From Acuticoccus yangtzensis (lineage in GTDB: Bacteria > Pseudomonadota > Alphaproteobacteria > Rhizobiales > Amorphaceae), in assembly GCF_001927245.1 (NCBI RefSeq), contig NZ_MJUX01000013.1, positions 1-64,000 of the forward strand: 64,000 nt of DNA, read 5' to 3'. The notes under the pieces were generated by a model. The model saw only the letters and a list, made by a program, of their open reading frames with translations. It was not told the origin of the DNA and did no database searches. A program made the position numbers and the translations under genes. This document shows positions 1 to 64,000 of this stretch, piece by piece (within the stretch, counting starts at the first letter, position 1; every line of letters starts with the position of its first letter).

Positions 1-119
1 AACCACGGTCACGGCCTGACGGCCGCGCTGCGTGGCCGGGTGATCCCCCTCCCCCCGCCCCCTTCGGGACGCTGCGCGCGAGCTTGCGTGGCACCCCCTC
101 CTGCCCTCGCCGGGAGGCA

Positions 120-162
120 GGGTTTCAGGAGAGGGCCGCTTCGCGGGCCTCTTCTGAAACCC
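120..162. promoter_or_regulatory. Long hairpin upstream of ardC
   Basis: Two arms, GGGTTTCAGGAGAGG on the left and CCTCTTCTGAAACCC on the right, pair around an inner CCGC-TTC-GCGG stem, giving a stem of about 20 bp with one internal mismatch and a G-T pair. It lies 50 bp before the ardC start and has no T-run, so it is not a standard terminator. It may be a leader hairpin or a repeat element; the function is unknown. Confidence 0.5.
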
Positions 163-211
163 CGCCCAATGATCGGTACCAGGACCGGACGGGCTGCGAC
201 GGAGGCCACAC

Positions 212-1120
212 ATGGCGAAGGCGAAGTTCGACGTCTACGAGCACGTCACCAGCGAAATCATCGCGCAGATCGAGGCCGGCACACCGCCCTGGCGTCAGCC
301 GTGGACGGGCGGCACTGGCGGTGCGTGCCTTCCCCGCCGCTTCAATGGCGACGAGTATCGCGGGATCAATGTCCTGATGTTGTGGGCGACTGCGGCGATG
401 GCGGGCTTCTCGTCGGCGCGCTGGATGACCTACCGGCAGGCGGGGGAGCTCGGCGCGCAGGTTCGCAAGGGTGAGAAATCCGCCTGTGTCGTGAAGTACG
501 GCACCATCGAGCGCGAGGGCGACAACGGCGAGGAAAAGCGCATCCCCTATTGCCGCGCCTACCGCGTTTTCAACGCCGACCAGATCGACGGTTTGCCCGA
601 GGAATTTTACATCCGCCCCGAGCCAGCGCGCGACCTCGGCACCGCCGCCGACCCCGAGCTTGACGCCTTCTTTGCGCGCACCGGCGCGACCATCGAGACG
701 AGCGCCGACCCCCGCGCCTACTATGACGTTCAGGTCGACCGCATCCACATGCCGCCCGTCGCCACCTTCCACGACGCGCAGGGATTTTACGGCACCCTCG
801 CCCATGAGCTCACCCACTGGACCGGCGCGAGCGTCCGCCTTGATCGCTTCTCGCGGTTTTCCGACCGCAAGGCGTATGCCTTCGAGGAGCTTGTTGCCGA
901 GATCGGCGCGTGCATGCTCGGCGTTCAGATCGGCGTCACGCCGGAGTTCGATCAGTCTGGCGCCTACGTCGAGGGATGGCTTAAGGCGTTGAAGGAGGAC
1001 AAGCGCGCCATCTTCCGCGCTGCGTCCGAGGCGCAGAAGGCCGCTGACTTCATCTTGCAGCGTGCTCGCCGCGAGGAGGACCCGAAGGCCGAAGAAATCG
1101 ACGAGGCGCTTGCCGCCTGA
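212..1120 (+). CDS. ardC: ArdC-like antirestriction protein (ssDNA-binding N-domain plus zincin metallopeptidase)
   Basis: A 302-residue protein with the two-domain layout of ArdC. The N-terminal half (about residues 5-130) matches the ssDNA-binding ArdC_N domain, including the TPPWRQPW segment near residues 25-32. The C-terminal half is a zincin-like peptidase with HELTH at residues 198-202 and a downstream glutamate-rich helix (FEELVAEIG, from residue 224) that would supply the third zinc ligand. Plasmid ArdC proteins protect incoming single-stranded DNA from host restriction during conjugation, which fits the adjacent transfer genes. It stands alone and is followed directly by a strong intrinsic terminator. 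It is the usual length for the family. Confidence 0.9.
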   Translation: MAKAKFDVYEHVTSEIIAQIEAGTPPWRQPWTGGTGGACLPRRFNGDEYRGINVLMLWATAAMAGFSSARWMTYRQAGELGAQVRKGEKSACVVKYGTIEREGDNGEEKRIPYCRAYRVFNADQIDGLPEEFYIRPEPARDLGTAADPELDAFFARTGATIETSADPRAYYDVQVDRIHMPPVATFHDAQGFYGTLAHELTHWTGASVRLDRFSRFSDRKAYAFEELVAEIGACMLGVQIGVTPEFDQSGAYVEGWLKALKEDKRAIFRAASEAQKAADFILQRARREEDPKAEEIDEALAA

Positions 1121-1145
1121 TCCGACCCCCGCAGCAGGCAGATCG

Positions 1146-1179
1146 AGCCGCCGCGCCAGATGGTGCGGCGGCTTTTTTT
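1146..1179 (+). terminator. Intrinsic terminator of ardC
   Basis: A perfect 9-bp stem, AGCCGCCGC (1146-1154) and GCGGCGGCT (1165-1173), closes a 10-nt loop and runs straight into seven T residues. It begins 26 bases after the ardC stop codon, as expected for a rho-independent terminator on the plus strand. Confidence 0.9.
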
Positions 1180-1335
1180 CGTGCGCGCCGGGCAGATGGA
1201 GCGCCGAGCAAGCCAAGGACGACCAAGGCGAGGCGGATAGCCGAAATTGTGCGGACCGGCGGAGAGCTGCGCCCTCCCCCGGCCCGCACCGGCGCTTCGC
1301 GCCGAAGGCCGCGTTGCGGCCAGGTGTCGATTTAA

Positions 1336-1389
1336 AATGTATCCTGCAGGAGACAAGGCGCTTGCAATTTGTCTTCTGTGGGATACATT
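1336..1389. promoter_or_regulatory. 21-bp inverted repeat immediately before the higB-like toxin gene
   Basis: The left arm occupies 1336-1356 (begins AATGTATCC) and the right arm 1369-1389 (ends GGATACATT). They are reverse complements at 18 of 21 positions with a 12-nt spacer. The repeat ends six bases before the toxin ATG at 1396, in AT-rich sequence unlike the GC-rich flank. HigA-type antitoxins repress their own operon by binding palindromes at the promoter, so this is the likely operator. An RNA hairpin that controls toxin translation is an alternative. Confidence 0.65.
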
Positions 1390-1395
1390 GCCCGG

Positions 1396-1710
1396 ATGAG
1401 GATCGTTCCGCTCCCCGAGTTCGACAAGTGGCTGCGGCGGCTCCGAGACACGCGTGCCCGTGCTGTCATTGCCCGTCGAATCGGGCGGATGAGGGCCGGC
1501 AACTTCGGTGACGTCAAGCCGGTCGGCAGCGGTGTCAGTGAACTGCGTATCGACTTCGGGCCGGGATACCGCGTGTATTTTACCCAGCGGGGGCGGACGA
1601 TCGTGGTTCTTTTGTTGGGTGGCGACAAGGACAGTCAGCAAGCCGATATCGTGAAAGCGAAAACTCTTGCATCGACGATTGGAGATGTGGGCGATGACGA
1701 ACAAGATTGA
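1396..1710 (+). CDS. RelE/HigB-superfamily toxin of the addiction-module killer-protein group
   Basis: A 104-residue basic protein typical of the short RelE-fold 'addiction module killer' family. It starts RIVPLPEFDKWLRRLRD and has the core GSGVSELRIDFGPGYRVYF followed by the ending LLLGGDKDSQQADIVKAK. Members cleave mRNA, usually on the ribosome. I chose ATG 1396 over the upstream ATG at 1369, because the latter lies inside the inverted repeat at 1336-1389. The antitoxin gene overlaps its 3' end by 17 bp, giving the toxin-first order of higBA-type operons. Confidence 0.85.
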   Translation: MRIVPLPEFDKWLRRLRDTRARAVIARRIGRMRAGNFGDVKPVGSGVSELRIDFGPGYRVYFTQRGRTIVVLLLGGDKDSQQADIVKAKTLASTIGDVGDDEQD

Positions 1711-2023
1711 TGTGAGAACGCTGCCGGAGTTCGACGAGGCCGACTATCTCGACAGCGCAGAGGCGCGTGCGGCTTACCTGTCGGACGCCATGCAGGACGG
1801 CGACCCCGCGGAGTTTCGGCGGGCGCTCAGCCAGGTGGCGCGGTCCCTCGGCATGGGGGAGATCGCCGCCGAGGCGAATGTCGGGCGGACGAGCCTCTAC
1901 AAGTCGCTCGGCGAGCAAGGCGACCCGAAGTTTTCGACGGTGCTGCGGGTGATGGCAGCGATGGGCCTGGGGCTTTCGGCTCGGCCGCTCGATCCTGCCG
2001 AGATGGACCCACGGCAGACCTGA
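1694..2023 (+). CDS. HigA-like helix-turn-helix antitoxin
   Basis: A 109-residue protein whose C-terminal part contains an XRE-like helix-turn-helix (SLGMGEIAAEANVGRTSLYK, then GDPKFSTVLRVMAAMGLGL). This is the usual architecture of antitoxins paired with the killer-protein family. The ATG at 1694 has a GGAG 10 bases upstream, and the gene overlaps the end of the toxin by 17 bp, so the two are translated together. It should neutralise the toxin and repress the operon, probably through the inverted repeat at 1336-1389. It stabilises the plasmid. Confidence 0.85.
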   Translation: MTNKIDVRTLPEFDEADYLDSAEARAAYLSDAMQDGDPAEFRRALSQVARSLGMGEIAAEANVGRTSLYKSLGEQGDPKFSTVLRVMAAMGLGLSARPLDPAEMDPRQT

Positions 2024-2097
2024 CCGGACTGGGCGGCGATCGCCCCCTGCCCTTCTGAGGCGCTCGGACTCGGTGAGCGCTTGCCCGCAAAGAAATA

Positions 2098-2119
2098 GGC
2101 CGGAGCTTTCGCTCCGGCC
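2098..2119. terminator. Hairpin downstream of the antitoxin gene
   Basis: A perfect 9-bp stem, GGCCGGAGC / GCTCCGGCC, with a TTTC loop, lies 75 bases after the antitoxin stop. There is no T-run on either side, so a terminator role is only plausible. The rest of 2024-2334 shows no convincing coding sequence and is GC-rich, low-complexity intergenic DNA between convergent genes. Confidence 0.45.
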
Positions 2120-2334
2120 ATCACCTTCACGGTCATCGCCGTCCCCGGCTGTACCGTGGCATCAGCCTATCAGGCCTGCGCCGAGGTTCAAGTCGGCGGC
2201 CCCCGAACGTCTCCCCTCAATCATCTTCTGAAAATATCCTCGGGGGAGCGCGCAACGCGCGCCGGGGGCAGACAGCCCCCGCAGCCGTGGCCCGGCTTTG
2301 CCGGGACGCGGCTCCTGCGGCGGATCCGATCCGT

Positions 2335-2997
2335 TCAGCCGGCCGCCAACGAATGGCTGAGCGCCTGGCGGCAGATGGCGGCTGCGAGCTTGCCCGGCGG
2401 GAACAGCGCCATGGGATCGAGGATGGCTCGCGCCTTCTCGTAGACGTCCGGGCTGATGGCCCGGCTTATCTGGATACTCCCCTCCCCTCTCGGGTACTCG
2501 GGCAGCACACTGCCGATGGTGCCGGCTTGGATCGCGGCGCTGTAGGCGGTCAGCGCCGGCGCCAGCAGGAGCTGCAGAGCGGACTTGTCGCCATAGACCG
2601 CAGCGGCCTGGTCGAACTTCGCGCTGTGGCCCTGTGCGGGTATGGCGAGCCGCGCTTTGAGCAGGATCGTCTCGCCTTTGGTGGTGGCGGGTGCCGGTTC
2701 CGAGATTGGCGCCGCGTCAGCTGGCGCAGGCGCTGCGATGGCGGCCGGTCGAGCCGGGAACGGGCTGGCTGGTGCCGCGACTTTTGGCTTCGGCTTGGGC
2801 TCGGGCGCCGTTTTCTTGACCGGGGCGGCGGACGCTTGTGCGGGTGTCGGCGCCTCAGGGGCGGGAGGTTGCGCCTCGGCTTCTCTGCTCTGTGCTGACG
2901 AGCCTTCCGTGTCGCCGAAGAACCCACCCTTCGGGGAGCGCTTCCGCCGGAACTCGTCGAAGGACGGGGTATCCTTGCCGGGTCGAACGATGCCCAT
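2335..2997 (-). CDS. VirC2-like relaxosome accessory protein
   Basis: A 220-residue protein with an N-terminal MGIVRPGK start similar to VirC2, a Pro/Ala-rich middle (residues about 40-105) that should be disordered, and a C-terminal folded part of about 110 residues. Segments such as GSIQISRAISPDVYEKARAI resemble ribbon-helix-helix strands and helices, the fold known for VirC2. It is translationally coupled to the VirC1-like gene, whose stop overlaps its start (TGATG). In Agrobacterium, VirC1 and VirC2 bind overdrive next to the transfer border and increase relaxosome number. The VirC2 call rests on position, start sequence and predicted fold rather than strong identity. Confidence 0.6.
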   Translation of the reverse strand: MGIVRPGKDTPSFDEFRRKRSPKGGFFGDTEGSSAQSREAEAQPPAPEAPTPAQASAAPVKKTAPEPKPKPKVAAPASPFPARPAAIAAPAPADAAPISEPAPATTKGETILLKARLAIPAQGHSAKFDQAAAVYGDKSALQLLLAPALTAYSAAIQAGTIGSVLPEYPRGEGSIQISRAISPDVYEKARAILDPMALFPPGKLAAAICRQALSHSLAAG

Positions 2998-3701
2998 CAG
3001 TGATCCTCCTCGAGTGCGGCAAGCAATTCGTCGGTAAAGGAGCGCATCTCGATCAGGGCCACCTCGGTGTGGCCAGCGGCGATGCGTTTGGACGGCGTTT
3101 CGGTCAGGCGCTTATGGTAGAGATGGAGGAGACCGAGCCCCTTGATCTCTGAGTAGATGCGGCGGGCCGGAATCTTCGCGTCGAAGGTCGGCATTTCCTT
3201 CAAAACTTCGAGGCTGCTCTCCTCCCCCTTGGACAGCCGTCCCGTGGGGACGCGGTTGAGCGAGAGGCCGACAGGCCGGTCGATCTTCATCGTCTTCATG
3301 AACTCGACAACGTAGCGGAGCGTCTCCAACGCTTCGTCGATCTCGATCACGGACAGCCCGGTCGGAATGACGATGAGGGAGGCGTTCATCAGGATCGCCT
3401 GGTTGAGATCAGACCCACCACCACGGGTGTCGATGAGGCCGATCTGGCATCCGTCTTTCTCGGCCGCTTCGTAGCTCTTCTCGAACTCGTCGAGATCGAG
3501 CGCGCCGTGCACCACGCACTTGGCCCCGTCCCAGGTGCCGATCTCGCTGCCGTAACCCCGCCATGTGGCGAGGGGCTCGTTATCGTCCGCTTCGAAGCAG
3601 GCAACCTTCATCCCGCGCTCGGCGAGGATGGAGGCGACGGCCATCAGCGTCGTGGATTTGCCGCTTCCGCCTTTGAAAGATGTGAACGCGATGAGCTTCA
3701 T
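2997..3701 (-). CDS. virC1: VirC1-like ParA-family ATPase
   Basis: A 234-residue ParA/MinD-type ATPase. The deviant Walker A KGGSGKST is at residues 10-17, the FEADDN segment follows strand 2, and LIDTRGG is the Walker B region. The DTRGGGSDLN block and the IPTGLSVIEIDEAL segment match VirC1 more closely than partition ParA. VirC1 brings the relaxosome and coupling protein to the cell pole and raises transfer-intermediate copy number. I chose ATG 3701, where the Walker A is correctly placed; upstream in-frame sequence belongs to the repeat-rich gap. A role in plasmid partition cannot be excluded because no separate parAB is visible in this window. Confidence 0.85.
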   Translation of the reverse strand: MKLIAFTSFKGGSGKSTTLMAVASILAERGMKVACFEADDNEPLATWRGYGSEIGTWDGAKCVVHGALDLDEFEKSYEAAEKDGCQIGLIDTRGGGSDLNQAILMNASLIVIPTGLSVIEIDEALETLRYVVEFMKTMKIDRPVGLSLNRVPTGRLSKGEESSLEVLKEMPTFDAKIPARRIYSEIKGLGLLHLYHKRLTETPSKRIAAGHTEVALIEMRSFTDELLAALEEDH

Positions 3702-4244
3702 GGCGACTGCCTCGTCTCCTGATGCTGTGGTGCTGCATCGCTGCGAAGATGCGCTTGCGTAGCAGTGCTTTGATGTGACGCGGTGCGTCGCCTTCGGGGC
3801 TTTGGTGCGTCGCGGTATCACGGCAATCCTGCAATGGCGTTAATATGCGAACATGCAGTGCTGTGGCGATGCGGAGGGCGAACGACGTGTTTCTGTGTTG
3901 CTGCGAAGCTGCGTCGAGGCACCGATGTGAAGCGGCAAAGATGCGAAGCTGCAAATAGGCGGATCGGTAATTCTGCGGTGCAGTTATGCTGCTCTGTCGT
4001 GCTGGGCCAATACGGCGTTGATGTGTCGATGCAATGGGGTAACGCTGCGATGGTGTATAGTTGTCAGAGTCTCGCGGAGCGATTGGATGGGCTTGGCGCG
4101 GCCCTCTCGGCTCAAGCGTGAGTCGGCCCACCGAGGAGGCGGTTGCGACTTTGAAGACAATGGGTTGAGGTGAGGTGCGAGGCAGGATATATCTGAAAGT
4201 AGAACTTTCGCGATTAAAGCCCACCTCACCGTCTCGACCTCCCC
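3702..4244. other. Candidate origin of transfer and/or centromere: repeat-rich gap between virC1 and virD1
   Basis: This 540-bp divergent gap holds no convincing gene but many degenerate copies of a heptamer close to GMTGCGA on the plus strand. The clearest longer copies are GCTGCGAAGATGCG at 3740-3753, GCTGCGAAGCTGCG at 3900-3913 and GATGCGAAGCTGCA at 3940-3953; others are GATGTGA, GATGCGG and GCTGCGATG. It lies between the genes for the relaxosome accessory proteins and the relaxase, the usual place for oriT, where VirC1/VirC2-type proteins would bind. The right end (about 4160-4240) is more AT-rich and could hold the virD1 promoter and the nick site. No nick site was identified. Confidence 0.5.
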
Positions 4245-4721
4245 ATGCCCGACGATCCCGACCGCCAGCCGCCCTGGCCGAACCGCCGATTCTCGGGGGG
4301 TTCGTGGACGAGCGACGCCTCCAGCTCGGCGACCAAACGGGCCGAGAAGACGGTCTCGGTGAAGATGACGGAGGCCGAGCTCGCCGCGTTCGACGAGGCG
4401 ATCGCCCGCGCGGGGCTCAAGCGGAACCGCGCTTTGAGGATCGCCGCCCGTCGGATCGGCGGGTTTCTGGAGGCCGATGCCGAGACGCTCGCCGTCCTGA
4501 AGGACGTTCAGGCCCAGATTGCCGGCATCGCGCGGAACGTGAATCAGATCGCCAAATCCGCGAACCGGACCTACGACCCGGACTATCGTGCCTTCATGGA
4601 AGAGCGCAGAGATCTCGGGAAGGCGCTGTCGCGCCTCGATACGGAGCTTCGCACCATCACCGAGACCGCGACCCGGCGCACCGACGGCGAGGCGCGGCTG
4701 CGCAAGGCGTCGTCATCGTGA
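4245..4721 (+). CDS. virD1: VirD1-like relaxosome accessory protein
   Basis: A 158-residue protein with a disordered basic N-terminus and a ribbon-helix-helix core from about residue 35 (KTVSVKMTEAELAAFDEAI). The GLKRNRALRIAARRIGGFL and IARNVNQIAKSAN segments are hallmark sequences of VirD1. VirD1 melts and presents the border or oriT DNA so that VirD2 can nick it. The gene is the first of the virD1-virD2-virD4 operon and overlaps virD2 by four bases (GTGA). It is divergent from virC1 across the candidate oriT. Confidence 0.85.
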   Translation: MPDDPDRQPPWPNRRFSGGSWTSDASSSATKRAEKTVSVKMTEAELAAFDEAIARAGLKRNRALRIAARRIGGFLEADAETLAVLKDVQAQIAGIARNVNQIAKSANRTYDPDYRAFMEERRDLGKALSRLDTELRTITETATRRTDGEARLRKASSS

Positions 4722-6436
4722 GGCAACCGGTCCTCGAGCTTTTGGCGAAGGGGAGGGGGGCTCCCGCCTATGTTTCCGCCGTCGACGCCGTCATGGGCGA
4801 GGATTGGGGCGAGATCGATCTCGGACGCGGCGGACGCGCGGCCATGCGGCAGTCCATCGCCGCGGCGCATCAGGAGGATATCGCTCCTGGCGGAGCGCCG
4901 ATGCCGCCTTGCGTTCCAGGGCATAGCGCTCAGGCCGTGGTGAAGATGGTGCGGACCGGCGGCGCCCGGAACGTCGCCGGGCTGAAGGCGCAGATGAACT
5001 ATCTAGCGCGGCAGGGTGGCGTCGAGCTGCAGCGCTCCGAGCGCTTCATGGGCATCGAGATCGACGAGGAGGAAGTCGCGAACATGGTCCGTGCTTGGGC
5101 CATGCCGACCGAGGGCGAGGCTCGCGCGGACCGCACCTCGCACTTCATCGTCAGCTTCCCGCAGGGGACCGACGAGGTGGCGGCCGAAAGAGCCGGCCGC
5201 GCGTGGGCCGAGGAGATGTTCGGCTCGGGCGCTTATGGCGGCGACAGCTTCGACTACTACACGGCGTTCCATACCGACCGCGACCACCCGCACATCCACG
5301 TCATCGTGCATCGGCGCGGCCTCGACAACGGGACGTGGCTGAAGGTCTCCAAGCGCAGCGAGTTCAACTATCAGGCGATGCGGGATCTCGCCGTGGCCGT
5401 GGGGCAGGGGGAGGGGATCGACCTCGAGGCGACGCCGCGGTTCGCCCGCGGCGTTCATGAGCGGACCGTGCCCGACGCCGAGTTCCGCCGTGCTTCAAAG
5501 GAGGGGCGCACACCGGTGGCGCCCGCTCATTCCGAGGTGTCGGCGATCCGAGCCGCGGCCGCGATCATCCATTACGCCCGGCGGTTTGCGGCCGAGGCGA
5601 CGATGCTGGAGCGCGACGCGCCGGAGATGGCGGAGGCCCTGCGTCGTGTCTCTGCCACGATCGAACATGGAAAGGCCTTATCCGAGCGGCAGGACCAGCA
5701 CACGAGGATTAGCCGAGAGGAGATTGCCACGATGAGCCAGAAGCTCGACCAGGCGCGCATCGAGACGCAATCGCGGTTCGACCGGATGGACGAGGGGATC
5801 GCCGATCTGCCGGGCGGTGCGGAGCGCGTGCGGCTGATGCGGCAGGTGGCGAGCCTCAAGGCCGAGGCGGCGCCCTACATGCAGGACGCCCAGTATCGTG
5901 ACTTCCAGCGACCTGCCGCGCCCGGCCGCTATCAGAGCCTCGCCGGCACCGACGCGCAAAGTGCGGCGCTCAAGGAAGCGGCCGATGTCGAGGTGCGCCG
6001 GATCGCCGAGAGATACGGTCTCAACGGCGAGGCGACGGTGGAGCGGTATTCGGGCGGGCCACCGTCCAAGGCCCTCGCGGACCAGTATGGCGCGGCCGAG
6101 AGGCTTGAGCGCGAGCTGTCGCGAAGCCTGCGCGGCGACCGCGAGGAAACCCGCGAGCAGCGCGATCGCGCCTTGCAGCGCATGCATGACGAGATCGCTG
6201 CCGTCTATCAGACGGCGCGCGAGGAAGCCCGGAGCGGGCCGGCCGTCGACGCTGGACCCGGGATCCGCACCACGGCACCGCCTGCGCGCGGCGCGGCGGC
6301 AGAGGCGGACAAGGCGCGTACCGATCGGGATACCGAGGCACAGCGAGCCGAGACCGATCGGCAGGAGCGCGACGAGCAGGAGCGAAAGAACGCCGCCCGT
6401 AAAGCGCGCGAGCGAGATGGAGGACGCGGGCTGTAG
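4718..6436 (+). CDS. virD2: VirD2-type relaxase (MOBQ class)
   Basis: A 572-residue relaxase from GTG 4718, which overlaps the virD1 stop. The relaxase domain spans about residues 70-270. The catalytic tyrosine is in the QMNYLARQGGVELQRSERF block (Tyr95), and the histidine metal site is in FHTDRDHPHIHVIVH. These match VirD2, which nicks oriT and stays covalently attached to the transferred strand. About 90 residues precede the catalytic Tyr, longer than classical VirD2, so a later start such as Met77 is possible. The C-terminal half is charged and helical (many Arg/Glu), as expected for the region that carries the secretion signal. Confidence 0.9.
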   Translation: MRQPVLELLAKGRGAPAYVSAVDAVMGEDWGEIDLGRGGRAAMRQSIAAAHQEDIAPGGAPMPPCVPGHSAQAVVKMVRTGGARNVAGLKAQMNYLARQGGVELQRSERFMGIEIDEEEVANMVRAWAMPTEGEARADRTSHFIVSFPQGTDEVAAERAGRAWAEEMFGSGAYGGDSFDYYTAFHTDRDHPHIHVIVHRRGLDNGTWLKVSKRSEFNYQAMRDLAVAVGQGEGIDLEATPRFARGVHERTVPDAEFRRASKEGRTPVAPAHSEVSAIRAAAAIIHYARRFAAEATMLERDAPEMAEALRRVSATIEHGKALSERQDQHTRISREEIATMSQKLDQARIETQSRFDRMDEGIADLPGGAERVRLMRQVASLKAEAAPYMQDAQYRDFQRPAAPGRYQSLAGTDAQSAALKEAADVEVRRIAERYGLNGEATVERYSGGPPSKALADQYGAAERLERELSRSLRGDREETREQRDRALQRMHDEIAAVYQTAREEARSGPAVDAGPGIRTTAPPARGAAAEADKARTDRDTEAQRAETDRQERDEQERKNAARKARERDGGRGL

Positions 6437-6447
6437 GGGCGGACGTC

Positions 6448-8571
6448 GTGGGGAAGACCGCACGCGACGTTCTCGTCCTCGCGCTGATCGGGCTCGCTGT
6501 CGGGCTCATGCTGGGGGTGCTCGCTGCCGGTGGCTACACGACCTGGCGCAGCGGCGGCGACATCGCCGATGTCGGCTTCGGAACGTTCTTCGAGCACGCC
6601 CCGTGGACCGTTGGCCGGTTTGGCGAGCCTTTCCGAACGGGTCTCATCGTCCTCGCCGGCGTCGCGGCCTTCATCGTCGTGGCGGTCCCGGCCATCGGCC
6701 ACAAGCCCAAACGCACGAGCCACGGCTCGGCCGAGTGGGCCAAGCCCCAGGAGCTGCGCAAGGCCGGGCTCACCGCCAGGCTCGAGGACTTGCGCGGGCC
6801 GATCTACGGCAAGCTGTCGCGCCCTCGATCCGCGGGCGAGTTCTTTACCTCGCACGACATTCCGCACAGCCTGATCGCGGCGCCGACCGGATCGGGCAAG
6901 GGTGTCGGCGTCGTGATCCCGACCCTCCTCACCTACAAGGGCTCGGTGTTCTGTCTCGACGTGAAGGGCGAGAATTTCGAGCTGACCGCGCGCCGGCGCC
7001 TCGCCATGGGCGACCGGGTCTTCAAGTTCAGCCCCTATGATCCGCACGGGCGGACGCATCGCTACAATCCGCTCGCATACGTCGCCGATGTTCACCCGCG
7101 CCGTCGCTTCACCGAGGCGCGCCGGCTGGCAGCCTCGCTGATCGTCGCGCGCGGCAACGGGCAGGGCTTTCTCGAAGGCGCACGGGAGATCTTTGCCGCG
7201 ACGGCGCTGCTCGCCATCGAGCGCGGCACGCCCCGGATCGGGGCGGTCTATGATGCGCTGGCCGAGCCCGGGGAGGCTTTCGAGGTGTTCCAGCGCCTCG
7301 CGTGGGAGGTCGAGGCCGAGGAGGCGAAGAAGATCTTCAACCGCATGGCGGGCATGGAGTCGCGCATCCTGTCCTCCTACCTCTCTGTCCTCGCAGACGG
7401 CGGGCTTGGCCTTTGGGCGGATCCGGCCGTTCGGGATGCCACGGACGAGTCGGACTTCGGCATCGACGACCTGCGCCGCGACCCGACGTCGATCTTCGTC
7501 ATCGTCTCGCCGAACGACATCGTGCCGCTGGCACCGCTGGTCCGGCTGATGTTCCAGCAGACCATCGCCCTTCTGCAGCGTGCCGAGCCCGGCCCGGACG
7601 AGCCCTATCCGGTGCTGTTCCTTCTCGACGAGTTCGCTTCGCTCGGCCGGATGGAGGTTCTGCAGCAAGCCGTCACGACCTTGCGCGGCTACGGCGGGTG
7701 CATAATGATCGTGGTGCAGACCCTCGCCAGCATCCGCGACAATGCCCTCTACGGCCGGGAGGGTGCGGCGGTTTTCCTGGCGAACTGCCGCTTGCAGCTC
7801 TTCATGTCACCGGCCGACAACGACACACCAGAGTACGTGTCGAGCGCCATCGGCGATTTTACCCGCGTCGCAAAGTCGAAGTCGTGGCGATCGAACGAGT
7901 TCATGTCGTCCTTTTCGGAGCGGGAGGAGGGGACGCGCCTGATCCGTGCCGCCGAGTTGCGCCAGCTGGGGACCGACAAGGTGGTCGCCCTGGTGCAGAA
8001 CATGAAGCCGGTCATCGCGCAGCGCGTGACCTACTACGAGGACAAGGAGCTTCTGCCCTTGTTCGAGGGGCAGACGGGCCGCCTGCCGGAACCACCCGCG
8101 CTCTACCCGGAAGACACCAATCCGTTCCTATCGAAGCGCCTGACTGCCGAAGCGGAGCGCGAGGGAGAGATGCCGACGACCGGTGCGGCCGGGGTGAACG
8201 AGGAAAATCCGATCGAGCCTGAAGTTGAAGAGCCGGACGAGGCCGGGTCGGCCGATACCGATCGGAGCAAAGCCGAAGACCCGGCATCGGAATCCAACGC
8301 CGTGGACCAAGTCGAGGAGGGGGAAGCGGAGGCCCTGGAGGCGCTGAACGAGATCCAGCAGCGGCAGGCTCTAATCCTCGCCAAGATCCCAGAAGCGAGA
8401 GGGCGTTGGCGTCACGGCGAACTCGACGGCGTAGGACGTGAGCCCGGCGTTCGCCCCCATCTCGAGGTCGAAGACGCGGCCCTGCCCCGGCAGAGCCGCT
8501 TGCGGGCTGCGGGAAGCGACGACATCCTAGCGGCCCAGGCGAGGATTCGCGCGCAGTCCGGTCAGGGATGA
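6448..8571 (+). CDS. virD4: VirD4/TraG-type coupling ATPase
   Basis: A 707-residue type IV coupling protein that starts at GTG 6448, 11 bases after virD2. Two N-terminal membrane segments (about residues 7-30 and 64-82) are followed by the TraG signature SHGSAEWAK, Walker A APTGSGKG (residues 145-152) and Walker B LFLLDEFASLGRM. A charged tail of about 130 residues rich in Glu and Pro follows the ATPase domain. The hexamer docks the relaxosome to the VirB channel and energises DNA entry. It completes the DNA-processing operon and matches the VirB set encoded at 15.8-25.7 kb. Confidence 0.93.
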   Translation: MGKTARDVLVLALIGLAVGLMLGVLAAGGYTTWRSGGDIADVGFGTFFEHAPWTVGRFGEPFRTGLIVLAGVAAFIVVAVPAIGHKPKRTSHGSAEWAKPQELRKAGLTARLEDLRGPIYGKLSRPRSAGEFFTSHDIPHSLIAAPTGSGKGVGVVIPTLLTYKGSVFCLDVKGENFELTARRRLAMGDRVFKFSPYDPHGRTHRYNPLAYVADVHPRRRFTEARRLAASLIVARGNGQGFLEGAREIFAATALLAIERGTPRIGAVYDALAEPGEAFEVFQRLAWEVEAEEAKKIFNRMAGMESRILSSYLSVLADGGLGLWADPAVRDATDESDFGIDDLRRDPTSIFVIVSPNDIVPLAPLVRLMFQQTIALLQRAEPGPDEPYPVLFLLDEFASLGRMEVLQQAVTTLRGYGGCIMIVVQTLASIRDNALYGREGAAVFLANCRLQLFMSPADNDTPEYVSSAIGDFTRVAKSKSWRSNEFMSSFSEREEGTRLIRAAELRQLGTDKVVALVQNMKPVIAQRVTYYEDKELLPLFEGQTGRLPEPPALYPEDTNPFLSKRLTAEAEREGEMPTTGAAGVNEENPIEPEVEEPDEAGSADTDRSKAEDPASESNAVDQVEEGEAEALEALNEIQQRQALILAKIPEARGRWRHGELDGVGREPGVRPHLEVEDAALPRQSRLRAAGSDDILAAQARIRAQSGQG

Positions 8572-8721
8572 TGAACGGTTCGCCCATCCACTGCATGCGA
8601 AATCTTAACCAGAATGCTCGCCCACCCCCCAATCCGGCTGTTCACGGCCCCATCAAGCGATTGCAGGTGCGGACATTCCCGCATCGCGGTCGTTCCATCT
8701 CAGGAGGGGAGGGGCTCGATC

Positions 8722-9805
8722 CTAAGTTGACATCGTATCTCCGAGTGAAGCGAGGATCTCATCGCGGACGGCGCGCTCGTCGATGCCCGCCTCGGCGATT
8801 ACGACGGCGCGAGTCGCCCGTTCACCGGGACGCCACGGACGATCGAAACTCGACGAAATCCGTGTGCCGACGCCCTGGACGACCAATCGCATCGGCTTTT
8901 GCGGGACGTCGAGGAACCCCTTGAGGCGCAGGATGTCGTGTCGCGCGATGATACCCTTCAACGCTGCGACGAAGCGCTGAGGGTCCACTACGGCCGGGGC
9001 GTCGACGACGAAGGAGTGGAATTCGTCGTGGTCGTGCTCCGATCCATCCTCGTGCTCCATCTCATGGTGCGACTTGTGGCCGGCGATCAGGGTTTCGGTC
9101 GCGGCGCTGAGACCGAGAAGCACGTCCGGCGGCAGCTGGCCGGCGGGCGACGGGATGTGCGGCGCCCGCGTCGAGTGGGCGACGGTCGCTTTGACGGCAT
9201 CGAGCGCGCGCGGATCAAGCGTCTCGACCTTGTTGAGCACGACGAGGTCGGCCGCGCGCAGTTGGTCCTCGAACAACTCCTCCAGCGGCGATTCGTGGTC
9301 GAGCGACGGGTCGGCAGCGCGCTGGGCGTTGACCGCTTCGGGGTCGGAGGCGAAGCGACCTGCGGCAACGGCGGCGGCATCGACCACGGTGACGACGCCG
9401 TCGACGGTGACGCGCTCGGTGATGCCGGGCCAGTTGAAGGCCTGGACCAGCGGTTGAGGCAGGGCAAGGCCGGAGGTCTCGATGACGATGTGATCGGGGC
9501 GGGCGGGCCGTGCCAGAAGCGCGGTCATGGTCGGAATGAAATCATCCGCGACGGTGCAGCAGATGCAGCCGTTGGTGAGCTCGATGACGTCGTCCTCGCC
9601 ACAGGTCTCCGATACCACAGCCCTTTAGAACCTCACCATCAACCCCCAGATCGCCGAACTCGTTGATGATGAGCGCGATACGGCGCCCGTTCGCGTTTTC
9701 GAGGAGATGGCGGATCAGCGTCGTCTTGCCGGCACCGAGGAAGCCGGTGATCACCGTTGCAGGAATCTTGCGCATGCGTGCGTCGGCGGAGAGAGGATCA
9801 GCCAT
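8722..9805 (-). pseudogene. cobW: cobW-type G3E GTPase interrupted by a one-base frameshift
   Basis: The gene starts at 9805 (GGAG upstream) with Walker A GFLGAGKTTL in the first 30 residues and runs to GVDGEVLKGCGI. It continues in another frame from ETCGEDDVIELTNGCICC to 8722. Removing one base of the CC pair at 9609-9610 restores a continuous CobW of about 360 residues. CobW proteins are metallochaperones for cobalt insertion in B12 synthesis; the CxCC motif (CICC) and a His-rich loop (HKSHHEMEHED) are both present. A sequencing error is possible, but if real the gene is inactivated. It is downstream of the btuF remnant in the same direction, separated by only two bases. Confidence 0.85.
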
Positions 9806-9807
9806 TG

Positions 9808-10104
9808 TCAATTCTCCTTCGAAGAGATCATTTCCACGACGCTCGCCATCGACTCCAGCCCGTCGATGACGCGCGTCGTCGGGTTCAACGCCTGAGGGTC
9901 GAGGGGAACGATTCGGTCGTTTCGGACGGCGCCCAAGGTGCTCGTCACCGGATCGCTCTTCAGGAACGCGACCTTTGCCGCGAGCGCATCCATGGGATAT
10001 CGGCGGCGCGACAGGTCCGCGACGGCGATGATGGTCGGATCGGCGCGGGCGATCGTTTCCCAACCGACGGTCGGCCAGTCCTCGACGCTGTCGACGACGT
10101 TGGT
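9808..10104 (-). pseudogene. 3' fragment of a BtuF-like periplasmic cobalamin/metal-binding protein
   Basis: Only the last 100 or so residues remain, from TNVVDSVEDWPTVGWETI through IIAVADL to DPQALNPTTRVIDGLESMA. This is the C-terminal lobe of ABC-type vitamin B12/iron-siderophore binding proteins. The fragment ends abruptly near 10104, where the sequence on the other strand becomes the start of nrdA. The signal peptide and N-terminal lobe are missing, so no function is expected. Its stop precedes cobW by two bases, so the original layout was a cobalamin-uptake/cobW operon that lost its 5' part. Confidence 0.7.
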
Positions 10105-12417
10105 GACGGGGCCGTCGTCCCGCTCGACGAGACGCGGCTTGCAACGGTGATCGGCGAAGCCGCCGGGGGCCTCGACGGGGTGGATGCCGGCGTGATCCTC
10201 GCCGAGACGCGCCGCAACCTCTACGACGGCCTCAGGGAGGCCGAGCTGGCACTCGCCCCGATCATGGCCGCCCGCGCGCTGGTGGAGCGCGAGCCGAACT
10301 ATTCGCGTGCCAGCGCCCGGCTCTTGATGGACAAGCTGCGCCGTGAGGTTCTGACCGGTCTCGCCGGCCACCCGGACGAGGCGACCGCGCAGGAGATGGA
10401 AGGGCGCTACGCAGAAACCTTCGCGTCGGCTGTTCACGCCGGCATCGCCGCCGGACGCATCGACCCAGAACTCGCGCGCTTCGACCTTGCCCGCCTCGGC
10501 GCCGCGCTGAAGCCCGAACGGGATATGGCGTTCGACTATCTGGGCCTGCAGACCCTCGTCGACCGCTACTTCCTGCATGTGGGCGGAACGCGGATCGAGC
10601 TGCCGCAAATCTTCTTCATGCGCGTCGCGATGGGCCTCGCGGTCCGAGAGATCGACCGCGAGACGAAGGCGCTCGCGTTCTACGACCTCCTCTCCTCGTT
10701 CCACTTCATGGCCTCCACGCCGACGCTCTTCAACGCCGGCACCTGCCACCCGCAGCTCTCCTCCTGCTTCCTGACGACGGTGGCGGACGACCTCGGCGGC
10801 ATCTTCAAGGCGGTGAAGGACAACGCTCTGCTCGCCAAGTTCTCCGGCGGGCTCGGCAACGACTGGACGCCGGTGCGCGGCCTCGGCGCGCACATCCACG
10901 GCACCAACGGCGAGAGCCAGGGCGTCGTCCCGTTCCTCAAGGTCGCCAACGACACGGCGATCGCCGTCAACCAGGGCGGCAAGCGCAAGGGCGCCGTGTG
11001 CGCCTACCTCGAGACGTGGCATGTCGACATCGAGGAATTCCTCGATCTTCGCAAGAATACCGGCGACGACTCGCCCGACGAGACACCGGACCTTCACGAC
11101 CTCTACGGCCCCGCCTTCAAGGCCGCCTATGAGGGCTACGAGGCGAAGGCGGCGCGCGGCGAAATGACGGTGTGGCGCACGGTGCGCGCGGTCGACCTGT
11201 GGCGGCGCATGCTGTCGATGCTGTTCGAGACCGGGCACCCGTGGATCACCTTCAAGGATCCCTGCAACATCCGCTCGCCGCAGGGCCATGTCGGCGTCGT
11301 CCACTCGTCCAACCTGTGCACCGAGATCACCCTCAACACGTCCGCCGACGAGGTGGCGGTGTGCAATCTCGGCTCGGTGAACCTCGCCGCGCACGTCACC
11401 CCCGAGGGGCTCGACATGGGCCGCCTCGCCGAGACGGTGACGACGGCGATGCGCATGCTCGACAACGTCGTCGACATCAACTTCTACACCATCCCCGAGG
11501 CGCGCCGGTCGAACCTGAAGCACCGCCCGGTCGGCCTCGGCCTGATGGGCTTCGCCGACGCGCTCGACGCCCAGCGCATCCTCTACGCCTCCGAGACGGC
11601 GGTGCGCTTCGCCGACGAGAGCATGGAGGCAATCAGCTGGCACGCGATTTCGGCCTCGGTGGACCTCGCCGCCGAGCGCCGGCGCTATCCGAGCTTCGAG
11701 GGCTCGCTGTGGAGCCGGGGTATCCTGCCGATCGACTCGATGGAGCTTCTGGCCGACACGCGCGCCGGCGGCATCGACGTCGACCGTGCGGCCCGGCTCG
11801 ACTGGGAGGGTCTGCGCGAACGTGTGCGCACCACCGGGATGCGCAATTCCAACACCATGGCGATCGCGCCGACGGCGACGATCTCCAACATCTGCGGCGT
11901 CTCGCAGTCCATTGAGCCGACGTTCCAGAACCTTTACGTGAAGTCCAATATGTCGGGCGACTTCACCGTGGTGAACGCGGCGCTCGTCCATGATCTCAAG
12001 GCGCGCGGGCTGTGGGACGAGGTGATGGCCTCCGACCTCAAATCTTATGACGGCGCATTCGGCGAGATCGACCGCGTCCCGGACGACCTCAAGGCGCTCT
12101 ACGCCACCGCCTTCGAGATCGACGCCACCTGGCTGATCGAGGCGGCGGCCCGGCGTCAGAAGTGGATCGACCCGGCACAGTCGCTGAACCTCTACATCGC
12201 GCGGCCCTCCGGGCGGGCGCTCGACGCGCTCTACCGCCTCGCCTGGGAACGCGGGCTGAAGACCACCTACTACCTGCGCGCCCGCGCCGCGACGAGCGTG
12301 GAAAAGTCCACCCTCAAGGGCACGGACGGCCGGCTGAATGCCGTCGCCGCCACCGCAGCCGAGGCCGCCCCGGCCGCCTGCTACCTCGACGATCCGACCT
12401 GTGAGGCCTGCCAGTGA
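10105..12417 (+). CDS. nrdA: Class I ribonucleotide reductase large subunit, missing its extreme N-terminus
   Basis: The frame encodes NrdA from the ATP-cone ([16 protein letters not shown]) to the end. No start codon or native leader precedes it, because the sequence switches at about 10105 to the opposite-strand btuF fragment. Probably fewer than 20 residues are lost. Catalytic features are intact: the Cys in [11 protein letters not shown], the [18 protein letters not shown] block, and the C-terminal redox pair in TCEACQ. The enzyme reduces ribonucleoside diphosphates with NrdB. Translation could begin at GTG 10147 or ATG 10264, which would cut into or remove the regulatory ATP-cone. It overlaps nrdB by four bases. 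Whether it is expressed is uncertain. Confidence 0.8.
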
Positions 12418-13586
12418 GCCACCTTCTCGACTGGGGCGACGCCCCCGCGACCGCGACCCGCCCGGCGGCTCCGGCCTGGACCGACAGCGCGCCCACCGAC
12501 GCTGCGCTCCCCGCCGACACAACGCTGGCCGCCGACGCGACCGGCCTCGGGGTGATCGAGGAAGGTGCGGCGCGCGTGTCGGTCTCCGACAAGGCGATGA
12601 TCAACGCGCGGGCGGACGTGAACCAGCTCCTGCCACTGAAATATCGCTGGGCCTGGGAGAAGTATCTATCGGGCTGCAACAACCACTGGATGCCGACCGA
12701 GGTCTCGATGCAGGCCGACATCGCGCTGTGGAAGTCGCGCGATGGCCTGACAGAGGACGAGCGGCGGGCGATCAAGCGCAACCTCGGCTTCTTCGCGGCC
12801 TCGGAGAGCCTCGTCGCCAACAACATCGTGCTGGCGATCTACCGGCATCTGACGAATCCCGAATGCCGGCAATACCTGCTGCGTCAGGCGTTCGAGGAGG
12901 CGGTGCACACGCACACCTTCCAATACATCGTCGAAAGTCTCGGCCTCGACGAGGGTGAACTCTTCAATATGTATCGCGAGGTGCCGTCGATCACCGACAA
13001 GGCCGCTTGGGCACTGAAATATACTCAGCATCTCGACGACCCCAACTTCCAGACTGGGACGCCCGAGGCGGACCAGGCCTTCCTGCGCGACCTCGTCGCC
13101 TTCTACGTCGTCTTCGAAGGGATGTGGTTCTACACCGGGTTCGCGCAGATCCTGTCGCTCGGCCGGCGCAATAAGATGGTCAGCATCGCCGAGCAGTACC
13201 AGTACATCCTGCGCGACGAGAGCATTCACCTCAACTTCGGCATCGACGTCATCAATCAGATCAAGGCCGAGAACCCGCATTTGTGGACTGCGGCCTTTCA
13301 GGAGGAGGTGCGCGGGATGCTCGCCGAGGCGGCACAGCTCGAGGCGGCCTACGGGCGCGATACGATGCCCCGCGGCTTCCTCGGCCTCAACGCCGGCCTG
13401 TGCGAGGAGTACATGCACTTCATCGCCAACCGGCGATGCGCCCAGCTCGGCCTCGCCCCCGTCTTCGGTCCGGCCGAAACCCCGTTCCCCTGGATGAGCG
13501 AGGCGATCGACCTCCGGAAGGAGAAGAACTTCTTCGAGACGCGTGTCACCGAATACCAGACCGGCGGCGCACTCGCCTGGGATTGA
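12414..13586 (+). CDS. nrdB: Class Ic-type ribonucleotide reductase small subunit
   Basis: A 390-residue R2 subunit from GTG 12414, overlapping nrdA (GTGA). Ferritin-like metal ligands are visible: Asp102, Glu162 and His165 in EEAVHTHTF, and the later DESIHLNF ExxH motif. The residue at the radical-tyrosine position is Phe169, as in the Chlamydia trachomatis subunit, which uses a Mn/Fe cofactor and no tyrosyl radical. The surrounding sequence ([10 protein letters not shown] near the C-terminus) also resembles the chlamydial type. The first 50 residues are Ala/Pro-rich and probably disordered. It would supply aerobic, B12-independent dNTP synthesis if nrdA is functional. Confidence 0.9.
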
Positions 13587-13639
13587 TCGGGACCGCTGTT
13601 GGCTTGTCCGCTCTCGGATTTGGCGGTAAATCCACAGAC

Positions 13640-13830
13640 GATGGTTCTCGGCGGCCAAACGTCGCCGGGATTAAAAGGGAACGTGGTGAGAGCGACCCAA
13701 TCCGGGGCTCGAAACCGCGGCTGCCCCCGCAACTGTGAGCGGCGAGTTTACCGTCCACCTAGCGTCACTGGGCGAAAGCCTGGGAAGACCGGACGGAGAC
13801 GACGACCCGCAAGCCAGGAGACCTGCCATC
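13640..13830 (+). promoter_or_regulatory. Cobalamin (B12) riboswitch
   Basis: The conserved elements occur in order: AAAAGGGAAC at 13673-13682, GAAACCGCGGCTGCCCCCGC at 13711-13730 followed by AACTGT, then CACTGG and GGGAAG, and the B12 box AAGCCAGGAGACCTGCC at 13811-13827. Boundaries are approximate. It lies about 100 bases before cbtB and should switch off the cbtB-cbtA-DUF1636 operon when adenosylcobalamin is abundant, as is usual for cobalt transporters. Confidence 0.95.
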
Positions 13831-13926
13831 GAAATGGCTTGAACGGGCGGGGATGCCCGGGAAGGGCGATCCGCACCAGCGCCGCTTCCTGTGCCCCTGC
13901 TCCATTTTCGGATTGGAGGCACTCCC

Positions 13927-14106
13927 ATGGCGACTCTCTCGGCACCCTCAACATCGAACGCCGTCGGCACTGGCGCACGAGCGATCGCGCTCGTCACCCT
14001 CTGCGCCGGCCTCGCGCTCGTCTTCGCTGTCGGCTTCGCGCACTCGTCGACGCTTCATAACGCCGGTCACGACACGCGCCACGCACTGGCGTTTCCGTGT
14101 CACTGA
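13927..14106 (+). CDS. cbtB: CbtB cobalt transporter subunit
   Basis: A 59-residue, single-membrane-span protein ending in the CbtB metal motif (HNAGHDTRHALAFPCH). ATG 13927 has GGAGG 8 bases upstream; an earlier in-frame ATG at 13891 lies in the riboswitch tail and is unlikely. CbtB works with CbtA as a predicted cobalt importer under B12-riboswitch control. It is the first gene after the riboswitch and is separated from cbtA by eight bases. Confidence 0.9.
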   Translation: MATLSAPSTSNAVGTGARAIALVTLCAGLALVFAVGFAHSSTLHNAGHDTRHALAFPCH

Positions 14107-14114
14107 GCGGTCCG

Positions 14115-14861
14115 ATGCTGAGCCGTCTTCTCTTCTCGGCCATTATCGCGGGCGTTCTCGCCGGTGTCGCAGTGGCCGCGCTGCAGCACTTCACCACCAC
14201 TCCGCTGATCCTCGAGGCGGAGACGTACGAGGGCGCTGGCGAAGAGCACGTTCATCCCGCCGCGCAAGACAACGCATCCGGTGCGCCCGTCGTCCCCGCG
14301 CAGACGGAGACCACCGTTGCGGAGCCCGAAGAAGAAGAATGGGCGCCCGCGGATGGCTTCCAGCGAACTGCCTACACCTCCGTCGCTACGATCGGTTCCG
14401 GCGTCGGATTCGCACTGATCCTCCTGTCACTGATGGTCTTGTCGAACGCTCAGATTACCGCGCGGACGGGGTTGATGTGGGGGACGGCCGCCTTCACCGC
14501 GACGGGGCTTGCGACGGCCCTCGGTCTCAGCCCGGAACTTCCCGGATCGGCGGCTGCCGCACTGGAGGCACGCCAGTTGTGGTGGATCGGGACCGCGATC
14601 GCGTCGGGGGCCGGATTGTGGCTCATCTTGCGCCTATCGAGCCCCCTCGCCATCGTGATCGGTGCGGTCTTGATCGTTGCCCCGCATGTCGTCGGAGCGC
14701 CGCACCCGAGCGCTTACACCAGCGCGGTGCCGGGCGAACTCTCCGATCACTTCGCGTCGGCGTCCCTTGTTGCTCAGGCGCTTTGCTGGGCGCTAGCCGG
14801 TTCGATCGCGGGCTATGTCTGGCAGCGCTTGGCAAGGTCGGCGGATGACGCAGTCGCCTAA
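14115..14861 (+). CDS. cbtA: CbtA cobalt transporter subunit
   Basis: A 248-residue membrane protein with several hydrophobic helices. An acidic/His-containing loop follows the first helix (EAETYEGAGEEHVHPA), then a second block from residue about 90 contains GSGVGFALILLSL and LMWGTAAFTATGLATALGL, typical of CbtA. It is probably the permease component of the cobalt importer. The start ATG 14115 follows the cbtB stop closely, and the end overlaps the next gene by 17 bases. Confidence 0.88.
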   Translation: MLSRLLFSAIIAGVLAGVAVAALQHFTTTPLILEAETYEGAGEEHVHPAAQDNASGAPVVPAQTETTVAEPEEEEWAPADGFQRTAYTSVATIGSGVGFALILLSLMVLSNAQITARTGLMWGTAAFTATGLATALGLSPELPGSAAAALEARQLWWIGTAIASGAGLWLILRLSSPLAIVIGAVLIVAPHVVGAPHPSAYTSAVPGELSDHFASASLVAQALCWALAGSIAGYVWQRLARSADDAVA

Positions 14862-15234
14862 CCGGCCGGACGAGCGGGTGCATGACGGCGAGCGTCCGAC
14901 GCTCGCCGTCTGCGCTGCGTGCGGGGACGGTGCCGGCCAGCGGCTCCTCGAGCGCATCCGAGTCGGCTGCGAGGGGGTGCTCGCCGGGAGGCCTGTGCCC
15001 TGCTTCGCAGTGTGCGACCGGCCGGTGACCGTGGCATTCATCTCCGCCGGCAAGTGGAGCTACCTCATCGGCGAGGTCGATCCGGACATCGCGCTTTCCG
15101 AGCTCGTCGAGGCTGCGGATGCGGTCGGAGCCTCGGCTTCGGGCATCCCGCCGCTGCGAAACCGACCTCCATTCTTCCGCCGGGGGGTGATCGCGCGCCT
15201 GCCACCCGTCGCCGACCTCGAGAGCTTCGAATGA
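14845..15234 (+). CDS. DUF1636 family protein of a B12-regulated operon
   Basis: A 129-residue soluble protein with the DUF1636 pattern: CAACGDGAG near the N-terminus, PCFAVCDRPVTVAF in the middle, then SAGKWSYLIGEVDPD and a RNRPPFFRRGVIARLPP ending. Conserved cysteines suggest a thioredoxin-like or ferredoxin-like metal-binding fold. The family co-occurs with cobalt uptake and cobalamin genes, but its biochemical role is not established. It overlaps cbtA by 17 bases and the next gene by four, so it belongs to the riboswitch operon. Confidence 0.8.
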   Translation: MTQSPNRPDERVHDGERPTLAVCAACGDGAGQRLLERIRVGCEGVLAGRPVPCFAVCDRPVTVAFISAGKWSYLIGEVDPDIALSELVEAADAVGASASGIPPLRNRPPFFRRGVIARLPPVADLESFE

Positions 15235-15761
15235 CGACGAGCCCCGTTCACACTCGGGCGCCGCTGATCGCCTTCGCCGTGGTCGGAGGTGTGGGCCTCG
15301 TATTGGCTGGCCTCTCCCACCCCGCCAACACGGGCGACCGAGTTCCCCACCACCACGGTGGCGCCAGTCAGGACGCATCGACGACGGTGACCGGGACCGA
15401 GGGACACGCCGGCCACGACCATTCCAGGCTCATGAACGTGCCCGCGGCGTCCGCGCCATCGGTTGCGATTTCCGTCAAGCCCGATTCGATGGCCGGATGG
15501 AATCTCCATATCGAAACGACCGGCTTCCGCTTCGCGCCAGAAGACGCCAACAGCGTTCCGGTCGTCGGTGAGGGCCATGCGCACCTCTACGTCAACGGGA
15601 CAAAGCTCGCCCGGATCTACGGCCATTGGTTTCACATTCCCGCGCTTCCCGCCGGCGAGAACGACCTCTTGGTGACGCTCAATGCGAACGATCATTCGAC
15701 ACTTGCGGTCGATGGAACGCCGATTGCCGCGTACGCCACCGTCATCGCCGGACAGGAGTAG
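15231..15761 (+). CDS. Exported or membrane-anchored His-containing protein of the cbt operon
   Basis: A 176-residue protein with an N-terminal hydrophobic segment (IAFAVVGGVGLVLAGL), a His-rich linker (VPHHHGG, EGHAGHDHS) and a C-terminal beta-rich domain of about 110 residues containing GEGHAHLYVNGTKLARIYG and WFHIPALPAGENDL. Similar domains occur in uncharacterised periplasmic proteins next to metal transporters. A role in binding cobalt or copper outside the cytoplasm is likely but unproven. The start overlaps the DUF1636 stop (ATGA), so it is the last gene of the riboswitch operon and converges on virB11. Confidence 0.75.
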   Translation: MTTSPVHTRAPLIAFAVVGGVGLVLAGLSHPANTGDRVPHHHGGASQDASTTVTGTEGHAGHDHSRLMNVPAASAPSVAISVKPDSMAGWNLHIETTGFRFAPEDANSVPVVGEGHAHLYVNGTKLARIYGHWFHIPALPAGENDLLVTLNANDHSTLAVDGTPIAAYATVIAGQE

Positions 15762-15767
15762 ATGTCG

Positions 15768-16769
15768 TTAGGGTGCAAGTGGGTCATCGATTCGCACGGC
15801 GGGCCGATAAACCTCCAGCACGCCGCGTTGTCCACCACGCCGGCCGACCTGGATGATGAGATCGATCGTCTTCCGCGCATAGTCCAGCACGTCCTGGCGG
15901 GTCTGGTTCATCCCGGCCCGCATCACCATCATGGCGAGGCGCTCGAGCGCCAGCGCAGGACTGTCGGCATGGATGGTGCTGATCGATCCCGGATGGCCGG
16001 TGTTGATCGCTTCCAGAAAGTTGAACGCCTCCTCACCGCGGATCTCACCCAGGATCAGGCGATCCGGGCGCATGCGCAGCGCGCTTTCGAGGAGCCGCGC
16101 CGGCGAGCGCTCGGATCCGGAGCGCCGGTCCGCGATCAGCGGCACCGCATTCGGATGTGGCAGGTGCAGCTCCGGCGCGTCCTCGATCGTCACCATCCGC
16201 TCGGCATGATCGCTCAGGGATAGCATCGCGCGGGCGAGTGTCGTCTTTCCTGACGACGTGCCGCCCGAAACCAGAATGTTGAGCCGGTCGTCGATCGCCT
16301 TTTGCAGCAGCTCCTGCAGCCGACCGTCGTCCGCCAGCGCCGCCAGCTCTACGAGGTTATCCTGGCGCTCGCCTTCCACGTCGACTTGGCGACCTTCGAG
16401 GAAGCCGACCTCCGCCACCGGCAGCACCCGGGAGATGTACTTGCGGATCGAGACGGACACGCCATCCTCGATCGCCGGCGGCACGATCACCTGAACACGC
16501 ATCGACTGGCCGAACACCTTCACGCGGCCCGAGACGATGGGATGATGCGGTCCAAGCTGGTTCTTCGACTCGCCGGCGAGGTGTGAGCCGAGCGTCTTCA
16601 GCCGCGCGGCCGGAATAGTCCCATCCCAAAGCTGCATATGCGGCTGAGAGGCGTACTCCACCCAGATGCGCCCATCGGGGTTCACCACCACCTCGTTGAC
16701 CTCGTCGGAAGTCAGCGGCGCGCGAAGGGGGAGGAGACCCTGCTCGGCGTGGCTGGCTGGCGCCGTCAC
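15768..16769 (-). CDS. virB11: VirB11 traffic ATPase
   Basis: A 333-residue hexameric secretion ATPase. The N-terminal domain covers about residues 1-150. Walker A GGTSSGKTT is at residues 169-177, followed by the Asp box VTIEDAPEL, Walker B LRMRPDRLILGEIRG and the His box TGHPGSISTIHAD. It sits on the inner-membrane face, powers pilus assembly and substrate transfer, and cooperates with VirB4 and VirD4. It is the last gene of the virB operon and ends six bases from the convergent cbt operon. Confidence 0.95.
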   Translation of the reverse strand: MTAPASHAEQGLLPLRAPLTSDEVNEVVVNPDGRIWVEYASQPHMQLWDGTIPAARLKTLGSHLAGESKNQLGPHHPIVSGRVKVFGQSMRVQVIVPPAIEDGVSVSIRKYISRVLPVAEVGFLEGRQVDVEGERQDNLVELAALADDGRLQELLQKAIDDRLNILVSGGTSSGKTTLARAMLSLSDHAERMVTIEDAPELHLPHPNAVPLIADRRSGSERSPARLLESALRMRPDRLILGEIRGEEAFNFLEAINTGHPGSISTIHADSPALALERLAMMVMRAGMNQTRQDVLDYARKTIDLIIQVGRRGGQRGVLEVYRPAVRIDDPLAP

Positions 16770-16774
16770 AGCCG

Positions 16775-18088
16775 TCAGAACACGAGGTCGCGGTTGACCA
16801 TGACCGAGATCGCGGTCCCCTGGTCGATATAGATCACCGGGCCGAGCGAGAGGTACTCCGCCATCACCCCTTGGGTCGTGTCCTCCAGATCGCTCGACAG
16901 ATCCTCAGCGGCATCGCGTGACGTGTCGCTCGTTCCTTCCTTCAGGATGAACTGCGGGCCGAGCGTGATGAGGGAGATCAGCGCCGCCGAGCCGAAGCGC
17001 TGGCGGAAGCGCGTATCGACCTGGCCGGACTGGCCCGACATGCCGAGCTGGTCGGCACCATAGCCGCCTAGCTCGACACTTACGCCGGCTGGCGTTACCG
17101 CCCGGTTCCAGGCGATTTGCGCCCGGTTCTGCGCAATCGACACGTCGGAATTGTAGCTCCCGATCAGCCGGGACCCGCGCGGTAGCAGGACGTTCTCGCC
17201 GTCGTAGGAATAGACGTCGTGCGAGACAACGGCGCGGATGATGCCCGGCAGCTCCGTCGAGACTGCCGTCTCGAGCACCGCGGCGAGCGATGTCCCCTGG
17301 ACGATGGTTCGCCCCGGGTTGGCGATCGTCGTGGCCCGCACCGTATCGTAGCTCTGTGTCGAGGCGGTGCGCATGAAGTCTTCATTGCTCGAGCGCTCGC
17401 GATCGCCGCCCTGGACGGAGGAGGCTGCGGCGACAGCACTGCCGCCATCGAGCACCAGCGCGTCCGACTGCACCTGCTCGTGCGCGATCGCCTCACGGCG
17501 CATCCGCTCCTCCTCGAGCCGGGCCCGTGCGGCGGCCTCCTCCTCGCTCAGCTTGTCGGTCGCTGCCGCCTCGCGCGCGGCCTGCAGGCGCTTCTCGTAC
17601 TCGGCCTCTTGCGCCTGCCGCTCACGGTCGAACTGGTCACGGAGCGCCTCGGCCTGCTCATCGAGCAGCGCGCGGATCTTGTCGACCTGATCGCCGCTTT
17701 GCGTGCGCATCTCCTCCAGCTGCCGTTCAAGTGCCGCGATCTGCGATCGGTACGCGCTGTTATCGATCGCCGGGCTGGTCGGGGCGGGGCGCATCGGCGG
17801 CTCCACGTCGACGATCGACGTCTCCACATCGTCGGGCAGGGTAATTTCCGTCGAGATGCCGCCATCCATGCGGGAGGTTTCCTGCATCGTCTCGCTGGTG
17901 GATGCGCCACCACCCAATAGCGAGCGCACCTGGTCGGGCGCGAGGACGACGACCGAGAGCGCGATGAAGGCGCCGCCCATCACGATGCCGATGAGAACCC
18001 GCGAGCGCTTGCCCTTGGGCTTGGTTTCGAAGGCGCGACGGCGCTCCTCGACGAGGCGATCGCGGTCTACGGTCTTGTCGTCCGTCAT
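16775..18088 (-). CDS. virB10: VirB10 core-complex protein
   Basis: A 437-residue protein with a short cytoplasmic N-terminus, one inner-membrane helix (LIGIVMGGAFIALSVVVLA, about residues 26-44), a long charged and coiled-coil periplasmic stretch, and a C-terminal TrbI/VirB10 beta-barrel with the typical LLPRGSRLIGSYNSDV and AQIAWNRAVTP segments. It bridges inner and outer membranes in the T4SS core. The ATG at 18088 overlaps the virB9 stop by one base; upstream in-frame sequence is virB9 read out of frame. Confidence 0.95.
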   Translation of the reverse strand: MTDDKTVDRDRLVEERRRAFETKPKGKRSRVLIGIVMGGAFIALSVVVLAPDQVRSLLGGGASTSETMQETSRMDGGISTEITLPDDVETSIVDVEPPMRPAPTSPAIDNSAYRSQIAALERQLEEMRTQSGDQVDKIRALLDEQAEALRDQFDRERQAQEAEYEKRLQAAREAAATDKLSEEEAAARARLEEERMRREAIAHEQVQSDALVLDGGSAVAAASSVQGGDRERSSNEDFMRTASTQSYDTVRATTIANPGRTIVQGTSLAAVLETAVSTELPGIIRAVVSHDVYSYDGENVLLPRGSRLIGSYNSDVSIAQNRAQIAWNRAVTPAGVSVELGGYGADQLGMSGQSGQVDTRFRQRFGSAALISLITLGPQFILKEGTSDTSRDAAEDLSSDLEDTTQGVMAEYLSLGPVIYIDQGTAISVMVNRDLVF

Positions 18089-18855
18089 CAGCGGTCTCCA
18101 CCGCGCGCGTTGCCTCGCCCGAACGCGCCGCCGCTTCGGCGAGCGACGGAGCCGTGGGCGACGGAGATCGTCTCGTCCCCCAGGCGGAGCGTCCAACGTT
18201 CCGACGTGCGCGAGACGACGAACCCGTCCTGGGTCTGCGAGACGTTGACGATGGCTTCCTGTCCGCGCGCGTTGGCGGCAAAGATCGCGGGCCGAGGGGC
18301 GTCCGGCGCGAAACGGAAATAGGTGCTGCGACCGTCGTCATAGACCTGCACCGGGACGATGCTGCGCGCTGTACCGGCGTAGAAATAGTTGAAGTCCTTA
18401 GGCCGCGCTTCGCGCTCTTGCTGCGCTCGTCGCTGCGCGGCTTCCTCACCCGGATAGCGGAAATCGATGCGGTAGCTCAGGTTGGGATCACCCGCGCGGC
18501 CACGCTTGGCGCGCAGCTCGAACGTGTAGACACGCCGATCCGTGTAGACCGTCATGTTGGTGTAGGCGTTTTCGATCAGCGGCTTCACCGAAAGCACGTC
18601 GCCGCGCGACAGCCGCACGATTTGCCAGGAAGCGCTGTCGCCGACCTGCACGGACTCCACGTTCTCGCCGGCGGCGAATTGCAGCGACGTGATGAATTTC
18701 ATGTACACGTCTAGCCGGTACACTTGGTGCTCGTTGTAGGTGTAGTGACGGATGCGCGGGTCGGCCGAGTAAGGAAGCGGCTTCACTTCGGCCTCGGCCG
18801 CTGCCATCGACGCGACGAGGGCCAGGGTTCCGAGGGTCATCCGACGGATCGCCAT
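18088..18855 (-). CDS. virB9: VirB9 core-complex protein
   Basis: A 255-residue periplasmic protein with a short signal peptide (LGTLALVASMAAAEA). The N-terminal domain includes DPRIRHYTYNEHQVYRLDV and the C-terminal VirB7-binding domain contains FNYFYAG and the PVQVYDDGRSTYFRF segment. It forms the outer-membrane ring of the T4SS core with VirB7 and VirB10. Coupled to virB10 by a one-base overlap and preceded by virB8 after two bases. Confidence 0.95.
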   Translation of the reverse strand: MAIRRMTLGTLALVASMAAAEAEVKPLPYSADPRIRHYTYNEHQVYRLDVYMKFITSLQFAAGENVESVQVGDSASWQIVRLSRGDVLSVKPLIENAYTNMTVYTDRRVYTFELRAKRGRAGDPNLSYRIDFRYPGEEAAQRRAQQEREARPKDFNYFYAGTARSIVPVQVYDDGRSTYFRFAPDAPRPAIFAANARGQEAIVNVSQTQDGFVVSRTSERWTLRLGDETISVAHGSVARRSGGAFGRGNARGGDR

Positions 18856-18857
18856 GG

Positions 18858-19532
18858 TCAGTTCTCCCTAGCGCGAAGGGTTTCGGCATCGACGCGATAG
18901 TTCGTGACGGTGAACCCGAGCGGGTTCTGCCAGACCTGTTCGAGATTGCGTTCGACGCGCGGCCGAAACTCGAAGCCGACCGTCGCGACGAAGTTGCGCT
19001 CGATTGGATCGTCGCCGGGTCGTTCCAGGCGTCGTGTGAAGCGGACTTGTGCCGTCGTGTCACCCAGCATCGAGATCGAGGCGACCTTGACGGTGATCAG
19101 CGTGTCGGTGCCGTAGATGTTGGGCGGATAGTTCTCGGCCGAGGAGTTCCAGAGCGCGCGCAGCGACGAGCTCGCTTGTCCGACCGAGGTGTTGGCCACC
19201 ATGGGAATGCGCGCGGCGTTGTCCGCCACGTCGTAAGTCTCGCGATCGGTCACGTAGCGGACGATCTCCGCCTCGCGGACGGCCTCTTGCTCCGACAGGG
19301 AGCCGGGCCGGGTGGTGACGATCTGCTCGCTCTCGCCGGTGGACCTGTCCACCATCACCACGTAGGGGCGGATCTCCTTCATCGGCAGCGCGATGCACAG
19401 CGCCACCACGGACGTGAGCGCGACCGCGATGCTGCCTGCCGCGATGAAGCCCAGGACATTGCGCTGCCGGCGGAGACCGAAAAACACTTCGTCCGCAAAT
19501 CCGGTTGCGATCTCGTTGCTGCTCTTTGCCAC
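18858..19532 (-). CDS. virB8: VirB8 inner-membrane assembly factor
   Basis: A 224-residue protein with a cytoplasmic N-terminus, a single membrane helix (LGFIAAGSIAVALTSVVALCI, about residues 27-47) and a periplasmic NTF2-like VirB8 domain carrying RPYVVMVDRSTGE and NPLGFTVTNYRVDAE. VirB8 nucleates assembly of the inner-membrane T4SS complex. A 100-base gap without a gene separates it from virB6, the widest gap in the operon. Confidence 0.95.
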   Translation of the reverse strand: MAKSSNEIATGFADEVFFGLRRQRNVLGFIAAGSIAVALTSVVALCIALPMKEIRPYVVMVDRSTGESEQIVTTRPGSLSEQEAVREAEIVRYVTDRETYDVADNAARIPMVANTSVGQASSSLRALWNSSAENYPPNIYGTDTLITVKVASISMLGDTTAQVRFTRRLERPGDDPIERNFVATVGFEFRPRVERNLEQVWQNPLGFTVTNYRVDAETLRAREN

Positions 19533-19632
19533 TCGGACAGATTCCTTTCGCGACGCGACCGGGGGCGCGTCGAAATTCCTGCGGTGTCGTGCGGGAAGCC
19601 CTAGGCAGGACGGCGGGGGAGGGGATCGGCCA

Positions 19633-20823
19633 TCAGCCTTCGCCCGGACGCCTTGTGCCCTGCGGTGAGCGCATCAAAGCCTGGAGTGCGGCGGTGCGGT
19701 TTTGCCTTGCGGCCTCGCGATCGTTCCGGTTCTCGCGGGCGGTCTGGATCATCGCCGCCTGCCCAGCCTCACGGCGTTCGCCGAACGACGTGCGCTGGCC
19801 GCGCTCCTGGTTGCGAAGACCGATCATCTCGCGGTTGCGGTGCATGGCGGCCGAGGTTTGTTGGGCATCTTGAAAAGCAGCGCTAATCCGCGAGCCGGCT
19901 CCGCCACCAGCGCTGCGCGCCGCTCCGATGGCTGACGCAGTCTGCAGGACTCGCGGCGTCGCCATCTGCGTCACGCTTTTGATGCCGCCGCCGCCAGCGG
20001 CTGCACCCTGCCGGGCCATTGCCACGCCGTTAGCCGTCGCGACGAACGTGCCGGCAAGGCCGTTTACCAGCGTCGGCACCTGGATCATCAGGAAGATCGC
20101 CGCCGCGCCGACGATGAGGAAGCCCGCCGCTTCTTGCAGCTCATAGGCGCCTTCGGCTTCGGAAATCATGTCCTGCCCGATGCCGACGATTGCTCCCATG
20201 ACCCCGGCGAGGACGAGAGGGATGAGGGCAAAGCCGAGCGTGAAGCGTACCCAGCTCTCAAAGAGATTGCCGGTCGCCTTGAACAGCAGCGTCGGGATGA
20301 AGATCGGTGCGAGGCTGATCGCCATGGCGAGGCCGACCTTGGCGATGGCCGAAACAATGATGGCGACGCACGCCATCAGCGCGCCAACCACCCACACCAG
20401 CACTGAGGTTAGAGAGATCGAGAAGTAGCCGCTTTCCTCATCGGCCCGTTCCGAGAATTCGAACAGGCCGGTAATCATGTCGTCGAGAGCGACATTGAGG
20501 TTGGGCGCATCGACAGCCCCTAACAGCTCCGCGCCTATAGCGCCCGGCGTGTTCGTTACGATGTCGTAGATCGGCTGGAATTGCGCCCATGTCGTCGCGA
20601 CCGTCAGGACAATGATGTAGCGCACCATCCAGCGTGTGTATTCGGTCACCCGAATTGGCACCCACTGGACCAAGGTGTTGAACGCAATGAAGGCAAGGCC
20701 GACGAGGCCCATGGCCTGCATCAGACCGGAAACGGCGCCACCAAAATCAGCGAAAACGCTTTCCGCGTACCCTTCAATGGCACTGTCGACTTTGTCGAGG
20801 GTCTCGACAACAAATGTCGCCAT
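19633..20823 (-). CDS. virB6: VirB6/TrbL polytopic membrane channel protein
   Basis: A 396-residue protein with a periplasmic N-terminus, about six membrane helices in residues 25-270 and a polar Arg/Gln-rich cytoplasmic tail from about residue 300. The conserved VirB6 Trp lies in the SWVRFTLGFALIPLVLAGVM helix region. VirB6 forms part of the inner-membrane pore and contacts the substrate DNA. It is transcribed with the other virB genes. Confidence 0.92.
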   Translation of the reverse strand: MATFVVETLDKVDSAIEGYAESVFADFGGAVSGLMQAMGLVGLAFIAFNTLVQWVPIRVTEYTRWMVRYIIVLTVATTWAQFQPIYDIVTNTPGAIGAELLGAVDAPNLNVALDDMITGLFEFSERADEESGYFSISLTSVLVWVVGALMACVAIIVSAIAKVGLAMAISLAPIFIPTLLFKATGNLFESWVRFTLGFALIPLVLAGVMGAIVGIGQDMISEAEGAYELQEAAGFLIVGAAAIFLMIQVPTLVNGLAGTFVATANGVAMARQGAAAGGGGIKSVTQMATPRVLQTASAIGAARSAGGGAGSRISAAFQDAQQTSAAMHRNREMIGLRNQERGQRTSFGERREAGQAAMIQTARENRNDREAARQNRTAALQALMRSPQGTRRPGEG

Positions 20824-20851
20824 CGTCCTCTACCTCTCGAAATCACCGCCT

Positions 20852-21277
20852 TTAGCGGACCCACCCCTTGGGGATCGCGCCAACTTCCCGGCAGTAGTCG
20901 AGAGCAGCCTTGTACCCGTCGTCCTCCTCCTGCAGCGCGAGGTAGTAGGGTCGAACCTCCTTCCGAGGCATTCCCCACAACTCATCGGGCACCATCGCCT
21001 CAATCGCGTCCCAATCCCGCCGGCCCCGCAGGCAGCCAATTTCGTGAGGCTGACCCCTCGCGAACGCTTCGCATTGCTGGCGGACATGCGCGGCGTCCCA
21101 GCGCACCTGATACTCTTTCAGAACGCGCTCCATCGCTCGGTTGGGTGAGCGTGCCGAGAGCTGATCCCTATCGACACTTCCGCCAGTGCACCCCCAATTG
21201 GCCGGTTCCGCCGAGACAGGCCCCGCGACGATCGCCATCGATGCGGTCAGGGCGATGGCAAATGGGATCAACTTCAT
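20852..21277 (-). CDS. Uncharacterised secreted protein of the virB operon
   Basis: A 141-residue protein with a clear signal peptide (IPFAIALTASMAIVAGPVSA) and four cysteines in the mature part, likely two disulfides. Segments such as RVLKEYQVRWDAAHVRQQC and YYLALQEEDDGYKAALDYC are helical. I do not recognise a family. It sits between virB5 and virB6, the place where T4SS operons often carry entry-exclusion or pilus-accessory proteins, but nothing in the sequence fixes the role. Confidence 0.75.
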   Translation of the reverse strand: MKLIPFAIALTASMAIVAGPVSAEPANWGCTGGSVDRDQLSARSPNRAMERVLKEYQVRWDAAHVRQQCEAFARGQPHEIGCLRGRRDWDAIEAMVPDELWGMPRKEVRPYYLALQEEDDGYKAALDYCREVGAIPKGWVR

Positions 21278-21282
21278 GAATC

Positions 21283-21996
21283 TTACTCCTCGGTGCCGTA
21301 CATGAACCGGCGACCCGCCGTGCGGTCGCGGGCAGCCGAGATGGAATCGGTGCCGACCGTGGCCGCCATCGCGGCCTGCAGGCGCAGGTTCTCGTTCAGG
21401 AGGACGGCGACTTCGGCCATCATCCGCGTGTTGTAATCGAGGCTCGCCTTGAGGTCGGCGTTGGCGTCGATGCCGTCGATCAGCGTGTTGATCCGCTCCA
21501 TCGACGCGTTGGCGCGCTGGTAAGTGTCCTCAGCCGTCGCGACCGTTGCCATGCCGGATACGGCTTGCGTGGCAAGTGCGCGGTCCTGCGCCAGATCGGA
21601 GCCGAAATAGGCGGAGAGATCATCGAGGTCGAACGTGTCTTTCAGTTCGCCGATCCGATCGCTCAGAGCGGACGTATTGCCGCCAGCAATCGAGCCGCTG
21701 CCAATCGCGCCGTCCATAATCGAAGTCAGGCTGTCCGCCGCCTGGCGCGCAGACTGATCCGTCGCCGAATTGAGGATGCTGCTGATCCCCTTGTCGCCGG
21801 TGATGCTTTCGAGTTGATCCTGCAGGCTCGTGAGTTGCTCCAGCTGCGCCTCGTAGTCCCGCCGCATCTGTTCGAGCTGCTGCACGAATTGCGCGACGGC
21901 CGTGCCGTCGAACACCGGCACGCCCTGCGCATGGGCGGCCTCGCCTCCCACCATCAAAACGACTGAAGCCGCCAGGGTTCCGATCATCTTGTTCAT
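21283..21996 (-). CDS. virB5: VirB5 minor pilin / pilus-tip protein
   Basis: A 237-residue protein with a signal peptide (GTLAASVVLMVGGEAAHAQG) and a mostly alpha-helical mature part. The helices QFVQQLEQMRRDYEAQLEQL and the C-terminal LNENLRLQAAMAA helix match VirB5. The ATG at 21996 overlaps the preceding lipoprotein stop by four bases; an upstream in-frame Met at 22083 would add residues that overlap the lipoprotein gene. VirB5 caps the conjugative pilus and helps attach to recipients. Confidence 0.88.
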   Translation of the reverse strand: MNKMIGTLAASVVLMVGGEAAHAQGVPVFDGTAVAQFVQQLEQMRRDYEAQLEQLTSLQDQLESITGDKGISSILNSATDQSARQAADSLTSIMDGAIGSGSIAGGNTSALSDRIGELKDTFDLDDLSAYFGSDLAQDRALATQAVSGMATVATAEDTYQRANASMERINTLIDGIDANADLKASLDYNTRMMAEVAVLLNENLRLQAAMAATVGTDSISAARDRTAGRRFMYGTEE

Positions 21997-22133
21997 TCGA
22001 CCACGACACCCCTCTGGTTGATCGGTGCCCACTCGCAAGCCTTGTTCTTGCAGGGCCATTTCTCTGCGGTGTAGCTCGCGCACCCGGCCGTCGAGGCAGC
22101 CAGCAAGAGCGCGAGGAGGATCCTCCCGGACAT
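21993..22133 (-). CDS. VirB7-like small lipoprotein
   Basis: A 46-residue protein with a signal sequence ending in a lipobox (ASTAGCAS; lipidated Cys near residue 18), then a short mature peptide with two more cysteines (WPCKNKACEW). Size, lipobox and operon position fit VirB7, the lipoprotein of the T4SS outer-membrane ring, though it lies beside virB5 rather than virB8. An entry-exclusion lipoprotein is the alternative. It starts one base after the virB4 stop and overlaps virB5 (ATGA). Confidence 0.75.
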   Translation of the reverse strand: MSGRILLALLLAASTAGCASYTAEKWPCKNKACEWAPINQRGVVVE

Positions 22134-22134
22134 C

Positions 22135-24498
22135 TCAGAGCTCCTTCCAGAATGCTGGGTTCTCTCGCCAACCGGGCGGCGAACGCTCATCGCCTGGACC
22201 CGACACCAGGGCCGTCAGGAGCGACCCGAGGGCACTGAGATCCATGTCGACGAAGACGCTGCTGTCGCCGGAGCGGATCGAGGCGTAGCGGTGGCCGGAC
22301 CCCGACGACATGAGGAATTCCTGTTCCCCATCGGTGAGGCCAAGTGGTGCGAGCTCCGCTGTCGTGTTGCGGGAATTCGGGAACAGGATCGTCGTGGCGA
22401 CGCTTTCGAGGATCGAGCTCCCCGCGCGACTTTCCGCGATGTGCGACACGCGCTGCGTCAGCATGATGACCGCGACGTTCTTCTTTCGCATCGTCAGCAT
22501 CCAGTCTTTCAACCGGCTCTGAAAATACGCGTCGTCGAGGAGCTTCCACGCCTCGTCGAGCACGACGAGCGTCGGCCGGCCGTCCTCGATCGTGCGCTCG
22601 ATGCGCCGGAACACGTAGCTTAGCCAGGCCGTGCGCACGTTCGGGATATCGAGCACTTCGGTGAGGTCGAAGCCGGTCACGTCATTGGCGAAGTGCAACG
22701 GATCCGCGTCGGTCCCGCCGAACAGCCAGTCGTGCTGGCCACCCTCGTCCCATTGCGCCATGCGCGTGTAGAGGTCCTGCTCGTCGTCGACGCCGCGGAG
22801 CTGGGATCGGAAATGGCTGATCGTCTGCAAAACCGGATCGGAGTCGGCGTTGCTCGCGGTCATCTGGGCCAGCGCTTCCGCCTGCATCGGCGAGAGGCCG
22901 GCTCCGTCCTGCGACAGCAGCGCCCCAAGCCAATCGGTCAGCCAGGTCGTGCCCCGGGCGTCGCCTTCCGCTCGGAATGGATTGAAGCCCGTCTGCTCCC
23001 CCATGCGCACCGCCGAATAGCTTCCACCAAGCGCGCGGAGGGCCATCTCGAGCCCGCGGTCCTTGTCGAACGCAATGATGCGCGGTCGCGGCTCGATCCG
23101 CTGCGCCTGCGCCATCAGGAAGGCGATCGCGGCCGTTTTGCCCGAGCCGGTGCGCCCGACGATCAGCGTGTGCCCCACGGTGCGTTCGCCAGATCGGCCA
23201 GCCAGGTGGAAGCTGAAGCGATGAGGCTCGTGGCCCAGCGTGCGGAATGTCGTGATCGGCGCGCCCCAAGGCGTCCAGTCCGGCTCCAACCCTTCGCCGT
23301 TCGCGTGGAGGGCGGCGAAGTCCGCGAAGTTCGCCGACGAGATCATGGCCGCGCGAGCGCGGTAGCTGTGGTTTCCCGGATGCTGCGCGAAGTAGGCGCT
23401 GCGCGCGCCGATGTCCTCGCGGACCACGACGCCGCCGGTGCGTTGACCGGCACTGCGGACACGGGACGCCACGTCATCGAGCTCGGCCTCAGTGCGGGCA
23501 AAGACGGTGACGGAGGCTTGATGCAGGCCGAAACTGATCCGGCCGGAGGCCAGATCGTCGGCCGCATCCACAAGCTGTGCCTCCAGCGAGCGCGCCGCGT
23601 CGTCGGCGGCCCGCATCTGCCGCGCCGTCCGCTGGACGCGCGCCAGCGCCTCGAATTGCTCGATCGGGGTGAAGGAGTGCGTGACGACCGTGTCGTGCGG
23701 CAGATCGAGGCCGTCGAAGACGCCCGCATGCGTTTCGGTCGGATACTTCTTGTAGGTGAAGACCGCACCGAAGCGGGTTTCGTCAGCGTCGTTGCCGAAG
23801 ACGACGAACGTGTCATCCCGGAAATCCACCCGCGATGCCGCCATTAGATCCGCCAAGGACCGGAATTCAGCCCCCGGCGCAAGCGGCCGGTAGATGCCCG
23901 AGACGCAGGCCTGCAGCATGCCGAGCCATTCACCCTCGGCAAGATTGAGGCGGCGCGGCGAGGGCGCCGAGAGTGCTCCCATCATGTGCCCGACCACCTC
24001 GTTGAGCCGGGTGATGCGCCGCTCCCGCATCGCCACGAGGTCACGTTTGCCGCCGCCGGAGATCCGCGCCCACAGACTGGTGAGCGTCATCGGGCGCACC
24101 ACGACCGTGACCATGATCCGCCGCGAGCGCAGCCCCATGATCTGGAGGTCGCCTTGCCACGCGCGATCCACCGCCGCGGCGAAATTGTCGCCATCGATCG
24201 GTGGCATGGCGACGCTCGCCGGGTTGGAGAGGCGATGGACATAGAACGCGACGTCCGGCCCTGCCTGGGCGATGACGCCGCCCAGCGCATCAGCGAGATC
24301 GGCGACTGCGGCCAGCTCGGCCGTCAGCGCCTCGATCCCTTCCACCATAAATGCGGCCATGACGTCGCCGTCGCGGAGCATCACGACGTCGTCGCCGATC
24401 GGAACGACGTAGGGCAGGTGCCGGGCGAGCATGTGCTCACCCGAGACGCCTTTGGGCTCCACGGCCTTGCGGCCGTGCCCCCTTTGCACATCAAGCAC
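22135..24498 (-). CDS. virB4: VirB4 secretion ATPase
   Basis: A 787-residue ATPase from GTG 24498 that overlaps virB3 by eight bases; ATG 24432 (Met23) is an alternative start. The N-terminal CagE/TrbE/VirB4 domain is followed by Walker A GRTGSGKT at residues 448-455 and Walker B LVVLDEAWKLLD, then the LTQRVSHIAES segment typical of VirB4. It energises pilus assembly and substrate transfer at the inner membrane. Length is normal for the family. Confidence 0.95.
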   Translation of the reverse strand: MLDVQRGHGRKAVEPKGVSGEHMLARHLPYVVPIGDDVVMLRDGDVMAAFMVEGIEALTAELAAVADLADALGGVIAQAGPDVAFYVHRLSNPASVAMPPIDGDNFAAAVDRAWQGDLQIMGLRSRRIMVTVVVRPMTLTSLWARISGGGKRDLVAMRERRITRLNEVVGHMMGALSAPSPRRLNLAEGEWLGMLQACVSGIYRPLAPGAEFRSLADLMAASRVDFRDDTFVVFGNDADETRFGAVFTYKKYPTETHAGVFDGLDLPHDTVVTHSFTPIEQFEALARVQRTARQMRAADDAARSLEAQLVDAADDLASGRISFGLHQASVTVFARTEAELDDVASRVRSAGQRTGGVVVREDIGARSAYFAQHPGNHSYRARAAMISSANFADFAALHANGEGLEPDWTPWGAPITTFRTLGHEPHRFSFHLAGRSGERTVGHTLIVGRTGSGKTAAIAFLMAQAQRIEPRPRIIAFDKDRGLEMALRALGGSYSAVRMGEQTGFNPFRAEGDARGTTWLTDWLGALLSQDGAGLSPMQAEALAQMTASNADSDPVLQTISHFRSQLRGVDDEQDLYTRMAQWDEGGQHDWLFGGTDADPLHFANDVTGFDLTEVLDIPNVRTAWLSYVFRRIERTIEDGRPTLVVLDEAWKLLDDAYFQSRLKDWMLTMRKKNVAVIMLTQRVSHIAESRAGSSILESVATTILFPNSRNTTAELAPLGLTDGEQEFLMSSGSGHRYASIRSGDSSVFVDMDLSALGSLLTALVSGPGDERSPPGWRENPAFWKEL

Positions 24499-24766
24499 GG
24501 TAGATGATCCCGTCGCCCTTGAACCAGCTCGGCGGAAGGGGCGTGCGGATCATCGTGATGAACACGACGTCCGCGATCCGGGGGTCATAGTTAGCTAGCA
24601 GCCGGAGGCCGATATAGCTCACGACGCCGGTGACCACGAAGTAGGTGAACGAGAGCGTCGCGATGAAGCCCCCGAACGTGACACCGAAGAGGATGACCAC
24701 GTAGCTCATCGGGAGGCCCGCGATGCTCACGGGCCTCGTCAGCGCCTGGAAGCACGGGCGGCTCAT
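24491..24766 (-). CDS. virB3: VirB3 inner-membrane protein
   Basis: A 91-residue protein with two adjacent membrane segments (residues about 17-55) and the typical ALTRPVSIAGLPMSY start. VirB3 works with VirB4 and VirB2 in pilus biogenesis. Its ATG overlaps the virB2 stop by four bases and its end overlaps virB4 by eight, so the order virB2-virB3-virB4 is tightly coupled. Confidence 0.93.
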   Translation of the reverse strand: MSRPCFQALTRPVSIAGLPMSYVVILFGVTFGGFIATLSFTYFVVTGVVSYIGLRLLANYDPRIADVVFITMIRTPLPPSWFKGDGIIYRA

Positions 24767-25053
24767 GAGTATCCGGACAGGAGCGTCGCGGCGCCGAAAA
24801 GGATCGCAAGGCCGATGAGAACGGAGCCGGCGAACATCCAGTTCATGCGGCCCGTTGCGAAGGCGAGGCCGACGCCCGCGAGGGCGACGAGGCCGATCGC
24901 GCGACCGAGCGTCCCCGTCAGCGCCTCGCCGAGCGTGGTGAAGAAGTTCGTGACCGGCGAGAGATCCTGCGCCAAGGCCGCGCTCGTACTCGCGACGGTG
25001 AGCACCGTCGCGAGGCCCGCGATACGGCCGGCCTTCTTCAGTTGAATTCCCAT
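24763..25053 (-). CDS. virB2: VirB2/TrbC major pilin
   Basis: A 96-residue prepilin with a signal peptide cleaved after about residue 29 (STSAALAQD) and two hydrophobic helices separated by a short basic loop (FATGRMNWM). This is the standard layout of T4SS pilins. It forms the conjugative pilus. The start lies inside the 3' end of virB1 (16-base overlap). Confidence 0.93.
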   Translation of the reverse strand: MGIQLKKAGRIAGLATVLTVASTSAALAQDLSPVTNFFTTLGEALTGTLGRAIGLVALAGVGLAFATGRMNWMFAGSVLIGLAILFGAATLLSGYS

Positions 25054-25706
25054 ACGCCGCTCCTTTGCATTTGGGGGCTGGTGGACACCTCACGCACCGC
25101 AGCCCCGCTCACAGGAACTCGACGCTCAGGCTCTGACGTCGCCGACGCGTACCCGGCGGCGGCAGTGATGGTGGCGACGTACGCCCGCGTTTCGCGAAAG
25201 GGCGGCACGCCGCCATGCTCGATCACGCGATGCGGGCCGGCGTTGTAGGCGGCAAGGGCCAGTCGAACGTCGCCGAAGCGAGCAAGCTGCGCCGTAAAGT
25301 ACCGCGCGGCTCCATCCAAATTCTCGGCGGGATCGAAGGGATCGGAGATACCGAGGAGGTTCGCGGTCGCAGGCATGAGCTGCCCGAGACCTTGCGCGCC
25401 TTTCGGCGAAGTCGCTCGTGGATCGAAACGGCTTTCCTGATCGATCAACGCCACGAAGAGGTCGGCGAACCCGGTCGCGGTGAGACCGGCAGCGCGCGGC
25501 CCTGACCCTCCCGCGTGACGCAGGCCGACTGCGTGTGCCATGGCGCGAAACTGGGCGCGGCCAGTACTCGAAGCAGGAATCGGAACTCCTTGGGGCGGAT
25601 CGCTGGCGATGGTCACGGCACCATGCGACCCGAACTCCATGACTGTCGCAATCGATGGACGTGCGTCGACGCAAAGCAGCATCGGTAGAAGCAACAGGAA
25701 GCGCAT
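25038..25706 (-). CDS. virB1: VirB1 lytic transglycosylase
   Basis: A 222-residue secreted protein from ATG 25706 with a signal peptide (LLLLPMLLCVDARPSIA) and a soluble lytic transglycosylase domain. The catalytic Glu is in ALIDQESRFDPRATSPKGAQ, followed by GLGQLMPATA and ALAAYNAGPHRV. It opens the peptidoglycan for T4SS assembly. The start overlaps the stop of an upstream short frame by one base (TGATG). Confidence 0.93.
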   Translation of the reverse strand: MRFLLLLPMLLCVDARPSIATVMEFGSHGAVTIASDPPQGVPIPASSTGRAQFRAMAHAVGLRHAGGSGPRAAGLTATGFADLFVALIDQESRFDPRATSPKGAQGLGQLMPATANLLGISDPFDPAENLDGAARYFTAQLARFGDVRLALAAYNAGPHRVIEHGGVPPFRETRAYVATITAAAGYASATSEPERRVPVSGAAVREVSTSPQMQRSGVWEFN

Positions 25707-25915
25707 CAGGCGGTGAGATCGAGGGCCATTGTCCAGCTGAGAACAAGAACCAACGAAAGCAGGAGCATGTATTGCCAAGCCGGGGCGATGAAGAGTGTGC
25801 CCTCATGCTTGATGGCAGGGACAATATTGGTCAGGTCAGGGCTGGTGCGGACGATCTTGTCAGAGTCGACGGTCGCGCGAACGATAATGGTCGCCGAGCT
25901 AAAGTGCCCAAACAG
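25706..25915 (-). CDS. Possible small membrane protein before virB1 (start uncertain)
   Basis: An open frame ends with TGATG coupling to virB1 and encodes SSATIIVRATVDSDK, then EGTLFIAPAWQYMLLLS and a C-terminal membrane helix. The composition looks like a real protein and the one-base overlap suggests translational coupling, but no ATG, GTG or TTG lies at a sensible place; the start given is a CTG. The frame could be the end of a gene whose start was destroyed, or non-coding. Low confidence. Confidence 0.3.
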   Translation of the reverse strand: MFGHFSSATIIVRATVDSDKIVRTSPDLTNIVPAIKHEGTLFIAPAWQYMLLLSLVLVLSWTMALDLTA

Positions 25916-25940
25916 TTCTAGGAGGCAGTCACGTCTTGAT

Positions 25941-26276
25941 TTAGGCCTCGTCGTCGCGCTCTTCGTCGGAAGATTGAGGATCCGCCGCGTCAGCGTCTCC
26001 GCCGGGGAGCCAGGGTATGAAAACGCCTTCCTCATCCGGGAACATGCTTTGGTGATAGGATAGGACTGCATTCGCAGAGCGAATACGTTTAGGCTCCCCG
26101 TTCCGAGAGATGAATACTTGTGATTCGCTTCCATCGGAGCGAACGCCGAACACAAGCCAGTGAGTCTTGCCGCTCTCATCTCTGACGGGATGATATCGAA
26201 GCGTCCCACCGGCATCCAAGAACGGTCGCACAACATTGCCGAGCAGCACCTTTCCCTCTGTGTTTGGCTTCTTCAT
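25941..26276 (-). CDS. Uncharacterised protein at the head of the virB operon
   Basis: A 111-residue acidic protein from ATG 26276, which has GAGAGG five bases upstream; an ATG at 26366 would add 30 residues. The middle (DAGGTLRYHPVRDESGKTHWLVFGVRSDG is split across two strands of a predicted sheet) looks like a small beta-rich domain, and the end is an Asp/Glu-rich tail. I recognise no family. As the first gene downstream of the palindromic promoter region it may be a regulator or a T4SS accessory, but this is only positional. Confidence 0.55.
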   Translation of the reverse strand: MKKPNTEGKVLLGNVVRPFLDAGGTLRYHPVRDESGKTHWLVFGVRSDGSESQVFISRNGEPKRIRSANAVLSYHQSMFPDEEGVFIPWLPGGDADAADPQSSDEERDDEA

Positions 26277-26627
26277 GCGACCTCTCATCCTCGATGAGGG
26301 ATCAGCATAGAGATCCAGATGCCGCGTTTCCACGACGGCACACTCAGATTCGACAGTGATGTCCATAACGCAGAATCAAATCAACATGTCAAATGACATC
26401 AAATTTTAAATTTGGGCCATTTTGTGTTTTTCGTGATGGAGTTTTCCCGGACAGAAGTCGCGTGGCGATGCGCGCGAAACGGGAATCGAGCCGGAACCCG
26501 AGAGACCGCCTTCCTTTTTTCGGCAGGGCCATGTCCATGACGGGTATGGCGAAATTTTGAATCGCGTCTGCAACTACCCGCTATGCGTGCTTTCAAGGGC
26601 GTTCGCTGTGGATCGCCTTTCAGCCGT
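26277..26627. promoter_or_regulatory. AT-rich promoter region of the virB operon with adjacent palindromes
   Basis: Two perfect inverted repeats stand side by side: ATGTCAAATGACAT at 26386-26399 and CAAATTTTAAATTTG at 26400-26414. They are in a locally AT-rich stretch about 110 bases upstream of the first gene of the operon. This is a good candidate for an operator that keeps conjugation genes repressed. The rest of the region, up to the repA stop at 26628, is GC-rich and shows no convincing gene. Confidence 0.5.
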
Positions 26628-27686
26628 TCAGGCGAGAGGCGCCCGTTTATGGCGCGCCTTGCAGAAGCCGATAAAGGCCCGGTCCGGATGCTTCACCGCC
26701 GTGCCCTGGTCGCATGCCCACGCTTGCCATTCCGCATGCAGGAAATGGACGTCGTAGCCCGGCGCAGCCTTTCGGGCGGCCTCGTAGGTCTCCGGGGCGA
26801 TCATCGGGACCTCGAACCGTGGAGGCTTCGCGCCCGAGCCGTCCGCCATCGCGGCGCGCCGACGGAACACGACGATGTTCCCTTCGAGGCGGATCCGATA
26901 GTCGGGGACGTGATCGAAGGATTCGTCGTGGCGCACGATTGTCATGAGCAGGCGCCGAAATTCCTTGTCGGTCGAGATCGACCCGCACTTCTTCTGCAGC
27001 AGCTCGACCGAGATGCGCCATTCGGCCTGCATGCCGCAGTGCTTGCGCGCCAGCTCGTAAATCCGCCGCTCAAGGGGTTTGCGGAGCCGGAAATAGTCGC
27101 GGTGGAGCGTCAACACCTCGTTGGCACGGATGGCGTTGAAAACCCAGTCCGACAGGGTGATCTCGACCTCCTGCATCCGGCCCTCGCGGGTCTCCCGCAC
27201 GATGCGGGCGCGGTCGATGATGCCGAAGGTGTCGAACTCCTCATGCCCGCCGGTGACGATGTTGGTGCTGATCGTCGTGCCGCGCAGCCGCTCGAACGCG
27301 GCTTTCAGGCCGTCATAGCCGCGGCCGTCGGTCACCCGGTTTGTCGCCCGCAGAAGGTCGTACGCCTTGAGCCGGACCGTCTTGGTGACGGGCTTCCCCT
27401 CGTTCAGCGCGGCGATCAGCTGGCTGATGCAGTAGATCAGCACGTCGCGATCATGGACCGTCGCCAGCCCCTTCACCGACGGTGTGACCTCGACGAACGT
27501 CTCGCCGTGCTCGTAGCGCCGCACGCGCCGGTCCGGCTTCGTGGAGAGCGAGAAGATCGGATGCTCCATGGACGCCATGTCGCCCTTGGGCGCGGCATCG
27601 AAGATGTCGCACACGAAGAAATCGCCCTGGCCGGTCCGGTCCGGCAGCAGCGGCGAGCGATCGAGATTCGTGATTTCACCCACCAT
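26628..27686 (-). CDS. repA: Plasmid replication initiator protein A (RPA family)
   Basis: A 352-residue protein of the alphaproteobacterial replication-initiator-A family. Recognisable blocks are LATVHDRDVLIYCISQLI, the DLLRATNR helix, FERLRGTTISTNI and LRKPLERRIYELARKHCG, corresponding to the two winged-helix DNA-binding units. It would bind the iterons and open the adjacent AT-rich DNA. The ATG at 27686 is directly followed by one complete iteron, so residues 2-6 (VGEIT) are encoded by a replication-control repeat. Initiator binding there could block its own expression. Confidence 0.92.
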   Translation of the reverse strand: MVGEITNLDRSPLLPDRTGQGDFFVCDIFDAAPKGDMASMEHPIFSLSTKPDRRVRRYEHGETFVEVTPSVKGLATVHDRDVLIYCISQLIAALNEGKPVTKTVRLKAYDLLRATNRVTDGRGYDGLKAAFERLRGTTISTNIVTGGHEEFDTFGIIDRARIVRETREGRMQEVEITLSDWVFNAIRANEVLTLHRDYFRLRKPLERRIYELARKHCGMQAEWRISVELLQKKCGSISTDKEFRRLLMTIVRHDESFDHVPDYRIRLEGNIVVFRRRAAMADGSGAKPPRFEVPMIAPETYEAARKAAPGYDVHFLHAEWQAWACDQGTAVKHPDRAFIGFCKARHKRAPLA

Positions 27687-27822
27687 GACTCTACCATCGT
27701 GATTTCACCCACCGGGTCAACCAGATTCGTGATTTCACCCACTCTAATCAGTGGCCGGACTTTCGTGATTTCACCCACCAAGATACGTGATTTCACCCAC
27801 CTTCTTTCGTGATTTCACCCAC
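27669..27822. repeat. Six direct iterons of the plasmid origin
   Basis: The 15-mer CGTGATTTCACCCAC occurs six times without mismatch, at 27669-27683, 27698-27712, 27728-27742, 27764-27778, 27786-27800 and 27808-27822. Start-to-start spacings are 29, 30, 36, 22 and 22 bases. The last three copies are therefore phased at two helical turns. The first copy lies inside the repA coding sequence. Confidence 0.97.
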
Positions 27823-27912
27823 CAACAGATTTGAAATCGTATTTTATATCAGCACCTTAAGCGACGTCTTCCACTGCGTAACACGACTCTAACTTTATAT
27901 TTAACACTCACA
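27823..27912. other. AT-rich DNA unwinding element candidate of the origin
   Basis: Directly beyond the last iteron the sequence becomes distinctly AT-rich (ATCGTATTTTATATCAGC, then TAACTTTATATTTAACACTC) in an otherwise GC-rich molecule. That is where an iteron origin normally melts. No clear DnaA box was found by eye. Confidence 0.55.
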
Positions 27913-27982
27913 GCCTCTCAATATCGGCGACCATAGGTAGCGATAGGGGCCGATCGCCAAAGAGAATGACAACCTCCCGCGA

Positions 27983-28086
27983 CCCCCTGTCTGTTGGCGA
28001 GGTGGTAGCATCAGGGCTGCGGAAGGGAGCCCGTCCCCCTGTCTGTTGGCGAAGTGGTAGCGTTGGAGTTGCGGAAGGGAGCCCGT
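27983..28086. repeat. Two tandem 52-bp repeats
   Basis: The unit beginning CCCCCTGTCTGTTGGCGA at 27983 is repeated at 28035 with a few substitutions, and both contain GCGGAAGGGAGCCCGTC. They lie between the replication origin and the IS110 element, and the second copy runs into the conserved left end of the IS. They may be target or end duplications from repeated IS insertion. Confidence 0.8.
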
Positions 28087-28088
28087 CC

Positions 28089-29144
<1,056 letters not shown>

Positions 29145-29583
29145 CCGAGGGTCTGCAGCCCGTTAGGGAGCAAGGGTCCCTTCCGCGTCGCTCTGAACCC
29201 TGAACGGTTGCTTGGGACAGCCGATCCCGCACGACATGGACAGGACCCTCACCATGCCACGCACCATCATCGGCTGCGACCTCTCGCGTGCCGTCCTCGA
29301 CCTCTACAGCTTGCCGGATGCCGCCTCGACGCAGGTCGTCAACGACCCGGATGATCGCCGCCTCTGGGGCGGTGGCCGCAAGATTCGGGAGGCGCTCTAC
29401 ATCGCCGTCCTCACGGCTTCGCGGCGCGTTCCAAGCTTCGTCACCATGCGCGATCGTATGCGAGAGAGGGGCAAGGCGCCAAAGACGATCCTCATCGCCG
29501 TCGCACGCCGGCTCCTCGTCATCATCAACGCCATGCTGCGCAACGGAACGCCGCTCGCAGCATGCGCGAACAACACAGTTGCC
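29145..29583 (+). mobile_element. Internally deleted relative of the IS110 element
   Basis: The left end (29145-29253) and right end (ending ACAACACAGTTGCCC near 29583) closely match the intact element immediately to the left, but the middle of the transposase gene is missing. Identity is high, not perfect, so it is a diverged relative rather than a fresh copy. The two elements are in direct tandem. Confidence 0.7.
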
Positions 29584-29589
29584 CGCTAG
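29254..29589 (+). pseudogene. Deleted IS110 transposase
   Basis: The frame stays open for 111 residues but contains only the first 33 residues of the transposase (to VVNDPD) joined to the last 75 or so (RRLWGGGRKIREALYIAV onward). About 200 residues are lost, including Glu51, the Asp pair and the catalytic-serine region. It cannot be active as a transposase. Confidence 0.85.
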
Positions 29590-29780
29590 CAACATATTTC
29601 TACGCGCCGCATCTTCGCGGCTTTAGACGTACTCGACCACACGACATGCGCAGAAAACCATCACGATCAGCAACCCACTTCCAACCCATGAAAAGACGCA
29701 GTCGTGCAACGTTAATGTGCGCAATTAGGAATCAAACACCTGCCATTGACAGTTCGCAGAAGCAGAGCCATCAACACCAG

Positions 29781-30152
29781 ATGCGTCTGTTCGCCGTCAT
29801 CCTCCACGCGTTGATCGTAGCGGGGCTCCTTCTGAGCAATCCCGCCTCCGTCCGCGCGGCTCCCGCGATGTCGGGATCACCAAACGACACGGTGATGACG
29901 ATTGCGAAGAGTGACGCCAGTTCAATGTCGCCATGCTTCGACGGTCACTGTCCCGACGGGAAGACCTCCATGCCGGAGTGCCCCGCCAACCTCACGTCTT
30001 GCGGTGGCTCCGCGATGCTCGCTGTTGATCCGTTCGTTCCGGGTTTCATCCGTACGTCAGGGGGTATTCCCTGCGGCGTGGTGTGGAATGCGACCGTTGT
30101 GCCGCCTCGGCACGATCCACCACCTCCGAGATTTTCCGCAAACACGGTCTGA
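29781..30152 (+). CDS. Small exported Cys-containing protein before the first multicopper oxidase
   Basis: A 123-residue protein with a signal peptide (FAVILHALIVAGLLLSN to VRAAPA) and a mature part with paired cysteines (PCFDGHC, PECPANLTSCGGSAM). The ending is proline-rich. I do not know the family. The protein at 52682-53053, also 123 residues and also upstream of a multicopper oxidase, has a comparable Cys cluster followed by AM and a DP motif, so the two look like distant paralogues. A periplasmic copper-binding or sensing role is plausible. ATG 29781 was chosen because it gives the signal peptide. Confidence 0.65.
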   Translation: MRLFAVILHALIVAGLLLSNPASVRAAPAMSGSPNDTVMTIAKSDASSMSPCFDGHCPDGKTSMPECPANLTSCGGSAMLAVDPFVPGFIRTSGGIPCGVVWNATVVPPRHDPPPPRFSANTV

Positions 30153-30316
30153 GCGCTGCGCGCCGTCTTCTCGGCGAACGGTGTGACTCCGACCCAACGC
30201 CCATCGACTTGTCGCCGGTGAGAGCGTGTGTCCGCCCAAACAAGGGCGGTGTTGCGGGCCACTTCCCCGCTTGTCTCGCCATTCACTCATGAAAGTGATG
30301 GCTGCGGAAGATCACC

Positions 30317-31747
30317 ATGAGACCCTTTTCCGGCGTTGCGATCACGCGGCGCACGATCCTCGCTGGCGCCGCCGCCAGCCTCGCGAGCTTGTCCACCACG
30401 CACCAAACACTCGCAGCGGGCATACCCGCGCGACTTATCGCTGCCCCAGGCCGCCAAGCGCTCGAGTTCGGCAAAGCCACCCGACTGGTGGACACCTGGA
30501 GCTACAACGGCACAGTTCCAGGCCCGCTCCTTCGATATCACGTAGGCGATCGGCTGGAGGTCCTGTTCGAGAACCGCCTCGATGAGCCAACCTCGGTCCA
30601 CTGGCACGGACTCAGGCCACCGAACGCGATGGACGGCGCCGCACCGCTGACACAGGCTCCCGTGGAGCCGGGCGGTTCAATGAACTACGCCTTCGACCTC
30701 GCCGACGCCGGCACCTACTGGTACCACACCCATTTCCGCGGCTGGAACCAGCAGGACCGCGGACTCTATGGCATCCTGATCGTCGATGAGCGCAAACCGT
30801 TTAAGGTCGACCGAGACGTTCTCCTCGTTCTCGACGACTGGGTGATCGACCGTGGCGGTCGCCTCGACACCGACCTCGGTCAGATGCACGAGTGGGCGCA
30901 CGCCGGGCGCCTCGGCAACCTAGCGACGATCAACGGCAGCGCTAACGCAGCGGTACCTTTGACGCCCGGCGAGCGTGTGCGATTCCGGCTCGTCAACGTC
31001 GCTAACGCGCAGATCTTTGCGCTTCTGTTCCCCGGCCACGCCCCCGTCGTTATCGCTGAGGACGGCAATCCGGTGGCGCCAAGAGCCGTCGGTGAAGAGC
31101 CGCTCATTCTCGGCCCCGGTCAGCGCGTCGACCTGGTCCTCGACGCAACAGGCAAGGCAGGATCGATCTACCCCATCAAGGCCTACACGCTGACCGATGA
31201 GGTCACGCTCGGCCAGTTCGCATACCGCGATGAGCCGGGCGGCAGCGGCCTTATCGGCACCGAGGTCACGCCCCTGGAGGCGAACGCGCGGCCGGCCCTC
31301 GCAATCGCCGAGGCCCGGCGGATCGAACTTCGTATGGAAGGCGGTGCGATGGGCCGCATGCGCGGTGCGATGATGGGGGGACGCATGGTGGGAATGCGCG
31401 ACCTTGTCGCCAACGGCCGCGTTTGGGCATTCAACGGCGTCGCAGGGGACATGGAGACGCCGCTCGTTTCGCTGAAGCGTGGCGAGTCCGTTGTCGTCGA
31501 CTTGATCAACGACACCGCGTTTCCGCACGCGATGCACCTCCACGGGATGCACTTCCGCGAGATCGAGCGGAACGGCGTGCCGGTAGACGGACCGTGGCGG
31601 GACACCACCGTCATGGCGCCGGACGATCGCGTCTCGATTGCCTTCGCCGCCGAAACAGCCGGCAAGTGGATGCTTCACTGCCACATGATCGAACATCAGG
31701 CCGGCGGGATGATGACGTTCGTCGACGTCAAAGGGGACGCCGCATGA
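30317..31747 (+). CDS. Multicopper oxidase, CopA/CueO-like, Tat-exported
   Basis: A 476-residue three-cupredoxin-type oxidase with a twin-arginine signal (ITRRTILAG, residues 9-17). Copper motifs are HWHG at residues 95-98, HTHF at 137-140, the HAMHLHGMHF block, and HCHMIEHQAGGMM at the end (His454, Cys455, His456, His460, Met465). A Met-rich loop (GGAMGRMRGAMMGGRMVGM, near residue 345) resembles the cuprous-oxidase loop of CueO. It should oxidise Cu(I) in the periplasm. The next gene overlaps it by four bases, and seven genes through dsbA follow without large gaps. Confidence 0.92.
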   Translation: MRPFSGVAITRRTILAGAAASLASLSTTHQTLAAGIPARLIAAPGRQALEFGKATRLVDTWSYNGTVPGPLLRYHVGDRLEVLFENRLDEPTSVHWHGLRPPNAMDGAAPLTQAPVEPGGSMNYAFDLADAGTYWYHTHFRGWNQQDRGLYGILIVDERKPFKVDRDVLLVLDDWVIDRGGRLDTDLGQMHEWAHAGRLGNLATINGSANAAVPLTPGERVRFRLVNVANAQIFALLFPGHAPVVIAEDGNPVAPRAVGEEPLILGPGQRVDLVLDATGKAGSIYPIKAYTLTDEVTLGQFAYRDEPGGSGLIGTEVTPLEANARPALAIAEARRIELRMEGGAMGRMRGAMMGGRMVGMRDLVANGRVWAFNGVAGDMETPLVSLKRGESVVVDLINDTAFPHAMHLHGMHFREIERNGVPVDGPWRDTTVMAPDDRVSIAFAAETAGKWMLHCHMIEHQAGGMMTFVDVKGDAA

Positions 31748-32301
31748 GCGCACCTTCGCGTCGCGAGGTTTTCGCCGGCCTTGCAGCGAGTGTTTTCGCC
31801 GTGGCGCTACCGTCTGGTGCGGAGGCGCATCCCCGTCCGGTCACGCCACCCACCATCGTCGGCTTTCGCACGCGCGCACCCGCTGGCGCGATCGTGGTGC
31901 ACACAGCCGAACGGCGTCTCTACTTGGTTCTGGGTCGAGGCCGGGCGCTCGAATACGTAATCGGCGTCGGTCGCTCAGGGCGATTGTTTCGCGGCTCGGG
32001 GCGCATCGGGCGCAAAGTGGCCTGGCCGAGCTGGACACCGACGGAGAACATGATCCGCCGCGAGCCACACAAGTACGCGAGGTTCGCAGGCGGGGTTCCG
32101 GGTGGACTTGGCAACCCGCTCGGCGCCCGTGCGCTCTACCTCTACCGCGGCGGTCGCGACACGATGTACCGCATCCACGGCACCAACGATCCGACGAGCG
32201 TCGGTCGCGCGGTCTCGAACGGCTGTATCCGCCTCCTCAATGCTCACGTCGAAGACCTCTACACCCGCGTCTCGATCGGCGCGCCAGTGTACGTCCAGTA
32301 A
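31744..32301 (+). CDS. L,D-transpeptidase (YkuD domain), first copy
   Basis: A 185-residue exported protein with a signal sequence (REVFAGLAASVFAVALPSGA) and a YkuD catalytic domain. The active-site motif is HGTND, then VGRAVSNGCIRLLN with the nucleophilic Cys. These enzymes make 3-3 peptidoglycan cross-links or attach proteins to the wall. The start overlaps the oxidase stop (ATGA), so it is co-translated with a copper protein. A second, different L,D-transpeptidase lies two genes downstream. Confidence 0.92.
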   Translation: MSAPSRREVFAGLAASVFAVALPSGAEAHPRPVTPPTIVGFRTRAPAGAIVVHTAERRLYLVLGRGRALEYVIGVGRSGRLFRGSGRIGRKVAWPSWTPTENMIRREPHKYARFAGGVPGGLGNPLGARALYLYRGGRDTMYRIHGTNDPTSVGRAVSNGCIRLLNAHVEDLYTRVSIGAPVYVQ

Positions 32302-32316
32302 AGTTCGGAGTTTTCC

Positions 32317-32784
32317 ATGTTCAGTGCAAAGTACGTCGCCGCAGCACTCTTCGCCGGAACGATCGCCGGATGGGCGCAGCCTGCTGCTGCCGGCGATCCG
32401 TCTGCCTACACCATGCACGTCTACAAGACGCCTTGGTGCAGCTGCTGCGGCGCGTGGACGGACCACATGAAACGCCTTGGCTACAAGGTCGAGGTGACGG
32501 AGCTGAACGACCTCGCTCAGTTGCGCAAGCAGGCCGGTGTCCCCGACGAGGTCCAGGGCTGCCACACCGCGGCCATCCAGGACTATGTCGTGGAGGGCCA
32601 CGTGCCGCCAGAGGCGATCGCCAAGCTCCTCGACGAGCGGCCGAAGGTCCATGGGATCTCTGTCCCCGGCATGCCGAAGGGCTCCGTTGGCATGGGCGAC
32701 GATCCGCGCGCGCAGTACGATATCGTGACGTTCGACGCCGGTCCGGCCGCGAACAGCCGGGTTTTCTACCGTGCAGGGCATTAA
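32317..32784 (+). CDS. DUF411 metal-binding protein (CopG-like)
   Basis: A 155-residue exported protein with a signal peptide and the DUF411 pattern: VYKTPWCSCCGAWTDHMK, VPDEVQGCHTA, YVVEGHVP and GISVPGMPKGSVGM. The CSCC and CH residues and the downstream methionines form a copper site. The family is found in copper-resistance operons as a periplasmic metallochaperone. It lies between two L,D-transpeptidase genes and overlaps the second by 14 bases. Confidence 0.9.
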   Translation: MFSAKYVAAALFAGTIAGWAQPAAAGDPSAYTMHVYKTPWCSCCGAWTDHMKRLGYKVEVTELNDLAQLRKQAGVPDEVQGCHTAAIQDYVVEGHVPPEAIAKLLDERPKVHGISVPGMPKGSVGMGDDPRAQYDIVTFDAGPAANSRVFYRAGH

Positions 32785-33457
32785 TCTGATCGGCCGCCGC
32801 GCGTTTCTCGTCGGAGGCGGCGCCGCGCTGCTCGGTGGCTGTACCGGTGCGCAAGCACCCGCGCCGCAGGTAGCTGCCACCTCACGCGTGCCCCCGCTGT
32901 ACCGCGAGATGTACGGCGCCCGGCCGGACGAGCGGTTTGCCATTCCGGCGGTTGATCTCTCAAAGGTCGATCCGCGGTTCTGGCGGCGGGAGGTGGCTGA
33001 TCCGACGGGAGAGCGCGGCGGTACAGTCGTCGTCGATACCGGGAGCTATTTCCTTTACTGGACGATGGAAGGCGGCAGGGCGATGCGCTACGGCGTGGGC
33101 CTCGGTCGCGAGGGGTTCGGCTGGAACGGCACCGCGACGATCGAGCGGAAGGCACAGTGGCCGACTTGGACGCCACCGGCCGAGATGATCGCGCGCGAGC
33201 CAGAGCTCGAGGAATATCGAAACGGGATGCCGCCGGGTCTCGGCAACCCGCTGGGCGCACGGGCGCTCTATCTCTACCAGAACGGCCGCGACACGCTCTA
33301 CCGCCTGCACGGCACGCAGGAAGCCTACTCGATCGGCCGCGCGGTATCCTCCGGCTGCGTCCGCCTTCTGAATCAGGACATTATCGACCTGCACATGCGC
33401 GTGCCCACCGGGTCGCGTGTCGTGGTGCGGCCGCCCAGCCAGTCGCTGCTCGGGTGA
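32771..33457 (+). CDS. L,D-transpeptidase (YkuD domain), second copy, lipoprotein-like
   Basis: A 228-residue protein from GTG 32771 with a signal sequence ending in a lipobox (ALLGGCTG), so it is probably anchored to a membrane. The YkuD active site is [17 protein letters not shown] followed by VRLLN. It shares the [14 protein letters not shown] segment with the first copy but has a different N-terminal half ([16 protein letters not shown]). It overlaps the DUF411 gene by 14 bases. Confidence 0.92.
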
Positions 33458-33462
33458 ACGCC

Positions 33463-33954
33463 ATGACCAAGACACGTCCCTTCATCATGCTTGGCGTCGG
33501 ATTGCTCTTCGGCGCGGCCGCCATTGCCGCCGTCGCGTTCTGGCCGCGAAGCCAGACGGCGCCGGCGGTCGCACTAGCTCCGGGCGATGCGGCGGTGGTC
33601 GCGCAGGGGGCGACCATTTACGAGGCGCAGTGCGCCTCGTGCCACGGTGCGAACCTAGAGGGCCAGCCGAATTGGCGTGAGCGCGGCGCGGACGGCCGGC
33701 TTCCGGCCCCTCCGCACGACGAGACCGGGCACACCTGGCACCACCCTGACGTGCTGCTCTTCAAGCTGACCAAAGAAGGGCCGCCGAAGGAGATGGGCAA
33801 CGGCGAGCCCTACTACTCGAACATGCCGGCGTTTGGGGGCGTCCTCAGCGACGACGAGATCGTTGCAGTCCTTTCCTACATCAAGAGCCGCTGGCCGGAG
33901 GACGTTCGGCGACGGCATGACGAGCTCAACCGCCAGATGGCGGGGATGCAATGA
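33463..33954 (+). CDS. Membrane-anchored c-type cytochrome
   Basis: A 163-residue protein with an N-terminal membrane anchor ([20 protein letters not shown]) and one haem-binding CASCH motif, followed by the axial-ligand region [10 protein letters not shown] and the C-terminal helix [16 protein letters not shown]. It is a monohaem class I cytochrome of the cytochrome c/CopC-associated type. It could pass electrons from copper oxidation or receive them from the thiol system. It overlaps the next gene by four bases. Confidence 0.9.
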
Positions 33955-35999
33955 CGATCGCCACCCGCATCGCCTGTGCGCTGATCCTGCTGGCGCCGTT
34001 CAGCGCATCGGCCGTCGCCGCAACGCCGTGGCAGGAGGGGGCAAACAGTGCGGCCCGTCTCCACATCGCACGAGATGTATCGGGCGACATCGTCGCCGGG
34101 CTTGAGGTGCGTCTCGAAGATGGTTGGAAGACGTACTGGCGCTCCGCCGGATCAACGGGCCTTCCCCCTCGTATCCAGACGGAGGGCTCGCAGAATGTCG
34201 GCGAAGCCCGCGTCGTCTTCCCGGCACCGGAGCGGTTCGTGGCCTTCGGCATCGAGGCCCTGGGCTACGAGCACGGGGTCACGCTGCCGCTTCGGATCAA
34301 TCTGGCGGACCCGGCTCGAGGTGCGCGGCTGGACGTTCAGGCAGACTTCCTTGTCTGCGGCAAGGTGTGCATCCCGACGCATTTTTCATTCGCGGCGACG
34401 ATTCCCGCCGATCCATCATTCCTGCCAGCGATCGCCGACACAGCCATCGCGGCCGCGCTGGCGCGTGTGCCCCGTCCCGCTCTCGATGAGAATGTCGCGC
34501 TGGCACAACTTGTCCCGGCTGCCGAAGGCCTTAAGGTTGAACTGAAGTCGTTCGGCGACGGTGGCGACCTCACCGGTGCGCTGATCGTGGCGGAGGTCGA
34601 GGGCGCCAACCCGTTGATCGGCAAGCTTGGCGCCAGGGGAGGCGGCCGTTTCACGGCGACGCTCAGAGGCGTGCCGCTCCCGCCGGGCACTGCCGTGCGT
34701 CTCACCGTTGCGGATGAAGACCTGGCGCTCGATCTTTCGGGCACGGTGACGGATGCTGTCGCGGCGGAGCCGACGACGAGCGGCTACAGCCTTGCCGCGA
34801 TCCTCGCAATCGCGTTCCTCGGCGGTCTCATCCTCAACGTCATGCCCTGCGTCCTGCCGGTGCTGTCGATCAAGGTGGCGGCGCTTTCTCGCGCAGCGGC
34901 TCTCGATAGGGGACAGCAACGTCTCGCATTTCTGGCAACGGCAGGTGGTATTGTCACCTTCATCGCAGTCCTCGCAGTGGCGCTCGGGACGCTCAAAGCG
35001 TTCGGCCGGGACGTCTTCTGGGGGATGCAGTTTCAAGAGCCGCTCTTCGTCGGGTTTCTCTTCGCGCTCCTCGCGCTGATGACGCTGAACCTTGCCGGCG
35101 TCTTCGAGATCCGCCTGCCCGACGGTATGCAGAACCGGCTTGGCCGACTCGGCCGAACTGGCGATTTCGCCGACGGCTTCGTGATCGCGCTCCTCGCAAC
35201 GCCGTGCAGCGCGCCGTTTCTCGGAACCGCCATCGCCTTCGGGCTAGCCGGGGGAGCTAGCGCGCTCGCGGCGACGTTCGCGGCGCTCGCTGCGGGCTTT
35301 GCGTTTCCCTACGTCCTCGTTGCCGCTGTGCCGGGAGCCACGAGGCTTCTGCCGAAGCCGGGGCGGTGGATGGCACGGCTCCAGCGCGCCCTCGTCGTGC
35401 CGATGCTGGCGGTCGTCGCCTGGCTTGGGTCGATCCTCTTTGCTCAGGTGGGCGTCGGTGTCCTGATCGCCCTCGCAACCGGGAGCCTCGCCGTTGCAGC
35501 GGTCCTGCGCCGTCCGCGCCCGGCCACGGTCGGATTGGGTGGCGTTGTGATCGCTGCGTGCGTCCTGGTCGTCGTCGCGAATGTCGGCTCGGCCTCGGTC
35601 AGCGGGCCTTCCGGAAACGCGGGGCACTGGCAGCCGTTCGACAGGGAGGTGATCGAGGGACATGTCGCACGCGGTCACGTCGTCTTCGTCGACGTGACCG
35701 CCGACTGGTGCATCACCTGCGTCTACAACAAGGCGGCCGCGCTCGACCGGGAACCCGTCGAGGCCCTTCTCGCCCGGCCGGACACGGTTGCGATGCGGGC
35801 CGACTGGACGCGGCCCGACGACGCGATCGCGGCGTTCGTGAAAGACCACGGCCGCTACGGCATTCCGCTCGACGTCGCATACGGTCCAGCCGCGCCGAAC
35901 GGCATAGTTCTTCCAGAAATCTTGACTATCGACGCCGTCCGGAACGCGATCGCCGCCGCGCGCGGGCGACCCAGCGCCGTCGCACAAACCGGAGAGTAG
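33951..35999 (+). CDS. DsbD/ScsB-family thiol:disulfide interchange protein
   Basis: A 682-residue protein with a signal peptide, a periplasmic N-terminal domain (residues about 25-270, with Cys pair VCGKVC), a transmembrane domain with conserved MPCVLPVLS and TPCSAPFLG cysteines, and a C-terminal thioredoxin-like domain with WCITC. This is the three-domain DsbD/ScsB layout that carries reducing power from cytoplasmic thioredoxin to the periplasm. The ScsB type is linked to copper tolerance. The start overlaps the cytochrome stop (ATGA). Confidence 0.93.
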
Positions 36000-36002
36000 A
36001 CC

Positions 36003-36734
36003 ATGCTGAAACTGTTCATCGTCGCCGCAGCGGTCGGCCTGTCTATCGTGAGCGCATCGGCCGACGGGTTGAGCGCCGGAGAGAAGGATGAGGTCCGTGC
36101 GCTCATCCGCGACCACCTTCTCGAAAATCCCGAGATTCTCGCCGATGCGTTCGAAGCCCTGCAGGCGAAGCAAAGGGCCGCGGATGAGGAGGCGGTGAAG
36201 GGCGCTCTCGCCGACCTCGGTGAGACGTTGCGCAACGCGGGAGACGATCCTGTCGGCGGGAATCCGGACGGAACGATCACGGTCGTAGAATTCTTCGACT
36301 ACAACTGTCCGTACTGCCGGAAAGTGAAGCCCGAGGTGGTAGAGTTACTCGAGAACGACGAGCGGATCCGGTACGTATTCAAGGAATTTCCGATCCTGTC
36401 GGCGTCGTCAGCCCAGGCCGCGCGGGCTGCGCTTGGCGTGTGGGCGAGCGCTCCGGACAAGTACTGGGACGTGCATCAGGCGCTCATGGGCCATGAGGGA
36501 ACGCTGACCGAGGCCCAGATCCAGGCGGCCATCGAAGGAGCAGGACTCGACTGGAGCGAGATCGTAGCGCGCGGCGATGCCGACGACATCACCGCCAAGA
36601 TCCGCGAGACGATGCAGGTCGCCGGGCGCCTCAACATCAACGGGACGCCGAGCTTCGTGATCGGGAACGAGGTGATTCCGGGCTTCGTGGACGCGAAGCA
36701 GCTGGAGGCAGCTGTCGCCGCCTCCGGCGAATGA
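36003..36734 (+). CDS. DsbA-family thioredoxin-like protein (ScsC-like)
   Basis: A 243-residue secreted protein with a signal peptide, an N-terminal helical region ([20 protein letters not shown], residues about 30-50) and a thioredoxin fold with active site CPYC in [11 protein letters not shown]. The cis-Pro loop is NGTPSFVIG. The N-terminal helix is of the type that multimerises in ScsC/DsbA-like isomerases. With the upstream DsbD-like protein it would repair wrong disulfides made by copper. It is the last gene of the operon that starts at 29781 or 30317. Confidence 0.92.
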
Positions 36735-36769
36735 GCCAGGTACGCCAGCTCCCGGCTCCCGGACATGCC

Positions 36770-36964
36770 TTAGCGGACGGTCGCCGGGAAGCCCGCCTTT
36801 TCGAGCGAGGCGAGGATGTCGGCCTCGCTGGCGCGCGTCTCGACGATCGCCTCGTGCGTCGCGAGATCGGTCCTGACGGTGGCATCCTTGTCGACCTTTT
36901 CAACGGCGTGGGTGACGCCCTTCACGCAGCCGCCGCAGTGCATCGTTGGGATCGAGAGTTTCAT
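36770..36964 (-). CDS. copZ: CopZ-like copper chaperone (HMA domain)
   Basis: A 64-residue HMA domain protein with the metal motif MHCGGC instead of the more common MTCxxC, and the fold-typical [16 protein letters not shown] strand. It would hand Cu(I) to CopA or to CueR in the cytoplasm. It is divergent from copA, and its promoter carries a CueR-type box (36994-37024). Confidence 0.93.
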
Positions 36965-36993
36965 GACGACATCTCCAGTTCATCTCTCGCCGG

Positions 36994-37024
36994 GAAGTGG
37001 GGCTTCCCACCGTGGGAAGGTCAA
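36994..37024 (-). promoter_or_regulatory. CueR-type promoter of copZ
   Basis: On the minus strand TTGACC (37024-37019) is followed by the dyad CTTCCCACGGTGGGAAG and, after a 19-bp spacer, by CACTTC at 36999-36994. The long 19-bp spacer with a central dyad is the signature of MerR/CueR-activated promoters. It mirrors the copA promoter almost exactly. Confidence 0.85.
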
Positions 37025-37060
37025 GATGACCGGCGACATACATTCTTTCGAGGACCGCGC

Positions 37061-37091
37061 TTGACCTTCCCATCATGGGAAGCCCCATCTC
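37061..37091 (+). promoter_or_regulatory. CueR-type promoter of copA
   Basis: TTGACC at 37061-37066, the dyad CTTCCCATCATGGGAAG and a 19-bp spacer to CATCTC at 37086-37091 form a MerR/CueR-type promoter. It is divergent from the copZ promoter, sharing the core TTGACCTTCCCA and TGGGAAGCCCCA. It begins 57 bases before the copA start. Confidence 0.85.
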
Positions 37092-37117
37092 GCGTTGACG
37101 TGCCAAGGGAGGTTCTC

Positions 37118-39652
37118 ATGGATGCATCGGTCGGCCGGCTTCAGCGAACGGAAATGGCGGCGTCGAGTATCGAATTCGGCGTTGAGGGGATGACCTGCGC
37201 GTCCTGCGTCGGCCGCGTGGAAAGAGCTTTGAGGGCGATCCCCGGTGCTACGGATACTAGCGTGAACCTCGCCACCGAGCGAGCCCGAGTGACCTTTACG
37301 GGACCTGCCGACGCCGCTGTGGTGCGCGAGGCGATCGAGGGCGCCGGATACGACGTCGCCGAGGCGACGACCGAGATTGCCGTCGACGGTATGACATGCG
37401 CGTCCTGCGTCGGCCGGGTGGAGCGCGCGCTCGCCGCCGTCCCGGGAGTTAAGTCTGTCAACGTCAACCTCGCGACTGAGCGGGCGACCGTGCGTCACGC
37501 GGACGGGGTGGTGACGACGGCCGCGCTTGTCGAAGCGGTGGAAGACGTCGGGTACCAAGCGAAGCTCGTGAGCGCGGCCGATGCAGGCGACGAGGCGGAC
37601 GCAAAGAAAGCAGGCGAGCTCAAGGCGCTTCAGCGCGACGTCGCCATCGCCGCGGTGCTGACGCTGCCGGTGTTCGTGCTGGAGATGGGCACGCACCTCG
37701 TCCCCGCGTTCCACCACGCCATCGACGTCGCGATCGGGCGCGAGACGAGCTGGCTCATTCAGTTCGCGCTGACGACGCTGGTGCTGTTCGGTCCGGGTCT
37801 GCGCTTCTTCCGAAAGGGTATTCCGGCGCTCCTGCATGGCGGGCCGGACATGAACTCGCTGGTAGCTTTGGGCTCGGGCGCGGCCTGGGCCTATTCGGTG
37901 GCGGCGACCTTCGCAGCTGGTAGCCTGCCCGCGGAAACGCAGAATGTATATTACGAGGCCGCGGCCGTGATCGTCACTCTGATCCTCCTGGGCCGCTTCA
38001 TGGAGGCCCGCGCAAAGGGGCAGACCGGCGAGGCGATCAAGCGCCTGATGGGTCTGAGGGCGAAGACCGCGCGCGTCGTGCGCGGCGACGAGACCGTGGA
38101 CGTGCCAATCGAGGAGGTCACGGCCGGCGACGTGATCGCGGTGCGCCCGGGAGACAAGATCCCCGTCGACGGCGTGGTGCTCGACGGATCGAGCTTCGTG
38201 GATCAGTCCATGATCACGGGCGAGCCGGTTCCCGTGTCGCGCGGCGAGGGGGACGAGGTTGTCGGCGGCACCCTCAACAAGACCGGCGCGTTCACCTTCC
38301 GCGCCACCAAGGTCGGCGCCGACACCGTGCTGTCGCAGATCATCCGCATGGTGGAGACGGCGCAGGGCGCGAAGCTTCCGATCCAGGCGCTGGTCGACCG
38401 CGTGACGTTCGTCTTCGTACCGGTCGTGATGGCGGTCGCGGCCGTCACGTTCCTTGTCTGGCTGACGTTCGGGCCGGATCCTGCGCTCACCTTCGCCCTC
38501 GTCAACGGCGTTGCGGTGCTCATCATTGCGTGCCCATGCGCGATGGGGCTCGCCACACCCACCTCTATCATGGTCGGTACCGGGCGTGGGGCGGAGTTGG
38601 GCGTCCTTATACGCAAGGGAGAGGCGCTCCAGTCGCTGCGGGACGTCACCATCGTGGCGCTGGACAAGACTGGCACACTCACAAAGGGGCGTCCGGAGCT
38701 CACCGACTTCTCCGTGGCGGAAGGCTTCACCGAGGATGAGGTGCTGGCGCTCGTCGCGGCCGTTGAGGCGAAGTCCGAGCACCCGATTGCTGAAGCTATC
38801 GTACAGGCGGCACGGGCGCGCGGACTCTCAGCGGGGGAGGTTGCCGGGTTTGACGCCGTCCCGGGCTTCGGCGTCGGCGCGAACGTCGCGGGCCGGCGCA
38901 TCGACGTCGGTGCGGACCGCTACATGACGCGGTTGGGTCTCGAGCCAGCCACCTTCGCTGATGAGAGCGCGAGGCTGGGCGGGGAGGGTAAGTCGCCGCT
39001 CTACGCCGCCGTCGATGGTCGCCTCGCCGCGGTCATCGCTGTGGCCGACCCGGTGAAGCCGTCGACGGCCGCCGCGCTCGCCACGTTGCATGATCTCGGC
39101 CTGTCGGTCGCGATGATAACCGGCGACAACCGCCGCACCGCCGAGGCCATCGCCACGCGGCTAGGCATCGACGAGGTCATCGCCGAGGTGCTGCCGGACG
39201 GCAAGGTGGAAGCCGTGAAAACGCTTCGGGAGCGCGGCCGCGTGGCGTTTGTCGGCGACGGCATCAACGACGCGCCGGCGCTCGCCGAGGCGGACGTGGG
39301 CCTTGCCATCGGCACGGGCACCGACGTCGCGATCGAGGCGGCGGACGTGGTGCTGATGTCCGGCGATCTCGTCGGGGTGCCGAACGCCATCGCGCTGTCG
39401 CGGGCGACGATGCGCAACATCCGCCAGAACCTCTTCTGGGCGTTCGCGTACAATACTGCGCTGATTCCGGTGGCGGCGGGGGCTCTCTATCCGGCGTTTG
39501 GGTTGCTGCTTTCGCCCATCCTCGCGGCGGGAGCGATGGCGTTGTCGAGCATCTTTGTGCTCACGAATGCCCTGCGACTGAAAGGCTTCCGGCCACCCAT
39601 GGCCCGTGACGGTCGTGTGGTGGCTGCGGTCGCCGCCTCTCCCGCGGAGTGA
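37118..39652 (+). CDS. copA: Cu(I)-exporting P1B-type ATPase CopA
   Basis: An 844-residue pump with two N-terminal HMA domains (MTCASC, Cys27/Cys30 and Cys94/Cys97), the CPC membrane motif at residues 472-474, the phosphorylated Asp516 in DKTGT, the TGE actuator motif and [10 protein letters not shown]. The pattern is of the Cu(I) P1B-1 class. It pumps Cu(I) into the periplasm for the oxidases encoded nearby. ATG 37118 has GGGAGG 9 bases upstream. It is controlled by the CueR-type promoter at 37061. Confidence 0.96.
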
Positions 39653-39744
39653 ACCCGCAGAGTTTCGGCGGCGCTCGTCGCCGCTGGGAAAACCGGGCGG
39701 AACTCGCCCGCCTCGATATCTCACGAGCATTGGAGGAAATGGTG

Positions 39745-40185
39745 ATGAAACGAAGAGCAACAGCAATCGCCACGCTTGCCGGAGCGGCGTTCTTCACAGT
39801 CGCTCCCGCACTGGCCCAGGATAGCAACCAGGGGCATGCGTCCACGACCGAGACAACGTCGCCAGAGACGCCCGGCAGGAGCCCGCGCGACGGCGCCATG
39901 ATGCAACGTATGAGCTCCGGTATGATGCCGGGATCGGGAATGAACCAAGGCGGGCTGGGCAAGCACGTGCGTGATGCCCAGCATGGCGGGGACCGGAGAA
40001 TGGGCCATTCGATGATGATGCGGATGTTGTTCATCGCGGTAGACACAGACGGCAGCGGAACCCTGTCCCTTCCTGAGGTTCAGGAGTTTCATGCACGTAT
40101 GTTCAAGGCCGCCGATGCGGACGATGACGGCGAACTAACCTCTGCGGAAATGCGCGAAATCATGATGGGCGGAATGGGCGGCTGA
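39745..40185 (+). CDS. Exported EF-hand protein, Met/Gly-rich
   Basis: A 146-residue protein with a signal peptide (TLAGAAFFTVAPALAQ), a Met- and Gly-rich middle (MMQRMSSGMMPGSGM and RRMGHSMMMRM) and two EF-hand loops, DTDGSGTLSLPE and DADDDGELTSAE. Met-rich segments are often Cu(I) ligands, while EF-hands bind calcium. Similar proteins occur beside copper ATPase genes, and the role is unknown. ATG 39745 fits a GGAGGA ribosome site seven bases upstream better than ATG 39739. Confidence 0.85.
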   Translation: MKRRATAIATLAGAAFFTVAPALAQDSNQGHASTTETTSPETPGRSPRDGAMMQRMSSGMMPGSGMNQGGLGKHVRDAQHGGDRRMGHSMMMRMLFIAVDTDGSGTLSLPEVQEFHARMFKAADADDDGELTSAEMREIMMGGMGG

Positions 40186-40245
40186 TCCGCCTTTCCGACG
40201 GACCTCACGATCTTGTTCGGAGACGCAAACGCAAGGGAGGACCGC

Positions 40246-40362
40246 ATGTTCGGTCACATGGACGGGTGGGGCATGAATCTTATGGGCGGCGGAATGCTGA
40301 TCGGCGCGGCCGGCATCCTTCTTGCCGGCATCCTAATCGGGGTTCTGTTCGCCAGACGATAA
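40246..40362 (+). CDS. 38-residue Met-rich single-span membrane peptide
   Basis: A short open frame with a good GGGAGG site and ATG 40246 encodes MFGHMDGWGMNLMGGGMLIG followed by a hydrophobic helix and a C-terminal FARR. The N-terminal half has His and five Met residues that could bind Cu(I) at the membrane surface. Small proteins of this type are common in copper clusters but usually left unannotated. Confidence 0.6.
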   Translation: MFGHMDGWGMNLMGGGMLIGAAGILLAGILIGVLFARR

Positions 40363-40468
40363 CGGACGGTCCTTCCGCACACGGCCAAGCCGGCGATCGC
40401 GCGCCAGACACCGCACGGCGGTCCCGGTGCGAGGACATTGGCCTGTATCATAGCAAGATGAGTGAGCC

Positions 40469-41788
40469 TTGAGTTCAAGCTACGCAAAGAACAGCCTATC
40501 GTTTCTCGATGCGGTCGCGATGGGAACAGGCGTCATGATCGGTGCGGGCATTCTCGCGCTGACAGGGCAGATCGCGGAAGTGGCGGGGTCATTGTTTCCG
40601 CTCTCCTTCCTAGTAGGCGCGGTCATAACCGCCTTCAGCGCCTACACATACGTCAAGATGTCGAACGCCTACCCGTCCGCCGGGGGGATCGGGATGATCT
40701 TGCAGAAAGCCTATGGGCCGACGACGGTGGCAGCGGGCGCGGCGCTCCTGATGGCTCTCTCGATGGTGATCAATGAGAGCCTCGTGGCGCGGACATTCGC
40801 CAACTATCTCTTGCGCGGCCTCGGAATGCCCGCTGAGGGCTGGTTGGTGCCGGCGATCGGCGTTGCGCTCATCGTGTTCGCCTATCTGGTCAACGCGGCG
40901 GGCAATCGTTCAGTCGGGCTGCTTTCGCAGATCATGGCGGCGCTCAAGGTTGGCGGGATCGCGCTCTTCGGGATCGCCGCGCTGTGGGCGGGGGGCATCT
41001 CCTTCGAAGCTGGCAGCAGCGACGCGGGAGCCGGTGGGTTCGTCGCATCGGTCGCACTGGCGATTCTCGCGTTCAAGGGCTTTACGACAATCACCAACAG
41101 CGGGGCCGAAATCACCGACCCGCATCGAAACGTCGGCCGTGCGATCGTGATCTCCATTGGCCTATGTACTGTCATCTACCTCCTTGTCGCGCTCGGCGTT
41201 GGGTCGAGCCTGCCGCTCGACCAGATCGTTGCAGCGAAGGACTACGCGCTCGCGGAAGCGGCCAAGCCCGCGCTCGGACAGGCAGGGTTCTATCTTACCG
41301 TCGCGCTGGCGCTCGTTGCGACAGCATCCGGGGTCGTCGCCAGTATCTTTGCTGTGTCGCGCATGCTCGCAATGCTGACTGACATGAAGCTCGTTCCGCA
41401 CAGTCATTTCAGGATGCGCGGCACGATTCGCGACCACACGCTCGTCTACACCGTTATTATTGCGGGTGGCCTTACGGTTTTCTTCGATCTGAGCCGCATC
41501 GCGTCATTAGGGGCGTTCTTCTACCTCGTGATGGACATGCTGATCCATTGGGGCGTCTTCAGGAATCAGCGCAAGACGATCGCTGCGCGCGGCTGGGTTA
41601 TGCTGACAGCCATCGGGCTGGACGCTTTGGTTCTGGGGGCATTTGCCTTGTTGAAGTGGCAGACCGATCGTCCAATCGTCTTCATCGCGCTCGCCGGGAT
41701 CCTCTCGGTCTTCGCGTTCGAGCGCATCTTCCTGGCCGCGAGACAGTCGCGGTCCGCGCACCACCACGAGAGTAACGAAGGGGGTTGA
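40469..41788 (+). CDS. APC-superfamily amino-acid/polyamine permease
   Basis: A 439-residue protein with about 12 membrane helices. The N-terminal GVMIGAGILALTGQIAE segment is the unwound helix 1 typical of APC transporters, and the EITDPHRNVGRAI loop after helix 6 is also typical. The TTG start at 40469 is the best in-frame choice; the ATG at 40458 gives only a five-residue reading. The substrate cannot be inferred. Its presence in the copper region may mean export or import of an amino acid or related ligand, but this is a guess. Confidence 0.8.
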   Translation: MSSSYAKNSLSFLDAVAMGTGVMIGAGILALTGQIAEVAGSLFPLSFLVGAVITAFSAYTYVKMSNAYPSAGGIGMILQKAYGPTTVAAGAALLMALSMVINESLVARTFANYLLRGLGMPAEGWLVPAIGVALIVFAYLVNAAGNRSVGLLSQIMAALKVGGIALFGIAALWAGGISFEAGSSDAGAGGFVASVALAILAFKGFTTITNSGAEITDPHRNVGRAIVISIGLCTVIYLLVALGVGSSLPLDQIVAAKDYALAEAAKPALGQAGFYLTVALALVATASGVVASIFAVSRMLAMLTDMKLVPHSHFRMRGTIRDHTLVYTVIIAGGLTVFFDLSRIASLGAFFYLVMDMLIHWGVFRNQRKTIAARGWVMLTAIGLDALVLGAFALLKWQTDRPIVFIALAGILSVFAFERIFLAARQSRSAHHHESNEGG

Positions 41789-41885
41789 AATGCGCGTCCG
41801 AGTGCGAGGGCTGCGGCCGGCGAGACGCGCCAACGGCCGTTTCTCCCGCGACGCGAGGGCCTTTCGGATAACCAATTCCACCGAA

Positions 41886-41917
41886 ACTTTAACCCCCTTC
41901 CGGGGTTGAGGTTTGAT
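41886..41917 (+). promoter_or_regulatory. Possible MerR-family promoter box
   Basis: A dyad AACCCC-CTTCC-GGGGTT (41891-41907) lies between a weak -35-like ACTTTA/CTTTAA and TTTGAT at 41912-41917, with the 19-bp spacing seen at the copA and copZ promoters. The arms differ from the CTTCCC/GGGAAG arms of the copper boxes, so it may bind another MerR-type protein. Confidence 0.4.
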
Positions 41918-41948
41918 CAGCCTACATGTGATCTCAACGGAGAAGCCT

Positions 41949-42812
41949 GTGTCTTATTTGCGTTTCGCTGCGATGATCCTGACGTCGACAGCCGTCATGT
42001 TCGTCCTCATGTATCTGAACACGTATCTCTTCAGTCACGTCTTCTTCTCGGAGACGCGGACGTACATGGCGATCATGATGGGCGCGGTCATGACGCTGAT
42101 CATGCTGGCCTTCATGCTGGCAATGTACAAGAACACCCGCCTCAATTTTGCGATCTTCGCCGGCGCGGTAGTCGTTTTCGGTGTGTCGCTCTGGCTCGTA
42201 CGCAGTCAGGTCACGGTCGGCGACACATCCTACATGCGCGCGATGATCCCGCATCACTCGATCGCCATCATGACTTCGAGCCGAGCGGATATCTCCGACC
42301 CGCGCGTGCGCAAGCTCGCCGACGAGATCATCTACGCGCAGGACAAGGAGATCGCCGAGATGCGCTTCCTCATCGACGACATCGACCGGAACGGTGACGG
42401 CACCGGGACGGCTGCGCCGTCCGCGTCGGTAATGACGCTCGACGAGGCGCTCGCCACGGCGGACCTTCCCTCGCTCGACCCGCAGTTTATGACGGACGAT
42501 GAGATCGCGCTGGGTCTTTCGGGCGGAACGACATGCCGGTTCACCTATACCGAAGGAAGCCGTCCAGTGCTGGCGCTTGCCAGCGACGGCGCAGCGCTAA
42601 TGAAGATCAGCGGGGACCTCGTGCAACTGCAGGCCGACCCGGCCTCACTTGCCAGAGGCCCGACGGCTGCCGCAGCGGGTGTGTCGATGGCTGTCAATGG
42701 ACCGACCGGCGATCTCCTCGCGGGTGATGGCGAGCGTGACGCTGTGCTGACGATGAGCCTCGATCGCGGGATGACCGTTGGCTACAGCGGCTTCTACGAC
42801 TGCCGCACCTAA
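41949..42812 (+). CDS. Membrane protein with a DUF305 domain
   Basis: A 287-residue protein with three N-terminal membrane helices (within residues 5-100), a DUF305 region with the typical YMRAMIPHHSIAIMTSSRA and AQDKEIAEMRFLI, and an extra C-terminal beta-rich domain of about 120 residues. DUF305 is a four-helix-type domain frequent in metal resistance clusters. GTG 41949 has GGAG seven bases upstream; a TTG at 41913 would extend into the promoter region. The gene order DUF305-cueR suggests a metal response. Confidence 0.85.
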   Translation: MSYLRFAAMILTSTAVMFVLMYLNTYLFSHVFFSETRTYMAIMMGAVMTLIMLAFMLAMYKNTRLNFAIFAGAVVVFGVSLWLVRSQVTVGDTSYMRAMIPHHSIAIMTSSRADISDPRVRKLADEIIYAQDKEIAEMRFLIDDIDRNGDGTGTAAPSASVMTLDEALATADLPSLDPQFMTDDEIALGLSGGTTCRFTYTEGSRPVLALASDGAALMKISGDLVQLQADPASLARGPTAAAAGVSMAVNGPTGDLLAGDGERDAVLTMSLDRGMTVGYSGFYDCRT

Positions 42813-42833
42813 CGCTCGCTCGGGAGGCGGAGA

Positions 42834-43307
42834 ATGAACATCGGGCAGGCTGCGAAGGAGTCTGGTGTCAACGCCAAGATGATCCGATACTATGAAAGTA
42901 TTGGCCTCATAGGCGCGGTCGAACGATCTGCTGCGGGATACCGAAGCTACGCACCAGCCGATATCCAGACCCTTCGCTTCGTAAGGCGGGCGCGTGATCT
43001 CGGCTTTTCGATCAATCAGATTGCGGAGCTGTTGAAACTCTGGGGGGACGGGTCGAGAGCGAGCGCGGACGTGAAGTCCGTTGCGCTGGCCCACATCGCA
43101 GAGCTGGAAGGCAAGATCGCGGACATGCAGGCGATGGTCTCGTCGCTGCGAAACCTCGCCTCCCACTGCTCAGGCGACGAACGCCCGGAGTGTCCGATCA
43201 TCGACGACCTTGCTGAAGCAGGGGGCGGAGCGGGCCGGCCGAATTCCCAACGCCGCGCATCGGCGTCGAAAGGCGGCCCCGCAACGAGCCCCACTACGAG
43301 CGCGTGA
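42834..43307 (+). CDS. cueR: CueR-like MerR-family copper regulator
   Basis: A 157-residue activator with the MerR helix-turn-helix (MNIGQAAKESGVNAKMIRYY, residues 1-20), the long dimerisation helix and a metal loop with the two-Cys pattern CSGDERPEC expected of Cu(I)/Ag(I) sensors. It has a GGAGG site before ATG 42834. It is the likely controller of the copZ, copA and DUF2933/nuo-like promoters in this window. A Ser/Ala/Gly-rich tail of about 25 residues follows the sensor domain. Confidence 0.93.
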   Translation: MNIGQAAKESGVNAKMIRYYESIGLIGAVERSAAGYRSYAPADIQTLRFVRRARDLGFSINQIAELLKLWGDGSRASADVKSVALAHIAELEGKIADMQAMVSSLRNLASHCSGDERPECPIIDDLAEAGGGAGRPNSQRRASASKGGPATSPTTSA

Positions 43308-43314
43308 GTAAATC

Positions 43315-43758
43315 GTGGCTATGGCTTTGGCGATACTCTTGTCCGTCGTACTGTTTGCCGTCTCGACGAGCGTCCACTACGCAACCTTGTGTTCGGTTTC
43401 GAGTGTACTCTCCAGGATGCCCCCGCGCCCGCACCTCGGACTGACAATCGCCATGATGGCGATCGCGTTGGCGCATGTCGTGGAGGCGACCCTCTACGCT
43501 GTCGGGTTCTGGTTAGGTGATACGGCGCTCGGCTTAGGATCCTTCAAGTCGGAAAGCGAGCTGGACTGGATGGACCACTTCTACTTCTCGCTGGTCAACT
43601 TCACGACTCTCGGTCGTGGTGACCTGACGCCGACCGGACATCTCCGCTTCATGGCGGGCATCGAAGCCCTGCAGGGCTTCTTGTTGATCACCGCGTCAGG
43701 CTCGTTTCTATTCCAGGTAATGCGAGGCTCTGTTCCCCTCTCACGCCGCCGTCCGTGA
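43315..43758 (+). CDS. Two-helix potassium-channel-like protein
   Basis: A 147-residue membrane protein with three hydrophobic helices and a pore-like loop, YFSLVNFTTLGRGDLTPTG, that matches the Ion_trans_2 pore except that the selectivity filter reads TLGRG instead of TxGYG. It is therefore a channel of altered selectivity or not a K+ channel. It follows cueR by seven bases and may be co-transcribed. A role in ion balance under copper stress is speculative. Confidence 0.75.
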   Translation: MAMALAILLSVVLFAVSTSVHYATLCSVSSVLSRMPPRPHLGLTIAMMAIALAHVVEATLYAVGFWLGDTALGLGSFKSESELDWMDHFYFSLVNFTTLGRGDLTPTGHLRFMAGIEALQGFLLITASGSFLFQVMRGSVPLSRRRP

Positions 43759-43811
43759 ACGCGGCTCCATGTTTCACGTCCGGTTGGTCGCCTGAGATCC
43801 AAGAGTCAGTA

Positions 43812-43842
43812 TTGACCTTACCATGCTGGAAGGTTGTAGCTT
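43812..43842 (+). promoter_or_regulatory. CueR-type promoter before the DUF2933 and nuo-like genes
   Basis: TTGACC at 43812-43817, the dyad CCTTACCATGCTGGAAGG (43816-43833) and TAGCTT at 43837-43842 give exactly the 19-bp spacing of CueR promoters. It begins 64 bases before the DUF2933 gene. The next gene is nuoA, 79 bases after DUF2933, with no obvious terminator between. Confidence 0.88.
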
Positions 43843-43875
43843 ATTCTGGAAGTGATCTTCTAAAGGATGAGGCCC

Positions 43876-44175
43876 ATGCGCGGCGCGCCATCGTCTAATG
43901 AAATTAATATTGACCCAGAACTTGGATCTCAAAGGACTTCGAAGTCCGCAGGTAATATCGGGATGTGGGCGTGCTGCGTTGCGATGCTCGTGCCCATCGG
44001 CATATACTTCGCCTCCGGCGGAAGCCTGACCAGTGTGACCTCTGCAATTGGTCTGCTTGCTCCGCTGGCCCTTTGCGGTGGCATGCACTTCGTCATGCAT
44101 CGCTGGCTTGGCCGCTCCTGCCACGGCGCCGCGCAGGGCGTTCCGACCGCCGAGCCTTCCCGGCGACGAGCTTAA
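43876..44175 (+). CDS. DUF2933 family small membrane protein
   Basis: A 99-residue protein with two membrane helices and the DUF2933 ending CGGMHFVMHRWLGRSCHG. Conserved Met, His and Cys residues make copper binding plausible. The family is frequent in copper/silver clusters. ATG 43876 has GGATGAGG upstream; ATG 43867 is possible. It is the first gene after a CueR-type promoter and immediately precedes the complex I-like operon. Confidence 0.8.
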   Translation: MRGAPSSNEINIDPELGSQRTSKSAGNIGMWACCVAMLVPIGIYFASGGSLTSVTSAIGLLAPLALCGGMHFVMHRWLGRSCHGAAQGVPTAEPSRRRA

Positions 44176-44254
44176 GCCACGACCCGCATCGTTTGCACCG
44201 GCGAGTGACCCACCCGGCGCCGTCTCGCGATCTCGCTCAATGGTTGGATAAGAT

Positions 44255-44599
44255 TTGGAAGCGCTCCTCACCGCCCTCGTTCTGACCGGCATCTTCGTCG
44301 CGCTCGTCCTGGCGGCGTACCGGGCGTCCGGCCCGCGATGTTCGCCCTGGCCGCAGCGACTTCCCTTCCTTGGCGGCGGTGAAGCCGACACGCACGCCTG
44401 GCAGCGCTACCATGTGCGCTTCTACACGATGACGCTCGTCTTCATCGCCTTCGAGATGGAGATGATGTTCATGTACCCGTGGGCGGTCGTGTTCGTCGAA
44501 GAGGGCCTGAAGGCGCTCGCCGAGATGGGGATGTTCCTGGCCATTCTCTCCCTCGGCATCCTCTATGGTTGGCGCGAAGGGATCTTCCGGTGGCAGTAG
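44255..44599 (+). CDS. nuoA: NuoA-like subunit of a complex I-like membrane module
   Basis: A 114-residue protein from TTG 44255 with three membrane helices. The second helix region FYTMTLVFIAFEMEMMFMYP matches the NuoA FLIFDIExxFLYPWA motif including the acidic residues. The first loop reads FLGGGEADTHAWQRYHVRFY and lacks the conserved cysteine-containing loop of true NuoA/ND3, which sits near the quinone site in complex I. It overlaps the next gene by 10 bases. Confidence 0.88.
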   Translation: MEALLTALVLTGIFVALVLAAYRASGPRCSPWPQRLPFLGGGEADTHAWQRYHVRFYTMTLVFIAFEMEMMFMYPWAVVFVEEGLKALAEMGMFLAILSLGILYGWREGIFRWQ

Positions 44600-45576
44600 G
44601 AGGCACCCCGGTCTTCGTCGCCGCGGGTGGCGGTGTCCTCGGCGCAGTCGAGGCACTGCGGCTGGAGCCAGCGCTGACGCTGGTCGCGACCCCACGGGCT
44701 GCGCAGGTGCTCGTTGTGGCGGGCGAGCAGCGACCAAGCGACCGTATCGCCCTCGCGCGGATCCACGCCCAGCTTTTTGAGCCCCGCGCGACCGTGTGGT
44801 GGCGCGCCGACCGGCCGTCAGGATTCGACTTCGGCACCGGCGCGCCGGAGAGTGTGTCCGACGCTGCGGCCTTCATCAGTGCGCAGGCGACGCAGTCCGA
44901 GGGTGAGGCGATCCTGCTCGACGATGGGCCACCCAACCCGTGGGAGGGCGTCGGACCTTACGGTCAGGGCGGCAATGGCATGATGGGCGGGACACCCTAC
45001 GGCCGACCGATGGCGATGACGACCGACGACCTGCGAGATGGTTTGGCGCTCGACGCATACAGCGCGACATTCGGCCCGTATCTGACACAATGGCCGCCCG
45101 GTCTCATCATGGAGACGACGCTCCAGGGCGACGTGATCCAGTCCGTCCGCATCGTCGAAGCGCCGCTCGCGCAGGACCTTCTCGCGGCGACGCCTCATTT
45201 GGAGCTCGCACGCCTCCTGCGGCTCCTCGAGCTTCCTGCGCTCGCCGATCGGCTCGTGCGGGCGGCGCTAGCCGATCCCGCGCGCGCCGCAGCCGGGCTG
45301 GCCCGCGCGGTCCGGTGGACAGGCCTTCTCGCCGCGATCCCGTCCGCGCTCGCCCGCGACGAGAGCGGCGGCGACGTGCGCAGTCGGACGGCGGGCCGGC
45401 TCGACGCGCTGAGCGCCGGCCGACCCGCCGACCCGGCCGCACCCGGCGATCTCGCCGCGATGCTCATCGGCCTCGAATGGCACGAGGCGGCGCTGGTCCT
45501 GGCGAGCTTTTCCATCGACGAACTGCGCGGAGCGATCGCGTCGCCGGCCGTCCGAATGGCGAAGGGCGCCGCATGA
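44590..45576 (+). CDS. Cysteine-free NuoB/NuoD-like fusion protein of the complex I-like module
   Basis: A 328-residue protein from GTG 44590, overlapping nuoA. Residues 28-72 (TPRAAQVLVVAG, then LFEPRATVWW) follow the NuoB strand-loop pattern (PRxADxxxVAG, then a PEPR-like strand). Residues 123-189 (GPYGQGGNGMMGG, PYGRPMA, DGLALDAYSATFGPYLTQWP, GLIMETTLQGDVIQ) resemble part of NuoD and related hydrogenase large subunits. The remainder is alpha-helical and Ala/Arg-rich. There is no cysteine in the whole protein, so it cannot hold the N2 iron-sulfur cluster. It sits exactly where nuoB-nuoG would lie. Function inferred: a structural cap or an adaptor for the membrane arm. Confidence 0.7.
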   Translation: MAVGGTPVFVAAGGGVLGAVEALRLEPALTLVATPRAAQVLVVAGEQRPSDRIALARIHAQLFEPRATVWWRADRPSGFDFGTGAPESVSDAAAFISAQATQSEGEAILLDDGPPNPWEGVGPYGQGGNGMMGGTPYGRPMAMTTDDLRDGLALDAYSATFGPYLTQWPPGLIMETTLQGDVIQSVRIVEAPLAQDLLAATPHLELARLLRLLELPALADRLVRAALADPARAAAGLARAVRWTGLLAAIPSALARDESGGDVRSRTAGRLDALSAGRPADPAAPGDLAAMLIGLEWHEAALVLASFSIDELRGAIASPAVRMAKGAA

Positions 45577-46484
45577 GCCTCGCAGCATTCCCGTTCCTAG
45601 CGTTCTTCCTGGCGCTGGGCGCCGCGCTCGTGGTCGTCCTCGACGCCGTCGCGCGGGCGGCGCTCGCAGGCGCGCCGGCGGGGCCATACCTCGCTGGCAC
45701 CTTCCGCCATGCCGCGATGCGTCTCTCCGGTCAGTTGGTGACAACCGAGGCGCCCGACCGTGCCAACTGGCGCCTCGCCCCGGCGTGGTACGGGGCGCTC
45801 GCGGCGGCGGGTCTCGCCGTTGTCCCGTTCGGCGAGGGCATGGCCCTCATCCAGCTACCCACGAGCATCGTTCTCTGGGGCGCGGTCGAGGCGCTGGTGG
45901 TGGTCGTCGTCTTCCTCCACGGGTGGTCGCCGAACGCGCCGTTCCCGCTGATCGGTGCCTACCGCTACGTCGCCACCGGCCTGCCGGTCATGCTGCCGTC
46001 GATGTTCGTTCTCATCGGCGCCGCCCTTCCGGCCCGCTCGCTCGACGTACTCGCCATCGTCGAAAGTCAGCGTGAGATGTGGAATGTCGTACGCCAGCCG
46101 CTGGGGCTGCCGCTCTTCCTCATCGTCGGCCTGTCGCTCACCTTGCGCGGGCCGATGGACTACGCCGATTCCGCCGACCTTGCCGGCGGTAGCAGCGCCG
46201 AGGACTCCGGCCCCGCGCGGGCCATGTGGCAGGCGGCGCGGCTCGCGATGCTGGTCGCATTCTCGGCGATGGCGGCGACCGTCTTCCTCGGCGGCTACCT
46301 CGGCCCGCTGCTGCCTGGACCGCTTTGGCTCGCGCTCAAGACTGCGCTCGTCCTCGAGCTGATGGTGGCGGCAACGCACCTCCTACCAAGAATGCCGGTA
46401 TCGCGGATGGTGACATTCTTGTGGGTCGTCCTCCTGCCGGTCTCCTTCCTCCACCTCCTTGCCGCGGGGCTCGTCGCGCTATGA
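45573..46484 (+). CDS. nuoH: NuoH-like subunit
   Basis: A 303-residue membrane protein with about eight helices. The quinone-loop region after helix 1 is degenerate: the canonical GPN and LQPxAD motifs are replaced by GAPAGPYLAGTFRHAAMRLS. VVPFGEG and a later helix with LRGPMDYADSADLAGG correspond to conserved parts of NuoH, but the usual Glu-rich loop is shortened. It probably anchors the 328-residue protein to the membrane. It overlaps the genes on both sides by four bases. Confidence 0.85.
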   Translation: MSLAAFPFLAFFLALGAALVVVLDAVARAALAGAPAGPYLAGTFRHAAMRLSGQLVTTEAPDRANWRLAPAWYGALAAAGLAVVPFGEGMALIQLPTSIVLWGAVEALVVVVVFLHGWSPNAPFPLIGAYRYVATGLPVMLPSMFVLIGAALPARSLDVLAIVESQREMWNVVRQPLGLPLFLIVGLSLTLRGPMDYADSADLAGGSSAEDSGPARAMWQAARLAMLVAFSAMAATVFLGGYLGPLLPGPLWLALKTALVLELMVAATHLLPRMPVSRMVTFLWVVLLPVSFLHLLAAGLVAL

Positions 46485-47191
46485 CCGACGCGCTGTTCAC
46501 CGGTCTCTCCGCTCTGGCGCTCTACGCCGGTTGGCGCGTCTTCCGCGTCGATTCCATGGTGCGGGCTAGCTTCTGGCTGATGATCTCGTTCATCGCCGTC
46601 GGCGGGATCGGACTCCTCCTGTCGGCGCCATACATCGGCGTCGCGACGGTCTTCATGATGGCCGTGGAGATGACCGTCATGGTGCTCTTCATGGTCATGT
46701 TCATGATGAACCCGGCCGGCCTCAACCCGATGATGATGGTCCATCAGCACCGCTTCTCCATCGGCGTCGGGGTCGTCGCTTTCGCCGGAATGACGGCTGC
46801 GACGCTCCTCACCGACCTACCATCGAACCCTGTCGCGGCGGGCAAGGCGATTGTCCACGACCTGGGGATCGAGCTTCTGGGGGACTCGATGCTGATCTTC
46901 GAGACCGCCGGCGTCACGTTGCTCGCGACGATGGTGGCCGCCGTCATCCTCTCCGCGCGCACGGGTCGCTTCGGCGACGCCGTCGAGGGCTCGGTCCCGC
47001 CGGGCCTCGAGCCGGGAGGGACGCCCGCGGGCCGCGTGCCGGAGAAGAGCGGCGGCCACCACCACGGCCACGGCGGACACGACCACGGCTCCCACGGCGA
47101 CGGTAGGAGCGATCACGCACACCATCACGAAGGGGATGGCCACGACAGCGGCGGGCACGATCATGCCGGCGACAAGGAGAAGCACGCATGA
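46481..47191 (+). CDS. nuoJ: NuoJ-like subunit with a His-rich tail
   Basis: A 236-residue protein with five membrane helices; the VFMMAVEMTVMVLFMVMFMM helix is the NuoJ pi-bulge-type helix. The last 45 or so residues form a hydrophilic tail with 15 histidines (HHHGHGG, HDHGSHGDG, DHAHHHEGDGHD). Such a tail is not part of normal NuoJ and looks like a metal-binding extension. It overlaps nuoH and nuoK by four bases. Confidence 0.88.
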   Translation: MTDALFTGLSALALYAGWRVFRVDSMVRASFWLMISFIAVGGIGLLLSAPYIGVATVFMMAVEMTVMVLFMVMFMMNPAGLNPMMMVHQHRFSIGVGVVAFAGMTAATLLTDLPSNPVAAGKAIVHDLGIELLGDSMLIFETAGVTLLATMVAAVILSARTGRFGDAVEGSVPPGLEPGGTPAGRVPEKSGGHHHGHGGHDHGSHGDGRSDHAHHHEGDGHDSGGHDHAGDKEKHA

Positions 47192-47493
47192 CGCTCGCCT
47201 CGGTTCTCATCGTTGCCGCGGGGCTCATCGGCATCGGCCTCTACGGCGCACTATCGCAGCAGTCCTTCGTCATGCTGATGATGGGGCTCGAGCTGATCAT
47301 GAACGGGGCGCTTCTGGCGGTGCTCGGCTTCTGGTCGTTCGCGCTCGGCGGGATGCCGGAGGGGCAGCTCCTCGCGATCGTCATCATGGCCGTCATGGCG
47401 GTGGAGATGGCGGCCGGGTTCGCGCTCGTCGTCGCCGTTTACCGCAACCGGCAGGCGGACGTCATCGAAAGCCTCACGACGCTGAAACAATGA
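47188..47493 (+). CDS. nuoK: NuoK-like subunit
   Basis: A 101-residue protein with three membrane helices. It has the typical glutamates of NuoK in MMGLELIMNGALLAVLGFW and in VMAVEMAAGFALVVAVYRNR, which take part in proton translocation in complex I. Its stop overlaps the nuoL start by four bases. Confidence 0.93.
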   Translation: MTLASVLIVAAGLIGIGLYGALSQQSFVMLMMGLELIMNGALLAVLGFWSFALGGMPEGQLLAIVIMAVMAVEMAAGFALVVAVYRNRQADVIESLTTLKQ

Positions 47494-49394
47494 TCCTCGC
47501 CCTCGTCGTCCTCCTGCCGACGCTCGCCGGATTTGCCCTCATTGCCGCCGCGCCGGACCGGCGGGGTGAGCTCGCATTGGCCGCCGGGTTCATCCTCGGC
47601 GCCACGCTGGCGCTCGCCGTGGCGGCGATCCTCACCGGCGATACGCTCCTCATCGTCTGGGGCAGCGGCATCGAGCTCGCCGGGCGGCTGACGCCGCTTT
47701 CGGCGATCATGCTCATCCTCCCGCCGCTCGTCGCGCTCCCCGTCGTGGTACGCGGCGCGCTGACGGAGGAAGGGCCAGGCTTGCCGCGCATGGTCGGCCT
47801 CCTTCTCGTGTTCGTCGGCGGGATGGAGCTCGTCGTCATTGCGGACGATCTCGTCACGCTACTCGTCGGGTGGGAGGTGATCGGCGCGGCCTCGTGGGCG
47901 CTGGTCGCCCATCGCTGGCGTGATCCGGACGCCGTGACGTCCGGCATCTGGGCGTTTGTCGTCACGCGCACGGGCGACCTCGGCCTGTTCCTCGCGCTGA
48001 TGGCGACTGTCGCCGCCACCGGCTCGACCCGGCTCAATGCTCTCGGTGAGCTGACCGGCATGCCTCTCCTGCTGGTGTCAGCGGGCCTTCTGGTTTCGGC
48101 GGCGGCTAAGGCGGCGCAAGCGCCGTTCTCGCCGTGGCTGTTCCGGGCGATGGATGGACCGACTCCGGTCTCCGCGCTGCTCCACAGCGCCACGCTGGTC
48201 GCCGCCGGCGCCTACCTCGTCCTGCGCGCCGGGCCCATGCTGGGCGACGGGTTCGGGGCAGGCGCGATGGCGGTCGGCGCTACCACCGCGGTTGCCGGCG
48301 GAATCGTCGCGCTCCTCAACCTGCACGCCAAGCGGCTCCTCGCCGGATCGACCTCGGCGCATCTCGGGCTCATGTTCGTGGCGGCGGGCGCCGGATATCC
48401 GGGTGTCGCGCTCGCCCACCTCGTCACCCACGCAGCAATGAAATCGGCGCTCTTTATCGAGGCCGGCACCGCGCACGAGCTTCGCGGCACCTACGCGCTG
48501 GACCGCCTGGCCATCGGTCGTGCCGTACCGGTCCTCACCTGGATGACGCTCTTGCCCACGCTGGCGCTCGCCGGCATCCCGCCACTCGGCGCGGCGTGGA
48601 GCAAGGAGAAGATCGCTGGCGCCGCGCACGATGCCTCGACGCTCGCTACCATAGCGGTCGTCGTGGGGGGGGCACTTAGCGCCGCCTACGCGATGCGTTT
48701 CTATGTCGCCGTCTTCTCCCCCGGCCCGGACGTCGACCCCGGCCGTATCCCATCTCGTGCGGTATTAATCCTGCCGTCGGCCTTCCTCGCCGTGGTGACG
48801 CTGGCCCTATCGGTGCTGTGGATCCCCGCGGTTCCCAACACCATCGCCGATCGTCTCGGGGTTGCCCTGCCGCCCGGCTCGCTCGGCCTGTTCGCCGCCT
48901 CCATCGCGGCGATCGCGGCCGGGGCCGTCCTCGGCATCGTCATCGCCCGGCGACGCGCGGATCTAGGCCGCAATGACACTGCAGCGGCGCTCGGCGACTG
49001 GCTCGGTCTTCCGTGGCTCTTGGAGAACGCGGTGGCGCGGCCGGCCGTCGCGCTTGCCCGCGTCCTCGCCCGCATCGACGATGTCCTCGTCGACCGCGGT
49101 GTGCACCTTGGCGCAGCGCTGTCGCGGACGATTGCCCACGTCCTTGCCCGCATCGACGACACTGTCGTCGACCGCGGCGTGCGCCTCGTCGCTGCGTTGT
49201 CACGGTGGCTCGCCAACGCGGGGGACCGCTTTGGCGAGTGGGCTACCGATAGCCTGCCCCGGTTGACCGCCTATCTCGTCGGCGCAGCCGGCGGCGGCGT
49301 GCGGCGCACGCAGACCGGGCTTTCCCACCATTATTTCGCGATCCTCGTGGCGGGCCTCGCCGTCGCGGTCGCCGTCCTCTCCTACGGAGCGTGA
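47490..49394 (+). CDS. nuoL: NuoL-like antiporter subunit with an altered C-terminus
   Basis: A 634-residue antiporter-type subunit with about 14 helices. Typical segments are GWEVIGAASWALVAHRWRD, FSPWLFRAMDGPTPVSALLHSAT and HAAMKSALFIEAG, with key Lys and His residues present. Near residues 510-565 a segment VLARIDDxxVDRGVxLxAALSR is repeated twice back-to-back before a final membrane helix. The lateral helix of normal NuoL lies in this region, so its sequence may be a new connector. It overlaps nuoK by four bases. Confidence 0.92.
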   Translation: MILALVVLLPTLAGFALIAAAPDRRGELALAAGFILGATLALAVAAILTGDTLLIVWGSGIELAGRLTPLSAIMLILPPLVALPVVVRGALTEEGPGLPRMVGLLLVFVGGMELVVIADDLVTLLVGWEVIGAASWALVAHRWRDPDAVTSGIWAFVVTRTGDLGLFLALMATVAATGSTRLNALGELTGMPLLLVSAGLLVSAAAKAAQAPFSPWLFRAMDGPTPVSALLHSATLVAAGAYLVLRAGPMLGDGFGAGAMAVGATTAVAGGIVALLNLHAKRLLAGSTSAHLGLMFVAAGAGYPGVALAHLVTHAAMKSALFIEAGTAHELRGTYALDRLAIGRAVPVLTWMTLLPTLALAGIPPLGAAWSKEKIAGAAHDASTLATIAVVVGGALSAAYAMRFYVAVFSPGPDVDPGRIPSRAVLILPSAFLAVVTLALSVLWIPAVPNTIADRLGVALPPGSLGLFAASIAAIAAGAVLGIVIARRRADLGRNDTAAALGDWLGLPWLLENAVARPAVALARVLARIDDVLVDRGVHLGAALSRTIAHVLARIDDTVVDRGVRLVAALSRWLANAGDRFGEWATDSLPRLTAYLVGAAGGGVRRTQTGLSHHYFAILVAGLAVAVAVLSYGA

Positions 49395-49398
49395 CCCG

Positions 49399-50904
49399 AT
49401 GCTGACCCTTGCGATCCTCGTCCCGTTCGTCGGGGCCTTGGTCCTCGTGACCGCCCCCGGTTTGAGGGCAACGACCTCGCGTGCGCTCGCCGTCGCCACC
49501 GCCGCGGTGCCGCTGGCGCTCCTGTGCTTTGCATGGTCGCGCTTCAGCCTAGGCGGCACCGACTTCCAGCTCGTCGAGGAGATGGCATGGGTGCCGGCGC
49601 TCGGCGTCGCCTGGCGCGTCGGCGTTGACGGCGTGTCGCTGGCGCTGTCCCTGATGACGGGGGTCCTCTTCGTCGCCACGATCGCCTGGCCGATGGAGCA
49701 GCGCGAGCGGGAGCGCCAGTACTATGCCTGGTTCCTGTTCCTGGAAGCCGCGTCGCTTGGCCTCTTCCTCACGCTCGACCTTCTCGTCTTCTACGTGTTC
49801 TTCGACCTCTCGCTGGTCGGCATGTTCTTCCTGATCGGCCGCTGGGGGCACGGAGAGCGGCAGGCTGCGGCGCTGAAGTTCTTCATCTACACCTTCGTCG
49901 GCTCACTCGCGATTCTGCTCGCGATCATCGTGCTCGTCCTTCGCACCGATCCGATGACGTTCGATATGCGCGTGCTGATCGCACAGCAGCCGCTCGCCGG
50001 GGCGGGGCCGGTCGCGACGCTCGTCTTTCTCGGCTTCGTCATGGGCTTCGCGATCAAGGCGCCGCTGTTTCCGGTCCACACATGGCTACCACCGGCGCAC
50101 GTCAACGCGCCTGGGCCGGCGTCCGCCATCCTCGCCGGCGTTCTCCTCAAGATGGGCACCTACGGCATGGTCCGGATGCCGCTCCAGATGATGCGCGAAA
50201 CGTTCGCGGCCTATGCGCTGCCCCTGGCTGTCGTCGCCCTCGCGTCGATCCTTTGGGGCGCGTTCGTGGCGCTCGGCCAGACCTCGATCAAGCGGCGCAT
50301 CGCTTACACGTCGGTCAACCACATGGGCTACGCGGTGCTCGGCATCGCGGCGGCGGGCGCGCTCGTCGCCGGTGAGGAGCACGCGCGCCAGCTCGCCCTC
50401 ACCGGCGCGGTGGTGGAAATGGTGGCGCACGGGCTCATCACCGGCACGCTGTTCCTCCTTGCCGGCAGTATCTGGGCGCGGGCGGATACTTACGAGATGG
50501 ACCGCTTCGGCGGTCTCGCCGGCGTCGCGCCGAAGCTGACGGCGGCGACGGTGGTGGCGGCCTTCGCGAGCCTCGGCCTGCCGGGCCTCGCCGGCTTTGT
50601 CGCCGAGGTGCAGATCTTCATCGGCGCTTTCGCGGTGTTCCCGTGGGTTGCGGCCGTCGGCCTCGTCGGCATCCTCATCACCGCCGCGCTGTTCCTCACG
50701 ATGCTGCTGCAGGTCTTCTTCGGCGAGCGACCGGTGGAGCGGAACGCCTTTGCGGACGTCGGCCGGGTGGAGGGGGCGGTCCTCCTCGCCATCCTCGCCC
50801 TCGTCGTCGTGATCGGCGTCTATCCCGCTTGGCTCCTCGACCTCGTCAATGCCGCCACGGATAGCGCCGTCGTCGGGACCGCCACCGTCGCGCCCGGGGG
50901 CTGA
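49399..50904 (+). CDS. nuoM: NuoM-like antiporter subunit
   Basis: A 501-residue antiporter-type subunit with about 14 helices. It has the Glu in LAGTG-equivalent helix FYVFFDLSLVGMFFLIGRWG, the motif FAIKAPLFPVHTWLPPAH with its Lys and His, and TSVNHMGYAVLG. These are the proton-path residues of NuoM. It starts four bases after nuoL. Confidence 0.95.
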   Translation: MLTLAILVPFVGALVLVTAPGLRATTSRALAVATAAVPLALLCFAWSRFSLGGTDFQLVEEMAWVPALGVAWRVGVDGVSLALSLMTGVLFVATIAWPMEQRERERQYYAWFLFLEAASLGLFLTLDLLVFYVFFDLSLVGMFFLIGRWGHGERQAAALKFFIYTFVGSLAILLAIIVLVLRTDPMTFDMRVLIAQQPLAGAGPVATLVFLGFVMGFAIKAPLFPVHTWLPPAHVNAPGPASAILAGVLLKMGTYGMVRMPLQMMRETFAAYALPLAVVALASILWGAFVALGQTSIKRRIAYTSVNHMGYAVLGIAAAGALVAGEEHARQLALTGAVVEMVAHGLITGTLFLLAGSIWARADTYEMDRFGGLAGVAPKLTAATVVAAFASLGLPGLAGFVAEVQIFIGAFAVFPWVAAVGLVGILITAALFLTMLLQVFFGERPVERNAFADVGRVEGAVLLAILALVVVIGVYPAWLLDLVNAATDSAVVGTATVAPGG

Positions 50905-50908
50905 GGCG

Positions 50909-52318
50909 ATGCCGATCGGCGACCTTGCACCAGAGATCGCGGTTCTCTTCACCGCGGTTGCAACGCTCCTCTTTGCGATGTTCGCGCCGCGTCGGCTGCA
51001 TGTCGTCGGCGCGATCATCGCGCTCTCCGGCCTCACTGTGGCGGGTGTTCTCCTCGCAGACCAGCTCGGTCGCACAGGCACCACCTTCTCCGGCACCTTC
51101 GCGATCGATGGCGTCGGTGTCTGGGCTCGCTTCCTGATCCTCGTCGCGACAGGCGTGTGCGTGATGATCTCACCGGGCTGGTTTGCAACGGACCGCCGCC
51201 ACGGCGAGGTCTACGCGGTGTTTCTTCTGTCGGCGGTTGGGGCGATGGCGCTCGCTGGCGCCGCCGACCTGATGCAGCTCGTCGTTGCCGTGCTCCTGTC
51301 GTCCGTCACCGGCTACACGCTGGCCGCCTACCATCGCGGCTGGGCAATCTCGGTGGAAGCGGGGATGAAGTATTTCCTCATCGGCGCGCTCGCCAACGCC
51401 GTCCTCGTCACCGGCGTCGTATTCGTGACCGGTATGGCCGGGGTTACCGGCTACGAGCCGCTCGCGAACGCCTTTGCCGATGGGCTCATCGCCTCGCCGC
51501 TCCTTGTTGCCGGTCTTGCGATGGTCGCCGTCGGGATCGCCTACAAGCTTGGTGCTGCACCGGCGCATACTTGGGTACCAGACGTCGCGGAAGGCGCGCC
51601 AGTTCCATCGGCGGCGTTCCTCACGGTGGTCCCGAAGATCGGCGCCGCGGTAGCATTCGCGCGGTTGGTCACCGCTGTTCCTCCAGATGCTCTCGCGTTG
51701 CGTCCCCTCGTCGCGACAATAGCGGCTGTGACGATGACGATTGGCAACCTAGCTGCGCTCCGGCAGCAAGATGTGCGGCGGCTACTCGGCTGGTCGTCCG
51801 TCAGCCAGGCTGGGTACGTGCTGATGGCGGTTGTCGTTATCGACCTCGATACCGGTGCGCCGACAGCACTTGTCGCGATGCTCGGAGCGTATACCGTCGG
51901 CAACATCGCCGCGTTCGCCGTTGTCGCGGACCTTCGCGGTCGAACGGCGCTTTCGGACTATAGCGGCCTCGCGGCGCGCCGGCCGCTTGACGCCGTGGTG
52001 TTGGCGCTTGCGTTTCTTTCCCTCGTTGGCATCCCGCCCACAGTCGGCTTCTTCGGAAAGTTCACAGTGTTCGAGGTTACAATCGCCGGCGGTTACGGTT
52101 GGCTCGCCCTCGTGGCGGCGACAAATACGGTTGTGTCGCTCATCTACTACGCCCGCGTGCTGTCGCCGATGGTCTTCGATGCATCAACCAATGGCGCCGT
52201 AGCCCAACTCGACAAAATGACTTGGGCGGCGGCGGTCGCAACGGGATCGGCCATTATAGCACTTGGGCTCACCGCCGGGCTCCTGCTGGATCAGCTCGCC
52301 GACATCAGCCTCCTGTAA
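50909..52318 (+). CDS. nuoN: NuoN-like antiporter subunit
   Basis: A 469-residue antiporter-type subunit with about 13 helices. Segments YKLGAAPAHTWVPDVAEGAP, LLGWSSVSQAGYVLM and FLSLVGIPPTVGFFGKF match NuoN, including the Lys and His of the proton path. It starts four bases after nuoM (ATG 50909) and is the last gene of the operon. A non-coding stretch of about 360 bases follows. Confidence 0.93.
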   Translation: MPIGDLAPEIAVLFTAVATLLFAMFAPRRLHVVGAIIALSGLTVAGVLLADQLGRTGTTFSGTFAIDGVGVWARFLILVATGVCVMISPGWFATDRRHGEVYAVFLLSAVGAMALAGAADLMQLVVAVLLSSVTGYTLAAYHRGWAISVEAGMKYFLIGALANAVLVTGVVFVTGMAGVTGYEPLANAFADGLIASPLLVAGLAMVAVGIAYKLGAAPAHTWVPDVAEGAPVPSAAFLTVVPKIGAAVAFARLVTAVPPDALALRPLVATIAAVTMTIGNLAALRQQDVRRLLGWSSVSQAGYVLMAVVVIDLDTGAPTALVAMLGAYTVGNIAAFAVVADLRGRTALSDYSGLAARRPLDAVVLALAFLSLVGIPPTVGFFGKFTVFEVTIAGGYGWLALVAATNTVVSLIYYARVLSPMVFDASTNGAVAQLDKMTWAAAVATGSAIIALGLTAGLLLDQLADISLL

Positions 52319-52681
52319 TGCTACCCGTTCCAAAAGGGTCGGCTCACTGATGGATTCCAGAAGCGCCGGCTCGGGCCGAGGCTATGAGCATGACGGGCGG
52401 CACGCGAGTTTGCCGCTCTCGGGGTATCGGCGCGGAGGGCTCCACCGGACTGATTTGTCGAAGCGCGCGGTAAGCCGGGCAGGCGATCCACGAATGCACT
52501 TCGCAGCTATAGGGTCGAGCCCGATCCGCCGGAGCTATCCCGAGTTCTCCGCTGATAGCAAAGCCGAGCTTCATCACTTTCCACAATCGATAATTGTGTG
52601 ACTTTTTAGGCGCACGTGAAGCTGTGGCTTCGTAGCACACTTGTTGGTGCACAGGCCGAATGATATCAGGCCAAAGCGTAT
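52319..52681. other. Non-coding gap between the nuo-like and second copper operon
   Basis: No convincing gene, terminator or CueR box was seen in this 360-base stretch. Short frames through it have no recognisable domain. The right part (about 52560-52660) is more AT-rich (CAATCGATAATTGTGTGAC) and probably holds the promoter of the downstream genes. Confidence 0.5.
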
Positions 52682-53053
52682 GTGGAGAAGGTTTTGGCTG
52701 TCGCTCGCTTCATATTTGTCGCGCTGATCGTGCTGGCCGTTGGAACGGCTGGTATTGGTCACACTGCGGCCTATGAAGGCGGGAGGACGGCCATCTCCGT
52801 AGATGGCTCCGACATTGATGCTCACAGCTCTCATTCAACCGAGGGAGGCGTCGCAAGCGACACCTCTGACGCAGGCGACTGCTCCGATGCGGGGCCCTGT
52901 GTCGGCTGCGCCACCCATTGCTCAGCAATGGCTGTTTTTGATCCATTGTCGAAGACCACAAGCTTTGGTCCTGAGCGATTGTTAGTGATGCCACACGAGC
53001 AATTGCTTGCGAGCGATACTGCGACGCTAGAACGTCCGCCTCGAACGATCTGA
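52682..53053 (+). CDS. Small exported Cys-rich protein before the second copper operon
   Basis: A 123-residue protein from GTG 52682 (a TTG a few codons later is possible) with an N-terminal hydrophobic segment (FIFVALIVLAVGTAGIGHTAA) and a metal-motif-like cluster GDCSDAGPCVGCATHCSAM. It resembles the 123-residue protein at 29781 in length, order of features and position before a multicopper oxidase. A periplasmic copper-binding role is plausible. No known family was recognised. Confidence 0.6.
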   Translation: MEKVLAVARFIFVALIVLAVGTAGIGHTAAYEGGRTAISVDGSDIDAHSSHSTEGGVASDTSDAGDCSDAGPCVGCATHCSAMAVFDPLSKTTSFGPERLLVMPHEQLLASDTATLERPPRTI

Positions 53054-53120
53054 CCGAGCTGCGTCCTTCTGTGGGCGCTGTCCGTCAGTTGTCCGATCGC
53101 TCCATCTTGAATTGAATTCC

Positions 53121-53351
53121 ATGAAACGCTTGCTCACGGGCGCGCTTGCCGCGTCAGTGGCTGGCTGCGCGGGTGCACCTTACACGGCTGCGCCCCCGCC
53201 GCCGGCTGCCGTGCCGACGCTTGCTTCGGTCTCGCTTCCTCAATCTTCCCCGACGGGCGGATATGTTCACCGCGTCCCGGTCGAACCGGATCCGCCGCGC
53301 TCTGTCACGCCCCCGGAAGAGGGGTTTGCACGGCCGAGGGTTGGGTCATGA
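53121..53351 (+). CDS. Small lipoprotein
   Basis: A 76-residue protein with a lipobox (ASVAGCAG, Cys at about residue 16) and a proline-rich mature part (YTAAPPPPAAVPTLA). It overlaps the outer-membrane factor by four bases, so it is likely made with it and located in the outer membrane. No family was recognised. Confidence 0.6.
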   Translation: MKRLLTGALAASVAGCAGAPYTAAPPPPAAVPTLASVSLPQSSPTGGYVHRVPVEPDPPRSVTPPEEGFARPRVGS

Positions 53352-54802
53352 CCCGCTGGTCCCGTGCAGCGAGTGCTGTGACTCTCGCCGGGTTCCTTAG
53401 TGGCTGCGTTTCCGCCGCGGAGTTTCCCATCGATCGGGGATTTGCCGCCGTCAGCGCCGGCGCCGAGCCGGTCACGAAGTCCCGAAGTGTTTGGGCGACG
53501 AATGCGGTCCAGCAGGCACAGAACGAAGCCGAGGTGCACTCACTCGTGACAGACCGCACCATCGACGCCGATACGGCGGTGCGCGTCGCTCTTTTGAACA
53601 ACCAGGATCTGCAGGCGGCTTATGCGGACCTTGGCCTCTCGGTAGCCGCGCTCTGGCAGGAGAGCTTGCCGGTGAATCCCCGTTTGTCGCTTGGGGTCAA
53701 TACCACTACCGACATTCTGACCCAGGCCGTCGAAGGCGCCGTGATCGCCAATGTCCTATCCTACGCCACACGCGGACGTCGTGTGGCCATCGCGGAAACG
53801 CGCGTTCGCCAGGCGCAGCAACGCGCCATCGAAGCCACTTTGCGGCTCGCTCATGAGACACGACGTGCTTACTACGAAGCGGCAGCGGCGTGGGGAGTTG
53901 TCATCGAGCTGAACCGTGCGCTTGTCGCGGCGGACGCCGCCGCAGAATTGGCGGCCGAGCTCGGTAAAACCGGCGCTTTCTCCAAAGTCGAGCAAGCACG
54001 TCAGCAGGCCTTCTACGCGGAACTCACCTCCGAGAAGGCCCGTGCAGTGATGGCAGCCCGACTTGCCAAGGAGGAGCTGACGCGTCGCCTTGGGCTTTGG
54101 GGTGCCCGGCTTTCCTACGAGGTTCCAAATGGCCTGCCGCCTCTGCCCCGTTCAATCCCCGATCAATCCGCCATTGAACGGTTGGCGCTTCAAAACCGCG
54201 CCGACCTCAAGATCGCGAAGCTGGAGCTTGAAGCGCTGGCGCGCAGTTATGGCCTTACGAAAGCGACCCGGTTCGTCACCGACCTTGAGGTCGCCGCAGG
54301 GCTGGAGCTCGAGCGCGAAGAAGAGGTGGACGAAGGTGATACCACGGTTACGAATCGTCTGACGCCCCGGCTCGAAGCGGATTTCGCGATTCCAATCTTC
54401 GACACGGGAGACGCACGCCTCAGAACGGCGGAGCTCAAAATCATGCGGGCGACAAACCTCCTTGCCGCCCGCGCCGTGGCCGTGCGCTCGGAGGCTCGAG
54501 CTGCACATACCGCGTACCGGGGTACCTACGACATCGCCAAGCACTACCGTGACGCTGTCGTTCCGCTGCGCAAGACCGTCGAGGACGAGGCCGTCCTGAC
54601 CTACAACGGCATGATCACCAATACATTCGATCTGCTGGCCGATACCCGTGCGCGCATCGAGTCCGTGAGGGCTTCGCTCGAGGCACGGCGGGACTTCTTC
54701 CTCGCGGAGGTCGATGTCGCGGCGGCGATCTGGGGTGGTGGTGTTGCCGGTTCTGAACCCGCCGAAACCGAGGTTGCAGAAGCCGAAGGAGACGAAGAAT
54801 GA
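53348..54802 (+). CDS. Outer-membrane efflux protein (TolC/CusC-like lipoprotein)
   Basis: A 484-residue protein with a lipobox (GFLSGCVS) and two OEP-type coiled-coil repeats. The first has DTAVRVALLNNQDLQAAYAD, the second SAIERLALQNRADLKIAKLE. It would form an outer-membrane duct. No RND pump or membrane-fusion partner is seen nearby, which is odd for a CusC-type channel; it may work with another exporter. It overlaps the second oxidase by four bases (ATGA). Confidence 0.9.
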   Translation: MTRWSRAASAVTLAGFLSGCVSAAEFPIDRGFAAVSAGAEPVTKSRSVWATNAVQQAQNEAEVHSLVTDRTIDADTAVRVALLNNQDLQAAYADLGLSVAALWQESLPVNPRLSLGVNTTTDILTQAVEGAVIANVLSYATRGRRVAIAETRVRQAQQRAIEATLRLAHETRRAYYEAAAAWGVVIELNRALVAADAAAELAAELGKTGAFSKVEQARQQAFYAELTSEKARAVMAARLAKEELTRRLGLWGARLSYEVPNGLPPLPRSIPDQSAIERLALQNRADLKIAKLELEALARSYGLTKATRFVTDLEVAAGLELEREEEVDEGDTTVTNRLTPRLEADFAIPIFDTGDARLRTAELKIMRATNLLAARAVAVRSEARAAHTAYRGTYDIAKHYRDAVVPLRKTVEDEAVLTYNGMITNTFDLLADTRARIESVRASLEARRDFFLAEVDVAAAIWGGGVAGSEPAETEVAEAEGDEE

Positions 54803-56190
54803 CCGATCGTTCGAGTGCCACCGGCATGTCACGGCGCCAGATCCTGGGCGCAGGTGCTGCAGCCGGAGCTCTGGTATCCACCGCAGCATGGTCGCGCACG
54901 ACCAACATGAGCTTGCCTGATGCGCCGCTGATGGAAAGTTCGGCCACGCAGGCCCCGGTGAGACCGACGGCGGGACTTCCATACAATCCGGTCTGTACGC
55001 TGAACGGCTGGTCGCTTCCGTTCCGCATGAACGGCAATGTCAAGGAATTCCATCTCGTCGCCGAACCGGTCGAGCGCGAGCTTTCCGACGGCACGATCGC
55101 GCATCTCTGGGGCTATAACGGTCAGTCGCCGGGGCCGACCATCGAAGCGGTGGAAGGCGAGCGCGTCCGCATTTTCGTCACCAACCGGCTTCCGGAACAC
55201 ACAAGCGTGCACTGGCACGGCCTCATCCTGCCGTGTGGCATGGATGGTGTCACGGGACTGACCCAGCCCGGCATTCCGGCCGGCAAGACCTTCGTCTACG
55301 AGTTCGAACTGACGAAGTCAGGCACGCATATGTACCACCCTCACGGCGACGAGATGGTGCAGATGGCGATGGGCATGATGGGCTTCTTCGTCATCCATCC
55401 GAAGGACCCGGATTTCATGCGCGTCGACCGGGACTATGTGTTCCTGCTGTCGGCTTATGACATCGACCCGGGCAGTTACATGCCCCGCGTCATGGAGATG
55501 ACCGACTTCAACCTGTGGGCCATCAACAGTCGCGTCTTTCCAGGCGTCGATCCGCTTGTGGCCGCGAAGGGGGACCGGGTCAGGGTGCGTGTGGGCAACC
55601 TGACGATGACCAACCATCCGATCCACATGCACGGCTACCATTTCGAGGTGACGGGCACTGATGGCGGTTGGGTGAGGCCCGAGGCGCGCTGGCCGGAAGT
55701 GACGATCGACATCCCCGTCGGGGCGATGCGCGCCTATGAATTCGACGCGATCCACGAAGGCGACTGGGCACTGCACTGTCACAAGTCGCATCACACGATG
55801 AACGCGATGGGCCACGACGTCCCGACCTTCATCGGCGCTGACAAGACGAACGTCGCCAGAAAGATCCGCCTTATCCAGCCCGAATATATGCCGATGGGCA
55901 CCAACGGCATGGCGGATATGGCCGAAATGGCGATGCCGATCCCGGACAACACCGAACCCATGATGGGGGGATGGGGCCCCTTTGGCTCAGTGGAGATGGG
56001 CGGCATGTTCACGGTGATGAAGGTTCGCGAAGGGCTCGCCGCGGACGATTATTCGGACCCCGGTTGGTTCGATCATCCCCCGGGTACCGTCGCTTACGAG
56101 TGGACGGGTTCACTGCCCGAGGTGGCCTCCATGGACGAGGCCGCCACGGTTCCGCCGCAACACGCCGAGCCCGTTCGGCGGGTTGACTGA
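54799..56190 (+). CDS. Multicopper oxidase, second type, Tat-exported
   Basis: A 463-residue oxidase with a twin-arginine signal (SRRQILGAG, residues 11-19). Copper motifs are HWHG at residues 138-141, MYHPHGDEM near 178-186, the NHPIHMHGYHF block and HCHKSHHTMNAMGH. The Met/His-rich sequence after the last motif resembles the copper-resistance oxidases of manganese/copper type. It differs clearly from the oxidase at 30317, so the two may use different substrates or copper loads. Confidence 0.92.
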   Translation: MTDRSSATGMSRRQILGAGAAAGALVSTAAWSRTTNMSLPDAPLMESSATQAPVRPTAGLPYNPVCTLNGWSLPFRMNGNVKEFHLVAEPVERELSDGTIAHLWGYNGQSPGPTIEAVEGERVRIFVTNRLPEHTSVHWHGLILPCGMDGVTGLTQPGIPAGKTFVYEFELTKSGTHMYHPHGDEMVQMAMGMMGFFVIHPKDPDFMRVDRDYVFLLSAYDIDPGSYMPRVMEMTDFNLWAINSRVFPGVDPLVAAKGDRVRVRVGNLTMTNHPIHMHGYHFEVTGTDGGWVRPEARWPEVTIDIPVGAMRAYEFDAIHEGDWALHCHKSHHTMNAMGHDVPTFIGADKTNVARKIRLIQPEYMPMGTNGMADMAEMAMPIPDNTEPMMGGWGPFGSVEMGGMFTVMKVREGLAADDYSDPGWFDHPPGTVAYEWTGSLPEVASMDEAATVPPQHAEPVRRVD

Positions 56191-56213
56191 CCATCTCAAT
56201 AGACGAGGACAAG

Positions 56214-56735
56214 ATGAAGCTTCCTGCTGCTGCGTGGCTCGCCGCCACGCTCATTATCACTCCGGCTACGGCATTCGCCGCTGGCAGTCACTCTGGTGGC
56301 CACGAGAATGGCCATTCCGCAGAGGCCGACGCTGATGATCATCACGGGGAGATGGCGATCGGCTCCCCCGGTAAAGCAGCCGAGGTGGTTCGAACGATCC
56401 GCATCTCAATGAAGGAAACCGATAGCGGAGCGATGGTTTTCGAGCCAGCGTCCATCGACGTGAAGCGCGGCGAAACCATACGCTTTTCGATTACCAATGA
56501 CGGGGTACTCGAGCATGAGTTCGTGATGGACGCTTCGCCAGAGATCGCCGAACACAAAGATCTCATGCGGCGGTTTCCTGAGATGATGCACGACGATGAA
56601 AACGCAGTGCGTCTCGAGCCAGGCGATGATGGCGAGATTCTATGGCGCTTTACCAATACTGGCAGCTTCGAATTCGCATGCCTCATTCCCGGTCACTACG
56701 AGATGGGGATGCACGGTCCACTCACCGTCAATTAA
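56214..56735 (+). CDS. Exported cupredoxin-like copper protein
   Basis: A 173-residue protein with a signal peptide (AAWLAATLIITPATAFA), a His-rich linker (GSHSGGHENGHS, DDHHGE) and a cupredoxin domain. Type I copper ligands are His in EHEFVMD and Cys-His-Met in FACLIPGHYEMGM. It would store or shuttle copper or electrons in the periplasm. It follows the oxidase by 24 bases. Confidence 0.92.
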   Translation: MKLPAAAWLAATLIITPATAFAAGSHSGGHENGHSAEADADDHHGEMAIGSPGKAAEVVRTIRISMKETDSGAMVFEPASIDVKRGETIRFSITNDGVLEHEFVMDASPEIAEHKDLMRRFPEMMHDDENAVRLEPGDDGEILWRFTNTGSFEFACLIPGHYEMGMHGPLTVN

Positions 56736-56761
56736 TCCCGCAACGTCTTAAGGACATCCTC

Positions 56762-57043
56762 ATGAACAAACTTGCGCTCACTGCAGCATTGATCGGCAGC
56801 CTCGTCTTCACTCCAGCCGTTTTTGCGGCTCCGGTATCGAAGGGCGAGGTGACAAAAGTGGACACTCGTCGCAATCGCGTCACCGTCAAACATGGCCCGC
56901 TCGACAACCTCGAGATGCCGGCGATGACGATGGTCTTTGAGGTCTCTGACCCGGCGATGATGGATCGCTTAACCGTTGGTCGCGCCATTACATTCACGGC
57001 CGATCGTGTCAAAGGGAAGCTCACGATTGTTGAGATAGAGTAA
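56762..57043 (+). CDS. CusF-like periplasmic copper-binding protein
   Basis: A 93-residue protein with a signal peptide (LTAALIGSLVFTPAVFAA) and a CusF fold: GEVTKVDTRRNRVTVKHGPL, then the ligands in MPAMTMVF. It binds Cu(I) in the periplasm. It is the last gene of the second copper operon and is followed by a strong hairpin at 57052. Confidence 0.92.
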   Translation: MNKLALTAALIGSLVFTPAVFAAPVSKGEVTKVDTRRNRVTVKHGPLDNLEMPAMTMVFEVSDPAMMDRLTVGRAITFTADRVKGKLTIVEIE

Positions 57044-57051
57044 ACATAATC

Positions 57052-57080
57052 GGCGCCGCCAATTTGGCGGCGCCCTCTCT
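57052..57080 (+). terminator. Hairpin terminator of the second copper operon
   Basis: A perfect 9-bp stem GGCGCCGCC / GGCGGCGCC with an AATTT loop (57052-57074) is followed by CTCTCT. There is no long T-run, but the position right after the last gene fits a terminator. It also marks the change from GC-rich to AT-rich DNA. Confidence 0.7.
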
Positions 57081-57131
57081 AAGCCTCGGTAGGCGTGCGT
57101 ACGGCATTAGAATAGTAACGGAGTAAATTCT

Positions 57132-58166
57132 ATGTCAGAGATTTCTGTGGATTCGCGGCTATCCAAGGTTGGGTTATATAATAAGTATAGGTTCAAACTA
57201 AATCCTCTTCTTAGAGGCAGGAGTGCATGCACTTTTTTTGCATACGCATTAAATATTACCTGGAGAGTTCAGGTGCTTGCGTGTCTTTTTGGTTTGTTAC
57301 TATTGATAGTAACGTATGTTAATCTTGAGCTAATAAAATTAACGATCAATTCGGTCATCGACTCCGGTCACTTCCCGATAATTTTTCTTGGAAATAAAAT
57401 GTCTCAATTAGAGCTGCTAATATTAGCGCTGGCTGCATTGATGTTAGTCTGTCTATTGCTTTCAATAATTCGGTTCTTAGTGAATATCCTTCAAGGTTTG
57501 ATTTGCGAGCGGACCTTGATTTCTTTGAGACGAAAGATCTACGCTTCGCGGGCGCGAACCAACAGCAAAAAGGTTGGAAATGGGATTATCCCAGTCATTT
57601 CACAGGAAATCGAGCCCCTCGGTGGATTTTCTGGTGAAATGATAATTTTGCCGCTAGTCCAGGCGGGAACATTCCTAACTGTACTATTTTTTATTTTTTT
57701 GCAGAGTAATGTACTCGGTGTTGCAGTGGTTGCACTCATTCCTATCCAGGTTATTTGGTCGGCCTGGATGCAGAAGAAGCTAAATCGATTTTGGCGACAT
57801 CGTATTCGTTTGATGCGGCTACTGGCCGTGAGAGCTACGATATTAGCGTCCGTTCCAACGGGCATGGAGCGTATATTTTCTAATATATACGTCAATAGGA
57901 TGGCAATCTATAGGGCAAAATACTTAATGAAATCGGCAAATTCATACTTTATTGGAGTGTCGTCTTTAGTAGTTATTGGGGTCGGTGGATATCTAGTGAT
58001 GAGTGATGATTTGACAGTTGGAGTTATCGCCGTGACTCTCGGGGCCCATAAGGATTTGTCTGGATCATTTCGTGAATTGTTGCGTTATAGGCAGATGTGG
58101 TGTGACGTATCAGTCAGATACCTTGAGCTGAAAAGGAGCGTAGGGGAAGAATTCGCTGAAGCATGA
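57132..58166 (+). CDS. Stand-alone ABC-exporter-type transmembrane domain
   Basis: A 344-residue membrane protein with six predicted helices. The pattern FLVNILQGLICERTLISLRRKIY resembles the ABC-exporter type I domain (a helix followed by an Arg-rich coupling segment). It ends without any nucleotide-binding domain. Codon use is AT-rich (many ATA and TTA codons), unlike its neighbours, so it was probably acquired recently. The function is unknown; in several families such orphan domains work in secretion of peptides or modified natural products. Confidence 0.65.
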   Translation: MSEISVDSRLSKVGLYNKYRFKLNPLLRGRSACTFFAYALNITWRVQVLACLFGLLLLIVTYVNLELIKLTINSVIDSGHFPIIFLGNKMSQLELLILALAALMLVCLLLSIIRFLVNILQGLICERTLISLRRKIYASRARTNSKKVGNGIIPVISQEIEPLGGFSGEMIILPLVQAGTFLTVLFFIFLQSNVLGVAVVALIPIQVIWSAWMQKKLNRFWRHRIRLMRLLAVRATILASVPTGMERIFSNIYVNRMAIYRAKYLMKSANSYFIGVSSLVVIGVGGYLVMSDDLTVGVIAVTLGAHKDLSGSFRELLRYRQMWCDVSVRYLELKRSVGEEFAEA

Positions 58167-58206
58167 TCTAACTATTAGGGTGTATCAGGTACATTAGGAG
58201 GCTAGG

Positions 58207-58638
58207 ATGAGTGTAAGGTGGGGTCTGACTGTAGTCGTGGCATTATTCGTGGGAGGCGTTGCTCATGCCAACGGATCATTGCCCAATGCCGAGGTGGGCG
58301 ACGGAATCAATATCACGAACGTAACTCTCGATCGCATCGTAGGTGAGAATAAAATAAGAGCTTCATTTGTAGTGGAAAATTCTAGCTCGCAAGTTGTTCG
58401 GCTAAATAGTATAACTATATGGGGTGGTGATGCGGTCATTACAGTCGGTGATGTTCCTATAATTTCGTCTCTGCCTGGCCTTTTGATGCGATATAATGAG
58501 GAGCTTGACTTCTCTACGTCTCATTTGATGGCAACAGTTGAATCGATTGATGTCGAGCTCGAAGAGCTAGATCATATTGTAGTCGAAATCGAAATTAATG
58601 GTGTAAAAAATCAAATAACAGTGCATCGTCGCCTTTGA
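58207..58638 (+). CDS. Exported beta-rich protein, possible partner of the ABC-type membrane protein
   Basis: A 143-residue protein with a signal peptide (LTVVVALFVGGVAHANG) and a beta-rich mature domain (ITNVTLDRIVGENKIRASFV and SSQVVRLNSITIWGG) with a fold like that of copper chaperones of the PCuAC type, but no Met/His copper motif is present. It is AT-rich like the upstream gene and has an AGGAGG site. It starts 40 bases after the membrane-domain gene, and the two probably form one unit. Confidence 0.6.
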   Translation: MSVRWGLTVVVALFVGGVAHANGSLPNAEVGDGINITNVTLDRIVGENKIRASFVVENSSSQVVRLNSITIWGGDAVITVGDVPIISSLPGLLMRYNEELDFSTSHLMATVESIDVELEELDHIVVEIEINGVKNQITVHRRL

Positions 58639-58792
58639 ATGCAAGCTATCGGATGACCCATCCGCATGGATCATTCCGAATATAAGTCGGCGAAAGCGGT
58701 AAAATTTGTTACCACTTCTGGAGAAGTGACGATCGCCGACTGAAAGATGAGCCGCCCGATAACCTTGGGCCTGACGTGATGCGGAGGGCCGT

Positions 58793-59305
<513 letters not shown>

Positions 59306-59368
59306 GGCTATGTTTATCCGTTCGAGTTATCGGATTGAGATTGCTCGTTCCATAATTGCCCTTATGCG

Positions 59369-59710
59369 TCAGTCGTTTGCGGCGCGGTAGCCTCTCTTTG
59401 TTTTCTGCCGCGAGAGTTCGATGAGTGCGTCGATCGCTGATCCTGCAGACGGGTATAAATCCCGACGCAAGTGACAGCTAACGCCGATCCGTCCCCACTC
59501 TCGCACGAGCGCCCATTCTCCGAACAATGTGCGCTGCACGGAGAGAGCGTAGAAGCGGCGCTTGTTGCTGCTCAGATCGATGCACCGTAGGTGCAAATCA
59601 GTCGGGAAAAGATCGAGCTGGACTGCCACAGAAACTCCTTTTGAGTGAACGTCGACCGTGCAGCTGAATGGCAATGATCGAGCGTGATCCTCAAGACATT
59701 GAAGGCGCAT
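59369..59710 (-). CDS. WGR-domain protein
   Basis: A 113-residue protein with the WGR motif in LFGEWALVREWGRIG after NKRRFYALSVQ. WGR domains bind DNA or nucleic acid ends. ATG 59710 has GGAAG upstream; a GTG at 59725 is possible. Such small WGR proteins are frequent on alphaproteobacterial plasmids and mobile elements, with unknown role. Its end lies close to the IS21 remnant. Confidence 0.75.
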   Translation of the reverse strand: MRLQCLEDHARSLPFSCTVDVHSKGVSVAVQLDLFPTDLHLRCIDLSSNKRRFYALSVQRTLFGEWALVREWGRIGVSCHLRRDLYPSAGSAIDALIELSRQKTKRGYRAAND

Positions 59711-59733
59711 GGCCGCATCTTCCACGGCGAAGA

Positions 59734-60000
59734 TTACTTGGGTCTATTTGCGGCCGGAACGCTTGAATTCAGCCATCTCTCGCAGCGCGCGATGTAGGCG
59801 TACAGGGTCGGCTTGGAGATGCCCATCATCGCGACGGTGAGTCTCTTTTCACGATAAAGCTGAACCGCAAGGGCCCGCTTGTCAGCGTCGAGTGCGCTCG
59901 GGCGGCCGCCAAGTCGCCGGCGAGCTCTGGCTGCCGCGAGGATTGCGCTCGAGTTCGGCGAGCGCGCCGAAAAGGTGTCGATCGGGGCAACATCACCAAG
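59734..60000 (-). pseudogene. 3' remnant of a serine resolvase
   Basis: The sequence encodes the C-terminal part of a resolvase (GGRPSALDADKRALAVQLYR, MGISKPTLYAYI) with frameshifts, matching the intact resolvase at 60783-61343. It is a decayed duplicate in the same direction and would not be functional. Confidence 0.8.
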
Positions 60001-60143
60001 CGTCTGATGATGTCCTTTATCTATCCGCATTGAACCCAATAATTCAGTGATCTCGAATCTTCGGCGGTTCGTTTAAGCACCCTCTGCGTCGCTTAAGCGG
60101 CATCCGTATTCGCACGGACGGCATCTGGTCAAATCAACAACGT

Positions 60144-60166
60144 CACACTAAGTATGATAAAGTGTG
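60144..60166. promoter_or_regulatory. ParD operator candidate
   Basis: CACACT at 60144-60149 and AGTGTG at 60161-60166 form a perfect 6-bp inverted repeat with an 11-bp centre that holds a -10-like TATGAT (60153-60158). It lies 21 bases before parD. ParD proteins repress at such palindromes. Confidence 0.6.
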
Positions 60167-60187
60167 CGTGTCAGTCAGGAGCCGCTT

Positions 60188-60463
60188 ATGTCCGAGATCG
60201 AACGGATGACCATCACCGTGCCGGCCAAAATGGCCGCCGCCCTAAAGGCGGTTGTCGCCGAGGGCGAGTATGCCTCGACCAGCGAGGTGGTGCGCGAAGC
60301 TCTGCGTGACTGGACCAAAGCACGCGATGTCGAACGCCGCGAGCTTATAGCGCTCCGCGAAATGATCCGCGCTGGTGACGAAAGCGGCCCCAGCGTGCCG
60401 GCTGACGAGGTCTACGCCGAGCTGCGCGAGCTCGTCGCGACCCGCCGTAAAGACTCTGCGTGA
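60188..60463 (+). CDS. parD: ParD-like ribbon-helix-helix antitoxin
   Basis: A 91-residue protein with the RHH strand-helix ERMTITVPAKMAAALKAVVA and the ParD-typical YASTSEVVREALRDW. ATG 60188 has CAGGAG seven bases upstream. The GTGA overlap with parE makes a coupled pair. It should bind ParE and the palindrome at 60144-60166. Confidence 0.93.
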   Translation: MSEIERMTITVPAKMAAALKAVVAEGEYASTSEVVREALRDWTKARDVERRELIALREMIRAGDESGPSVPADEVYAELRELVATRRKDSA

Positions 60464-60753
60464 AACGTCTCGGATATGCGCCAACCGCTTTGGCCGATCT
60501 TCGCGACATCGCACTTTATATCGCCGAGGACGATCCGGACCGTGCGCTGAGTTTCGTCGCGGAACTGGAGCGAACGGCGGCGCTGGCCGCGGAGCGCCCG
60601 GCGAGTTTCCGCGAGCGATCTGATATCGCGCCGGGGCTGAGGGTCGTTGTGCACGGCCGCTACCTGATCTTCTTTCGGGAGCTGGCCGAGGAGGTTCGCA
60701 TCGTGCGGGTCCTGCACGGCGCCCGCAACCTTCCGGGGCTGTTTGAGCCATGA
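60460..60753 (+). CDS. parE: ParE-like toxin
   Basis: A 97-residue RelE/ParE-fold toxin from GTG 60460 with ALADLRDIALYIAEDDPDRA and VVVHGRYLIFFREL, VRIVRVLHGARN. ParE toxins poison DNA gyrase. It overlaps parD by four bases. Confidence 0.93.
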   Translation: MKRLGYAPTALADLRDIALYIAEDDPDRALSFVAELERTAALAAERPASFRERSDIAPGLRVVVHGRYLIFFRELAEEVRIVRVLHGARNLPGLFEP

Positions 60754-60782
60754 CCGCGGCGCTTCCCTGAACGTTTGGCCCG

Positions 60783-61343
60783 TCAACCGCCGCCGGCTGA
60801 CCGGACATAGGCGTAGAGTGTCGGCTTCGAGATCCCCATCATCGTGCAGATCTTGGTGACCGTGAGCTTCTTCTCCCGGTAGAGCTGCACCGCCAGCGCC
60901 TGCTTGTCGCCATCGAGGGCCGGCGGGCGGCCTCCGAGGCGCCCACGTGCACGGGCGGCGGCAAGCCCCGCCTGGGTGCGCTCGCGGATGAGGTTGCGCT
61001 CGAACTCGGCGAGCGCGCCGAAGAGGTGGAAGGTGAGCTTTCCCGTCGAGGTCGCGGTATCGATGCGCTCGGCCAAGCTCTCCAGTGCGACACCCTGCTC
61101 TTCGAGATAGAGCGCCCAGGTGATGAGGTCTTGCAGCGAGCGACCGAGCCGGTCGAGCCGCCACACCACCAGCGTATCGCCGGCGCGCAAGAGCTCCTTC
61201 GCCTTCTCGAGCCCCGGCCTCGCCGCCACCGTTCCGCTCGCCTTGTCGACGAGGATCTTTTCGCACCCCGCCTTCTGGAGCGCGTCGCGCTGCAGATCGA
61301 GGTTCTGCTCGATTGTGGAGACCCGGGCGTACCCGATCTTCAT
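60783..61343 (-). CDS. Serine resolvase/invertase
   Basis: A 186-residue small serine recombinase. The catalytic Ser9 is in GYARVSTIEQN, with VVWRLDRLGRS and the C-terminal HTH (KICTMMGISKPTLYAYVR). ATG 61343 has GAGGAG seven bases upstream. Such enzymes resolve plasmid dimers or transposon cointegrates. It is convergent with parE, and a decayed relative lies at 59734. Confidence 0.95.
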   Translation of the reverse strand: MKIGYARVSTIEQNLDLQRDALQKAGCEKILVDKASGTVAARPGLEKAKELLRAGDTLVVWRLDRLGRSLQDLITWALYLEEQGVALESLAERIDTATSTGKLTFHLFGALAEFERNLIRERTQAGLAAARARGRLGGRPPALDGDKQALAVQLYREKKLTVTKICTMMGISKPTLYAYVRSAGGG

Positions 61344-61559
61344 GGGTGGCTCCTCAGGAAGGAAGACAACCCATTCGAACCGCAAAATTCTTAACGTTGA
61401 TTTCCTGACCGGGTATTTTTCCGGTCATCCGGCTGAAACGGCCTCGTCGAGGCGACCTGGCTCGACCGGCAAGAAACCGTCCGTTTGTTTTCCTGCCGAG
61501 GAGTTTCGGTAGTTGCTGGTGGTCGCGGTCTGCCGGCACGCCCAGCTCTGGAAGCAGCC

Positions 61560-61976
61560 CTGGGCTGCGCCGCACGATGGGGTTCACGTAAAGATGCCCG
61601 CGACGCGCGTACCAACGCCCGAGCGTCGCCGCGAGGCCGGTGACCAGGATGACCGAGCCCCACAGGTACCCAAGCCCCAGCGAGCGATCCATCAAGTCGG
61701 AGACCTCCGTACCCGCCGTGGTGGTGACGATGATGGCGAGCCAGAACAGGAGCGGGTGGTAGCGCCGCGCCCCGATCTGCGCGGTCAGGATGACGGTCAG
61801 CGCCGCGAAGGTGATGGCGAACCCGACATAGTGCCGAAGTTCAAGGTCATGGAGATGTAGTCCCCCGCCGTCTCGCCGAGCGTCGTGGCAAGGACCTTCA
61901 TGATTCAGAAGGCGAGGGTGACCTCAGCGATCTTGTTGAAGGTGTCGTCCGGCAGTGTGGCGGCTTGGTCGCTCAT
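61560..61976 (-). pseudogene. Truncated COG4705-type membrane-protein gene
   Basis: The frame starts at ATG 61976 (MSDQAATLPDDTFNKIAEVT) and meets an in-frame TGA where a Trp is usual. It then needs a frameshift near 61840 to continue into GRWYARRGHLYVNPIVRR, and it stops at about 61560 where the resolvase flank begins. The gene is inactivated by several lesions and by the insertion next to it. Confidence 0.7.
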
Positions 61977-62067
61977 GGCAGTCCTCATGTGTGCTCGCCT
62001 CTGACAAGCCTTCGCGGCCGGTCGTCCCATGGGACCGGCCGCGTCCGTATGCAGAAGGCGCTGCTCC

Positions 62068-62490
62068 TTAGGAGCGCTCGCCCTCGTGGTCGCGATCGTC
62101 GTCGTCCAAGCCCTTCTCCAGGATGGCGCCAGTGTTGGCGTCGATCTCCATCTCGGTGAGCTGGTCGCCCTTCGCGGTTTCGACCTCGATCACCACGCGG
62201 CCGTCCTCCTCGTCGTACTCGGCTTCGAACGCGGTTCCGTCGGTATCGGCAACGGCCTTGGCGAGCGCGTCGGACAACGTCAGTTTGGCGCCCCGGAAGG
62301 CTGCGTACTCGTCTCGGTCCTCGTCGTCGGTGGCGTTGGAGGATATGAAGGTGCCGTCGAGGCCGAAGCGCATCTCGGCGAGCTCGTCGCGGTCGGTGAT
62401 CGTCTCGGAGGCGGCGTACGCTCCAGCGCCGAGCGCAGCGACGCCCAGCGGCACGGCAAGGGCGATCGCGATGGTCTTGCGGTTAGTCAT
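62068..62490 (-). CDS. Exported PepSY-domain protein
   Basis: A 140-residue protein with a signal peptide (AIALAVPLGVAALGAGAYAA) and a PepSY-type domain (LTLSDALAKAVADTDGTAFE, then VIEVETAKGDQLTEMEIDAN). It is very acidic (many Asp/Glu). PepSY domains act as inhibitors or metal-responsive modules in the cell envelope. The gene is divergent from lspA. Confidence 0.85.
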   Translation of the reverse strand: MTNRKTIAIALAVPLGVAALGAGAYAASETITDRDELAEMRFGLDGTFISSNATDDEDRDEYAAFRGAKLTLSDALAKAVADTDGTAFEAEYDEEDGRVVIEVETAKGDQLTEMEIDANTGAILEKGLDDDDRDHEGERS

Positions 62491-62749
62491 AGTTGTCTCC
62501 TTGGCTTGCCGGCAGGCCACCGCTCGTGTCACCAAGGTGGCGATCGGGCCTCCACGAGGCGTTGCGGGGACTATACGGTTTGGTATCGGAGCAGGGTTGA
62601 AGCTCCACTCGCTGGAGGTTGTACGACCTGCGTCGACGATCCACAGCCGTTGGCGGAACCTTGATCCACGTTGTTTTGCAAGCTTGCCCAGGCAGCTCGC
62701 TTCCGCGCTTTAGAAGCAGTTGCCTCGCCGTCCACGGGGAGAGCCACTG

Positions 62750-63235
62750 ATGCTTATGTGGCCGTTGGGGCTCGGTATCGCGGGTGCGGCTTTTCTTGCC
62801 GATCAGCTCACCAAGCATCTCGTGCTTGCGAACGCCGCAGCGATCTTGCCGGCCGTTCCGATCGTGCCGGGGCTTAACCTCGTGCTGGTGCGCAACACCG
62901 GGGTGACGTTCGGCTTCCTCGCCGACCTGCCGGCATGGACCCTTGCGGCGTTCGCAGGCGCGGTCGTGATCTGGCTGGCGGTCTGGCTCCGGCGCTCCGG
63001 CTCACCGCTCACCTCGGTGACGCTCGGGCTCATGATCGGTGGCGCGCTCGGCAACACGCTCGACCGGGTGCGGTTCGCGGGCGTCACGGACTTCATCGAT
63101 GTTTACCTCGGGAGGTATCATTGGCCCGCGTTCAATTTGGCGGACGTGGCGATCGTGTCGGGCGTCCTGCTGCTCGTCGCGCAAAGCCTCCTGCGCAGCT
63201 CGCCGGCAACCGACGACGCGGTGGGCGGGCGCTGA
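62750..63235 (+). CDS. lspA: Signal peptidase II
   Basis: A 161-residue membrane protease with four helices. Catalytic Asp residues are in GNTLDRVRFAGVTDFIDVY and NLADVAI, and the substrate motif LVRNTGVTFGFL is present. It cleaves lipoprotein signal peptides. It is an additional copy of the type found near metal-resistance genes; the chromosome should have its own. It is followed after two bases by the DUF1624 gene. Confidence 0.93.
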   Translation: MLMWPLGLGIAGAAFLADQLTKHLVLANAAAILPAVPIVPGLNLVLVRNTGVTFGFLADLPAWTLAAFAGAVVIWLAVWLRRSGSPLTSVTLGLMIGGALGNTLDRVRFAGVTDFIDVYLGRYHWPAFNLADVAIVSGVLLLVAQSLLRSSPATDDAVGGR

Positions 63236-63237
63236 TC

Positions 63238-63978
63238 GTGACGACTCGTCGAGCCCACCACCCGAAGGGTCGCCTCGTCGGGATCGACGTCGTCCGCGGA
63301 TCGGCGATCATCGGCGTCGTCCTGTTCCACCTGGTCTGGGATCTCGACCTTTACGGATACATTCCAGACGGCCTCGCAACCCATCCCGCCTGGATCGGTT
63401 TCGGGCGCACCCTCGCCGCGACCTTCATGGCGCTCGTCGGCGTCGGTCTCGTCCTTGCGCATCGCGATGGGTTTCATGTCCGGCCGTTTGCAAGACGCGT
63501 TCTCGTGATCGCGCTGGCCGCCGTCGCCGTGTCGGTGGCGACGTACTTCGCGTTCCCGGCCGCTTTCGTCACCTTCGGCATCCTTCACGCGATCGCCGTT
63601 GCCAGCGTGTTGGGAGCCATGCTGCTGCGCCTCGGTGCGGCGAGCCTGGCTCAGCTCGGGATCTTCGTCGTCCTGGTCGGTCTCATGGGTTCCTTCGATG
63701 CGTTCAACTCAAGATGGCTCGCTTGGATCGGCCTTTCCTCGGTGACGCCGCCGAGCTTGGACTTCGTGCCGGTGTTTCCCTGGTTCGGCGCGACCCTGCT
63801 GGGCATGGCGGCGGCGAAGGGCGGCTTCGCCGATGCCTTGGAGCGGGGGCTCTCAAGCGTTCGCGACAGGCGTCCCATCCGCGGACTGCGTCTGGCCGGA
63901 CGCCACAGCCTGGCGATCTACCTCGTCCACCAGCCAGTGCTTCTGGGCTCGATCGAGTTGACGAGGCGGCTGGTGTGA
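63238..63978 (+). CDS. DUF1624/heparan-alpha-glucosaminide N-acetyltransferase-like membrane protein
   Basis: A 246-residue membrane protein from GTG 63238 with about seven helices. The start GIDVVRGSAIIGVVLFHLVW matches the acyltransferase-3/DUF1624 pattern and the last helix is HSLAIYLVHQPVL. It probably modifies an envelope glycan or lipid. It starts two bases after lspA. It is complete within the window. Confidence 0.85.
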   Translation: MTTRRAHHPKGRLVGIDVVRGSAIIGVVLFHLVWDLDLYGYIPDGLATHPAWIGFGRTLAATFMALVGVGLVLAHRDGFHVRPFARRVLVIALAAVAVSVATYFAFPAAFVTFGILHAIAVASVLGAMLLRLGAASLAQLGIFVVLVGLMGSFDAFNSRWLAWIGLSSVTPPSLDFVPVFPWFGATLLGMAAAKGGFADALERGLSSVRDRRPIRGLRLAGRHSLAIYLVHQPVLLGSIELTRRLV

Positions 63979-64000
63979 TGGCGTCCGATCGTTCCGCAGC

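What the first reader, a model, noticed from the sequence alone, without database searches (positions are those of the whole stretch)
44255..52318. Complex I-like membrane arm whose peripheral arm is replaced by one cysteine-free NuoB/NuoD-like protein
Seen: genes in the order nuoA, a 328-residue protein, nuoH, nuoJ, nuoK, nuoL, nuoM and nuoN, most overlapping by a few bases. nuoB-G and nuoI are absent. The 328-residue protein has NuoB-like and NuoD-like segments but no cysteine, so it has no iron-sulfur cluster, and the quinone loops of NuoA and NuoH are degenerate. Known: NuoL, M and N are antiporter-type proton/Na+ channels. Inference: an ion-translocating module with no obvious electron input, possibly coupled to the nearby copper/redox proteins or working as a cation antiporter. 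I know of no described system with this composition, but I could not search.
Basis: partly seen in the sequence, partly recalled or inferred. Interest (0 to 1): 0.93.

Follow-up and report, generated by a model that had tools for sequence, protein, structure and literature searches.

The report
Complex I membrane arm rebuilt for copper
Bacterial plasmids carry a cut-down relative of respiratory complex I that has lost the parts needed to pass electrons, has gained metal-binding features and often lies among copper-resistance genes, so it probably uses the proton gradient to move or sense copper instead of doing respiration.

Summary
Window 44255-52318 (alphaproteobacterium; same region on an Acuticoccus plasmid) holds an 8-gene operon nuoA-X-nuoH-J-K-L-M-N. 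X is a degenerate NuoB-NuoD fusion without the N2-cluster cysteines. The operon is intact in 13 of 20 plasmid loci read (Alpha-, Gammaproteobacteria, Actinomycetota) and forms one clade with two types. Three host genomes rated 100% complete have no NuoB and no other NuoD or NuoH, so there it cannot borrow a peripheral arm. Most proton-channel residues of L, M, N and K are kept (NuoN Glu133 is not). Against 31-32 canonical proteins each, 16 methionines are gained in NuoA, J and K, seven of them in NuoJ TM3, the coupling helix, where invariant Tyr59 became Met and Ala62 Glu; with two canonical references none is gained in H, L, M or N. In many relatives X carries heavy-metal-binding domains or His/Met-rich runs between its halves. 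In the window a CueR-type operator lies upstream and copper genes flank the operon. Best reading: a non-redox, proton-coupled soft-metal machine, most likely a proton-driven Cu(I) exporter. Function is inferred; the structure prediction failed. Nine literature searches found no description.

The parts
44255..44599 (+). nuoA-like; motif FEMEMMFMYPWA around the E-channel acids (E. coli D79/E81), Tyr-Glu-Cys loop lost
   Evidence: Pfam PF00507 2.6e-22; gains/losses in 28 family vs 32 canonical
44590..45576 (+). X: degenerate NuoB-NuoD fusion, 328 aa, no cysteine; between the halves a short segment GQGGNGMMGGTPYGRPMAM
45573..46484 (+). nuoH-like with altered quinone/E-loop
   Evidence: Pfam PF00146 4.1e-39; alignment
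46481..47191 (+). nuoJ-like with Met-rich TM3 region (MMAVEMTVMVLFMVMFMMNPAGLNPMMMVHQH) and His-rich C-terminal tail
   Evidence: Pfam PF00499 6.8e-16
47188..47493 (+). nuoK-like; Glu36/Glu72 kept, Glu72 now in VMAVEM
47490..49394 (+). nuoL-like antiporter subunit, channel residues kept
49399..50904 (+). nuoM-like antiporter subunit, channel residues kept (Glu144 is Asp)
50909..52318 (+). nuoN-like antiporter subunit; channel lysines kept, Glu133 replaced by Leu
43815..43834 (+). CueR-type operator ACCTTACCATGCTGGAAGGT overlapping a TTGACC -35-like box; compare E. coli copA promoter
   Evidence: the only exact match in the window; 0.01 expected with up to 1 mismatch; E. coli copA upstream sequence
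43867..44175 (+). DUF2933 small protein between operator and nuoA
   Evidence: Pfam 2.5e-4, 21.5 bits against cut-off 21
42834..43307 (+). CueR-like MerR regulator
   Evidence: annotated cueR in NZ_CP094829.1
36731..39652 (+). heavy-metal P-type ATPase (start uncertain)
41913..42812 (+). DUF305/DUF6692 protein
54799..56190 (+). multicopper oxidase
56214..56735 (+). cupredoxin

Best explanation
An eight-subunit, non-redox relative of complex I in which the electron-input (quinone/Fe-S) module has been rebuilt into a cap (X) that in many relatives binds metal, and the E-channel/hinge subunits A, J and K have been relined with methionine and, in J, an extra glutamate, while most proton-channel residues of L, M, N and K are kept. 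Most likely mechanism: Cu(I) from the cytosol is collected by X (and by the His-rich NuoJ tail where present), handed to the Met/Glu site at NuoA-J-K around NuoJ TM3, and moved outward, driven by protons entering through NuoN/M/L, i.e. the complex I coupling run with a metal ion instead of quinone at the input end. Shown by sequence: gene order, loss of N2 ligands, kept channel residues, Met gains, metal-binding domains in relatives, a CueR-type operator (window and one 88% sister only), absence of a canonical partner in three genomes. Inferred: that the metal is Cu(I), that it crosses the membrane, and the direction. Rough split: non-redox 0.93; soft-metal/copper function 0.85; proton-driven Cu(I) transport 0.5.
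For: Kept (E. coli numbers; roles recalled): NuoL E144, D178, K229, H254, K399 in 12 of 12; NuoM K234, K265, E407 in 13 of 13 and E/D144 in 13 of 13; NuoN K247, K395 in 13 of 13, K217 in 12 of 13; NuoK E36, E72 in 12 of 12 (the out-of-frame G193 NuoL row left out). Gains, Met in >=90% of family and <=20% of canonical: NuoJ 11 Met, plus Glu63 and His88 (24 family vs 31 canonical); NuoA 2 Met plus His53 (28 vs 32); NuoK 3 Met (23-24 vs 31) (canonical set is Pseudomonadota only). With two canonical references and an 80% rule, 17 Met gains in A/J/K and none in H, L, M, N, where Met content fell. NuoJ TM3 is the coupling helix at the E-channel (PMC13324432, PMC8357420; passages). X linkers: HMBD in three long-type X at 2.6e-28, 1.4e-31 and 3.5e-44, 1-3 CPMHP motifs in 7 of 7 long-type X; HGE/GHE or Met/His-rich runs in actinobacterial X. 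Operator. CopA/MCO/CusA in 20 of 28 loci. No partner in G314, G395, G193. NuoH tree: 21 family rows together, 99/100.
Against: No experiment. AlphaFold model unusable, so no structural proof of the X fold or of a path. Not all channel residues are kept: NuoN Glu133 is Leu/Val in 13 of 13, NuoK Arg25 is Gln in 12 of 12, NuoL His334 is Gln in 4 of 12, NuoH Glu157 is kept in only 5 of 13. One canonical Met of NuoJ (Met73, 30 of 31) is lost. The Met positions on NuoJ TM3 do not form a significantly one-sided stripe (14% of random placements do as well). The CueR-type operator was not found upstream of nuoA in the other 20 loci scanned (best 3-5 mismatches), and its spacing is one base shorter than that of E. 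coli copA; a second site with one mismatch lies inside the ATPase gene. 8 of 28 loci lack the copper markers searched, and 2 of 4 control stretches on the same plasmids also carry copper genes by annotation, so the neighbourhood alone is weak. The X of the window and of the other proteobacterial short-type members has no HMBD and no His-rich linker. I know of no vertical metal path in complex I A/J/K (recalled). Family rows include near-identical copies, so counts are not independent. The NuoH tree carries a long-branch warning.
Confidence: 0.5

Rival explanations
1. Copper-gated cation/proton antiporter or proton valve: metal binding to X and the A/J/K site only switches L/M/N, which exchange H+ for Na+/K+ or adjust the proton gradient during copper stress; copper itself does not cross.
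For: L/M/N also match Mrp-type antiporter models and keep most channel residues; metal sites could be regulatory; an ion-channel-family gene lies next to cueR in the window (43315-43758) and upstream of nuoA in Martelella and Pseudarthrobacter.
Against: 16 nearly invariant Met gains are more than a sensor would seem to need; no Mrp E/F/G-type genes are annotated in the operons read.
Confidence: 0.27
2. A copper-redox enzyme: copper bound in X changes between Cu(I) and Cu(II) and drives proton pumping in place of quinone chemistry.
For: X sits where the Fe-S/quinone site was; cytochromes c and multicopper oxidases are neighbours in several loci.
Against: No electron donor or acceptor gene is shared by all operons read; NuoC/E/F/G/I-type genes are absent from the operons; N2 ligands and the NuoD His pair are lost.
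Confidence: 0.1
3. It borrows the peripheral arm of the host's ordinary complex I.
For: 6 of 9 genomes examined also have a second, canonical NuoH; the window's own genome has a full canonical set in three places.
Against: G314, G395, G193 have no NuoB and no NuoD or NuoH besides the module's; X itself corresponds to NuoB/NuoD.
Confidence: 0.03
4. A decaying, non-functional nuo fragment spread on plasmids.
For: Some copies are cut by insertion sequences or end after X (Martelella, Xanthobacter, Pseudarthrobacter).
Against: Order and most channel residues kept across Proteobacteria and Actinomycetota; directional, nearly invariant gains.
Confidence: 0.03

Closest known systems
Respiratory complex I (NDH-1, NuoA-N)
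   Same: All seven membrane subunits in the same order; most channel residues of L, M, N, K; NuoB/NuoD ancestry of X
   Different: No NuoC, E, F, G, I in the operon; no N2 cysteines; NuoD His pair and NuoA Tyr-Glu-Cys loop lost; Met/Glu gains in A/J/K; metal-binding inserts in many X
Energy-converting hydrogenase-related (Ehr/Mbx-type) complexes
   Same: Complex I relatives that lack the residues coordinating Ni and Fe (PMC6349859, passages)
   Different: Those are thought to be redox-linked; here the NuoB-like part has lost its cluster ligands too and is fused to the NuoD-like part; no ferredoxin-type gene in the operons read
Mrp cation/proton antiporters
   Same: Non-redox use of NuoL/M/N- and NuoK-like proteins
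   Different: Here NuoA, H, J, K, L, M, N plus a NuoB/D-like cap; no MrpE/F/G annotated
Fused NuoBCD complex I
   Same: NuoB and NuoD parts in one chain (NCBIfam NF009808 matches X of relatives)
   Different: A metal-binding or short linker where NuoC would be; cluster ligands absent
CusCBA / CopA copper exporters
   Same: HMBD domains (CusB model NF007303 matches long-type X); methionine-based Cu(I) handling (recalled for CusA)
   Different: Unrelated folds and energy coupling (recalled)

Membership tests
Respiratory complex I | N2 Fe-S ligands (four Cys) in NuoB | tested here: not met
   0 of 18 X proteins have a Cys at any of the four positions
Respiratory complex I | NADH/ferredoxin input and Fe-S wire (NuoC, E, F, G, I) | tested here: not met
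   Not in the window operon nor annotated in the 13 intact plasmid operons read
Respiratory complex I | Quinone site (NuoD His pair, NuoA/NuoH loops) | tested here: not met
   GPNHPSAHG-type segment is GPYLTQWPPG in X and GP....(W/L/F)P.G in 18 of 18 X (role of His recalled); NuoA Tyr-Glu-Cys lost in 27-28 of 28
Respiratory complex I | Membrane arm A, H, J, K, L, M, N with channel residues | tested here: met
   exceptions NuoN Glu133, NuoH Glu157
Group 4 NiFe hydrogenase / Ehr | NuoB-like subunit with Fe-S cluster, ferredoxin-like subunit | tested here: not met
   no ferredoxin-like gene annotated in the operons read
Mrp antiporter | MrpA-G set with E, F, G subunits | tested here: not met
   Judged from annotation and gene order only
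Proton-driven Cu(I) transporter | Copper transport coupled to H+ | not testable with these tools
   needs biochemistry
Cu-responsive operon | CueR/CsoR operator upstream | tested here: inconclusive
   CueR-type site in the window and L042; none within 700 bp upstream of nuoA in the other 20 loci scanned; CsoR sites not tested

The most novel reading that the evidence does not exclude
A new class of ion machine: a complex I-derived, proton-motive-force-driven Cu(I) pump in which a methionine/glutamate site in NuoA-J-K replaces the quinone-driven E-channel input, i.e. complex I coupling run with a metal ion as the substrate, spread by plasmids across Proteobacteria and Actinomycetota.
Probability: 0.45. 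Interest if true: 0.96.

Novelty: new variant of a known kind. Interest (0 to 1): 0.88.

Why it matters
How quinone chemistry is coupled to proton channels up to 200 angstroms away is the much-debated question of complex I. A natural relative that kept most of the proton channels and the coupling helix but appears to have swapped the driver for a metal ion gives a direct test: if metal binding at NuoA-J-K alone drives or gates L/M/N, electron transfer is not needed for the coupling step. It would also be a new kind of copper-resistance determinant, at present annotated on plasmids as 'NADH-quinone oxidoreductase' subunits plus a 'hypothetical' or 'heavy metal-binding domain-containing' protein.

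Tried and rejected

Collection scans for relatives: genome contigs with X found 1 locus; viral contigs with two X queries found none. Single-sequence searches of X against Pfam and PDB gave nothing.

Sharing of the host's complex I: rejected for three genomes.

A one-sided Met stripe on NuoJ TM3: not significant. A CueR operator conserved across the family: not found. Neighbourhood as proof of copper function: weakened by the control, read from annotation.

Direct profile match of window-type X to NuoD: not significant; the NuoD claim rests on longer relatives.

A first run of the canonical control was spoiled by wrong strands and a second stopped with an error; it was redone by best reading frame. 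The first residue script stopped at an error after printing NuoJ. An out-of-frame G193 NuoL row was dropped from counts. The length 521 printed for the R. oxybenzonivorans X counts gap characters (407).

Literature: searches (listings seen); passages only in PMC8879329, PMC13324432, PMC12361115, PMC6349859, PMC8357420, PMC11877719, PMC10470612. PMC12361115 reports Nuo subunits on plasmids of 57 species, mostly partial sets; the passages shown do not describe this module. Most subscription papers are not in the library, so the search is incomplete.
Full report
What is there. The window lies in an alphaproteobacterial draft genome (G000, contig C4); a plasmid of Acuticoccus sp. I52.16.1 carries the same region with X 100% identical. 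Eight tightly packed genes read nuoA-X-nuoH-nuoJ-nuoK-nuoL-nuoM-nuoN. Seven fall in complex I Pfam families; X does not.

What X is. By itself X gives one weak NuoB hit. NuoD rests on relatives: Halomonas X 2.7e-7 and three long-type X 4.4e-13 to 4.1e-16 against Complex1_49kDa, MbhL 1.5e-12 by phmmer, NuoCD 2.6e-9; the window-type profile alone gives 0.26. None of 18 X proteins has a cysteine at an N2 position: three positions fall in gaps, the fourth is another residue. Between the halves, long-type relatives carry one to three heavy-metal-binding motifs and His-rich runs (Pfam PF19335 in the three scanned), and actinobacterial short-type relatives carry Met/His-rich or GHE/GEH runs. The window has only a short GQGGNGMMGGTPYGRPMAM segment, nearly unchanged in the five proteobacterial short-type members aligned.

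How widespread. tblastn of three X queries against 72,556 plasmid records matched 21, 107 and 16 records (the listed part of the 107 includes hits to the metal domain of ATPases and efflux adaptors). I read the surroundings of 12 of 21, 5 of 107 and 10 of 16, 20 distinct plasmid loci in all. Thirteen have the 8-gene order by annotation (L010, L011, L012, L015, L016, L018-L021, L043-L046; in L018 and L019 only the end of X is annotated); six are cut, interrupted or only partly annotated (L013, L014, L047-L050); in L017 the genes are annotated only as hypothetical. Hosts of the 13: Acuticoccus, Roseivivax, Halomonas, Arthrobacter, Mycobacterium, Pseudonocardia (2), Gordonia, Curtobacterium, Rubrobacter, Paracoccus, Roseovarius, Sulfitobacter. 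In a NuoH tree the 21 family rows group apart from 7 canonical rows and one other (99/100), with long-branch warnings; long-type and window-type operons are sisters, and the latter split into a proteobacterial and an actinobacterial branch.

No partner. Of nine genomes with the module, six also have another NuoH; G314, G395 and G193 have only the module's own. In the six genomes searched for NuoB and NuoD, these three have no NuoB and no NuoD other than X. All three are rated 100% complete. So the module must work without NuoB-G and I, at least there. The window's own genome has a full canonical complex I, in three places (C2 A-F, C12 G-H-I, C25 J-N).

Kept and changed residues. Most channel residues of L, M, N and K are kept: NuoL E144, D178, K229, H254, K399 in 12 of 12; NuoM E/D144, K234, K265, E407 in 13 of 13; NuoN K247, K395 in 13 of 13 and K217 in 12; NuoK E36, E72 in 12 of 12. 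Not kept: NuoN Glu133 (0 of 13), NuoK Arg25 (0 of 12), NuoL His334 (8 of 12), NuoH Glu157 (5 of 13). The input end is changed: NuoA Tyr-Glu-Cys positions (1, 0 and 0 of 28), NuoH acidic loop. The new feature is methionine. In NuoJ 11 positions are Met in 23-24 of 24 family members and in 0-1 of 31 canonical proteins; seven lie in TM3 by homology (59, 60, 64, 67, 71, 75, 76), and M84, M86 and His88 follow it. Canonical Tyr59 (31 of 31) is Met in 24 of 24, Ala62 (31 of 31) is Glu in 24 of 24; one canonical Met (Met73) is lost. NuoA gains Met one and four residues after the E81 acid, and His53; NuoK gains three, two of them three before and one after Glu72. The canonical set comes from Pseudomonadota genomes only. 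With two canonical references and an 80% rule, 17 Met gains appear in A/J/K and none in H, L, M or N, whose Met content falls, so this is not a drift in composition; spread evenly over 2358 residues, all 17 falling in the 451 of A/J/K has a chance of 6e-13 (treats gains as independent). The NuoJ and NuoK chains of solved structures aligned (6hum, 8qby, 9g83, 3rko, 7p61; 6hum, 7wff, 4he8, 9grx) do not show the motifs. NuoJ TM3 and NuoA D79 are coupling elements of complex I, with the path running on to NuoK E36 (PMC13324432, PMC8357420; passages).

Copper context. In the window: heavy-metal P-type ATPase, DUF305/DUF6692 protein, CueR-like MerR regulator, DUF2933, multicopper oxidase, cupredoxin. 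A CueR-type operator overlapping TTGACC lies at 43812-43834 ahead of DUF2933-nuoA (0.01 expected), resembling the E. coli copA promoter though one base shorter; the 88% sister has it too, the 20 other loci scanned do not. Among 28 module loci, 20 have a CopA-type ATPase, multicopper oxidase or CusA within the fetched stretch; some of the other 8 are short contigs, and some loci are near-duplicates. Two of four control stretches on the same plasmids also hold copper genes by annotation, so this is supporting, not decisive.

Mechanism. I read this as complex I coupling with a new driver. X would cap the membrane arm at the old quinone site and, in many relatives, bind metal; the A/J/K region, which in complex I passes the signal from quinone to the antiporter subunits, is lined with Met and Glu, typical Cu(I)/Ag(I) ligands in the case of Met (recalled). 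Protons entering through L/M/N would push Cu(I) outward. Topology (TM3-4 loop and NuoJ tail on the cytosolic side) is inferred from charge distribution and knowledge of complex I, not tested. The main rival is a copper-gated proton or cation channel; a copper-redox engine is less likely.

Novelty. Nine literature searches listed no paper that I could recognise as describing this module; the closest is a survey that counts Nuo subunits on plasmids (PMC12361115, passages). It is a new branch of the complex I superfamily; if the Cu(I) reading holds, I know of no precedent for the function there.

Noticed in passing
   Followed up: no
G000 C2, C12, C25 (L040, L083, L041): The host's canonical complex I genes are split over three places: A-F, G-H-I, J-N.
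   Followed up: partly
L013, L047, L048: X is cut short or followed by insertion sequences in Martelella and Pseudarthrobacter, and the operon ends after a short X in Xanthobacter Py2.
   Followed up: no
L018 11134-12609: Pseudonocardia X holds a long GEH tandem repeat between its two halves.
   Followed up: no
window 46481-47191; L011, L012, L015: NuoJ has a His-rich C-terminal tail in four members (4-15 His in the last 60 residues); the other 8 family members have 0-1.
   Followed up: partly
window 40469-41788 and L012 11373-12710: An APC family permease lies upstream of the module in both Acuticoccus and Halomonas.
   Followed up: no
G333 C52 (L067, L075, L079): A third complex I-like set with NuoB, a 523-aa NuoD-like frame and a divergent NuoH, possibly hydrogenase-related.
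   Followed up: no
L013 4055-4074: The same CueR-type operator pattern occurs once in the Martelella locus, ahead of an L,D-transpeptidase/cytochrome c run, not of nuoA.
   Followed up: no
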